Positions 1 through 64,000 of a stretch of 64,000 nucleotides of DNA are shown piece by piece; positions within the stretch are counted from its first letter, which is position 1, and each line of letters opens with the position of its first letter. The notes under the pieces are model-generated. The model was not told where the DNA came from, ran no database searches, and saw only the letters and a program-made list of their open reading frames with translations. The translations under genes were made by a program, and so were the position numbers. Source of the DNA: Apostichopus japonicus (taxonomy: Eukaryota > Echinodermata > Holothuroidea > Aspidochirotida > Stichopodidae); contig NC_092576.1 in the NCBI RefSeq assembly GCF_037975245.1, positions 7,961,001-8,025,000 on the forward strand. The letters are read 5' to 3'.

Positions 1-500
1 GTCTGTTAGAATATCTTGGGCTGGTATTCTCATCTCTCAGAGATTGAACATAGGTAGCAGTTTGTGGCTTATTGACAAGTTCATTACTAGAATTCATGTT
101 GCGTACTTTGTTGTTTGTAAGTTAATGAAATATGTAAAGTGGATCATTGTCATGTAAAGTTGTGAGGTATATTAAGTTACTAGAATAGTGAGGCTGCTGT
201 CACAAGTCCTTTTTTGGTCATTATTTTCATTATAAATTATTGCTGTACTGTATAAAGTAACTGAGTGTACGTAACATTACCACTAACGTGAAAACTTGTT
301 TGTGACAACTTTTAGCAAACATTTGGATATGATCCAACCAAATACTGTCAGCGCACTATTTTATTTATTTCTCCCTCTCTCCACCTCTCTCTCTCTCTCT
401 CTCCCTATTGTGCAATAATCTTTAACTTCCATGTATTTATTTATGGTAAATCACAGACCACGTGGGTTACTTCCCCACACACTTTCCTGTTACTCCTAAG

Positions 501-501
<1 letters not shown>
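1..501. other. Non-coding stretch with a short CT tract
   Basis: No ORF with recognisable protein similarity or splice pattern is seen. A short pyrimidine CT run lies near 370-405. The rest is unremarkable AT-rich sequence. Confidence 0.5.
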
Positions 502-563
<62 letters not shown>

Positions 564-577
564 ATATATTTATATAG
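502..577. repeat. (TA)n / (TATG)n microsatellite
   Basis: An uninterrupted TA run passes directly into TATG repeats and back into TA. It is a simple sequence with no coding value. Confidence 0.9.
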
Positions 578-1068
578 TTGAGACTAGTGGAACACTAGTT
601 GTTACTTAGTTTCACGCGTTGAGCAATCATCAGACAACTGAATATATTTTATAAGCCTCAACTATAGAAATATTACTAACACTAAAGTTTTCTATTTAGA
701 AACTAATATTCATCTGGTCTCATTCATCTGGTCTCTCTGTGTAAAATTTTCATAAACCTGCAGAATTAGACATTTACAAATTTAATTGACATGATTAGTT
801 TGTGTGCTCTCAACAATATCTCTCATTTTAAATGACAGTTTTGTATATTCAAATTTCATTTTCATACTTTGTATCGGTAGTTGCTATTGACAAAGGAAGT
901 TTTATAACACAAAAGTGTAGTGTCTATGGATGGATAAACCTATCTTCTATATATTAGATAACGTCAATATCTTGTGTGTGTTTAGTTTCTCTCCATAGGG
1001 TTTTGATGGTCACCCACCCTTTCTATAAACTGTTTCACAAAACGTGTGCTTTGTTTTTATATGCAAAA

Positions 1069-1428
1069 GTGGCTATTCTTACGACTAGTCGTAACAATAA
1101 TTCCCTTTTACGCATGCACAGTTGCTTTAACGTGGCTATTTTTAGGACTAGGAGTACCATTTTTACGACTAGGAGTAACAATAATTCCCTTTTACGCATG
1201 CACAGGTGCTTTAACGTGGCTATTTTTAGGACTAGGAGTACTATTTTTAGGACTAGGAGTAACAATATTTTCCGGTTAAGGGTTGGGTTAGGGCTAGGTT
1301 AGGGGTTAGGGTTAGGTTTACCCCTACTACATGGGCAGTTGCTTTATTTACTTTACTGCGCATGAATTCGCCGATGTCGTAAGAATAGTTTATAAATAAT
1401 TGTTACGACTAGTCGTAAGAATAGCCAC
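1069..1428. mobile_element. MITE-like element with perfect 30-bp terminal inverted repeats
   Basis: Bases 1069-1098 are the exact reverse complement of 1399-1428 (30 of 30). Each terminal repeat contains the 16-base perfect palindrome TTACGACTAGTCGTAA. Inside, a block of about 75 bases containing CCCTTTTACGCATGCACA is tandemly duplicated, and 1277-1320 holds several TTAGGG-like words. No transposase is encoded, and no flanking target-site duplication could be found, so the superfamily is unknown. Short ORFs across this block are by-products of the repeats. Confidence 0.8.
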
Positions 1429-1930
1429 AGCCTTTTATATATGCTGTAGACGTCTACATTGTCTGTGTTTATTTGTTGCATTATGATTTAATTTCTTTTT
1501 CTTCCAACTTCATTTTATGGAAAGTAACTCCAGAAGTGACAACTTTCCTTCCTCCAGGCTCTCATTTTACAAAGGGGAATCATGTCCAGCTCGTCGCCAG
1601 TTGGTATATTCCAGTATTAAGAGATGGGTGTTTTGCTTTTGTGTAGAATCTAAAACAAAAATTGTTTTGTCGTTATCAAATTATTTTAAGAATGAAACGT
1701 AATTCACATCCCTAACCTATTTTAATTCAGTGAATTAATATTATTTTTATTTTTATTAATCTCTATAAAACCTTTTTGTTGACCTTTTACCTTTCTTAAA
1801 CTGGATACCATTCTATTATTGAATAGTATCGTCCAATGTAAAACAGGCTGGGACGAGTGGGACATGATCCATATATTAGGCAAAAATGAAAACACCTGCA
1901 GTGAAATGAAGAAAAATATATAAGTCCACT
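1429..1930. other. Non-coding stretch
   Basis: Only short ORFs without recognisable similarity or conserved splice sites. Nothing further is seen. Confidence 0.45.
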
Positions 1931-1932
1931 TA

Positions 1933-2275
1933 CAGTTATTCTTTGTAAACAGTGTAGATTGTACAATGTTATTCTTTGTAACCAGTGTACATTGTATACT
2001 GTTATTCTTTGTAAACAACATTGTCATTCTTTGTAAACAGTGTAGATTGTATACTGTTACTCTTTGTAAACTGTAGATTGTACACTGTTATTCTTTGTAA
2101 ACAGTGTAGATTGTACACTGTTATTCTTTGTAAACAGTGTAGATTGTACACTGTTATTCTTTGTAAACTGTACATTGTTATTCTTTGTAAACAGTGTAGA
2201 TTGTATACTGTTATTCTTTGTAAACTGTACATTGTATGCTGTTATTCTTTGTAAACTGTAGCTTGTATACTGGTA
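1933..2275. repeat. 33-bp minisatellite
   Basis: Tandem copies of a 33-base unit containing TTATTCTTTGTAAACAGTG, for example starting at 2088, 2121 and 2154. Shortened variants lack about 9 bases of the unit. The ORFs on both strands here are repeat translations (repeated LYTVILCKQCR-type words). Confidence 0.9.
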
Positions 2276-2279
2276 TTCT

Positions 2280-3090
2280 TACAAGGAAACACTTTATTTC
2301 ATTTTTATTCTTGCAAGGGATTGTCAAGGTTAGTTTGTTTTTCTTAAAGCAATATTTTCTTTAAAGTATCCATCATCAGGGTGGGTGGCGGAGCTGGGTG
2401 CGGGAGGGGAGAGGTGGGTGTGGGAGGGAGAGGTGGGTGACAGGATTTACTACATGTGTGTAATAAACAATGGACATTTGAAAAAATACATGTTGACTGG
2501 GGAATCCAATAGAAAGTGTAAATGCTATTTTTTGTTGCACTTAAGAAATGTTTGTGATTTATTCGCTACACCAGCAGAAACTCAACATATTTCGTTGGGA
2601 TATAACCTAGTTTAAATGTCATGTCTGGAGGCTGGTATATCTCGATGTGGAGACATATTGGAAGGATCGAGGGACTTTGAATTCTCTTGGCTTTTCTTTC
2701 AAGTCCTCACAGTTAAGAATGGCCATAAAAATGTTACCCATAATACAGCACAATTTATATATATACTATGGATATCTCATGTCACGAAACAGAAGGTGAA
2801 ATCAATTTAGCTGTGCATATTTATGCCGAGAATGTGACTCATGAGTAATAGTATAGTAGATACGAAACTAGCCATCGAACCATCAAAACATATTCTGGAT
2901 AAAAAAAAAGATGTGGAATATTATAATATCAAAATATTTAATGATATAAGATTGTCATTTTTGCAATTTTGTATACTCATCGCTCTTTTGTGACATCATA
3001 GCACAACTTTAATCAATCTGAGTTGGGAATATAAGTGTATTTGTGACCTGTTTGGGTATTAAATAATACCCAATTTAAATATGCTTGTGT
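2280..3090. other. Non-coding stretch
   Basis: Contains a short GGTGGG/GGAGAGG-rich patch near 2380-2440 and otherwise AT-rich sequence. No supported gene. Confidence 0.45.
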
Positions 3091-3097
3091 AGTTATT

Positions 3098-3315
3098 GCA
3101 ATAAATGGTCCCAAAAATATTTGGCCCAAACAACATGGCTCTAAATTAAATTTACCCCTTCCAAAATTGAACAACAAATTCGTCCCAAATGGTCCCAAAA
3201 TATATTGGGCCTCATAATTTCGGTCCCAAAGAATGTGTCCCAAAAATGTATTTGAGGTGGAAGTGAAATATGGCCCGACGTGACCCAAAAATGGGCCCAG
3301 AATTTGCATGGGACC
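3098..3315. repeat. Degenerate GGTCCCAAA-type interspersed repeat words
   Basis: The word GGTCCCAAA and close variants (TGGCCCAA, GTCCCAAA, GACCCAAA) recur about ten times at irregular spacing. They resemble an old, decayed minisatellite. The 109-aa minus-strand ORF over it is a translation of these words. Confidence 0.55.
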
Positions 3316-3757
3316 AACTATTAACCTACAACTGTATACCAAGTTTGGTTACAATTCGACATGTTGCGAAGTTATTTGCAAGGTACAAGTTTTTACGTTT
3401 GACAACAAAACCATATTTATGTTCATAAGGTCCGTGCCAAAAACCATAGGGCACACATTTCTCACTATAACGTTGGCGAGGTATGGATCTTAGCGGATAA
3501 CTGGCTCGAGATGACTCTCAACTGAATTTATCTTTTGTAAAGAACTTTATTCTCATGAAATTACAGGCATGAAACTTTCTCAGCAGGCTACAGTCATGTA
3601 TACCCACAGCGCTTAGACATCAAAGTATATAGCAAGAGTGACAGTGTAAAGCAATTTCTTCACATACTTAACAAAAAATAACACTTACGAATTACACAAA
3701 GATACAGTTTAAGTACTTAAAACATTTAAAATAGTACTTTCAGAGCTGACGTAAACC

Positions 3758-4221
3758 CAGGCATGAGACTCTTCCGCGGAAACGCGGATTTCAGATTTTT
3801 TTTTTTTTCATTTTCGCGTTTGTTCTCGTAATTCGCGATTTTTATTATTTTATATTATTTTTTTATTTAATTTTTTTTGGTTTTTGTTTTTGTTTTTTGT
3901 GCCGAACATGCTGGACTGTGAAGGGAAGGAACACCGAATTTGACCAGTGGTGGAATCAAGTAGCACAAAGCAAGCAAAAAAGCCTTTTTTTGGTTCAAAA
4001 AAGCTAATGGATAAATTATACAAGCAGAAACTCCACAATTTTTGGGCGAGTTACGTGATGTGATAGATTCCATCTAGAGTCCACCATTTTGCATTTAAGC
4101 CCTCCTTACCTGACAAAAAAATTCTAAAGGGGAGGGGGACACCCCCTCCCCTTAAACCCCTCCCCCAGGACGGCGATCAATAAATTTCAGATTTTTTTTC
4201 CCCGGCTCAGTCTCATCCCTG
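3758..4221. mobile_element. hAT-type non-autonomous DNA transposon (MITE), family 1
   Basis: The 464-base element begins CAGGCATGAGACT and ends AGTCTCATCCCTG, giving imperfect terminal inverted repeats of about 22 bases. It is flanked by a perfect 8-base direct repeat CGTAAACC at 3750-3757 and 4222-4229. An 8-base target-site duplication with ends starting CAG is the known signature of hAT transposons. The interior is T-rich and then C-rich and encodes no transposase, so it must have moved in trans. Confidence 0.88.
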
Positions 4222-4229
4222 CGTAAACC

Positions 4230-5751
4230 TGATTAATATATTTTGGAAAGTTTGAAAATATAGACTTGGCACCAATGTATAAAATATATAAAATGTATAA
4301 AAAAAAATAAAATATGCTTCAAACATGTTTACATTGTTTAAAATCAATTACAAATATATTAAGGACATCTCTGGTGTTGAATGTGACGAAGGATTCCCTG
4401 TTCTTTATATGAAATTAACAGGAACAGTTGTTAGCAAACCGTTAACAAAAGTAACAGTATTTGCTGTTACTCTGTCGTTCAGCCTCTGAAGAAGATCCTG
4501 CTAGCATTGAAACGTCAGGCCCACTTACTTTTACACATTCTTCTTATACAGGTTTTTTTTTTTATGGATAAGCGGTTTGCTAACAGTTTCATTTTATTTA
4601 GAAACACATTTTGATTGATTTATGATCATTAAAAAAAAAAAAAAAGAACATGGGATTTTGAACATTTAGGACTGCACTAATAAGGATCATCATTGCCGTC
4701 ATCATCATCACCAACACCACCATCATCACCACCACCATCATCAACATCAATTATTTAGCCTTAAAGGAGCATTCCAGAGTATAAACTGTTAGCTAGACAA
4801 ATACTTCTCGCACACACACGTGTCTATCTTCTATTCATAGTGTGTTATATGAAAGACTCAAATTCTGACTTTATAGTCATCTCTTAACATAGCAATCAAT
4901 CTAGCTGGACCTAGAATAGTGTTTGATTCAATCAAATAAACTTACAAATAACCATCAGTGAATCTTTAGACAGAACATGATACATTGACAGAGTATAATG
5001 CAAATGTCGCAAGGCAAACTCAATGCAGGCATGGACAGAGGGCAGCAGATAGAACTAGGTCAGGGCCTGAGGTCAAGTACATCACTGTGTCCCCTTTTTA
5101 AGGAGTTCATGTTAACTTCAGTACGTGATGTAAATCAGACTTATGCTTGGCAACCGTGGGTAGTGCAGGCTCCCTGATCCCTACAACCTCTAATCATATT
5201 TTCCTACTAACGGTGCCTGTTACTGCTTTAATGAGTGGTACCTATGAGCAAGGTCGACACAGCACATACAGGCTGATAGAAGGGTGGATGGACGAGCTGG
5301 CTTGGGAGTCTTGATAGCTGCCACATCTTTGTACATACTTTGCTTATGGAAGACTTTATCACGTCGCTTTAGTGGAAGAGGCCCAATGTTTTTATCTATC
5401 TTCTAGAAAAATAACTCAAATTTCATTGTTAACGAATACTATGGAAAAATTTTCACAAATCAGTGAACAATCTGCATGTCTTTCACTTTTGTTGGTGACT
5501 CTTGGAGTGAATACTGAGTGAGGTAACACTGCATATAAACCAAAACATGTGGTATGCTTGCATTATCTTATGTACATACAGTTCTGGGAACTGTTTTCAA
5601 TTTATAATACACAGATTTGTCAAAGTAAAGCCTTGAAAGGGTCACCAGTGAAGCAAAAAAATCTCTTGTGATCGACATTAAAATATGGAGAAAAGTAGAA
5701 ACCATCCATGCCGATACAAATTGAACAATTACCCTCCAATCAATGAATGAT
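4230..5751. other. Intergenic stretch downstream of the minus-strand scramblase gene
   Basis: Contains a degenerate ATC/ACC trinucleotide run near 4688-4750 and several A or T homopolymers. The last 1 kb before 5751 would be the 3' untranslated side of the minus-strand scramblase gene. I could not place a confident poly(A) signal. Confidence 0.4.
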
Positions 5752-8700
5752 CTAATATCTGTTGTTCTTGTTCTTCTTCTGCTCATAGAACATGAATTCA
5801 ATTAGGATGAGTGCCCCCAACAGCGTAGCCTTCATTTTGACGTCGAGGTCCATCGGAAACTGAATTCCAAAGTTATCAGCTTTGGTGAAGCATTCCTTGG
5901 CAAATCCAGCCCATTGCTTGGTAATATTACCAACCTCATGGTCCTCGTCCAAAGACAGTACCTTGTCAAACAAAAGTAAAAAAACAAAAAAATATTATCA
6001 AAAACAAAAACACATGATTCTTTTGGCAAGAAAACATATGCCACAGTCATGGTCATTAATTATCAATTTTCTTCCGTATCGTTAGTGATGATATTTGTTT
6101 GGGTTTCCAAATTCCAGATCGTTTGGGCAGCGATTGAGGAATATAAGCTCGACGAAACGAATTAATCACCTGTAACTGGGACAGACGTAGTAAACATGGC
6201 AGCGACTACTCGCATCAAAAGTCTGAACATGGTTGACAATCACTTGATTTCCTAGCATATTTCAATGTTAAATTGTGTATGATATTTACAGAGTTTGTTG
6301 CACAATTTACTAGATGGTTATCGATAACAGACTGATAAGCTGGTAACTAACTGCATTGGGTCATAACTTACGCTTTGATACCTCAAGCGATTCTCCGAGT
6401 TTTCGAGATAACATAACAGGTTACTTACCTTGAAGTCAACGTCACAAGTGCAACAGACACCCTGGCAAAACCAGCAGGGTCCACGTATTTTCAAGACGGG
6501 ATCCATATTGGCATCGAGAATCTCATAATGGGCCTTCCATGAACTTCCCCTGCGGATTAAAAGAAACAAAATGAATGAATGTTACAGTGTGGGCGGTCTT
6601 TGGTTGACACTTACCTGTGAATGGAAAATAACAAAATATACCAATCTCACAGAGGGTATTACCCTTAATTTTACGAAAAATGAAACATGACTTCCTTCTT
6701 TGGAATAAACAATAATCAGTTGTCCGCCTAGGATACCTAGAGCTAGTGTACGTAACAAACATACAGGAGTACGACCTTTCACACAATATCAATCATACAG
6801 AAATATATGACCTGTCACGAATAAACATTTAATACATCATGGCAAATTTCAAGGGATGAATAAGGTTATTGATTTATTAAAATGTTCGGAAATTCTCCTC
6901 TACTGATGTACATTTTAAGTATTGGTTGAAACAAAAGAGGTACCCGTGGATTGACCTACGATCGATTGGTGCTGGTTAGTAAGAATGAACATCCGTTGTT
7001 GCCGACTGCCACAGACCGGTGTAAATTCATAACACATATCTAGATTGGTTGGCAAACATCCTTCTCAATACAGTCATGACGGTCGTTTTTTAAACTACGC
7101 CAATTCATGACGGTAAAGCCTGGCTATAGAAAAACAGTCGTCCTCAAATTCACTCGAGCATGAATCATTAGTTACTTGATACCATATAGGCTATCCGAAA
7201 TACTGTCATTAGGATTCATCCATGAGTGCACCTACTTAATTGACCAGCCACCATATGATTGGAAACACAAGTGCTCTAATGGCCAGCACTACTCTCCGTG
7301 TGTGAAGACAAAATTTGACTTGACAACTGCAATAGTATGCAGTGTGTTTAATCATGAATTTGAGCAGAGCATTACAAACTCGGTTAGATATATTCATTCT
7401 CCCCTAATTTTAGCCCAAAGCAGGGGACTCGAGTGGTATTTGCTACAGGCAGGGATGATCGTAATGTTACCTCTGCCGGACATGTCCTATCGGCTGGCCA
7501 GGAGGAGACTCAATAGCGATGGTGCGGGAACAATGGTCGCAGCTCCCTGCGCACCAGCAGCACCCCGAGCAACATTGGAATGGCCGTACCATCCTCAGAA
7601 CCTCTTGGTTCAGGTTGTTGACGACATGCATCGTAAAGCCCCGCCCAGGGCCACAACACAGCCTCATGCACAGCTCAGACTCCTCGAAGGCAAAGAAAAC
7701 CTTTAAAAATCAAAGGTGGAATTGGTCATGCTTATGCCAAATGTACTCTGTGGCAGGCATGGTAACACTAAGCAGGAATGGTTTGGAAAAACATAATGTG
7801 GGACAGGTACAGGCCGGCATCTGAGCTGCAATGCATTATTACCTTGAGCAATTAATAACTACCAGTTTTGAAGCAACATCCTTTGATTTTGTTTTCTTTT
7901 ATGTACCTCAGAAGGGTTCCATGTGCACGGCTCATTGCCACATTAAGATAACACTTGTACTGTACATCAATGCTGCAGTATGTACATGTAATCAATATCT
8001 ATGCGATGAAGTGCCTAAAAGTTTTTATCCCAAACGAGAGCTTACATTTTATCCAAAAAAAAAGACTTCACTACTCCCCCCAATTCCCTGGCCCCGCTGC
8101 CCCCCCAAGATATACCCTCTCTTTCACAGGCTCACCCATTGACTTCCCTGTCCCTTCAACCGTTAAAACCTACGATCAAATTTCAAAAAAACTTGGTAAC
8201 CAAATGTTGTGTCCTTGTGCCATATTTTGTTGTCTGTTGTTCAGACCGGATACACTTACCTGCTGTCCAAGAGCATTCTTAATCTGGTAACGATTTTGGG
8301 TCTCAATCCCAGTGAAAGCTTCAAAGAGTTCCACCTGTTGGTGAACAAGTATCTGGTCCAACTGTGTCAAGTACTCAAGGCCAGGGGGACATCCAGGAAT
8401 AGACTGTTGGTAAAATAAACATAGATTGTTAGCAGAACCAAGTCAAAAATGTCCCTATAGACTCTATGATAGAGAGACTTACGACAAATGCACAGGCCTA
8501 CGATTTATCTACTCCGTATGTACAGTATATATCGTATCAGAAATTTCTTTCTTCTTTCTAGACTGAAGAGAAATTATGGTTATAAACTTAATTTAATGGT
8601 GCTGCAAATTTGTCAATCCAGTGTCTAAAATAGGAGGAGTTCAAACCCATCAGTTTATGGTGAAATTCTGTACTTATTCTTGAACTGAAGTTTCAAAATG

Positions 8701-10207
8701 CTAACATTAGGAGATGTTGAAAAAACTGTTAATTTTGGCAACATTTTTTAAGAAATGTTCTCTACCCAAAAGAAATTAAACAAGAAGTAGGGAAAAGGTG
8801 TTAACATTTTAAGCAGCAATGACCCTGGCAGAGTATTAAAGAGGTGTTGCAAAAGAGTAGTAGAAGGTACAGGCAGGTTCACTACATAATTACTATTAAT
8901 TTATTATTTAGTAATTACTATCATTAATAGTGATCAAAATCAGAGGGGAACACTGAAGAAGCCAGCTAGAGGCTCAGACTATAAGGGGTGGTGGTGGATA
9001 ACCACTGTTTCTGTCATATAAAAAGGGGATGAAGAGACGAATAGAATCTGCTTTATTGGCTCCAATTATAGCATGCTATAGCTAGGAAAGTTTTGTGATT
9101 AGTTTATCGACCTGCCACGGTCGTAAATCCACCTCAGGCTCTATGATTAGCCTGCATTGCTATTTAACACCATTAGGCTCTTTGTGTAAACACTGTGTGG
9201 AAATATGTTCATGTCTACATATGTAGTTAATCATACAGCGTTCACACAAAGACCCTCATACAAGAAAAAGTATATGGTGAGGCATTGCAGACTAATTGGT
9301 AAAGAGAGGTCATTTTACGACCAAGGCAGGCAGGCGCGTAGCCAAGGGGGGGGGGGGGGGGGCGAAGGGGGCATATTGAGCATATTTTTTAAAAATTTTT
9401 TTTATGTTTTTATGATATCGCTAGTATTTTCGAAAGAGAAATTCTTAAGATGCAACTTACATGGCCTGGGAAGTGCCATTTCCAGCGATCTGGGAGGCAT
9501 TTTCAGCCAAAATTTTCTTGTACGCTTCGCGCCAACCGGTGGCGCTACGCTTAGATAGTTTGCATTGCCAAATCTTCAGTTTCGCCCCTCCCTTGGCAAA
9601 TTCCTGGCTACGCGCCTGATTAGGCAGGTCGATTACGTAATCTCAAGAAACTTTTCCATGATAGCATGCTATAGTTGGGGTCTATACAGAAGACCTTTAA
9701 GTGATGCATCATCAGTGAAGATTGATGGCAGATGGGTATATAGGGTTTTCATCATTAAGGCCTGTAGTATCTAGGGCAAGGAATGATTTACTCTCCACAA
9801 CTTGTGTAGTAACTTTAGGATTATGGAAGTGTGTTTTCAAAAGCACGCAGTGAGTTGTGAAAGTACTGAGGTCATGTGTACAGAAACAAAGATAGGCCAA
9901 CACAATTTTCATTGCAGAACTTTATACCTTTGTTGCATGGAAGTTGCAGGTCAGTCTGGGAATATTACAGCCAGAGTGCCTAAGTTATGAGCAGACAGAT
10001 TAAGCTTGAAAGTGAAATATTTACATTAGGCCTATTTTCTGTTTACAATGGGTCCAATACACTTACGGGCGGTGGTGCCATCCATTGTATTTGTCCAACA
10101 GCTGAAGGCGCTGGTTGTCCCCCATGTTGGTATGGTGGTTGTCCCCGTCCTGGTGGGATTGTCACAACCTCATTTTTTAATGACCCATACTGAAACGTTT
10201 CTGCCAT
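5752..10207 (-). CDS. Phospholipid scramblase (PLSCR family), minus-strand paralogue
   Basis: Five coding exons are joined by GT/AG borders: 10207-10067, 8403-8260, 7700-7471, 6549-6429 and 5961-5752, giving 281 aa. Residues 1-47 form a Pro/Gly/Gln-rich tail ending QWMAPPP. The scramblase domain follows: [17 protein letters not shown], a Cys cluster [15 protein letters not shown] at about 138-152 (a likely palmitoylation site, as in PLSCR1), the Ca-binding-like loop [12 protein letters not shown] (239-250) and a C-terminal hydrophobic helix (about 257-271) ending FMFYEQ. Known family members are palmitoylated type II membrane proteins implicated in Ca-dependent lipid scrambling. ATG 10207 is chosen for its strong context (A at -3, G at +4). 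The first loop residue is Lys, whereas human PLSCR1 has Asp. It diverges from a plus-strand paralogue 17 kb away. Confidence 0.93.
9331..9618 (+). mobile_element. hAT-type MITE, family 2, inside scramblase intron 1
   Basis: The 288-base element has perfect 14-base inverted ends, CAGGCGCGTAGCCA on the left and its reverse complement at 9605-9618. A G homopolymer lies just inside the left end. Copies of AGGCAGG flank it, but the 8-base duplication is imperfect. It is the same family, in opposite orientation, as the element at 42452-42756. It sits in intron 1 of the minus-strand scramblase gene. Confidence 0.85.
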
Positions 10208-11520
10208 GTTTGGTATGGGAAGGCTGGACTAGAATATTGTATCTCAAACTTAAAACTGTTTCCTGTATAACCAACAAGATCGAGAGACAAAAAAATACCC
10301 CATCTTACTTGAAGCTGTTTATACATGTACATGAACAGAGACTGCAAAAGAACTCTTTAAGTGTAGGAACATTCAAGTTACATGTATAGTAACACACTTG
10401 AGTGCATGGTTATCAGCTCTGGATTTTTAATCATATCATAGAATGAATACATAAATTCAATACCTCAATATTGATGCAACCGGTTTACCTGACTCATCTT
10501 TAGAAATATAGTCTGGTGACACAAAACATAATAGCCTAACAAATATTAAAAAACATATAGGCTCTACGTAGGCCCCTAGGCCTACTTATGAAAATGTTAT
10601 GAAGTTTTTGGGTGATGATTCAGTAAAAGGGGTGGGTGCTGTCTAGCCTAGGGACAGGTTATCGATATCAAAACTTTTAATCCTTTTGTTTCTTTTAGTT
10701 TTAGTTTAAGATAAATATATAGATGCCTAAGTTATGGTAAGTATATGACAGGTAGCTTATTCAGTACCTGTTAGTGTTACTGTCATAAGTCATATTGTAA
10801 CATAGCTCCTAGTCTACAGTATAGCCCTACATATCTTGAAAATTCGTTCCACTGGGCACCGAACTTTAGAATTGGGTGCAACACGTTACTTCTGTGTAAG
10901 GTCACTGTGGACATTTCTAAGGGAATCACCAGCCAGCCTAACTTAGTGTTGGCCTAGCCTAAAGCCTAAATGTAAACAGCCTAACCATTACTATTGACGT
11001 TTTCGTAACAAAATTCAATTTGGCAGGAATGCAAAGTTGCGATATTTCTGGCGCTTGTATTAATCAAATTCATATTACATGGTAGTGTTGGTGTCACCAT
11101 GGATCCCTTACATATGCTTACCACCACACTCTGACTAACTGTCTAAAACGGTTCCCTTAGATCTCCCTTGCCTCGATGTGTGCGACTCACTTCACCGGAC
11201 TTTGTACTTGCAGACAGAGCTCAAATTCTTGTTTCTAAAAATAACAATGACGAAATGTGAGGGGAGAAGTTACTTACGCAATCTAACAAGTGGAACGATC
11301 GGAAGTAGCAATCGTAATTAGTAGTTATAAACTGAGTGCCAGTCAATCGAGGACATTACACATGCGTTAAAAACCTTCTGAAAATTGACTAGAACATCGG
11401 TTGTTGGAACAATTAATTCCTTGCGCAATCCTGTTCCTCCTAAAGTCTGATGCATTATGGGTCCTCCAAAACTCCAAATCATGACACCTACTCGATCGCT
11501 CGATTGATATCAGAATACTG
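10208..11520. other. Upstream region of the minus-strand scramblase gene
   Basis: The promoter and any 5' untranslated exon of the minus-strand scramblase should lie here. On the minus strand, the 10.49-kb region contains an ATG shortly before a GTAAAC donor-like word, but joining it to the first coding exon breaks the frame, so I do not call it coding. No other gene is seen. Confidence 0.35.
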
Positions 11521-14500
11521 AAAAGCAGTCATAAATATTATGACAATTGGGGGGGGGGGGAAGGAGTAGGCAATATAAATATTTACTTCAATCGGTAGTG
11601 GCGTCATAAATGGGTGGCCTGGGGGTGGGGAACGTGCCCGCCCAAATTAATTGTGCTCCCAGGTGCCCCCCCCCCCCCTCCCACCATAGATGCGATTTGT
11701 AGTGTTAAAAAACATTACTCAAACAAAAAAAGTGCACAAAGGGGGACGAAAGGTTTTCTGTCTTCTGTAAAACATCTTTCCACCGACCATCACAATAACC
11801 ATGCAGTTATAATTGTTTTCTCACTAAAACAAGGTCACAGTGGCCCGGCGTGAATCGCGCTACTACCCTGCATGAATTTTAATTTTCAACACCTCTTAGT
11901 TACAAACATTATCAAAGCAAGACGGTTAATTTCCTTCTTTTGTATAACTTTTTTATCCACCTCAATTAAAAACATAAATATCGGACGGACTAAGCCCGAA
12001 AATTCTTGAAAATAAAGTTACTGCAAGTTGCAAAATATAGCACCAGATTGCATGTTAAGACCCTTAGTTAATAAAACACAATTTAGGGACAGTGTCCCCA
12101 TACCCTTAGACCCCATCCCCAGGACGGCCTTCCCAATAAACATTGTGCCCCATGATTAAGTGTTGTGCCCCCCCCCCCACCCCCAAATTGAAATGTCTGG
12201 CATCGCCACTGCAGTTCGGTAACAGAAATATAAACGCAAAGAATAGCTATATAGTTTGGCAGGGGCGGACCCAAATTAATATCGTTAGTGTTGGTGCAGG
12301 AGGCTAGCTGGGTTGGTGCGACCATATGGACTACCTACCTCACTAGTGTCAGTTTAGTTTAGAGACCCAAGGACCAGGAAGCCTAGCTTACATATAGTAG
12401 CTTATTTGAGACCCTCTCAGTGTTAGTTCGTGGATGCACCGACTTTTATTTCAAGCCTTCTCTTTTCGATAAGTGTTCAGCAGATAACGAGTCAGGGGTG
12501 TGAATTCGCTCCCATTACTGCTCCCGGGACCACCATTTCACGACCCCATCCGACGGACGAGAGAACTGTATGCCCCAGCATCTAACCACTTCCTCAAATA
12601 CTGTTAGAGGTATAGGCAACGCCCCCCCCCCCCTGTTCGACATCACTGCAGTGCAGCCATGACGATCACAAAGTTGTTTCGCAACCAAGTGAAGAACAGA
12701 AACAAACCATTTCCCCAAGTTCACAAACCAGATATACCAAATCTACGGAAGACTCACATCACCACTGCCGCAGCAGATTTTTGAATAGGTCAAGAGAATC
12801 TGGCTCATGGGGGAATTTTGATACTGGACCCTAAGGATTATGAGGCGGACACTCTAACCGCTGAAGCAAGCCTTTGTCCCTTATCCCAAATTGTTTTCCT
12901 ACTTCTCGCAGATATTTTGTAACGCCGACCAAATCGGGTGAAAACAAAATAAACGGATCGATTTACTGTCATTTTATGACAATTGGCCATAAATGTTTAT
13001 GTCGGAATTGGGCGTGGGTTTGCAATTCGTTACTCATATGAACATTAGGGAGTGAAACGTACGTGGTATACTAAAAATATTGATTTGATGTATCTCACAC
13101 CAAAATACAATAGACAAATATTGAATACAATACAGATGGTGTATACGTAGGGATATTTAACACAGTTAAGTGTAACCAGCAGACTAAAGCCCAGCTATTT
13201 CCACTGTGGTCCCTGTACACACAAAACAATAACTAATTATTAAATACCCCCACCCTCCCCCCCAAATAAAAAAAAATAAAAAATCTAAAATCTTTGCAAA
13301 GAGAGTTACAGTAGAACCCGCTTTTTTTCTCCCCAGAAATTTGAGCCGGAAATTGATTAATCCTCTTCATAAACCTTCACACACTTTTCTTTTACCAGGA
13401 CTGAAGGCATCACTGCATGAGTTCAATAACATTTGAAAATCGCCAAATTTGTCGTTTTTTTGGTGTGTAAAACGCGAAACTAGCAACGCTGAAGTTGGGC
13501 ACCACAGTAACCAAAAATACATCAGCCTACATAAAGTTCAACGAAATTAACTTGAGGGGAACAATTCGATTTCGACAAAAATGTCACATTTTCAAGAGAA
13601 GTAAATATTCTGTAGTGAAATGTTCGAATGTCTGGGATAACTGGTCAAAGTTTCGACATAGGCATGTTATGGTATAGTAATAAGTTACACTTGAAACTTT
13701 CAGATGCCGAAATGTTGACGTCACAATAGTCGAAATTAGTTTGATATATTTGTTAGGTGGAATTTTGTAACCTGTTCGGGTTTTCGAGAAGACAAAAACT
13801 CGCCTTTCAGTTGTGAAAATTTTAAAGAAAATACCGGTAAATGAAATTCTGACTTGAATTTCAAAATAATATTTGAAGATAGAACAGTCGAATTTCCTAA
13901 TAAGAGGGAACTTTAAAATGAAGCAATCGAAATTTTTTAAGAAGTTCCATCTGGTGGCAACATATATCATGATGTATACAGAACTATGGATTCCTACTAC
14001 TGCGGAATCCCCAAGCGTACAAACTGACCACATAAGGTTTCCTCCTCACCCTCTCCGCCTGCACCTACTCCAGCTGGGAGTTGTTCGATTTTGAGACATT
14101 TTTGTTCTCTCGTAGCAACTTTCAAGCACAAAATACATGCCAGAAATATATTTCCTTAGACCACTTCTTTCCTCGTTGTATTTACTTTCATATCAATTCC
14201 TTTCTTTCTAAAATGCACACTAAACATTCTTCAAAATAGCCCTCTTACTGACCAACGCGTATGACTCATCACCTTGACCGAAAATCCTGTGGCTCTGTGC
14301 GGACAAGTTGTTTGGACTATTCCATTCATCAGGGGGTCTTAAATGGTGTTTCAATAATTATAGGATTGCATTAGATAAATTAATTGGCACTTACTTGCTT
14401 CAATATTTATGATGCATATTCCACGGTCATTTTCTTTGAAATAATATTAAGTTCAATAAAATATGACGTTTTGAAAGCGAAACTCGGCTGTGGCGATGTA

Positions 14501-15080
14501 GGTGAACACTGTGCATTGCGTAGCTGTACCCTATTGCAGAGTACAGGATACACATATTACGTAACGGCCGTGCCCACCGAAGAAAGCGAAACTTGTATTT
14601 TTCTTAGAAGACATTCGATTGGATTGTACTTGGTCCGATTGAAGATAGTGACCAATGAAAATGAATTTAACATCAATGTGAAGTTAAGAAAAAATCCTTT
14701 CCAAAGCCGTTTGAACTAAATTTGTCAATGAATATTCAAGAGGATGGTTACGCAAACAAAGTACGGCTATCAAATGGTGATTTTCTTCAGTATTTACTGT
14801 GTGTTTTCAATGAGGGTTTTGAGTTCGATATTTATTAACCTTGCATCGTAAATCACCGAAGTCCGGTGGAAGTTTGAACTGTATTGTTAAGAAAATAACA
14901 GAACTTTAGAGACAACACATTTCTCTGTTTAGTGCCGTTTGAACTAAGTTTATTCGGTATTAACTTTTCACGCTATGGCTGTAGGAAAATGGTCTATATG
15001 GTAAAGTCATAGGCCTAAACTGCGGCGGTGGAACTCAGTTCGCGTGCCGCACAAGGAATGGCGCTAAGGAATTGATATGA
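11521..15080. other. Repeat-rich intergenic stretch without a supported gene
   Basis: C and G homopolymers near 11550, 11670, 12170 and 12620 are typical of the G-rich ends of the local hAT-like MITEs. The words TAGTGGCGTCAT (11596) and GATGCCACTGC-like (12200-12211) may be decayed ends of one such element, but no convincing duplication flanks them. A decayed tRNA-like SINE head may lie at about 12800-12880 on the minus strand. A 149-aa minus-strand ORF (13584-14033) has no recognisable similarity. Confidence 0.4.
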
Positions 15081-15086
15081 ATATTA

Positions 15087-15480
15087 CTAACTATGTACTG
15101 ACATGCTATGAGGCGTAGGAGGCGCGGGGGGAGGGGGGGGGGGTCTGGGGGAGGGCTGCAGCCCCCGACCTAATATTTTTGTGAAAATTCGGGTAATATG
15201 CTGAGAATTTTTTCGGGCACCTACTGAAAGACAAATAAATTGCAATGATGTATAGCTAAAGGAAATCAAAAATTTCAAAAATATCTCCTTGGCAATTATA
15301 ATAAAGTTCTAAGCTTGCCCGACTAATTCGCCATTTCGGTAATAACACGGCAAAGTATTGTATGTAATTGGCATGCGATGTAATAATAGATGCATGTCTA
15401 TGTGATATGTACATTAACTTGTTGAACGCGCGCGAAGCGTACGAAAAATGTTGGTTATATTTTTCGGGCACGTCGTTACC
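15087..15480. repeat. Probable decayed interspersed repeat with G-rich end
   Basis: A G-rich stretch (15120-15165) is followed by two copies of the word TTTTTCGGGCAC (about 15210 and 15460) and GCGCGCGAAGCGTACG. The pattern resembles multi-copy invertebrate repeats, but no clear ends were found. Confidence 0.4.
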
Positions 15481-15516
15481 AAAGCTGAATTTGAATGCAA
15501 TAGAATCAGCATAACT

Positions 15517-15875
15517 CAGTGGCTGAGCTAGGGGTATTGGTCGGGGGGGGGGGGGCGAGAAAGGTCTGTAGGGGCGCTTTCGACACTATCTAAACGGAGC
15601 GCCACCACAGGTTGGCGCGGATCGCGTATAATTTTTTTTGAGTAAAGTTACTCCCTAGATCGCCGGAATTGACCCTTTCCGGGCCTTGCTAATTTGCAGA
15701 TAATGTGACAAATGTCAATAGGTAGATGAGAGCGTAATAAAAAAGTAAATAATCGCGAATAAGTAAAAAGTGGTAAAAAGCTGAAAATTAAGGGCGCCAG
15801 CAGTCCATTTGAGTCCGTCAGGGGGGGGGGTGATGGGGGCGCCCGCCCCCTGACTGTATGGACGCTCCGCCACTG
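15517..15875 (+). mobile_element. hAT-type MITE, family 3
   Basis: The 359-base element begins CAGTGGCTGAGCTAGG and ends GCTCCGCCACTG, so the terminal inverted repeats read CAGTGGC[T/G]GAGC. Flanking 8-mers are GCATAACT (15509-15516) and GCATTACT (15876-15883), a target-site duplication with one mismatch. Homopolymer G runs lie near both ends. No coding capacity. CAGTGGCGnAGC-type ends are typical of one branch of hAT elements. Confidence 0.82.
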
Positions 15876-15895
15876 GCATTACTATGGATGTATCT

Positions 15896-16232
15896 ATAAA
15901 TCAGCATCATCTGCAAACAAAGAGCATTGAGATGACAGATTATTTGTAAAATCATTCATAAAAAGTATGAACAATGTTGGCCCAAGGACACTCCCTTGGG
16001 GTACCCCATATCTGACTTTAACCCACGAGGGGTTATTACCATAAAAATGAACTCTTTGTAATCTATCAAACAAAAAAGACTGGACCCAGTGCCAGACTGG
16101 TCCAGTAATATTAAATTGAGTTGTTAATTTATGCAAAAGTACATTATGGGGCATTTTATCAAAGGCTTCAGCAAAATCGATGAATAGAGCATCTATAAAA
16201 GGAGGCTTACGCTTGTCAAGAATACTTGACCA
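15896..16232 (-). pseudogene. Non-LTR retrotransposon (LINE) reverse transcriptase fragment
   Basis: The minus-strand frame runs from about 16232 with LFIDFAEAFDKMPHNVLL, then YGVPQGSVLGPTLFILFMND and LFADDADL before a stop. These are the conserved D-AFD, VPQGSVLGP and FADD blocks of the reverse-transcriptase domain, including the catalytic Asp pair. The domain is cut on both sides: no endonuclease region upstream, and sequence after FADD is lost. It is a dead fragment adjoining the hAT element at 15517-15875. Clade assignment (CR1/Jockey-like) is a guess. Confidence 0.85.
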
Positions 16233-16234
16233 CG

Positions 16235-18486
16235 AATAGCTGTATTTTGAAGAGAAACAAATAAATGAAATGATTGTTAGGCGCTCTCACAAGTATCGTG
16301 ATATGATAAGCACTGACGTAGTTCTGTATACAGCACGGGACGAGTGAACTAGTATGTAATATATCGTCATATTACGTATGCGTACGTGTGATGGATGATA
16401 ACCTTCCCAAAACACAGTTTACCACTTAGCACTGTACGTACAGTCATGAGCGTTGCACAACAGACACATCCCTGATAGTGTTTACTACTAGCATAGTACT
16501 AGGTTAACTTGCCAGGTCCATATCGCAACAGAGGTATTTGGTAAGTTACTATCTTAAATTATTATGATCCTTTACCTTTGGCAAAGGTGAGATGTCTCAT
16601 TAGTACTGAAAGTTAAATTATTTGGCAAAGTTTTGGATGGAGAAATTATCATTTTTGCGACTGGTTTTCCGTTCGTAAACGTCACCGATATATTTAGAAC
16701 AATTTAGTGTCAATGTAATATTGGCCTAGGGCCTACAAAGTACAATAGGCTAGAGCCTGTTATTAGTAGAACGAGTTAGGCTAGGTCCACTCTAGAGTAG
16801 GTCCACTCTAGAGTCTATAGGGTGTTTAGGCATTCTCATCTTACCTGTGTCCAATTTGACGGGTAAATCGACATTGCATAGAAATACTACAGCCTAGCTT
16901 ACAAAGATGGATAACTTCTAGGGCTTAAGATTGTTAATTGCATAGACTAGGCCTACTTACCGCTACCAGAACCCATGCACTAACTTAAGCCTAGACAAGG
17001 AGTGTCACTGTCTGCAAGGGTGAAAATCAGCTGGCCCCAGGCGTTCGGATCATCTGAACTGGCGCCCGGATATGCACAAAAATACACCAAAAAAAAAACA
17101 CAAATAGGCTAGGCGCCACTTTTTCGATTTAGTAATAGTAGTGGTCAGCTCACTCGCACACCACATGTATTGTACACTGGTTACACTGGTTACTATGTAA
17201 TGCATTAAATGATTATATGAGACATTTTATCTTGATAATGATTACCATGTACAATAATTGCAACACAGCCTAATCATTTAAACGGAATAGAACATGCTAC
17301 TGGATCGTTAAAAAGTTTTCCAATAGTAACTGACTTTAGCCTTAACATGATCATATCCCCAAGAAGAAATGCATTAAATGATTGCATCATTACCTTGACC
17401 TAAATTGAACTATCGAGTGAAAATGTCAAGTTTTCTGCTTCTACTTGTACCATTAATAACACTATACAGAACTAGGTACAGTATACATGTGGTCTGTTCC
17501 AAACATTCCTTGCTAAGGCCAGCTCGTACACATACCACTCTTGTGAAAGCAGTAGATTATTGTAAAGGCTTCCCCAATTATGTCCAGAGCTCTTGAAGGC
17601 GTTTAGTACCAATAACTGCACTGTTTTTAACCTTTGAGTTTAAAAGTGTTGAGCTTCAGCACGGACTACTGTAGCAAAGCTCCCAACTTTCCAGAAGCAA
17701 GATGCTGGTCCATCACCAATCTGTCTATATATAGCTTTGGCCTGGGTCCCCCCACCCCCCCCCCCCCCTTTGAAAGTTCTGATGATGCCTACGAGCATAA
17801 TGGTACGTGGCATTTATTTAGGAGCTTGACAAACCATAATCGCAAAAGTCCTGATGTTGCGACTAATAATGAGTGATATCGGTAGCAAGCCACAGACATT
17901 TTACGTGGATATGAAGACCTTTGGAAAGATTTGGTGATCACTAATTTGAAATTATTATTTTGTGCCACTCTTTCTTTGGTTAATAAGGAACATTGAAATT
18001 ATGCAGATTTTAGAATTTTAGATTTACTGTAGAGTACATGAAATTGCCTCAAGCCACGCCTTCCACCCAAATTTTGATGTTCTGCTGAAGTATGCTGAAG
18101 TATGAAAAAAATTTCCATTTGAATACCATTGACTTGTCAGAAAATTCCTTTCTGATGATGTCATTACATTCCAAGCTATTCTAAGGGCATTGGGTGTTTC
18201 TCCTTTAAATCTTCCAGGGGATATTGTTGAAACTTATGTTTCAAACTGCAAAACTAACAGCAAAATCTTAAAAAAGCCAATTTTTGTCAGAATATTTAAT
18301 AATATAGGTGACAAAATGTACATTGTATGTTTGTGATTTGCTTTACCCCAGATATTAAAAATGTTTTTTTTTAGAGGCTAGTTCATGAATGAACAGTTCA
18401 AAATGCCCTAGAATTAGAGTTAGAATTATTGCTCATGAATATTCATACCCTAACTGTATGGTGATCGGCAGAGCTTGACACCTCAA
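16235..18486. other. Intergenic stretch without a supported gene
   Basis: Only short ORFs with no recognisable similarity. A 17-base word GTCCACTCTAGAGT is tandemly duplicated near 16785-16815, and there is a C homopolymer at about 17750. Confidence 0.4.
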
Positions 18487-18553
18487 TTAGGCCATCAGCT
18501 GAAGCTCAAAATGTGGCTGTAAAATCAGTTTCGTTCCAGCAACACCGGGTCTA
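18487..18553 (+). repeat. Left arm of a long-range inverted repeat
   Basis: Begins TTAGGCCATCAGCTGAAG and ends TTCCAGCAACACCGGGTCTA. The reverse complement of 22515-22572 carries the same blocks in the same order, with a roughly 10-base gap in the middle. The two arms face each other across 4 kb. Confidence 0.7.
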
Positions 18554-20285
18554 GACTTTTAATGCATTTTTGGGTAGCTTAATGCATCACAATCATTATA
18601 TCAAAAGTTCTCCAAAAAATTTCCTGCAGTATTTTTGTAAGAAACCCTTGAAATTGGGTATGTTATTTAGACATTACGTGCTACGATGCTATGTATTAGG
18701 AACACATGTGCTAACGTTAGATTTGGTACAGTGGTGCATGCATACCACTCTTTTCTTATATGTTTAATTACGACTGATATATTTTTTTTTGTATAATAGT
18801 TGGGTCAGGGTTACAAGAATGGTGGAAGAGGATTCTGGTCTAAGGGTCAGTGAGGGTTGTTTTCAGGCATTACAAGTTGTGCCCCCCCCCCCCTCCATTT
18901 TCGCCAAAATGGTAAAAAATCACATTTTCAACTTTGAAATATGAAATACAATTTTTGCACATTATAACTTAAGGGTTTTAATTATAAAAATGTACCACTT
19001 TTAATAAACTCAGATATAATGTTTTGTAATAAATCAAATATTTTGAGATATTCCCCCTATGTTATAAATGCATTTCGTCTGTGCATGTATGCGTAAATAT
19101 ACACATATAATGAAAAGTTCCTCTCCATAATTGTTACACTCCCCATCCAAACTGTTTTACAAATGCAACCCCCTCCCCCTCTACTTTACATGTAGCTAAA
19201 TCCCTAGTTACAATGAGATGTACCAATGCCCCAAGACCAGTGAGCTATTTCTTTTGTATAAATCAATATATAAGTTGGCACACTAAGACGTCATGGCATA
19301 TCATAGATGTGAAATAAAGTTATAGTCCATATATATCCGTTACCTTAGTACTCTTTCTACAGTCTTCTGCAAAACTAGGTACTTTCTCCTTGTTACTGAA
19401 ACGACATGTTTATAATTCGTATTCCTGCAAAAAGAGTTTCCAAGGGAGTTAACGTATAAAAGAAAAGATCGACAAGGTTTCGAATGGTATTTTGAATAAT
19501 AATAGTTCTATATTCTACAAATAATATGAATAATAAAGGTGAATGGTACAAATAAGTGAATAACGAAGACAGTTAACTTAAGCCCCAGATAGAAAGAAAT
19601 AATGTATCTATTAAGACTGGGTCGATACACTCAATGGTGTAGTAGAGCTGGGCCTTTGCGATGATTCAAGATACAGGTTCTTCATCAAAAGGCGCGGAGC
19701 GGAATTAATAAGTGATTAAAAGTTCATCCAAGGACAGTTGTACTAGTCTTAACAGTATCCACTTCAATTCACTGCTTGGTAGTCAGATATGGTATGGAAA
19801 AGGGAAAGTCTATTCCGTAGTAGAGGTGAAGATAATTAGATGAAATAAAAGTCACTAAAGACTTGAATATCCTTCAGTCAAAACTTAAACAGATGCACAG
19901 AACATATTAACAATATGAATAAAACAGGTAACGAAATGTTACGGCAAACAATAAAGAACTGTGATATTGGAACAGGGTCAGGGGATATGTGAATATGCAA
20001 GAGGTAAAGCATGCCCATAACACCCTCCTCCCCCCTCCCCTCCCCTCTCAAAAAAAAGTGTGATTTGAAGAAAATGTGGATATTTATCAAAGGTGTCTGG
20101 TAGGTAGGGTAATCTACGTAAAACTACTAATAGCTAAAATGAATATATGAATAAGATCATGTTTTCTGGTTCCTTTAAACTCTGGGGAACAAAATAATGA
20201 CAACATGACTTTGAAAAAGTTAACCCTCTTCACAAACTTCAAACTTGATTAAAATTTCAGACTAAGATATCAAGATTTAACACCA
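18554..20285. other. Interior of the 4-kb inverted-repeat interval, no gene seen
   Basis: AT-rich sequence with a C homopolymer near 18885 and a C/T-rich run near 20020-20048. No convincing coding exon. Confidence 0.4.
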
Positions 20286-20683
20286 TCACAGTTCATCCTC
20301 CAAATCATCTTCCCCTGCATCAACAATCTCAACATCTTCTTGGAAGTTGCTGCAATTTCTATATTTACATAGGTCTGTACACGGTAGTTGTGCATTCATT
20401 CAGGAACATCTTCCTTTAAGACATTTGCCGACTCTACAGCTACTGCTGACACACTGAACAAAACATCTGGGTCAGGTGGCTTCGTCATCCAAGTGATTAT
20501 AAGGTCATCATTTTCAAGTTTCCATCCATGTCCCTCTGGTGAGAGTGCATCAATCCTTTGCTGCAATGCCCTACTGTGAATAGCAGCCTGGTTGGTGCAG
20601 CGCTTAACATGCTGGATCAGAGCATCTTTTGTTGGTGGTAAACTCTGCTCTGAGGAGGAGATGAACAGAACACCTTGTACCAT
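20286..20683 (-). pseudogene. Frameshifted C-terminal part of a repeat-associated uncharacterised ORF
   Basis: The minus-strand frame includes SLPPTKDALIQHVKRCTNQA and GWKLENDDLIITWMTKPPDP. The LPPTKDAL-QH-KR pattern followed by a Cys-rich tail recalls an uncharacterised protein family that is highly repeated in invertebrate genomes (from memory, not searched). After PDPDVLF the reading frame shifts. Another frame then gives CVSSSCRVGKCLKGRCS, a stop, LPCTDLCKYRNCSN and an acidic end closing at 20286. A splice acceptor CTCCTCAG may open the exon at 20649. The frameshift and stop make it non-functional. Confidence 0.55.
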
Positions 20684-21674
20684 GAAATTGGATATTTTTG
20701 AGTCTCACATTTTATGATGGGGTACCAATATAATTACAATTCAGCTAAAAATATGTTGCAAATTACTTTAATAATTTCAATGGAAAGATTAACCTGATAT
20801 TGCATCTCAAAGCGTTTAGAGAATTTTTTAATTTTCCTTGGGGAGGACCCCCATATTCCAAAAGTCCTAGATCCACCCCTGAACACTCAATGAACCACAC
20901 ATTGAAGAGAGTACTTTACCTTTCAAGATCTGTATGTCTTCCTTGTCAAGAATTGTATCTAGTTTCTTCAACATAGAGAGTGGTACCTCACTTCAATGGC
21001 AACACGGTCTTTTCCTCTAATATTCATAAAATCTGGGCTCATCTTTTTTCCGCTCTGCTGCTTGTCGAAGCAATACCTTAATAAAATGAAATAAAAAAAG
21101 CAAATTGTTTTGCATTTTCTGTTGATCAAAATGTAAGTTTGAACAAATAAGAACTAAGACAATTTTATTTATATAACATGTGATCTGCTCATCTTCTATG
21201 GACAAACAAAGACACATTCAAATTTTGCAAACCAGTGTCATGCAAAAAAAAATTAAAAAAGGCTTTTTTTGACAGTACAGTACATTATCTCTTAATGTTA
21301 TGGTTTAAATTATACAATGGTAGATTATATCTGTTACTAATAATAAAGGAGACAGATACTTGTTCATTTTGGTAAAGCTAGACAGGCTGACCATAAGACC
21401 TTGCAAACCTAACCTTATTGCACCTTTGTTACACTTATTTTTCTAACTAATATAATATCTCTATCATTCAAATAAAGGGCCACAGTAAGAAAACTATGAC
21501 GCCTGTATTTAACACTTAGGCTAGTGCCCAGATGGAGAATTTGAAACAAATTTCCGTTCCTACCACCATATAACAAAACAAATCAGATGACCATGCCACT
21601 AATTATATTATGTTCAGGTCCAACACTGTGCCCTTTGACTTGGATTATATCCCTTAAGAGCTACTGACCTTGCA
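20684..21674. other. Interior of the inverted-repeat interval between two ORF remnants
   Basis: A hAT-like end reading CAGGGGTGGATCTAGGA on the minus strand lies at about 20866-20882, apparently without its partner. A minus-strand frame at 20918-20985 (LSMLKKLDTILDKEDIQIL) may be another broken exon of the same repeat ORF. Confidence 0.4.
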
Positions 21675-21739
21675 TTATGCAACTTCTCTTAACACTTCAA
21701 CTATGCCACAGAAGTACAAGTAGAGTCGTGTAGTATGCT

Positions 21740-22035
21740 TAGGCTTACCGCCATCGAAAGTCTCTGCCTGCTGCAGCTTGTCCCGTTTGCAACGCCTAGT
21801 AATGTATTGTTTCTTTTCCCACATATAATAAATTGAACAGGCAATACACCAGAGCTTCTGCTTGGTTTCCTCGATCTTTTCCGTCAATTCTTCGTTTAAA
21901 ATCATATGGGGTCTCCTCTGGAACTGTCCGTTTTCTTGCAGCAATGTGCTTGCTATCAATGAACCGCCTGTAACACTTATCGTGGAACCCCATCATACTA
22001 TGCTGTTGAACACACGCTTGATCGTAGTAGGCCAT
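21740..22035 (-). pseudogene. Frameshifted N-terminal part of the same repeat-associated ORF
   Basis: One minus-strand frame from 22035 reads QHSMMGFHDKCYRRFIDSKH. After a frame change the neighbouring frame continues KLWCIACSIYYMWEKKQYI, then TRRCKRDKLQQAETFDGGK, a Cys/His-containing pattern. It lies upstream, in the same orientation, of the remnant at 20286-20683. The two are probably the ends of one decayed gene carried by a mobile element. Confidence 0.45.
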
Positions 22036-22217
22036 GGAGTAATCAGTAGTACGGCGATATCACTGTCTCCGCCGCTGAGATTAAGCCAATCTTTAGCGCA
22101 GGAAGTAACTTAAGTCCATCGTTTATTCGTCAGTGCCTTGAATGCTTCAAATTTTACAGATTCAATGTGCACTGAGCACTGTAGATTTCCGTGTGTCGGA
22201 GACTGCCTAGCGCCCGC

Positions 22218-22246
22218 AACGAGGTAAATGAATCATTTACCTCGTT
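22218..22246. repeat. Perfect 14-bp inverted repeat with 1-base spacer
   Basis: AACGAGGTAAATGA, one A, then its exact reverse complement. Flanked on both sides by AGCGCCCG, so the palindrome sits between short direct repeats. Confidence 0.9.
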
Positions 22247-22514
22247 GAGCGCCCGTGGGAGCCGCCATGTTTGTTGTTTTCTACAAAGATTGCACACAGA
22301 ACTCATGGCTCATTGGACAATTCATATCACATGGTACAGATATCTCACTGGCGCACAACTTTTGAACGTAAAACGGCAAGTTTCTTAACATACGCAATAA
22401 AAATATAGTTCGATCTTTCGAGCGGAATTGCAAAAAAACTGCAGGAAAGTACATGGAGAACTTTTGGATCATTAATCTTAATTAATTTATGTATTCAATG
22501 CTGTAGAGAAATTT

Positions 22515-22572
22515 TAGACCCGCAGTTGCTGGAACGAAACAAGCGAATTTCGACCTTCAGCTGATGGCCTAA
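22515..22572 (-). repeat. Right arm of the long-range inverted repeat
   Basis: The reverse complement reads TTAGGCCATCAGCTGAAG, then TTTCGTTCCAGCAACTGC and GGGTCTA, matching 18487-18553. No matching flanking duplication was found. Confidence 0.7.
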
Positions 22573-24340
22573 ATGATCGATCAGATTTCACCCTTTTTGG
22601 GGGCTATTAAGTATATATAGCACCTGCTGAGCTATACTGTGACATGCATTAATATAATGACTCAGCAATTTAATCGTGTAACGAAACCACTGTTCATTCA
22701 GTAACAGGATTCATCTTTGTGAAACGTTTTTCCAAGGCAGTCAGTCCAAACTGAAGTACTTCATTATATATTTAAAAAAAAATACTGGCAAAACAGACTG
22801 CATTGAATATAGCTGGTGATAAAGTACAGTTTAACTGGACCTAGATTTAGGTAATATTTCAAAGTATCGATCGATTTATATAGTTTAGAATTTAAGCCAA
22901 AAAAAAAAACACCCGAGACAGTCATCATCACATCAGTAAAGGTCACAATGACAAACAATAGGAAAGGAAAAGTTGGTGAGGTGTGGTGCAGTACGTACTT
23001 ACTCTGTGAATCAGTAAAACTGCAACCTGTGGCTCTTGTAATACACACTCAACAGTTGTTTGTCTTTGAGGAATGCCTTTGTAGAATCCCACCAGGTGCA
23101 TACAGCTACACAACTAAACCCTTGGGGCAGTGGTGCAGTGAACAATACCTAATATATTTGTACCCAATTGTGTCTGCAGAGACCAATAGACTCAAGATTG
23201 AGTTCAATACTACCTGTACAGCAAAAACCACCCACACACTTCTTACAATACTAGTTGGCCATGTACAGCAGGTTCTGTACGTTCCATTGCATTCATAATA
23301 ATAGCAATTGTCATACCATACATACATTCAGTACATCTGTAAGTCTAGTGAAGTGTGTGTGTCTAAATGCCCCTTTTTGTATCTTCGGTATTTTTCCCGT
23401 TGATCTGTTATTTACCAGATTACCAGTCTTCATTTTGTCCTTTTGTGTATATTCTTATCCTGCGAAATATCGAGAGGGCGTAGTCAAATTCTCTTTCATT
23501 CCCCAGCATTGTAGCGTGTGAAGTCCATGTTGATTTATTGTGACTGTGCTCAAGACCTGCTCTAGTGAATCAGCCTTTTGTTGTACATTTGAATACCATT
23601 TAAAGAACTACTAAAAGGTTACCTCTTCAGTTGCTAAACTGTATGCATTACCTTGAAATGAAAATTTATTTCACAATAGAATTTTGGAATGCTATCCATT
23701 TTCATTAAACCTTGTCATGCACAACACCATATCCCATAGGCTGTGAAATTCTGCAGGCCTGCCCTACTGTACGACACATGTACATAGCAATATAAATATA
23801 CACAGTGTATTGTGTAATTAATGCATGGCTATCATATTTTAGTCTTTGTAGTACTGTAAGGGTACAGATTTGGTACATGTATGCGTGTACTATAAAAATG
23901 AAGTGGTCATTTCTGTAACAAGGTGTTTGTACGGTCTGAGCAAGTGATAATAATCACATTGTATAAAGCTTTCACTATCACACACCATGATTCTGTATAC
24001 ATGTATACAAGTGGTGTTCAGTTAGTAACAGGGGTACAGTACTGCACTGATACATGGTTATTGATTATCAATACTGTATTGTACTACTGTATGTGCCATA
24101 GACTTCTGCACTGCAGAGTGTCATAGCCTTACTTACTGTAGCTGGTAATGGAGGACAGGGTAAACAGTACTTATTGATTGATGGTGTGTCTTTAATGTTC
24201 TGTACTGTGTGTGTCATGTAAACATTGAGCTGCTGTCTGCTCTGACAGGGACTGTTCAATATTGTTTGGCAGTATAAAATACATACTATATATTGGAAAT
24301 TGTAGTGAGTTGGAAAATCCAGAACAGTGAAAAACTTCCA
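22573..24340. other. Intergenic stretch without a supported gene
   Basis: Short ORFs only, none with recognisable similarity or paired splice sites. Confidence 0.4.
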
Positions 24341-24342
24341 GC

Positions 24343-24412
24343 CTCCACCGGGAGTCGAACCCGGGCCTCCTGCTTTACATGCGGATACCCTAACCACTAG
24401 CTATAGACACTG
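24343..24412 (-). repeat. tRNA-like sequence (SINE head or tRNA pseudogene)
   Basis: The minus strand contains an A-box-like TAGCTAGTGGTTAGGG and a near-consensus B box GGGTTCGACTCCC with a paired T stem. The putative anticodon loop reads ATGTAAA. The 5' acceptor strand does not pair with the 3' side, so this is not a functional tRNA. It is more likely a tRNA-derived SINE head. Confidence 0.6.
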
Positions 24413-24602
24413 ATTGTATGTCCAGAGGTTTGAATAATATAGTTGAGCTGTACATACAGTATTGTTCAAGTTAACACCCTGATGACAGGGATGGTGACAT
24501 GTTTACAGTAACTCTTTTCAATATGTATTTGCAAAGAACACCATTTGGACTGCAATTGTTTGCCAAAGGCTTGGGTACTTCAGCAAGTCCTACTAACCAG
24601 GT

Positions 24603-25873
24603 ACTGTACAGACCTACATCACAGCATGTACTGTACAGACCTACATCACAGCATGTACTGTACAGACCTACAGCACACCATGTACTGTATATACATACCT
24701 ACAGCACAGCATGTACTGTGCAGACATACAGCACAGCATGTACTGTACAGACCTACAGCACTGCATGTACAGTACTGTACAGACCTACAGCACATCATGT
24801 ACTGTACAGACCTACAGCACAGCATGTACAGTACTGTACAGACCTACAGCATGTACTGTACAGACCTACAGCATGTACTGTACAGACCTACAGCATGTAC
24901 TGTACAGACCTACAGCACAGCATGTACAGTACTGTACAGACCTACAGCACATCATGTACAGTACTGTACAGACCTACAGCATGTACTTTACAGACCTACA
25001 GCATGTACAGTACTGTACAGACCTACAGCATGTACTGTACAGACCTACAGCACAGCATGTACAGTACTGTACAGACCTACAGCACAGCATGTACAGTACT
25101 GTACAGACCTACAGCATGTACTGTACAGACCTACAGCACAGCATGTACAGTACTGTACAGACCTACAGCATGTACTGTACAGACCTACAGCATGTACTTT
25201 ACAGACCTACAGCATGTACAGTACTGTACAGACCTACAGCATGTACTGTACAGACCTACAGCACAGCATGTACAGTACTGTACAGACCTACAGCACAGCA
25301 TGTACAGTACTGTACAGACCTACAGCATGTACTGTACAGACCTACAGCACAGCATGTACAGTACTGTACAGACCTACAGCATGTACTTTACAGACCTACA
25401 GCATGTACAGTACTGTACAGACCTACAGCATGTACTGTACAGACCTACAGCACAGCATGTACAGTACTGTACAGACCTACAGCACAGCATGTACAGTACT
25501 GTACAGACCTACAGCATGTACTGTACAGACCTACAGCATGTACAGTACTGTACAGACCTACAGCACAGCATGTACAGTACTGTACAGACCTACAGCACAG
25601 CATGTACAGTACTGTACAGACCTACAGCATGTACTGTACCTAGACCTACAGCATGTACAGTACTGTACAGACCTACAGCATGTACTTTACAGACCTACAG
25701 CATGTACAGTACTGTACAGACCTACAGCATGTACTGTACAGACCTACAGCACAGCATGTACAGTACTGTACAGACCTACAGCACAGCATGTACAGTACTG
25801 TACAGACCTACAGCATGTACTGTACAGACCTACAGCATGTACTGTACAGACCTACAGCACAGCATGTACTGTA
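24603..25873. repeat. Minisatellite of 22/27/32-bp modular units
   Basis: About 1.27 kb of tandem units built from ACCTACAGCATGTACTGTAC plus AG (22 bases) with one or two optional 5-base additions, giving 27 and 32 bases. The longer units contain the perfect 16-base palindrome TGTACAGTACTGTACA. A GTACTTTACAG variant recurs at about 24985, 25196, 25385 and 25684, suggesting higher-order copying. All three plus-strand frames stay open across most of the array, producing ORFs of 480, 443 and 310 aa. These are repeat artefacts rather than genes. Confidence 0.95.
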
Positions 25874-25879
25874 TAGGTT

Positions 25880-27358
25880 TGTTATTTTACAGAATCAGGT
25901 TTCCTAGACTTACCATATTTCCTGCCCTAAGGATTTCCTGACATTGTGACAATGCCTGTAAAGTCTGTACACTTAACCATTCCACATGAGTGTTTCTTTT
26001 CATATTGATGTATTGAAATTTTGAAGAAGAAAACTAAACAAATTCAAACTTTGGAGAGAAACAAAACTGTTTAAAATGTGTAGCTTTGTGCATCTTCAGT
26101 ACTCAGTGTGCAGGGTATTGCATCATACTGTACAAAACAACTTGTTTGCTAGGCTCTCTGTTTGTACTAGCTTTAATGTAGGTGTACATGTACAATGGAT
26201 TAAAGACTTCAATTTGAAAGCTGTGTTTACAATATAGTACTGTACTGCAGTAAGCAACATAGTGTAGGAGTGTTGGTCCGGGCAGTTTCAGATTAATATG
26301 ATAGTGAAGTTGTTGAGCAGATAATTAGCAGTGGACAAGTCTGCCCAACACCAGCCATTTTGGCTACTAAAGTAACCCTGTTTCAACATGAGACATAGTT
26401 ATCAAGCAATAACAACAACAAAAAGTCTTCATTGTTAATTTCTGTCTTATAAAGAATATGAACTTAGAAAACAGTTAACAATGTTCTCTGAAAGTGGGAA
26501 TGCTGCTAAAGTGGTTCTTTCCGACTGAGTGATAATTGAAGAAAATGGGATCCCCTGCCGGTTGAACAAGTTATCATGTGATACAAACGTCACTTAGACA
26601 ATTAAACAAAAAGTAAAAAAGAATAATTAATAATAAATGAAAGATAAGATTGGTATACACTAGTCTGTGCTTTACAAATTCATAGGAAACTTCCGTAACA
26701 ATTTGATATAAAAGCAATGAATATGAATAGGAACCTTTCAAAATCTTTAGAATTACTGTATGGAAACCTAATTTACTTGATACACATTTATTCAACTAGC
26801 TTTGGTAATATAGAAAGTAGAAACACCCAGTAATTGCATCCAAATGCAAAGGAATTGCCCTTAATAGTGCCCAATACTGTCAGGGATAGTAATTGTGTAC
26901 AACTAACACCATTGTGAACCAGCGAAAAATGCTTGCACATAACGCACACTACGATTACACAGCAGGCCTATAGGGTACGCAGAACTGAGATATGGATTGA
27001 AATTTCGAACACCTGAGAACTTTGCGGTAACAGTTCCCAAATCCATATATTCTGTTTAGCTCTACACTAAGGATGAGAATGCCACATTTAAGGAATGAAT
27101 CTGTTGTCGCTAGGACAGAGGGCGGCATTGCTTTTATTTTTAAATCGGGGAATACGTTGAGACAAGATTAGCAGAGAGAATATATTTAATAATAAGCATA
27201 CATGGTACATCTTGCATAAGAATGATAACATTTCCCTAACAAATTTAGTTACGTAACTCAAGGACACTGTAAATAGCAATACATGATTATACCATTCATG
27301 TGTCTGACTACATTACAGTAACTCTCCCTCTCTCTCTCTCTCACTATCTCTCTTTCCT
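25880..27358. other. Upstream region of the plus-strand scramblase gene
   Basis: No coding exon is seen. The promoter and probably a 5' untranslated exon of the plus-strand scramblase gene should lie here or further upstream. Confidence 0.35.
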
Positions 27359-27360
27359 AG
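27321..27360 (+). promoter_or_regulatory. Probable 3' splice site of a 5'UTR intron
   Basis: A long CT-rich tract ends in TTTCCTAG at 27360, 65 bases before the scramblase ATG. This is a strong acceptor-like signal, suggesting an upstream non-coding exon. Inferred from sequence pattern only. Confidence 0.5.
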
Positions 27361-27425
27361 TTTGGAGCGATTAGTGTTTAAAGCTACACAAACGTTCTCC
27401 GCTCTCAGAGGCTCTAGATAGTAAA

Positions 27426-30400
27426 ATGTCGGATAATAAGTATACCGCTGAGAAGACCCAGTATGGAATGGGCGAAGCAGGGGTGACCACACCGCCAGGA
27501 CAGCAGGCTCAGCCGATACCAGGACAACCGATTGTGAGTGGTCAACCTCTACCTGGAGCTCCCGGACAGGTGCAATGGATGGCTCCACCACCAGTGAGTA
27601 ATCCCCTCATCACACAACCAACCATTACCATAGATAATATGTGTACTTTGTAAAAATGTACATTTCTCCCATTACCTTGGGCCAACTTCCTTTCTACCCC
27701 CCTCCCCCCCCCCCCAGTACCACTAAAATATTTTCTCAGTAGTCTCCAGTCAGCTGTAACTACTTTACAGTGTAGATCCCACCCAGCTAATTCTGTATCT
27801 AATATTTGCGTTTAATAGGTATGTTGAATTGTTTTATTGGTACAGGGGGTTGAGGAGGTCCCCCCGTACCACTAAAATATTTTCTCAGTAGTCTCCAGTT
27901 AGCTGTTACTACTTTACAATGTATAGACCCCACCCAGCTAATTCTGTGTCTAAAATTTGCTTCCACTGGTTTAATACGAATGTTTAATTGTTTTATTGTG
28001 TATATTTAGTTGTGTACAGTATGTATGTTTTATCGTGTTTTATTGTGTTTAATATGGTTGAACTCCTACTGTACTAAAACCCCACTACCATTTACCACCT
28101 GCACAGTGTACATTGCACTCAAATAATCTCCATGGTACATCAATAAATTTACTGCACACATAACCAGATTTTTGAGAATAGATGGATCAATATTTTACAG
28201 GTTTACAGGTCTACGTGGAATACTGTAGTTATACGTTACCAGCTAATACTTTAGTGTGGGAAAATATTTAGGTGCATTAGTAGAGCAGAGACAGGTAAGT
28301 TTCTTGTCAATACCCCAAGCCAGATCTGGTTCTTTTTTGCTCCTGATTGCAATTTTCTGCATCTTTTGCACAGGTTGGACTGGATTAGGGCCTAACCCAT
28401 AAATATATTCAATCATAAATAAACATCAATTTTGTTTTGAAAAGAAATAACACATAACAATATTCTTACCATGTATCAAGACAAAAAAAAATAATAATAA
28501 AATATATCCATTTTTTAACAATTTATGTTCATTTTAACAACAGGCTATTCCTGGATGTCCCCCTGGCCTTGAGTACCTGACACAGTTAGACCAGATACTT
28601 GTTCACCAACAGGTGGAACTCTTTGAAGCTTTCACTGGGATTGAGACCAAAAATCGTTACCAGATTAAGAATGCTCTTGGACAGCAGGTAAGTTTATCCA
28701 GTCTGAACAACAGACTACAAAATATGGGACAAGGACACAACATTTGGTTCTTTTATTTTGGGGTGGGGGGGGGGCATGTGTGAGAAATTTCCAGACATCA
28801 AAAAATGAGACATACACGTTTTGGAGCTTGCCAATTTTCATGTTCTACAGGCTCCAGCTTTCATAACTTTAATGAGTATCAAGTCAAATCTGAAGAGTGG
28901 TTTCCTGGTGGGTCCTGGAACAGTTCCCATTGCTCCCGGGGCCAGGGTGGGGGGAGGGGAAGGTATGGCCTAGAACATTGGAGACCTACAAATCTAGTTG
29001 ATACTTCTAATTGTGGCTCCGTCGTGCAGCATGACACCAACGTCGGACCTAGAAGTGAAATCAGTGAGGGATTGAAGTGTCATAATCTTAAGACACCTTC
29101 CTGTTTAAATCCTTCAAGTCCTTGAAGTCCTTCACCCTCTCACTCACTCCCTCCCTTCTCAGGCCTCAGTCTTTCCCCCCTCACTCACTCCCTCCCCCAC
29201 AGGCCTCAGTCCTTCCCCCTGTCACTCACTCCCTCCCCCTCAGGCCTCAGTCCTTCCCCCTCACTCACTCCCTCCCCCCTCAGGCCTCAGTCCTTCCCCC
29301 TCACTCACTCCCTCCCTCCCCCCTCACTCACTCCCTCCCCCTTCAGGCCTCAGTCCTTCCCCCTCACTCACTCCCTCACCCCACAGGCCTCAGTCATTCC
29401 CCCTCTCACTCACTCCCTCCTTCAGTCCCTCCCCCTCTCACACCCCCTACCCCTCAGGCCTCAGTCCTGCCCCCTCTCACTCACTCCCTCTCCTCTCACT
29501 CCCTCTCCACCCTCAGTCCTCCCCCTCACACTCCCTCCCCCTCTCTCTCCATTAATCCTTTCCCGTTTTCTTGATAAGATGTTCTTTGCCTACGAGGAGT
29601 CTGAACTGTGCATGAGGCTGTGTTGTGGACCTCAGCGTAGCTTTATGATGCATGTCCTCAACAACCTGAACCAAGAGGTTCTGAGGGTGGTGAGGCCATT
29701 CCAATGTTGCTCGGGGTGCTGCTGGTGCGCAGGGTGCTGCGATCACTGTGCCCTCACCATCGCCATCGAGTCTCCTCCTGGCCAAGTGATCGGACACGTC
29801 CGGCAGAGGTAACATCCAAAAACATAATACAGCATCATGTAATTGGTCCACGGTGGTGTCACTTCAAAATATCAAATTCCCTTTTCCTTGCAACCGTGGC
29901 GGACTTTAACCATTGTTCTATCGTCTGAGAGGACAAAGTTTTGTTTTTGATGACCAATTATCCTCGTGCGATCAGACAGATCGGACAAATACTACAGAAA
30001 AAAAAAGTATCATGTTTGAACTTATATTTAGCAAATTATACACAATCGTTTGATCGATTGGTTCAGTGACAAAGGAAAACACCATTAAGCTGCCCTTCAA
30101 TAGATAATTCGAGAAAGGTAGACTGTCTTGTCTTTGAGTTTAACACATGCAGTAAAGTAGTCTATTTTGTGTTGTTTTTTAAGGGAAGTAATACATGCAA
30201 GGCCCATTATGAGATTCATTTATGAATTTTTTTTGTTCACATGGATATGATAGGAATGACTATTTATCCATTTATTTTCATTCACAAGGTGAAAGCCAAA
30301 ACCAAAGACACTATGACAACTATGACACTCATTTCTATTAATTTTTTTACTTTTTTCATCCACAGGGGAAGTAAATGGAAGGCCCATTATGAGATTCTCG

Positions 30401-33400
30401 ATGCTAACATGGAACCAGTCCTGAAGATTTGGGGCCCTTGCTGTTTCTGCCAGGCGGTCTGTTGTACATGTGACATAGACTTCAAGGTGAGTCGAGAGTC
30501 ATTGGGGAGTAGAGACTCCCGCTTGTTATTTAATTTTTTTTCATTTTTATCTCAATACATTACATGTATAGAGATATTGTAACAGTAAGTGGGACTCTCT
30601 CTTCTCTTAAAAATTTTTCAGCGTCTTCATGCAAAGTTCTTTTTCTCTGGAATTTCCAGAGCAAGCATATATCATATAGGCCAACAAAAGTTACTATTTT
30701 TTATTCCAGAATTGTATCTCATTCTATGACTTTTTCACCGATTTATGTCCAAATTTGGCCAAATCCCTCTGAAAAACAGTTGAACTGAGGCCTTTTTGCA
30801 CACGCTCCAAAACTTGTTTGTTTCATTGTTTTTGATGATTAAGCCCCGCCTCCAAGTCTTGTGTAGCAGATTGGCTATGACTCAAGCCCCGCCTCCAAGT
30901 CTGGTTTGTAGCAGATTGGCTATGCCTCATGGCAGCTACATGTTAGATATACGAAAATGGTCACCCTCACGACCAATGCACACTAATTCCATATACACAT
31001 TGTTGTGCATTTAATTTATATTAGGACTTCGTCTGTTTATAGCTCCATGGTTTTAGTAATATCAATTTAAGAATTGTTCTTTTGTTCAGGTAGTTTTTCA
31101 GAGCAAGAGTCATGATAAGTTTGTTTGATTGCCCATCAGGTATTTTGTATAATTACGTATACACTTTGTTGTGCTGCTGAAGGCTACAAGTTTAGGCTAG
31201 GCCTAATGCATTCTATATTAGGCCTTCATTTAGTAATAGCCACATTAGCATTGTACTGGTGGTGTTCAGGCAGTTTTGGGCCATGGTACAGTCAGTTTGT
31301 TTGATTGCCTTACAGTGTGTTTTAATTTTTAAGTTAAGTTTCCAACTTATATATTAACTGTGACTCCATAAATTTAACATAATGTTAATGGGATAATACA
31401 ACAACTATTCATTTGGAATAGAGTGTATATTGTGCATTTCTAGAATGAAGCATCATTATGAATTAACAGCTTGTTTGGTATATTTCTTTAACCCCCCCCC
31501 CAAAAAAAAAAAGAATTAAAACAAAAATTATAATCTATCACATTTTATTTTCACTGGAGTATGTATAAAAGAGGAGCCGGCCATAGCATTACAACTTTTA
31601 TAAGACTATAAAAATTGGATAAGGTTATGTCTTATTTATAAGGATATAATAAGGTTATAAGAAGTATGTTTAGCTTTCTTTTGAACCTGTGATGTTTGAC
31701 ATCAAATATACAAAGAATTAAAAGAAAATACTAAAATGGAGAGGAACTGGGGTGGCTATTAGGGGAGGAGGAGGCCACCCATCACTTTCAATTTAAAACT
31801 TATATTCTACATATGCACATTATTTTTTCCAAGTCATAAATCCACGAAATCTTCATGTCAAAATTATTGAGATGGAAAAACGTGGGTTGTTTTGATAATT
31901 GGAAGTGTACACAGTTTTGATGGTAGTCACCACTACAGTCTACAGTAACCTACAGTAGGTCGATAGGCCTAGCTTTCTCAAGGCGGGCATCAGGAATATG
32001 GTCGAGTTGTTTGCCTCTTCTTATTTGACTGTTGTCATTGACGTCAAACTATATGACCAAAAGTATTATATATATTGATATTGATAATTGTAGAGACAGA
32101 GCAAAGATAAGAAACTAGGAATCGAAATTAGAACTTCCAGTATTGAGATACTGCGTCATTGATGCTCTTGTTAGTAGAGGGCGCCGTCATGTCAATCTAA
32201 ACGTCTATAATCTCTACACTTTATGGGTGTCTGAATCAGAGTAAGACGATACCCTGAATGAGCTGATCAGAATGTTAGTGGGATGAAACTCGCATGCAAG
32301 ACACACTGCATGATTGACTTGTTCATGTTCCTACCCGTGCAGTTCTGACCGCACCAAATGATTGCCTCGGTAGACACAAGTTAAATCTCAAGATCTCTTC
32401 AGGCTCATTTATTCCGTTCTCCTGGTTAATGACGAAGGGAGTTGTGTATATAGTATTATTGATCGACTCGACGTTCGGCTGTGATTGGTCAGTCAATGAA
32501 CCTGTCCAAATCTCGTGGCGTTAGATTCGGGGGACATGACAGCTCCCTCCCTCTTCGTTGATGTCGTGTAAGGCTGAGAGCCTCATTGCTAGCAATCAAC
32601 ATTCAACGGTCAACGTTGTGTCGAATCACCAGGTTTTAGCTATAATCGATCATCTGTATAGTGTGTTAATAATATTATAGAACGAAACAAGAAAGAAATT
32701 CAGAATTTTCATAGTCAACTTAATCGTCAAAACTGGTGGGTGGTCAGCTTCAAAATACAATCAAAATCTTGATAAAATGTTATACAGAAAGGAAAAAAAT
32801 TGTAAAAACATTTTGCTGTAAATTTTGTATTGAAATGTTGTCAGTATTATCGGCTCTCTAAAACTCTTACGGCTTCCACTGGTTCTTGTCCTGGGGGTTA
32901 AAACAGACCTCTTCTGCGTAACTGGCTATCTCAGGAGGGGAGGCTGGTCATTTTTAACAGTAAAGGTCTTTGTATGTATATACGTATATCAGATCCTTCT
33001 GCAAGCAGGAACTCGCGAAGAAGCCTCATTGGCTTATCAAAGCTGCAAGCTGACCGAAGTCAGTCTCTTAAATTCATATTTAACGTCCATGATTATGAAC
33101 TGTTAATTGTCAACAATTCTGTAACTGGACGACAAACATTAATCTGGGAGTGACTCGAACCGGGGACCTTATGATGCAACCGGGGACCTTATGATTTGTG
33201 ATAGTTTTAGAAACCTAGGTCGCTGTCCAGTCGAGTAGGGCAGTTCGTTAGGCTTACTTAACCCAAGAGACCATTGAATCAGTGAGAACCAAAGACTCTT
33301 TCTTGCTCGACAGTAAATTTCTTAGTTAATGGATGTTGTCTGCTTTTGCCTATTTATAAAGTTGATGACCTTGCAGGAGTCTCAGGAGATTGGTAAGATC

Positions 33401-33565
33401 AGCAAGCAATGGGCTGGCATCGCCAAAGAATGTTTCACCAAAGCCGATAACTTTGGAATGCAGTTCCCGCTGGACTTGGATGTCAAAGTGAAGGGGACAC
33501 TTTTGGGGGCGCTGTTTCTAATCGAATTTATGTTCTTTGAACAGAAGAAGAATAACAACAACTAA
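27426..33565 (+). CDS. Phospholipid scramblase (PLSCR family), plus-strand paralogue, isoform with terminal exon a
   Basis: Exons 27426-27593, 28544-28687, 29579-29808, 30366-30486 and 33362-33565 join with GT/AG borders to give 288 aa. Residues 1-56 are a Pro/Gly/Gln-rich tail unlike the minus-strand paralogue except for the final QWMAPPP. The scramblase domain follows, with the Cys cluster [15 protein letters not shown], then [28 protein letters not shown], the Ca-binding-like loop [12 protein letters not shown] (248-259) and a C-terminal hydrophobic helix ending [12 protein letters not shown]. Exons 2, 3 and 4 have the same lengths as in the minus-strand gene. A second terminal exon follows at 33798. 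Intron 2 ends in a pyrimidine minisatellite and intron 5 contains a SINE. The expected role is Ca-responsive lipid scrambling at membranes. Confidence 0.93.
27716..27965 (+). repeat. Direct duplication in scramblase intron 1
   Basis: A block of about 97 bases starting TACCACTAAAATATTTTCTC at about 27718 recurs at about 27869 with roughly 90 percent identity. Confidence 0.8.
29125..29570 (+). repeat. Pyrimidine-rich minisatellite at the end of scramblase intron 2
   Basis: Tandem units of roughly 35-45 bases built from CTCACTCACTCCCTCCCCC and CAGGCCTCAGTCCTTCCCCC run up to the AG acceptor of exon 3 (29577-29578). The strand is almost purine-free except for repeated CAG words, each a potential decoy 3' splice site. 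The 150-aa ORF across it is low-complexity Ser/Pro/Leu sequence. Confidence 0.9.
30838..30935 (+). repeat. Tandem duplication in scramblase intron 5
   Basis: AAGCCCCGCCTCCAAGTCT followed by GTAGCAGATTGGCTATG occurs twice in a row, unit about 46 bases. Confidence 0.85.
32980..33255 (-). mobile_element. tRNA-derived SINE in scramblase intron 5 (minus orientation)
   Basis: On the minus strand a B-box-like CCCCGGTTCGAGTCACTCCC is followed by AGATTAATGTTTGTCGTCCA, GACTGACTTCGGTCAGCTTG and CGCGAGTTCCTGCTTGCAG, then a TATG/TATA-type tail. The same body follows the head of the element at 39286. The 14-base word GGGGACCTTATGAT is duplicated inside this copy. It ends about 105 bases upstream of terminal exon a. 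Confidence 0.8.
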
Positions 33566-33797
33566 AGCTAGATGTTCAAAAAAAGAGTTAAGATGTTATC
33601 TCACTTTTGTGTTTTGTGGCTGTTCACCCCTTGTCTGCACTTTTTGTTGACGCTTCATGTTGGTTGAGCTCTTTTCGTATATATGTGTTTGATAGGGGCG
33701 ATAATGTTAGCTCAAATGAATGAGATCTTACTCCTTAGCAACCTCCTTTTGTGCTAACCCATATCTTGTTCGCTTTTGTTTCTACGTATTCTTAAAG

Positions 33798-33992
33798 TTG
33801 ATGACGCTCGACGAATCGCAGCAGATCGGTAAGATCAGCAAGCAGTGGTCCGGCATCACCAAAGAATGGTTCACCAACGCCGACAACTTTGGAATTCAAT
33901 TCCCCATGGACCTCGACGTCAAAGTGAAGGGGACCCTCTTGGGGGCGCTCTTCCTAATTGAATTCATGTTCTTTGAGCAGCAAAACCAATAA
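33798..33992 (+). CDS. Alternative terminal coding exon b of the plus-strand scramblase gene
   Basis: The frame opens after the acceptor TATTCTTAAAG and reads [19 protein letters not shown] to a stop at 33992 (64 aa). It is a tandem duplicate of exon a (33362-33565), starts with the same LMTL in the same phase and would give a 285-aa protein. Differences include [12 protein letters not shown] in place of [12 protein letters not shown] in the Ca-binding-like loop, EWF for ECF, and a short QQNQ tail in place of QKKNNNN. No poly(A) signal is visible between the two exons; AATAAA occurs only at 34168. Choice would therefore be by splicing, with both forms ending at the same site. Use of this exon is inferred, but the intact frame and acceptor argue that it is functional. 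Confidence 0.8.
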   Translation: MMTLDESQQIGKISKQWSGITKEWFTNADNFGIQFPMDLDVKVKGTLLGALFLIEFMFFEQQNQ

Positions 33993-34167
33993 TTAAACTT
34001 TCATCTGAATGGAAGTTTAGTTTTGGTTTGTATGATGTGGTTGGAGAATGCATGAATTAAGCACTTATCTTTTGCCTTTGCCAAAATGATAGACTAGCTA
34101 ATGTGACTAGTTGCAGATATCTTTTATACTTATTAGAGTAGTGTTACTATGACAGTGTAGGCTAAAA

Positions 34168-34173
34168 AATAAA
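34168..34173 (+). terminator. Poly(A) signal AATAAA of the plus-strand scramblase gene
   Basis: Canonical hexamer 176 bases after the stop of terminal exon b. It is the first such hexamer after both terminal exons. Confidence 0.5.
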
Positions 34174-34179
34174 GAGATC

Positions 34180-35960
34180 TAAACAAGATAGGAAGATAGG
34201 TAAATAAGAGATTGCACATCTTGTTGAGTGCAGAGAGAGGGGTGGAGGATGGAATGCTGAGGTGGATTTAAACGGAGACAGCATTTTGCATTTGGTCAGC
34301 AATCTTATATATAAAGCAAGGTTCCACTCTGGTCATGCTAATGTCTGTGAATTGGATGGTACCATGTTGCTACTATTAAAATTGTTAAAATACATGGGGG
34401 GGGTGGGTGGGGTGGAGAGGGTGCAGTGGAGGGCATTCTTGTTAATATTTGATGAAGCAATGGTGAGTACATTTATTTGTGCTAAGGCAGTGTACCACCT
34501 GAGTCATCATGCCCCCCCTCCCCCCCCCCCAGTCGCCGTTCTCCGTAACAAAACGAAAGATTTCTAACAGTGTAAAGTTAGTCAAAAAGTTTTGAAAAAA
34601 TGTTTGTAATCTCTTTGTAGTATAGTAGAAATTAGTTAGTGTAATGTATATATAACTTCAAGTATATTCTATAGCTTTTAACATTCAGTGTTCATTTAGT
34701 TGTTTTTTTTCGATATCATCATTCATCGCTAGCTTACTGCATCACCATGGCAGTTAAACATGAATATTATGGAGGGGATTTAAAATGGTTTTTATTTTAT
34801 TTTATTTTATTTTATTTTATTTTTTTGGGGGGGGTTCTGTTTTGTGTTTTTAGGGCTAGTTACCTACTTGGCGGATATTGTACTATTATACTATATACTT
34901 CCATAAACGATTGTTTTGTAACACACAAATATTTAAGCCAGAATGGAATACGATGGTTTGTTGGATGCCGTTCACAGAAAGAAGAAATAAAAGGCAGGTT
35001 TGGGTTGCTATCAGCTATACCTCCCATTTTGGAATTGCTCCCACCTGTGAAATTGTATTCTGTGGCAATGTTGACAATGTCCATGAGCCATGGATCAAAA
35101 GGAGATGTTAACAGCTGATCAGATTGATGAGTTTTCACTTCAGCTAAATATTTCTCAAAAACTTTCTACAGGATACAGAAATATAACCCGTATTGGTACT
35201 CAGGATGGTAATAGCCTGTAACATGTCAGTGTTTGTGCCAGGTAGGAAGGCGTGTAGTAATAGCAGCACAGCATGAGTATGAATGCAAGTGAAACTCCCA
35301 TTGGTGTGGGTACATGTAGAAGCAGGGAAGCAGCCATGTATACCAGGGTGGGGGGAGCTTAGGGGGGGGTCTTTAGCCATGACCCCTGTAATTTTTAGGA
35401 AAAGAGGCACGTTTGATATATTTTTAAAACAATGTTTATTATTATTATTTTTGTTTATTATGATATTAGTATCAGGAACATTTTCAGGTTTTTTTTTTTT
35501 TTAGTATTATTATTATTATTATTGTTAATTTTTTTTTTTTTAATATCATATTAGTATTAGGAACTTGTCTGAGGCTTCTATTGATTTGGCTATGACCTTT
35601 AGGCTGGTTATTCTGGTATTCAATGGCTGTCAGATCAAAACAGAACCATTCTGTACAACCCTAATGAGGGTTTGTTGTCTTTTAGTTTCTTTCGTAAAGT
35701 GGCCTTTGTATTCTTGCAGTTTGCAGGAAGCTCATGATGAGCTATGGAATAGACTGTAAAGGCTGAATATGTTGTAGCTGCCATGAAGACGAAAGCATCT
35801 GTACGGGTAGCGTGATATCATATGCATTAGTTAGGACTATGGAGGCTGTTAAAGGAGTAAAGTAGAAGGCTGTTGCATGATTTAAGTAGGTTTGTGTTCT
35901 TCATGGTTAGGCCGAGATAGCTGGTCTGTATTACTTAAATGGTTATATGAGGCATCCATA
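34180..35960. other. Intergenic stretch with simple repeats, no gene
   Basis: Contains G-rich runs near 34395-34430, a TTTTA pentamer run at about 34788-34828 ending in a G homopolymer, and T/ATT runs at about 35430-35545. ORFs lack recognisable similarity. Confidence 0.45.
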
Positions 35961-35964
35961 CTAA

Positions 35965-36310
35965 GGTAGCCTAGCTGTTTAACTAGGGTAAGAGTGGCGT
36001 AGCCTGGCTATATAATGAGGGTAAGGGTGAGGTAGCCTGGCTATATAATGAGGGTAAAGGTGAGGTAGCCTAGCTGTATAAAGAGGGTAAGGGTGAGGTA
36101 GCCTGGCTGTATAAAGAGGGTAAGGGTGAGGTAGCCTGGGCTATATAATGAGGGTAAAGGTGAGGTATTCCAGGCTGTAGGATTGGGGCTACAGGTGATT
36201 TAGCCAGGCTGTGTTATTGATTGCTAGTTGAGGTAGCCCAATATGTATCATTATAGCTAACAGTGAGTTAGCCAGGCTGTTTCATTGAGGCTTAGATGAG
36301 TTAACCAGGC
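35965..36310 (+). repeat. 33-bp tandem repeat
   Basis: The unit GGTAGCCTGGCTATATAATG plus AGGGTAAGGGTGA recurs at a 33-base period from 35965 to about 36165. More decayed copies (TTAGCCAGGCTGT) extend to about 36310. Confidence 0.85.
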
Positions 36311-38165
36311 TACGTTGAAGTAACCAGATTACACATCTCCGGCTAATTTCCTGGCAACGCCATCTACACCATATATAATGTTCATGTATTTGTGAGTGTT
36401 TGTGATAGTCATAATAATAGTGTTTGTTATATTGATAGTGTTTGTGATTGTTATATTGAATTATTGCCAAATAAGGTCTACAAACCAAGTGCAACTTGTT
36501 ATTGTGTTGAAGGCAAAGAAAATCCCACTTGGTATTGGTGATTGGGGAGGGTTAGGTGGAGGGGAAGGTTTAGGTGAGGGGGGGGAGGGGGAATGAACTG
36601 CCTTGTACAGAATCCGCACTGTCTTTTGACAGTTGAAACTTGAATTGAAAAAAAAAAAAAAACTGCAGCTGATCAATTGAGTACAGTTGTAAATTGTACG
36701 TAATTACAAGTCATTATGCCATGAGACACAGATTTTAATATTTTATTTATTAGTCTTAAAGTTGTTTATTGATGGCATGATTGACAGTGTTCACCACAGC
36801 TTTCTGCTAGAGTGGTTGTGTAGGGTCTCATAATTTCATTTTTAATTCAGAAATAGTTCGGGAGTGTCTCGATGCTTTTATGAAACAGTGGAAGCTTTTT
36901 TTTGTTAGTTTGCCCTGAACTTGTGACCGCTGATGTCTTTCAAAATTCAGGGACTGCTTTTCTTTTGATAGCTTTGCATATGATTTCTTGGCCGTATCAT
37001 CCATCATTGTTGTTGGAGCTCGTTGTGAAATTGCGAATGAACAAACCTAGTTGATGGAACCACAGGATCATACGTTCAACTGTATTGGGAAGTTAATAAG
37101 AAATATGTGTTGTATAATCATTTTTATTATGATAAGACATTTCGTTGCAGAAATGATACGATGAAACTTACAGAACTAATGGCATCAAACTTCTTTTTTT
37201 TTTAAATCCTAACTTTTAATAGTAACTAAAAAGATATCATCTTGAATGACCTTTCTGATGGCAGCGACATTGGTACTTGAAATATGCATATAACATAATT
37301 AAATTAACATTGGTGTTTTTGTGTAGCATGTTAGCCAATATTCGGAAGATTATGTCTTACCTACAACTGGAGGGAAATTTGTAAAAGTTAAAGGGCACAT
37401 TTTTCATTTGCTGTTTCTCTTTCATAAAAACCCCCTTGTCCTTTGTAAAATGAATGTCCTGCTAGCTGTAGTACCCACCCTCTTTTAAAAAAAAAGCAAA
37501 ATAAAACAAAGACATTGTAAGAAGTAGTATCAGAAACCGTGAAAAATAGTCCAGTTAATCCTCATCCCCCCCCCCCCCCCACCTCCAAAGAAAAAGGACA
37601 ACTCAACTAATCATTTAGTATTTTGTCAACTTATCAATTACATAGACAATGATTTTGATTCAAAGTTTGTGACAATTGACATTTTTAAATTCATGTCGTG
37701 GGGAAGTTACACTTTTGTTTTCCTCGGCTAGCATTCCACAAATCTTGCGTTCTGTGTTGCCAGTTACTCGGTTATGCATATTCATGAATTTAGTTTTTGT
37801 GCTTGTATTTGCATGTAATTTACGTGTTTGCTTGGAACTTGCTTGTTTTGCTTGTGATTTGATTAAAATTTTTGAATGATACAGGAACTTAATAGGTATG
37901 CTGTTATACATTTATATATATATACTTTATGTATATCAAGTGTAATATTTTTTTTTAAATTGTAAAATATACGCTAACAAACTAATCTTTCATTTACGTA
38001 CTAGATGAAATTCGAGAAAAAAATTAGAAGCACCTCAATTCTAATGTGTTCTTTTCTTTCAGTCTGGCCTTATGATTAATTAATATCAAATAACGGCCTC
38101 CAATAGCCTATATGTAAGTAAGTGGTAACATTTTTACCTCTCAACTTGACCCCCCCCCCCCCAAA
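36311..38165. other. Intergenic stretch, no gene
   Basis: Homopolymer A, C and T runs and a G-rich patch near 36540-36595. No supported coding region. Confidence 0.45.
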
Positions 38166-38167
38166 AA

Positions 38168-38680
38168 AAAAAAAAAACACACACAACTGCTGCGTACTAT
38201 ATACAACATAAGTAGTAGTTCGGGTCGGGAGGAAGAAGTGTACTCTATATAGAGCCCCGCCCCTCCCCAAATAACTAACTTCGTCCATTCCTCAGCAACA
38301 CAACCGCTGCGAAGTACAAGATTAGTAGTTTAGGTCGGAAGGAAGAGGTGTACTCTATATAGAGCCCCGCCCCTCCCCCAAAACTTACATGGTCCCTTCC
38401 TCAGCAACACAACCGCTGTGAAATACAACATAAGTAGTACAGTAGTTCGGGTCGGGAGGAAGAGGTGCACTCTATTCAGAGCCCCGCCCCCCCCCCAAAA
38501 AAAAAGGTCCCTTCCTCAGCAACACAACCGCAATGAACTACAAGATAAATAGTAGGTCCGTGCGGGGGAAGAGTTGTACTCCCCCCATAAATTACTTCGT
38601 CCGTTCCTCAGTAACATTACCGCTGTGAACTACAACTTTATTATTTAGAGTCGGGAGGAAGAGAGTACTAAATATGGCCC
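38168..38680 (+). repeat. ~110-bp satellite, about five copies
   Basis: The word CCTCAGCAACACAACCGC recurs near 38290, 38398 and 38512, with a diverged copy near 38605. Between these lie TAGTAGTTCGGGTCGGGAGG and GTGTACTCTATATAGAGCCC. The unit is about 93-115 bases with decaying outer copies. Confidence 0.85.
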
Positions 38681-39285
38681 GGAGACAAATCAGAAAGAAT
38701 AAAATAAGCACGACAGACTAGGTGGCGGCATGCGAAATTTGTATGAGGTAGCATACTTTGCATAATTTTACCCGTTAACTTACACATTGAACCATCAAAC
38801 AAATTATACAAGTGGCGTGAGTAAATGGGGGAGGGGTTGCTGGTTGAGGGCGGGCCACTTCTTCTTGATAAAATCCATTATCCGACTCTGGCCCTTCCAT
38901 ATAGGCTCAGCCCATATGTAAATATGTCGGGGAAGTTTAGACATTGATCCCCTCTCCATTACCTTCAAATTCTGTTGGCGCCACCGTAACTAACCTTAAA
39001 ATGTCCCTATCATGACTCTGGGAAAACCCCCTCAAGATTGTATTGATTTCTTTGCGTGTTGAGTTAATTGGATGCTAATTATTTAGCCATGGTTTGTGCA
39101 TCCTTAAGCATTGCGTAATAATGTATTGTTAACAAAATATCGGAACTCGGCAAAACAAGTAAAAATGAAACATGCATATGCAGTAAATACAAAATAGATG
39201 TAAAACTTTAATAGACTACAGAAAAATGCTTCTGTTATTAAGTTTACTGTTGTTTGTAATTATATTGCACATTGAAACATATATA
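38681..39285. other. Intergenic stretch, no gene
   Basis: Nothing recognisable seen on either strand. Confidence 0.4.
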
Positions 39286-39520
39286 GGAGTGTTAGCTCAG
39301 TGGTTAACCATATTGTCCCGAGTTCGAGTTACTCCAAGATTAATGTTTGTCGTCCAGTTACAGAGTTGTTGAGAATTCATAATCATGGACGTTAACTATG
39401 AATCTAAGGAGACTGACTTCGGTCAGCTTGCGGCTTTGATTAGGCACTGATGGCTTCTTCGCGAGTTCCTGCTTACAGGAGGATCTAAATTACATACATA
39501 CATACATACATACACCCATA
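39286..39520 (+). mobile_element. tRNA-derived SINE (plus orientation)
   Basis: The head contains an A-box-like TGTTAGCTCAGTGG and a B-box-like GAGTTCGAGTTACTCC. The body then matches the minus-strand copy at 32980-33255, and the element ends in a CATA tetranucleotide tail at about 39493-39517. The region between A and B boxes is shorter than in a tRNA. Confidence 0.8.
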
Positions 39521-40023
39521 CCCACATACATAGACTCTCCCTGTTCTTTACGCCCCTATCGACTGCTTTCTACAAAGAAACCGTGACGTAGCCGTATCAG
39601 ACCATTTAGGCATGGGATCATAAGGTTTTTGTCACTTGTAAGAAACCGATACACTCGGCAGCAAATCATTTTACTACCCTGATCTTTGTCTTCATAATTT
39701 CCACATTTCGGACCGCCTGTTCGTTCATGCACCTTTTCATGTCTTTTTGAATAATGGCCTGTCTTCATAAGGGACTGATGTCCACGAACACGAGGGACTA
39801 TTGTCCAGGGTCATTATACGCTTCATCAACACCAAACGAGGGACATGTTTTAAAGTCAGTCAGAGGGTTTTGGCTAGTTAATTGGAGCCGATTGAGTACT
39901 CGATTTAATGATTGGAATAAGTCTGATCTCACTCCGCACTTCTATTAAGCTATACCGGTATTATGAGCAATCGAAGTGTAAACAGCGCCACTCTAGTATT
40001 GAAATAGTTTCTTATTTTTTTCA
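39521..40023. other. Intergenic stretch, no gene
   Basis: Short ORFs only, without recognisable similarity. Confidence 0.4.
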
Positions 40024-40146
40024 GTCCGTCCGTCCGTCCGTCCGTCCGTCCGTCCGTCCGTCCGTCCGTCCGTCCGTCCGTCCGTCCGTCCGTCCGTCCG
40101 TCCGTCCGTCCGTCCGTCCGTCCGTCCGTCCGTCCGTCCGTCCGTC
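40024..40146. repeat. (CCGT)n microsatellite, about 30 copies
   Basis: Perfect tetranucleotide run followed by CCATC/CAACC-type variants to about 40190. The SVRPSVRP-type ORF is its translation. Confidence 0.97.
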
Positions 40147-40190
40147 AATCCATCCATCAACCCATCCACCCATCAACCCATCCATCCATA

Positions 40191-41640
40191 TATCTATTGC
40201 TACACGAGGTTGTCGTTTTACTGCAGGAATAGAAGTTTATAGCGTATATTAACAACAAACATTTTGCAAGTGAAAAATAAGTAATGTCACACAACGATAA
40301 AACACTACCTGTAAAAAAATATTGTAGAATGAGAAGAGAAGCAAGGTGGAACGGGGGAGGGGGTAGTTGGTAGGGAAGGTTCTGAGAGTAACCTTCACGT
40401 TTACAACGTCAATATGTTTATTCTGAGACAAATTTCGACTATAAATAAGGTCTATGAACAGGTCTTAACGCTAGTTTGTGCTATTGAAGAAAACTACTCT
40501 GAATTGTTGTGCGGTTGGAAAGGATAATGCATAACAGGAACAATAATATAATTTAGCTCCAAATCATTTTTTTTTCACATGCGCCAAGAGTGTACGGCTG
40601 CAGGAAAGTGAGCTATCGTTAAATGCTTCGATTTCAAACGAATTCGAGGACCGTGTGTCATATAGAATTAAGTGATACACAGTAGGCCTATTTGCACCCA
40701 AGGACTGAATTATGGCGTTTCAGCTGGAATAGTGTTAATATTTTGGAGCATTTTGGAGTATTTTCAATTCAATTTTGTGTGACAGTGTAGGTCTCTGCCA
40801 TTTACTAGGCCTATACATGGCTGTTAGATACAGCATGCACAGACTTAAGGAGATTAGAGGATTACTTGCGAGGAGACCTCCTGTATTGATACAGCAGTAT
40901 TTCTGTGCGTGTATGCAGTTCTCTTACCACTTTTAAAACTGCTTTGAAAATATATTATTTTAGACTTGCTTTACTGTGTAATTGACTATGTTTTAACAGT
41001 TATTATTCATAGATATTACGTTTGGAACTATTTTCTTAATTCTTAACATTTGTTTTTTATTTATTAATTTTTTAATTATTATTATATTTTGTTTACTACG
41101 TTTATAAGGGTTCTATTTATTATCGTTTAGTATTGGGTGTTTATTACTATCTGCTTTAGGCTTTTACATTAATTGTCTTACTGTACTATAGTTTCTCATT
41201 CTTATTTATATTTAAACATTGACTACGATTTAATCAATTATACTATTTACGTACTTCTGAATTTGTTTTGGACTATTGCGCTATGGGCTTTTTCTTTTAA
41301 TTTATTTTTTAAAATTATTTTAGTATCGTTTAGTACCGGTGTTTTTTTTTAAATTGTTGCTTTTGCATTTTTTGTCTTATTGGTTCTTTATATTTAATAT
41401 TTTGGTTTGTGTTACCATTTGTGTTTAGGTTTAACATTTGTAAAGCGCTTTGCTGGTTATGCGCTATATAAATATTTATTATTATTATTATTATTATTAT
41501 AAGATACGTATTCGGAAGGATGCGCTACCTACTTCAACAATTTCATACAAATATTTACCACGTACCAGTAAAATCTTCCTAATATAAAACAACAATTTAC
41601 TCTCTGTAACGTGAAAGTTACAACTCCAGGATTGTTTTAT
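40191..41640. other. Intergenic stretch, no gene
   Basis: AT-rich, with an ATT run near 41465-41500 directly after GTAAAGCGCTTTGCTGG. No supported gene. Ends where similarity to the second segmental copy begins. Confidence 0.45.
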
Positions 41641-42451
41641 TTTTCAATAAAATATCAATGACATAATTTTATCGCTTGAAGTTAATATATTGAGAAAATT
41701 TAATAGACAAACCAACGCAGGATAAGCGCATGGAAGTTATTCGGCTGGAATGACATAAAATATAATGCAGGTATATTGATATTAAACGTAATAACATCTA
41801 TAAAAATATGTACTCCGGCTAAAAGCAAATAATTCCATACTACTTCATCAAAAAATAGGAGTACGTTTTATATTTCTATATTAAATTTAATAGCTAGCAA
41901 AATTTATATTATAGTTTAGACATAGAACTTCATGAAGATGCAATCGTTGTCTTTACTGACGAAGTGAAGGAAAATCACCAAACATATGGAAGAAGGTCTC
42001 TGATATTTTGTGGTTGATTGTGTTTTTAAAACTGATTGTATACTTTTACAGAAACATAATGGTGAAAACGTTAATGTTCTTTTCCAACTATATTGGTTAT
42101 TATGCGACAATAACTGTATGTAAGAAGAAACGCCGGGCTGCAAGCAAAGTTTGAATTGCGTATATGAATTTAGTCGTGTAAAGGAATAGGCCTTCTCACT
42201 TACCTACAACTTCTGAATGTGCATTATTATGTGAACTCCCCCCTCTCGCCCCTTCCCCCCAAAGAAATGTGTCATGTCACATTCTTCCGTGGACAACATT
42301 TTTTTCATTGTCTTTAATTTTTTTTTCACATTCCGGACTCTCATCGTTGTATTGCTTTTGTCTGAAGGCAAGTTTTAATAAATTCGCTTATAAGTGTGAT
42401 ATTCGAGACTGCAAAACATTTTGAAAACAGTTGACATTGTAGGCCTACACC

Positions 42452-42756
42452 CAGGCGCGTAGCCAGGAATTTGCCAAGGGAGGGGCGACCCTGTAGGCAA
42501 ACTACCAGAGCCGTAGATTCTGCAGTGGAAACTATCCATGCGTGGCGCCACCATGAGTTGGCGCTACGAGTACAAGAATATTTTGGCTGAAATTGCCTCC
42601 CAGATTGCTGGAAAAGGCACTTCCCAGGCCTTGTAAGTTGCATCTAAGCTTGAAATGACTAGCGATATCATAAAAACATACAAAAAAATATGCACATGGG
42701 GGGGGACGGTCGCCCCCTTCGCCCCTAACCCCCCCCCCTTTTTGGCTAAGCGCCTG
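42452..42756 (-). mobile_element. hAT-type MITE, family 2, with perfect target-site duplication
   Basis: The 305-base element begins CAGGCGCGTAGCCA and ends TGGCTAAGCGCCTG (inverted ends matching 13 of 14). It is flanked by the identical 8-mer CCTACACC at 42444-42451 and 42757-42764. Internally it is the reverse complement of the copy at 9331-9618. It is absent from the corresponding place in unit B. Confidence 0.93.
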
Positions 42757-43043
42757 CCTACACCCTTAATGCAAGGTTCACGTGTACTAAATGCTGACAT
42801 TTGACATACCCGTTCTTTTCTTCATCTTCTTTTCAGATGAATTTTAATATGCATTGGGAAGGTCGTTAACTGCAGTTTTAATGAACTAAAAGACTCAACT
42901 TAGTCTAATATGAACAAACTGGACTGACTAAATGATACGTCATTTTACTTTCTGCCGTTCAGCTGTCAAGACTCAATTTTGTTTTTACTCAACTGTTAAG
43001 TTAAATATTTTAAATATTTTTCAATTAGGATAAATCTATCAGC

Positions 43044-44577
43044 ATGAATGTCCAACCATCCATTCCGAAGATTGCTGTCTGCATGGTTTGGCTTGTTTCT
43101 TATGCATATTTTTGCGAGTCTCAAGAAATAATAGCTGGTCTTCGATATGCCAAGAATTTTGGACCTAGTGGGAGATTTCTCGTTCAACGTTCACATCTTG
43201 AAGACGCTATCCAAGAGCTTGGCTTAGAAGGTAAGGAAATATCAAAAAGGACTGAAAAAAGTTGAGAAATCAGATTGTTTGTAACTATTACCGGATATAT
43301 GATTTGATATAATTCCACGTTTTAGATTCACTTCCTGGCAGCACATTGTCCGTTTTCAAGGGCCTTAACTCAGGAATTCACTCACCGATAAAGCAATTAA
43401 ATGTCTCTAAAGGTTGTTTTCTGCAAAGGCATACAATAGTCTCTAAAAGAAGCATCTCTATAATATCTCAAATGTTCACGTGAGATGTATCCTAATTGAT
43501 TAAAAGCTTAAGTGTTGCGTTTGATTCGTTCTTTGATTCTAATTTGTGATTATTATCAATAACAATGAACGTTACAAATTGTATGCTATCATAACTTGAT
43601 CCCTCGTATTTAAAGGTGATAGGATAACCATTTAAAACAACAATATCATACTATTTTGGTTTTGATATTAGGAACACAAAATTTGATTTGTTTGGTATTT
43701 TACATGTGTAGCAATCATGTCTAGTTTCAGCAACTTGATCATAAGACTGCATTGACTTTTGATTTATTAAGAAAACCAAAAAATAATAACATTAGACACA
43801 AGAACACTAACTGTTTGTTTTCTAAGATGAAATAATTAATTTATTGTTTTTCATGTAGGTATGGTTCAACTGTTGACATCTTCTGAGTACGATGATACCA
43901 TTGGTGAAGTAGCAGTTCAGGTGCAAAGTTGTACGGATCTGACCATTGCTGACGAACTCTCTACTTCCCAACAGGACCAGATATCCACTTCCGGGACCGT
44001 CCTTTTCATTGGTTTACCTGTTGTTTCCTCTGACAGCGGTGCCCACTTGTTAATCTCGATGGCATATTTAACTGACGCAGCAAAACCGTTATTAATTCCT
44101 TACATGACTAGTGCAGATGCAATTCAATATATTGACAGCATTGAAATGGGAGAAGATTACATCATCCTACGAGATAATGACGACGTAATGCGGATCAGTG
44201 TCTACCATGATCAAAATTGTGTTGATAACGAAGAACTGGGCAAGGATTTGGACAATTTTGTCGGGGGACACGACGTTCGTCTTTCTAACTATCCAGCGAA
44301 ATTCGACTGGGGTTGTGATAGTCTTAGGGATGACGTCAGTTTTTGTGAAGTCCTCGACCCTTTCATGTGTGCCATCCAGAGTACCAACGGCAACGTGTGT
44401 ACAACGATGTCAACAACTCTGTCAAGGAGATGTCTAGCAGATATGGAGATTGTCGAAATGACCGGGGTCTTTGAAGAGGCTGCCCCATTTCTGGCTAGTA
44501 AAGTTCCAACTAAAAGCTTTGAGGCTGGATGGATTATAAGAGAGCACGGTGTAGGCATTGTGTTTCCTTGCTTCTAG
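43044..44577 (+). CDS. Unrecognised secreted eight-cysteine protein, copy A
   Basis: Exon 1 (43044-43230) and exon 2 (43859-44577) join in phase 1 to give 301 aa. Residues 1 to about 26 form a signal peptide (IPKIAVCMVWLVSYAYFCES), with cleavage likely before QEII. The mature protein is acidic and has eight cysteines (87, 183, 215, 225, 233, 243, 254, 300), enough for four disulfides, with no further membrane segment. I recognise no domain. Notable stretches are PSGRFLVQRSHLEDAI, MGEDYIILRDNDDVMR and GVGIVFPCF at the end. Just before the ATG, TTTTCAATTAG resembles an acceptor, so a 5' untranslated exon is possible. It converges on a C-type lectin gene. A second copy lies 10.8 kb downstream. 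Conservation of the frame and splice sites in both copies supports a real gene. Confidence 0.85.
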
Positions 44578-44647
44578 TGTCTCCTGTTTTACTTCTGTAA
44601 TAGGATTACCACGCACTACTCACCTGTAGTTTTTCTCAGAATCAATC

Positions 44648-44653
44648 ATTAAA
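44648..44653 (+). terminator. Poly(A) signal ATTAAA, unknown secreted gene A
   Basis: Variant hexamer 71 bases after the stop codon, conserved in copy B. Confidence 0.5.
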
Positions 44654-44659
44654 ACCGTG

Positions 44660-47600
44660 AGACATTTTTTTTCTGCCTCTTTTATTTATTACATTTTAGA
44701 GGGAAAGTAATTGTAAAAAATTATCATTGAAAGTAAAATCATAAATTACGGAAAGACATATGTTTCAAAATGATAGAATATAATAGTACGTCAGAAAAAG
44801 TATCAGCATGTTAAAAGTTAATGTCAAAATGCCAATATTGAATTAAGTATGTTTTCCACACAGCACACTAGATCGGTGCATGAACCTGATTTCTTTGATA
44901 ATTTTAACTATAATTAAATACATTTATTAGGGAATGCGTAGAATGACGTGGAACGCTATTATGATTCTGCAATCAACACTTGTATTCAACATGATAATAA
45001 ATTATTCCCACTGCATATTGTTTATCGCGTGATAATGTAAGTATTTTTCTTGTCTATAATTGTCTCCTTTCTATCTCTTGGTACCGCTGTTGAAATTTCG
45101 CTGAGACTCCAAGTCATGCATTTTTAAAACTCAGCCCTTTGACACGCTAAAATATAAATAACAAGTTCAGGGAAAGTGTTTAAACAAAACATTGTGTAAT
45201 AATTCACCAATGGCACCAAACGTGAGTGTGTATACGTGTTGTAGGCATCCATGTATCGGTGCAGATTGGTTGGAAAATTAGTTTTTTACTTGTGACTGTA
45301 ATGGACATGACCGAATTCACAGGTAAGACCTCTTTGCGACACGAGATGAGATGCCTTAAAGTCTCAACGTCTGTTTTCCAAATTTTAACTTCGACCTTTC
45401 CAGCTTACTGCCCTAAAAGCTCAGTAAAAATGACACCGTTCTATACAGTTTTCATAAAAAAAATGATTATTTTTATTGAATTATCTGTCGTTAAACATAT
45501 TAAGCTGAATAAAATTCGCCAGATTTTTTAACGAGTCCGTAGATTCTTCAAACTTCATTCAAACTTTGCAAGCCCCGCCCAACAGGTCGCGCGTAAATCA
45601 AATCTCTTTGTTTTGTTTACGACCATGAGGCCTGCGTGCTAGCCTGTGTTAGGTCAATTTTCTTGAACAGTGTATATCTTTCTTTCACCGTAAAATTGTG
45701 GACGAAAAGTGGATGATACGAGTATATATAGGTTTCACTTGTGTGATGAACATCCTGATATGGGCGGTCAGCAGTGATTTACGGTAAACCATTCCCGCCA
45801 GAAGCGCAATAGAAAATAAATAAAAGGCTGTTACAACAGTCAAGTCTGGATGAAACAAAAGCATGGATAAGTGACTTAGTCGACATTTGATCAAGATATT
45901 TGCGAATTTGGCTATTTTTTTCTGATAGCGAGTGCAGCAGAGGGGTAGATGTTATGAACATGTGGCACCAGTGTAAGTTTATAAATAGTTACAGGTGTGA
46001 CGTATAGGTTACTCTTGAATGTTCAAACTCTTGTCTATGACTTTCACGTCGTACCGATATCCATACGCAGATCCAGTGGGGTAAGGTGGGGTACAACTCT
46101 TTTTTTTCAGCCCCCATAAAAAAAAATAAAAGTAGATATTAGCACAACCTTGCATTTTAACCGTACCTGCCGTAATTATTCACCCAACTGAAAGCCTAAA
46201 AATGCCTCAAAATGAGTGTATCAGTTTCTTTGGCGGGGGAGATGGGCATGGAAACCCTCCACCCCTACATGAGAATCCGCTTCAACGACCTCAGGCCCTC
46301 CTCTTCAAAATGTTGCATCCACCACAGTTATCGCATTAAATATTTTCTCGGAGATTAGTATGAGTGTAATGGCTTAATGATGTGATATATATCACATAAA
46401 AGTTATAATACCGCTGACTGTGTAGTGTCCGAAAACTTTATGCAGATGTTTGGACATCCCTCTCTGGACAATGGTTCCGTCCATGCTAATTAGGGTGACC
46501 GTGCAGTGACCTTTTATAAGTTTCAACCCTTTATAGTGTTAATGTTTAAATAGTATTATCTAAAATATTTCTATCATTTGAGGTCAAAATTGTGGAACTT
46601 GGTTGAAAAATTATCGAGGTACAAGGATTGTCATAAGATCACGTATAAAAATTAGGTCCCCAAAATAGCTTTTTTTGATACATACATACCAATAGTAATA
46701 AACTTTTTGTTTTTGGTGTATTTTATGTTAAAGTAGTATTATATAAAATATTTCCTATCATTTGAGGCTAAAATTGTGGAAATTTGTTGAAAAACTGCGG
46801 ACACGCCCCCTCTATCAGGCTATACAATACATAAAGAAATCACGTATATACACCCACACATTGTGCAAGTTGTTCTTACAACAACGGATTGGTGGCGCTT
46901 TCCGATATTCATTGCTTTACTGTTATAAGGAATCATGTAAAGAACATAATATTTATTACTTTTTGAAAAGAGTTGTAGGGTGCGCGAAATATGATTTTTG
47001 GAAACTATGAAGTTTATTAACTGTTTTTCTGTTTTTGGACGGGTTTTAGGCGATTTTCCGAAGATATTGCAAATATCCAATTCTCTATAGCCCTGATCTT
47101 CCCAGGGTACTTTTTTTAAATGTGTTGGGCTTGTTGTAGAACATTTATGAAGGTGCTGGCCTGTATCTATGTGGCGCGTAGATTTGTTTGAAAGCAAAAA
47201 AGGTCACTTTTTGAATAGCACCCCCTAAAAGTAAATTTTGCGAAGGTACCATTTTTTTCAAAAGTTATATTTCTTTGGGGCATATTCCGACCAGTGAAAG
47301 GTCAAGGAAGTTGCCAGGTGGGACAAATCTCTCTCATTTACCTACCTATACTTTATGAGTTGTGTTAACCTGAATATCGAATATATGATGGAGAGTAGGG
47401 GTGACGGGTGGGGTGGGGGTGGTGGGGAAAGGTTGGTATAATGCTGTAAGATGGGAAGTGTCATAAACCTTCATGTAGCTAACAAATGCAATTGACATTT
47501 TGAGTAGAAGATGAATCAAACAACATGATTTCTCCCTGATATTATCAGCTGAAGGAATATCAGCAGTGATTCCAAATATGCCAGATTTTACTCGCACTCT

Positions 47601-48727
47601 CAACGTAGTTATCCACACTGAGGTTTATAATTGTCTATGGTCAAATAAATCGAGGATCAGAGCCTCTACAAATGTATTTCTAAAAGCTTCTATCATTTTT
47701 AGGTTGCTAAAGTTTGGGAATCAATACTGATGATCTTATAGCTACTGAACTGTTATCATTAGTCAGTGTTTTGTTTTACAGGTCAGGAGCCCCTGTAGCG
47801 TCGGGTAAAAGGTAAGGACTGTTCTAGGGTTGATTCGACGGATAGGCTTCAAAGAGTATCCATTTGAAATGTAACATGTCGCAATCTTGATGTCGAAGAA
47901 TAAGTTGTTGATTTCCATTAGCTTATTCTCTCCATCTTGGTGATATATAACTTTATGTAGGAATATCTTAGGGTTGGCTATGATGAGGTTACATAATTAA
48001 CTAAATATAACTTTAAACCAGATGTGTATGAGCACGTGAGACCTATTTCGTGCTCTTTTGCAACATCAATAAAGGAATCAGAGAATACAAACCACTTAAT
48101 TCCCATTTCTTCAATATTTTATGCCATTATGTTAAAGTATTGATGACAAATTAAAGTCTGGAGTAACATTGAAACCTACATGCAACTAATCATGCATTTA
48201 CCCTTCCAAAGACCATTAAAATTAAAAACGGAAGTGTAAACATATTTTTTAAACCTTCACAGAATATTGATTACAACTCGACAATGGTACAGTAAACAAC
48301 GTCCGCTAAAAACATTTTCTAATTTCAAATGATAGTCCAGAGGAAAAAAAAAAAGACTAAATATATTGATTATTCATCCAAGAAAAAAAATCGCTAGCAA
48401 TTTTTTACCATGCGTTTTCCAAATATTGCTAATTGTAGTTGTCACAGTTTATACCATATATGAACATGAAACAAACATTATAATGATGTCACAGTTGTAC
48501 ACCGATAAGCAACATGTTGTGTTTTCTTTACTTTTTAACTTATTTCTACTGGATTGGTTAGGGTTCGAATTTACTTAGAGAATGTGAAGTTATCAATTAA
48601 AACACAAATGGAGAACATCTTAAGGTATTTAAGACATTATATAAATTCGTCAGTGTGTGTCGCTTTTCTTAAAGTTCATATTTTGTGCAAAAACGTGTAA
48701 ACTTCAACTGTTTTGATCTAAAAAATC
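44660..48727. other. Conserved non-coding stretch between the two genes of unit A
   Basis: Aligns closely with 56430-60631 of unit B. Short shared ORFs (such as 45226-45531) lack splice or codon evidence. Contains a LINE fragment (45812-45965). Confidence 0.5.
45812..45965 (-). pseudogene. LINE reverse-transcriptase C-terminal fragment, unit A
   Basis: The minus-strand frame reads IRKYLDQMSTKSLIHAFVSS then RLDCCNSLLF, a pattern typical of the region after the RT catalytic core in non-LTR elements (SRLDYCNSLLYGLP in intact ones). The rest is lost at a deletion relative to unit B. Confidence 0.7.
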
Positions 48728-51914
<3,187 letters not shown>

Positions 51915-51989
51915 GATTCAGTCTTCTCAGGTGAGACGTAGAGGTCAGTAATCGAAAGTGAATTGTGAAGAAACGATGGCTTTGCTCAA

Positions 51990-51998
51990 GTTTTTATC
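51990..51998 (-). promoter_or_regulatory. TATA-like box of lectin A
   Basis: GATAAAAAC on the minus strand, 76-84 bases upstream of the start codon and conserved in copy B at 63808-63816. Suggests a short 5' leader without an intron. Confidence 0.45.
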
Positions 51999-52191
51999 TC
52001 TTTTGCATCTCCAAGTTTGCATAACTTTCATTCGGTGACGCGGAAGCGAATCAACCTTTAAAGGACAAGTTGACCATACAGCCTTGGCAATAGTGTTTAA
52101 GTGCTGGTTGTTTCTTTTGCTAAGAAGCCAGTCGCGGTACTAGTTTTAAGACAGCTGTATGCGTCAGGAGCGCTTGAATGAATATTATATA

Positions 52192-52971
52192 CAGTCACGT
52201 ATCCAGGGGGGGGGGCGTTGGGGCGGCGCGCGACCTCCGGGTAAGAAACAGAAGAAAGAAGAAAAGGGGGAAAACACTGGGGAAAAAATAGGAGGAAGGA
52301 GAGGAAGGAAGGGAAAAGAAAAAGAAGATAGAGAGAGAGAGAGGAGAAAAGGAGGGAGAAGAAGAAAAACGCAAAGACACCGGGAAGAGAAGGAGGAACA
52401 GTGACATAATTAAAGCGCTGATCCCTGTGTGCGCCTCACCCTACCCCTTACACCGACAACTCCATATTTGTCGTTTTCATTTTTCCTCTTTCACTAATGT
52501 ATATATATATATATATACTATATATGGTCTATCATAACGCGTGTGTGTGTATGGGCGCCTTAAAAAGTTGTACGATTGTGCTTGGCTGGTCTTGAACTCT
52601 ACCAAGTCGTCGGGGAACATGACGCATTTGGTATTAAACCAGGATCTGTATGCGAACTGCACTAGACCTATGTCCTTCGATTCAACACTGCCATCTCGAG
52701 AGAAAATGTTAAACCCTCAGACCTGAATGCTAATTGTTACCCAAACCTAGTACCGCAACTCTTACAATGAATATAAAAATAAATTCCGCATGCGATTGGA
52801 GAATTGAGAACATCTCCTGTCAATATAATGTAGTGGATCCAATGGCGTACCATGGGCGGAGGAGGGGGGGGGGCAGAAATGTTCTTGTTCGCTGCGCGCT
52901 AACCGATGGTCGCGCTCCGCTTGGATAGTAATTCGCGCCCCCCGGGTTAGAAAATCCTGGATACGGGCCTG
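52192..52971. mobile_element. Possible hAT-like element at the junction of the two segmental units
   Basis: Starts CAGTCACGTATCCAGG and ends CCTGGATACGGGCCTG. The reverse complement of the end, CAGGCCCGTATCCAGG, matches the start at 13 of 16 positions. A G homopolymer follows the left end and a purine-rich tract lies at 52245-52400. A second G-rich end-like word (CAATGGCGTACCATGG) at 52840 means this could be two nested elements. No clean target-site duplication was found. Confidence 0.5.
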
Positions 52972-53824
52972 TATATATTAGGCTTATCTGTGTAACACGT
53001 TGCTATAGCCCATGTTTTTTAAGCTGCCATACAGTCCTTTACTTTTTAAAGAAGCGAGGCTATATGTACCCTCATATGTGAATGGTTTTATGATTGCACG
53101 CATCTCTGAATCCATCTTCAAGTTCGATTATGTTTTTCTCCAGGCTTTTTGTTGACATCAAAATATAATGACATATAATTTTATCCATTGAAATAATATT
53201 TTGAGAACATCAATATATATACCAACGCAAGATAACCGCAGTGGAAGTTTACTCGACTGGAATGAAATAAAGCATCATGCATGATATTGATATTAAACGT
53301 AATAACATCTAAATAAATATGTACTAGATATAAAAGCGAATAATTCTTTATAACTTCATCAAAAATTGAGTATCGTTTATGGTTCACTATTCAAATTTGT
53401 AGCAATTAACATTAATGTTTTAGTTTAGACAAAGAACATCATGAAGATGCAATGTTTATTTTTATTGAAGTAGTAAAGGAAAATCAACAAATATGCAAAG
53501 ATGTCTGTTGCAATATGGTTGATTGTACTTTCAAAACTGATCGTATTCTTTTACAGATACTCTAATAGTGAAACTGTTTATGTTCTTTTCCAACTGTATT
53601 GGGCATTATTCGACAATAAATGTATTTAAGAAGAAAAAACCGGGCTGCAAGCCAGTGACGACTGAATTTATCAACTAAACTTACTCTAATATAAAACAAA
53701 CTGGACTGATTAAATGATACGTCATTTTACTTTTGCCGTTCAGCTGTCAAGACTCAGTTTTGTTTTTACTTAACTGTTTAGTTAAATATATTAAATATCT
53801 TTCGTTCAGGATAAGTCTATCAGC

Positions 53825-56349
53825 ATGAATGTCCAACGATCCATTCCGAAGATTGCTGTCTGCATGGTTTGGCTTGTTTCTTATGCATATTTTTGCGAGT
53901 CTCAAGAAATAATAGCTGGTCTTCGATATGCCAAGAATTTTGGACCTAGTGGGAGATTTCTCGTTCAACGTTCACATCTTGAAGACGCTATCCAAGAGCT
54001 TGGCTTAGAAGGTAAGGAAATATCAATAAGGACTGAAATAAGTTGACGAATCAGATTTTTGTAACTATTACCGGATATATGATTTGATATAATTCCACGT
54101 TTTAGATTCATTTCCTCGCAGCACATTGTCCGTTTTCAAGGACATTAACTCAGGAATTCACTCACCGATAAAGCAATTAAATGTCTCTCAAATAATACCT
54201 TTAAAATGCCCTTAAACTCCATCTCATGACCAAATATGTGTGACTAATATTTCTTGGTTATGCTATTGAAGTCTTTGATTACCTTAAATAGCAGTAACTC
54301 ATTTCTTTGTGTTTTTTAACTCTTTTTCTCGTTTATGGTTCTATAGTTAGTGGTATTTGTATTTTGTAAAGGGGTGTTTATGTTAATAAGTTACTCCAAG
54401 CTTCTTGTGAGCACTCCTCAGTCTCTTTAAAATTATCATATTCTGTGTATTAGTATGTTGTTTATTTCAAAATCATCTGAAATAAAGTTCTATGAATAAA
54501 ACAAAAAGAAACAAAATAGGATAAATTAATGTCATTACACTATGAAATCTAATCGTTGCCAAGACCATAAAATGCGTCCTAATACACAGACGTATATCAC
54601 GAGCTGCAAATCGCCCAAAATCAAATATGATTTTGTTGCTAGGATAGAGGGTCTCACATTCATAGTTCTACCTATACCATACTCTAGGTAGACTCACCAT
54701 GTTATCGACGAAATATTGTAACAACCAACTTTTGGCATATTCATTTACTGTCAAATCCTATTTCATACACTTACAACACATCGGAAACATGTTACTATAT
54801 TTTCTTAAGCTAAAGTGGTTGCATAACTTGTTAAAGTACTGTTTCAGTTTTCTCAGCAATTCTTAAATGCAAGTACTGTACCTTTTTTCCAAACTGCCAC
54901 TATTTAAGTGTCCATGTTTTGGTTAAATGCTGGTACATGTTTTATCAAACTTTGTCCAGGGGTACCGTCAGTAAGATATCTTGTGGTATTACTAAAAAGT
55001 ACAAAAAGATTACAACTTTTTAGAATGCATATTATTAACAATTTATCAAGTTGGTTTATACACAAAAACTAGTGAAAATAATTTTGTCGTTAATCGACTT
55101 GTAGAAACTTTAGACAGGTTTGCTAGCACCTCCCCATTGGATAACTGGCGCGTTTGCCATCTTTTTCATACATGACCAGTACCTCCAGTGTTGTTCCTCT
55201 GCTCTTCTGCACAGGCATACAATAGTCTCTATAATTTCTCAAATTTTCACACGAGATGTATCCTGTTTGATTAAAAGTTTAAGTGTTGCATATTATTCTT
55301 TTTTTCGAATCTAATTTGTGATTATTATCAATAACAATGAACGTTACATATTGTATGCTATCATAACTAGATCCCTCATATTAAAGGTGATAAGATAACC
55401 ATTTAAAATAATAATTTCATAGGTTTTTGGTTTTGATATTAGCAACTCAAAATTTGATTTGTTTGCTATCTTATATGTGTAGCAATAATGTCTAGTTTCA
55501 ACAACTTGATCATGAGACTACACTGACTTTTGATTAATTAAGAAATCCAACAAATAATAGCATAAGAAACACTTTAACTAACTGTATGTTTTCGAAGAAG
55601 AAAGTAATTAATTTTTTGTTTTTCATGTAGGTATGGTTCAACTGTTGACGTCTTCTGAGTACGATGATACTCTTGGTGAAGTAGCAGTTCTGGTACAAAG
55701 TTGTTCGGATCTGACCATTGCTGACGGACTCTCTACTTCCCAACAGGACCAGATATCCACTTCCGGGACCGTCCTTCTCATTGGTTTACCTGTTGTTTCC
55801 TCCAACAGCGGTGACCATGCGTTAATCTGGTTGGCACTTTTAACTGACGCAGCAAAACCGTTATTAGTTCCTTACATGACGAGTACAGATGCAATTCAAT
55901 ATATTGACAGCATTGAAATGGGAGAAGATTACATCATCCTACGAGATAATGACGACGTAATGCGGATCGGTGTCTACCATGATCAAAATTGTGTTGATAA
56001 CGAAGAACTGGGCAAGGATTTGGACAATTTTGTCGGGGGACAGGACGTTCGTCTTTCTAACTATCCAGCGAAATTCGACTGGGGTTGTGATAGTCTTAGG
56101 GATGACGTCAATTTTTGTGAAGTCCTCGACCCTCTCATGTGTGCCATCCAGAGTACCAACGGCAACGCGTGTACAACGATGTCAACAAGTAGGTCAAGGA
56201 GATGTCTAGCAGATATGGAGATTGTCGAAATGACCGGGGTCTTTGAAGAGGCTGCCCCATTTCTGGCTAGTAAAGTTCCAACTAAAAGCTTTGAGGCTGG
56301 ATGGATTACAAGAGAGCACGGTGTAGGCATTGTGTTTCCTTGCTTCTAG
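53825..56349 (+). CDS. Unrecognised secreted eight-cysteine protein, copy B
   Basis: Exons 53825-54011 and 55631-56349 give 301 aa with the same splice phase and signal peptide as copy A. All eight cysteines are kept. Exon 1 differs from copy A at one residue (P5R). Exon 2 differs at 21 residues, six of them within residues 121-132. The intron is about 1 kb longer than in copy A. The word preceding the ATG (CTTTCGTTCAG) is an even better acceptor than in copy A, supporting an upstream untranslated exon. Its start codon is 1.9 kb from that of the lectin A gene, which runs the other way, so the two could share a regulatory region. No function can be assigned. Confidence 0.85.
54190..55210. other. 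Extra ~1-kb block in intron 1 of copy B
   Basis: Unit A passes directly from AAATGTCTCTAAAGG to AAAGGCATACAATAG, whereas unit B carries about 1 kb between the same two words. No terminal repeats, target duplication or coding region were recognised, so it could be an insertion in B or a deletion in A. Confidence 0.55.
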
Positions 56350-56419
56350 TGTCTCCTGTTTTACTTCTGTAATAGGATTACCACGCACTACTCACCTGTA
56401 GTTTTTCTCAGAATCAATC

Positions 56420-56425
56420 ATTAAA
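56420..56425 (+). terminator. Poly(A) signal ATTAAA, unknown secreted gene B
   Basis: Same position relative to the stop codon as in copy A. Confidence 0.5.
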
Positions 56426-56429
56426 ACCG

Positions 56430-59400
56430 TGAGACATTTTTTTTCTGCCTCTTTTATTTATTACATTTTAGAGGGAAAGTAATTGTAAAAAATTATCATT
56501 GAAAGTAAAATCATAAATTACGGAAAGACATATGATTCAAAATGATAGAATAAATCAGTACCTCAGAAAAAGTATCAGCATGTTAAAAGTTAATGTCAAA
56601 ATGCCAATATTGAATTAAGTATGTTTTCCACACAGCACACTATATCGGTGCATGAACCTGATTTCTTTGATAATTATAACTATAATTAAATACATTTATT
56701 AGGGAATGCGTAGAATGACGTGGAACGCTATTATGATTCTGCAATCAACACTTGTATTCAACATGATAATAAATTATTCCCACTGCATATTGTTTATCGC
56801 GTGATAATGTAAGTATTTTTTTTTGTCTATAATTGTCTCCTTTCTAACTCTTAGTACCGCTGTTGAAATCTCGCTGAGACTCCAAGTCATGCATGTTTAA
56901 AACTCAGCCCTTTGACACGCTAAAATATAAATAATAAGTTCAGGTAAATTGTGTAAACAAAACATTGTGTAATAATTCACCAATGGCACCAGTACGTGAA
57001 AGTTTATACGTGTTGTAGACATCCGTGTATCGGTGCTGATTAGTTGGAAAATTAGCTTTTTATTTGTGACTGTAATGGACATGACCGAATTCACAGGTAA
57101 GACCTCTTTGCGACACGAGATGAGATGCCTTAAAGTCTCAACGTCTGTTTTCCAAATTTTAACTTCGACCTTTCCAGCTTACTGCCCTAAAAGCTCAGTA
57201 AAAATGACACCGTTCTATACAGTTTTCATAAAATAATGATTATTTTTATTGAATTATCTGTCGTTAAACATATTAAGCAGAATAAAATTCGCCAGATTTT
57301 TTAACGAGTCCGTAGATTCTTCAAACTACATTCAAACTATGCAAGCCCCGCCAAACAGGTCGCGCGTAAATCAAATCTCTCTGTTTTGTTTACGACCGTG
57401 AGGCCTGCGTGCTATCCTGTTTTAGGTCTATTCTCTTGAATAGTATATATCTTTCTATCGGTCTTACCGATGTATCTTGCGAAATTGTGTTATTTCCTCC
57501 CATTGCAAGGACTAAACAGGTGTTTTCAGACGTTTCCTCCGTAAAATTGTGGACGAAAAGTGGACGATACGAGTATATATAGGTTTCACTTGTGTAATGA
57601 ACATGCTGATATGGGCGGTCAGCAGTGATTTTACGGTAAACATTCCCGGAAGAAAAGCAATAGAAAATAAATTCGTTCTTCCGATTGCGACAGCTTTTTT
57701 TCAATAAACCCACTTGGTCAGAGTGCATTTAGGATGAGAAATATTGAATCTGCTTCGGAAGTTTGTTTTCAAAATTCTTCAACAAACATATTTTCTATGT
57801 TGGTGACACCTATCGTGCATCATTTAGCTTGAGTAATTAGTATCAAATAAGTTTCGAGCTGGTGAACAGAGCTTTTCCCTATAGGACCTACTTGTAACAG
57901 TTCACTGGATTTGGTAAGCCGGAAGTCCAAATAAAAGGCTGTTACAACAGTCAAGTCTGGATGAAACAAAAGCATGGATAAGTGACTTAGTCGACATTTG
58001 ATCAAGATATTTGCGAATTTGGCTATTTTTTTTCTGATAGCGAGTGCAGCAGAGGGGTAGATGTTATGAACAGGTGTCACCAGTGCGAGTTTATAAATAG
58101 TTAAAGGTGTGACGTATAGGTTACTCTTGAAAGTTCAAACATTTGTCTATGACTTTCACGTCGTACCGATATCCATACGCAGATCCAGTGGGGTAAGGTG
58201 GGGTACAACTCCCTTTTTCAGCCCACATAAAAAATGAAAGTAGATATAAGCACAACCGTGCTTGTTAACCGTACCAGCCGTAATTATTCACCCAACTGAA
58301 AGCCTAAAAATGCCTCAAATGAGTGTATCAGTTTCTTTGGCGGGGAGATGGGCATTAAAAACCCAACTCCAACATGAGAATCCGCTTCAACGACCTCAGG
58401 CCCTCCTCTTCATAATCTTGCATCCACCACTGTCATCGCATTAAATATTTACTAATACAACATGATAACAAAATGTTGGAGGTAATTGAAATGTTTTCTA
58501 GAGATTGGTATGAGTGTAATGGCTTAATGATGAGATATATATATCACATAAAAGTTAAAATACCGCTGACAGTGTAGTGCCCGAAAACTTTATCCAGATG
58601 TTTGGACATCCCTGTCTGGACAATGGTTCCGTCCATGTTAATTAGGTTGACCGTGCAGTGACCTTTTATAAGTTTCAACCCTTTAAAGTGTTAATGTAAA
58701 AATAGTATTATCTAAAATATTTTCTATCATTTGAGGCTAAAATTGTGAAAATTTGTTGAAAAAATGACCGAAATATAAGGATTGTCATTAAAATTGCGGA
58801 CACGCCCCCTCTATCAGGCTATACAATACATAAAAAAAATCACGTATATACACCCACACATTGTGCAAGCCTTGTTCTTACAACAACGGATTGGTGGCGC
58901 TTTACCGATATTCATTTCTTTACTGTTATAAGGAAGCCTGTAAAGAACATAATATTTATTACTTTTTAAAAAGAGTTGTGATTTTTGGAAACTGTGAAGT
59001 TTATCAACTGTTATTCTGTTTTTGGACGGGTTTTTGGCGATTTTCCGAAGATATTGCAAATATCCAATTCTCTTTAGCCCTGATCGTTCCAGGTAGTTTG
59101 TTTTAGTGTGTTGGGCTTGTTGTAGAACATTTATGAAGGTGCTGGCCTGTTTCTATGTGGCGCGTAGATTTGTTTGAAAGCAAAAAAGGTCAAAATGTAG
59201 AACTTTCCCACTTTTTGAATAGCACCCCCTAAACGTAAATTTTGCAATCATACAATTTTTTTTTAAAGATATTTTTCTTTGAGGCATATTCCGCCCAGTG
59301 ATAGGTCAAGGAAGTTGCCAGGTGGGACAAATCTCTCTCATTTACCTACCTATACTTTATGAGTTGTGTTAACCTGAATATCGAATATATGATGGAAGGG

Positions 59401-60631
59401 AGGGGTGGGGGTGGGGGTGGGGGTGGGTGGTGGGGGAAGGTTGGTATAATGCTGTAAGATGGGAAGTGGCATAAACCTTCATGTAGCTAACAAATGCAAT
59501 TGACATTTTGAGTAGAAGATATCCACACTGAGGTTTATACTTGTCTATGGTTAATCAATTGGAGGATCAGAGTCTCTACAAAAGTATTTCTGAAAGTTTC
59601 TAGCATTTTTAGGTTGCTAAAGTTTGGGAGTCAATACTGATGATATTATAGCTACTGTCAGTGTTTTTTTTTATTACAGGTCAGGAGCCCATGTAGCGTC
59701 GGGTAAAAGGTAAGGACTGTTCTAAGGGTTGATTCAACGGTTATGCTTCAAAGAGTATCCATTCGAAATGTAACATGTCGCAATCTTGATGTCGACGAAT
59801 AAGTTGTTGATTTCCATTGGATTATTCTCTCCTTCTTGGTGATATATAACTTTATGTAGGAATATCTTAGGGTTGGCTATAATGAGGTTACATAATTAAC
59901 TAAATATAGCTTTAAACCAGATGTGTATGAGCACGTGAGACCTATTTCGTGCTCTTTTGCAACATCAATAAAGGAATCAGAGAATACAAACCACTTTATT
60001 CCCATTTCCACAATATTTTATTCCATTATGTTAAAGTATTGATGACAAATTAAAGTCTGGAGTAACATTGAAACCTACGTGCAACTAATCATGCATTTAC
60101 ACTACCAAAGACCATTTAAATTAAAAACGGAAGTCTAAACATTTTTGTAAAACCTTCACAGAATATTGATTACAACTCGACAATGGTACAGTAAACAACG
60201 TCCGCTAAAAACAGTTTCTAATTTCAAATGATAGTCCAGAGGAAAAAAAAAGACTAAAGATATTGATTATTCATCCAAGAAAAAAAAATCGCTTCTAGCA
60301 ATTTTTTACCATGCGTTTTCCAAATATTGCTAATTTTAGTTGTCACAGTTTATACCATATATGAACATGAAACAAACATTATAATGATACCACAGTTGTA
60401 CACCGATAAGCAACATGTTGTGTTTTCTTTACTTTTTAAATTATTTCTACTGGATTGGTTAGGATTTGAATTTATTTTGACAATGTGAAGTTATCAATTT
60501 AAACACAAATGGAGAACATCTTAAGGTATTTAAGACATTATATAAATTCGTCGGTGTGAGTCGCTTTTCTTAAAGTTCATATTTTGTGCACAAACGTGCA
60601 AACTTCAACTGTTTTGATCTAAAAAATCCAA
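56430..60631. other. Conserved non-coding stretch between the two genes of unit B
   Basis: Counterpart of 44660-48727. Includes the longer LINE fragment and a GGTGGG-rich microsatellite near 59400-59435. No supported gene. Confidence 0.5.
57880..58085 (-). pseudogene. LINE reverse-transcriptase C-terminal fragment, unit B
   Basis: The minus-strand frame reads IRKYLDQMSTKSLIHAFVSS, RLDCCNSLLFGLPAYQIQ and then a stop. It is longer than the unit A copy, showing that the LINE scrap predates the segmental duplication and was later shortened in A. Confidence 0.75.
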
Positions 60632-60932
60632 TTAAAGACATGGAAGTTTACAAATGAAAGGAAATTGATCGTTAGTGAATGTATGGACGTCCACCCATTG
60701 ACCATTGCAGTAACTTCCGCCGGAAAAGGCACCGTACCCATCAGGGTGGGCATTGGGGTCATTTCCGCACCAGTTCTGGTAGTCGTAGTAGGAGCCGTCC
60801 GTCCAGGCGGGTGAAACACCATCCTTTAATCGAAGACCTATGAAGACTTGGGGATTCCAGCCATCAGTAGCCTTTAAGGTAAAGCAAGTAATATCTCTTA
60901 TAACAGATATCATGGACAGGAATACGTGTATA

Positions 60933-60963
<31 letters not shown>

Positions 60964-63732
60964 CACATATATTACAAAGTTGGATTGATTATTTGTATTC
61001 AAACATAAGAAGGGAATTTAAAAGCTTGTAAGTTCCTTCTGTCTAAGATATTCAACTTTAAAACAATTCAAGTCCTTGGAATGATGCGCTAAAGTTAAAT
61101 TGGACTTGATTGCAGGTCTTAATATTAATGTTAAATTGATTGTTTTGTGACACAAACTGGAGTGATAACATTGATTTTAGCTGTGTACTGTTTGAGCAGC
61201 ACTTCAGGGGGTTAAATAGATTTTGAAAAGGCAACACTTAAATTCTCTATTGTGGAAACTTTGAATTATTTATTTTCATTTTGTAAATGGTTTAATGTAG
61301 AGGTTAAGGTTTCATTCACACTTTCCAGTTGCAAGGTCTTATTTTTTTTCGTCACTGTCATGTTTCGTAACATGTTATGTCGTGATATGAAACATTACTT
61401 TCTACATACTACACAATTTCTAAGTATTATAAAGCATTTTATTATCAGAACGTAACTGATGCATAACCCATTAATTTCTTTGATTAAATTTAAGGATCTC
61501 TTTTCATTATGAATTTTTCCTATGTGGTTTTATAAAGTGGGTCATGAAACCCCGATTCCTATTAAAAAGAGGACATACACCCATCCATGATTGTTAACTT
61601 ATTTGACCGATATTTGGAGAACAACTGACCTCTAAACAGATAAAAAACATTTTTCTCTGTTTGGGTGATATTCTACTTTAAAAAGTCTGTAAGCTGTAAG
61701 TCTGTGATTTCGTTATGCCACTAACATCTTATAAAAAACCTTTTCGATTTCTCTTTGATTTTCTCTTTATAATTGCAGGGTAGCATGTTAACAGTTTTGA
61801 AACCATTGCCATGATTAGATCATTTTAAGGGTTTGGATTTCTAAAAAACCCATGGCAACTCCGATACAGAAAATGAACATTAAAATAAGGAAATAATACC
61901 ATAAAAAAATGCAGTCCATGTGACTCTATGATGCCATAGTTTGACTTCATCAAATCTTCAGCGTTTGTGTAAAGGAACATTAATTATATGTGATCCCCAA
62001 GATTGAGTAAGATTTTTCTTAGCTGTTTGGGGAAGGTATTGATGACAGTGAGCACTATCAAGTAGACAAACAATAATGGCTTGATCGAGGTCTCTTTAAA
62101 CATTGCTGGATATTATAGTTACCCCTGGAACCATTGAAGCTAGGGCTTCATATTCCTCGGTTGAATGGACTGAAGCAAGATGTCCGAAACCATAAGGGCC
62201 TGGACTAAAATGTCGACACGTCGATTCTGCTTCTTCAAAGGTCTTAGGAGTATCGACGTATCTGTGACGGAATAAAAACGTAAAGTAGTTTTCATCGGTA
62301 TACAGGTTATTTTTACACGATGACATGTATATAAATTAATCAAAGGAGATTCTGTAAACCGTTACAACGATTCCCACTAAATAACGAAAACGAAAAAGTG
62401 TCTATTGACAAAGTTGTTTGAAATGGTTCTTGTTAAGTGTGTTTCTGGGGAGAATGGGATAGTTAAATTATGATGAAAGAACCAGTTATGTGTAAATTTG
62501 GTAATAACTAAACTTACAAATAATTGGTCGTCTATCTTTCTATGGGAAGGGAATCTACGAACAAGGACATTTTACAACGACATTCTAAGACTCAAAGAAG
62601 TTAAAGAGACTTTTCCACATTGTACGCGGGACTAAAAGTTTACTCAGTGCCTGTAAGACACCATAAAATAACTCGCCCTTCCTTTTTTTCTCGGGACTAT
62701 AGTCGTTGGATATATTAAGAGGCGGAAGATTACCTAACAGTCCTCGAGATATTTGCTGAAAACCTTGACCTATGTATAATATCCCTACTAAATGAGGAAG
62801 GTGGAAGATTGATCCATCAATCTGTTTACTCCATATTTCTTGGAGATATTTTGTCACATGAGCCAAAATATAAATGAGAATACCAAGGAGACATCCAAAT
62901 GATACAATTTGTGCTTAAATATCCGAAGAATTCCATTTATAAGTAGAACTTAGCTTTCGAATACACTGCTAACTGAAACATCGACACTTTTACATGTTAA
63001 ATTTTAGGAATCATTCATTCTTTGACGTAAATATCGAAGGCACCAATGTATGATGATTTTGATCAATGAAGCATTTGTATTTTGTAGCATTTTATGAAAT
63101 TTGAAATGATGTGCGAATTTGTATGAAATTGGTTCGTTAAAGAGATTATTACACGTTTAATATTTAAACAGACAACTATTGATGTCAAATGCCCCCAAAG
63201 CGGAATCAGCCGATGAAATACCTGTATTTGCTTTCGAAACAGCAAATTTAGAGAGCTTTAACCTTTTCATCGTTTTGTCTAAGATATTGTCTCGTATCTA
63301 TTCCATTCCGAATGGACTCTTCAGATGCACATACACCTGATCACACTGTCAGAGTCTCGAGGCAAGGCGACTAGTGTTGAGAGTGGATCAGTTAATTCGT
63401 TTGGTTTCCGTGCCCAGGCTCCCATCGTTCATTTCCGTGATGCTCGCCTGACGTTACGCCGTAATTATTCTCACGGTTATAATATCAATTTAAGTGAACT
63501 TTGGTTGAAAATTAAATAACTTGTTTGGTTATATGCTCATTCTCTAATATTGGTGAATTTTCTATAAGAAAATGAAATTAACTACAACCTATTTAACAAA
63601 ATGAAATATAATTTCTGCTTACTTGTAACAGCCAGAACCAGGAATTGCCATCCAGTCGGGGTAACAGGAACAAGCACTGCATCCTCCAAGGAGAGTTAAG
63701 GCAAAGACGACAGTGACCAGAGACAGAGCCAT
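60632..63732 (-). CDS. Secreted C-type lectin, copy B
   Basis: Exons 63732-63623, 62261-62123 and 60871-60632 give 162 aa. The protein differs from copy A only in the signal peptide (V10F), two residues in exon 3 (S to G in ATDGWNP, N to Y in GGSYCNGQW) and loss of the final Glu through an earlier stop. Exon 2 is identical at the protein level. The domain landmarks, including NWCGNDPN and WVD in place of the canonical triplet and WND, are retained. Most other changes are silent, indicating constraint. Same role expected as copy A. Confidence 0.92.
60931..60970. repeat. Short (TA)n/(CA)n microsatellite in lectin intron 2, copy B
   Basis: Counterpart of the much longer run at 49028-49140. Confidence 0.9.
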
Positions 63733-63807
63733 GATTCAGTCTTCTCAGGTGAGATGTAGATGTTAGTAATCGAAAGTGAATTGTGAAGAAACGATGGCTT
63801 TGCTAAA

Positions 63808-63816
63808 GTTTTTATC
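63808..63816 (-). promoter_or_regulatory. TATA-like box of lectin B
   Basis: GATAAAAAC at the same distance from the start codon as in copy A. Confidence 0.45.
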
Positions 63817-64000
63817 TCTTTTGCATCTCCAAGTTTGCGTAACTTTCATCCAGTGACGCGGAAGCGAATCAACCTTTAAAGGACAAGTTGATCGTACAAC
63901 CGTGACAATAGTGTTTAAGTGCTGGTTGTTTCTTTGCTAAGAAGAAGCCCGTCGCGGTACTAGTTTTAAGACAGCTGTATGCGTCAGGAAAGCTTGAATG

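Follow-up and report, generated by a model that had tools for sequence, protein, structure and literature searches.

An expanded and undescribed family of two-exon genes with a six-cysteine core in the sea cucumber Apostichopus japonicus

The SpTrf (Sp185/333) genes of sea urchins are an echinoderm multigene family of small two-exon genes that lie in tight clusters, with exon 1 encoding the leader and exon 2 encoding a mature protein that is rich in glycine and histidine and carries an RGD motif (PMC5491942, in the sections drawn on here). The FREPs of A. japonicus are expanded, secreted and clustered and carry a fibrinogen domain, as stated in the relevant sections of PMC5638244. Section 16 of the same paper describes 11 tandem ‘PSP94-like’ genes of this species, which have highly conserved cysteines and no homologues in other species and which, 0-3 days after evisceration, are up-regulated by a factor of over 10,000. 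The corresponding parts of PMC13228809 treat other expanded families. Here, we report an A. japonicus family that is undescribed and has no recognised domain in the libraries searched; no description of it was found in the literature, with figures and supplements outside the scope of the search, and its genes may be present in public annotation as hypothetical proteins.

The window, meaning the whole stretch of DNA that was analysed, comprises 64,000 bases (C16:7961001-8025000) and contains two members of the family, genes A and B, both on the plus strand. Exon 1 of gene A (43044..43230) encodes a leader and ∼37 mature residues with a GRFLVQR..L motif and has homologous exon 1s elsewhere. A phase-1 intron of 628 nt (43231..43858) separates it from exon 2 (43859..44577), which encodes the remainder of the protein, including all eight cysteines, and ends with the stop codon at 44575-44577. 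In gene B, exon 1 (53825..54011) and exon 2 (55631..56349) are separated by a phase-1 intron of 1619 nt (54012..55630). The donor AAG/GTAAGG and a TAG acceptor are common to both genes. The two proteins are of 301 residues each and are identical at 279/301 positions. The first-pass annotation had placed two intact genes of this length here, each with a phase-1 intron, and their position, length and intron phase are borne out.

If the signal peptide, which was called by eye and from hydropathy, is assumed to be cleaved after residue 26, the mature protein contains 275 residues, with a molecular weight of ∼30 kDa and an isoelectric point of 4.2, in agreement with its earlier description as acidic. 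The mature protein contains no N-glycosylation motif, and no low-complexity or repeat composition was seen in A or B. The cysteines past the leader are residues 87, 183, 215, 225, 233, 243, 254 and 300, so that the N-terminal half contains one and the C-terminal half contains seven (from 183 to 300), as originally reported. Possible poly(A) signals lie 3' of both stops, in gene A at 44648..45001 (ATTAAA at 44648 and 44913 and AATAAA at 44996) and in gene B at 56420..56773 (ATTAAA at 56420 and 56685 and AATAAA at 56549 and 56768). The signal noted in the first reading is thus present, as motif matches only, which are weak evidence in AT-rich DNA. In 60 shuffles of the window under a first-order Markov model, the longest stop-free frame averaged 151 codons and never exceeded 233, which is shorter than the exon-2 frames of A and B (245 codons). 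Frame length alone is no proof of a gene, because a simple repeat in the same window (24.5-25.9 kb) gives rise to three stop-free frames of more than 245 codons.

The family was first taken to be this pair of paralogues; a search of the A. japonicus assembly (671,581,487 bases in 35 sequences) reveals 100 homologous places instead. Exon 2 of A as query gave 47 matches at E ≤0.001, the distant member L028 gave 37 at E ≤0.01 and L063 gave 71. When merged, these correspond to 99 places, of which 81 are near full length (a match of ≥590 nt without an internal stop) and are spread over 16 sequences, the other 18 being broken or partial. A fourth query, L071, gave 59 matches and a single new place, the fragment C11:23034547-23034816, which suggests that the count is near saturation at 100, a lower bound. 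Stop-free is not equivalent to functional: among the 81 are L023, the exon 1 of which holds a stop, L025, which lacks the C-terminus, and L022, which lacks the last cysteine. The largest cluster, at C18:13.788-13.897 Mb, contains 22 frames that are 91-100% identical to L071, 15 of them on one strand and seven on the other. Members near A (alignment A1, 24 members) and distant members (A5, 16 members) are joined as one family by a profile-profile match (99.3%, E = 2.2e-20, 213 columns). In a tree of 40 members, for which the program issued a warning of long branches, L007 joins A and B with a support of 100/98, and L003-L005 join them less securely (89/88). The ratio dN/dS on exon 2 is below 1 in 22 of the 24 close pairs compared (range 0.14-0.81), the exceptions being A/B (1.02) and L026/L027 (1.00). 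The family is therefore protein-coding and constrained in most close pairs.

The architecture of A and B recurs in other members. Of 27 loci, as read from their alignment, 26 have an AG where the phase-1 acceptor is expected (the exception is L006). A scan of 30 loci, which asked for phase-1 donors only, located a leader-like exon 1 with the shared motif in 15 and none in the other 15; among the 15 finds, one contains a stop (L023) and in another the start is uncertain. Used as a query, exon 1 of A matches seven places, three of them at E >0.001 but <0.02, and the weak matches at L067 and L068 have no listed exon 2 nearby. Both of the two distant genes inspected, with donors of all phases listed, have a leader, a similar motif and a phase-1 GTAAGT donor. 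A leader exon, a phase-1 intron and a large second exon are thus recurrent features, and the leaders make it plausible that the family proteins are secreted.

The conserved core of the family consists of six cysteines, at exon-2 residues 120, 152, 162, 180, 191 and 237. All six are present in 24 of the 25 rows of an alignment of diverse members (A4) and in 23 of the 24 rows of A1; L078 lacks cysteine 120 and L022 lacks cysteine 237. Among 27 aligned frames, five cysteines are present in all 27, one is present in 25 (not L006 or L007) and another in 25 (not L022 or L025). The seventh cysteine of A and B (residue 233) is frequent (14/25 members of A4), and, among the 27 aligned frames, A and B alone have the eighth (residue 87). 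In L007, which pairs with A and B in the tree, exon 2 encodes just the six core cysteines, and the mature segment encoded by exon 1 is free of cysteine. Eight conserved cysteines had been claimed from the pair itself, in which 22 random changes would spare all eight with a probability of 0.52. The original description as an unrecognised family of eight-cysteine proteins thus holds for ‘unrecognised’ in the libraries searched and for ‘family’ with its 100 places, and ‘eight’ is replaced by six. The six core cysteines would form three disulfides. An N-half cysteine occurs in 13 of 14 members with residue 233 and in five of 11 without it (Fisher p = 0.02, not corrected for relatedness), and in many members a fourth disulfide may link residue 233 to this N-half cysteine of variable place. 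Several members have an odd number of cysteines, for which a simple disulfide scheme does not account.

Pfam scans of 38 of the 43 translated exon-2 frames, at E values of up to 10 or up to 1 depending on the scan, returned no significant match; the best was ADAMTS_C (E = 0.027, in four members). NCBIfam gave no match for protein A, and neither did PADLOC for three members. Profiles searched against the PDB at E values of up to 10 gave no matches for A1, three for A3 (best E = 0.48) and none for A4. The first-pass annotation had recognised no domain in the two proteins, and these searches likewise gave no clear match to a described domain family. The weak Pfam matches (ADAMTS_C at 0.027, DUF6055 at 0.22 and others) are attributed to chance, being short, scattered and below curated cut-offs where these were shown, as are those in the PDB to GldN (1.4), ZntR (0.48) and CD96 (1.1). 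The structure prediction that had been suggested at the outset was carried out and yielded no confident fold, with a pLDDT of 34 for exon 2 of A alone and of 33 for the C-terminal half with A and B aligned.

These results bear on the rival that survives best, namely that the genes belong to a known domain family from which they have diverged so far that only the fold would reveal it, so that they are not new in kind. Sequence methods overlook distant relatives, and 13 Pfam families appear at weak E values among the 24 members of A1. Against this, the Pfam families involved vary from member to member, and the PDB profile searches were as empty at permissive thresholds as described above. We consider a divergent branch of this kind to be possible, but not probable.

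The explanation that we favour overall, with moderate confidence, is an expanded family of two-exon genes for secreted proteins with a cysteine core, which may act in extracellular binding or defence. Exon 1 would supply the leader and a short segment with an [F/L]-x-[V/I]-x-R-x-x-L-like motif, and exon 2, past the phase-1 intron, would supply mostly hydrophobic strand-like stretches followed by the part that carries the six-cysteine core. The protein would be exported through the secretory pathway and could act as a soluble binding protein of the coelomic fluid, mucus or gut, recognising many external ligands or microbes. Birth-and-death duplication, of the kind known from other echinoderm defence families that have expanded, would generate its diversity. 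Binding is favoured over catalysis because the diverse alignment contains no group of His, Ser, Asp or Glu residues that is invariant and could point to a catalytic centre; with pLDDT values this low, a binding role is without support from a fold. The functional component, extracellular binding or defence, is therefore proposed tentatively; its defence step draws on analogy and on the expansion of the family. Expansion is also seen in reproductive, digestive and structural protein families. The dN/dS of ∼1 for A/B fits relaxed constraint as well as it fits diversification. A bolder version, which we judge to be unlikely, would see in the ∼100 loci a superfamily restricted to sea cucumbers, with a new six-cysteine fold and a role as a humoral recognition or defence repertoire on the scale of SpTrf, missed by domain libraries because it is absent from well-studied animals.

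Reproductive and structural roles are often filled by secreted, disulfide-rich, fast-diverging tandem families, and the present genes could accordingly encode proteins of the egg, sperm, body-wall matrix or an adhesive, grown in number by tandem duplication. The dN/dS of A/B is compatible with such a family; the lack of low-complexity or repeat composition in A and B speaks against it, and we regard this reading as doubtful. We give about the same weight to a secretory family of the gut or of regeneration, produced by the regenerating intestine, of which one cluster may be the published 11-gene PSP94-like cluster. That cluster, which was named for the PSP94 cysteine topology, is comparable to the present family by description only; it shares the species, the tandem arrangement, the conserved cysteines and the lack of homologues reported elsewhere, and its induction by evisceration is what suggests a role in regeneration. 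Tandem arrays such as that of the 22 genes on C18 are in keeping with this. However, the copy number is unlike that of an 11-gene cluster, and the PSP94 profile (PF05825) is unmatched in the 38 members scanned with Pfam; a search of the genome with PF05825 gave no match either for it or for its controls, and so does not discriminate.

The favoured reading applies to the family as a whole, and the pair in the window can contribute little to it. Tandem duplication has placed genes A and B on the two copies of a recently duplicated stretch of ∼10 kb, of which copy 1 (42893..52180, no strand assigned) contains gene A and C-type lectin exons and copy 2 (53674..64000, no strand assigned) contains gene B and runs to the end of the window. 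Identity between the duplicated pieces, in non-coding DNA as well, is mostly 89-95%, and it is 80% for a further piece (41649-42145). The closest PDB match of a neighbouring lectin exon is CEL-IV, a sea-cucumber lectin. The 22 amino-acid differences between A and B compare with 22.5 expected under neutral drift (SD 2.4), and dN/dS over the whole coding sequence is 1.07 (NG86) or 1.40 (ML). Since these are segmental duplicates with a near-neutral number of differences, the pair alone is uninformative about constraint and about conservation of the cysteines; it is either relaxed or diversifying, and a dN/dS of ∼1 fits both equally. The same near-neutral values would be expected if A and B were decaying copies that no longer matter. 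Both frames are nevertheless open, whereas 65% of neutral simulations acquired a stop, the nucleotide differences number one in the 187 nt of exon 1 versus 30 in the 719 nt of exon 2, and the core cysteines and splice sites are retained in both genes. Because the duplication is young these arguments are weak, and decay of the pair nonetheless seems to us rather improbable. A prokaryotic or viral origin is rejected, as no relative of A was confirmed among six pattern stretches in viral contigs and 15 in prokaryotic contigs, and the phage collection contained no relative.

As long as no domain model exists, expression and proteome studies of A. japonicus, an animal of aquaculture and of regeneration research, will list the genes of this family as unknowns. 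A profile of the six-cysteine core would allow existing sea-cucumber RNA-seq data and coelomic-fluid proteomes to be re-read immediately. Should the genes indeed form a defence repertoire, echinoderms would have a second large family of this type, with an unrelated protein as its basis.

Among the described systems, the FREPs share with the present family the expansion, the clustering and, as proposed here, the secretion; they differ in the fibrinogen C-terminal domain, which gave no match in the Pfam scans of 38 members. Compared with SpTrf, the A and B proteins are poor in glycine (6.9 and 7.6%, respectively) and histidine (1.8 and 1.5%) and have no RGD; in addition, ∼37 of their mature residues are encoded by exon 1, and they possess a cysteine core. 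Further marks of SpTrf are its induction by immune challenge and its binding to microbes. What A and B have in common with SpTrf is the organization into two exons with the leader, here assigned by hydropathy only, in exon 1, and the family as a whole resembles SpTrf as an echinoderm multigene family of small, tightly clustered genes. We claim no relation in sequence, and the likeness to SpTrf would be one of architecture.

The two family genes in the window, A and B, differ at 1 of 187 nt in exon 1 (43044–43230 and 53825–54011) and at 30 of 719 nt in exon 2, counts which suggest that constraint or conversion may be acting on exon 1. Elsewhere in the host assembly, 22 family genes are arrayed on sequence C18 (positions 13788069–13896565) with a spacing of 4.3–8.3 kb; 15 lie on the plus strand and seven on the minus strand, and they display 91–100% identity to one array member (n = 22). 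On C16, the sequence that carries the window, five family copies are scattered over 0.28 Mb (3158307–3436043), all of them broken by internal stops or partial frames.

The window also contains a plus-strand frame (29126–29812) that includes a scramblase exon, its residues 148–228 matching PF03803 at E = 4.1e-18, and a minus-strand reverse transcriptase fragment (15894–16286; RVT_1, E = 7.6e-16). A tandem repeat at 24601–25873 (27-nt unit, ∼47 copies) accounts for three long but spurious frames of 348–488 codons. A tRNA-like match on the minus strand (24340–24410) reaches 33.5 bits, the gathering score being 29.

Four C-type-lectin-like exons, all on the minus strand, are located inside the tandem duplication that carries A and B (48728–49015, 50271–50570, 60632–60988 and 62096–62335). 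A Pfam scan of the four pieces (E up to 0.01) gave no match; the exon at 48728–49015 matches CEL-IV in the PDB (E = 1.8e-16).
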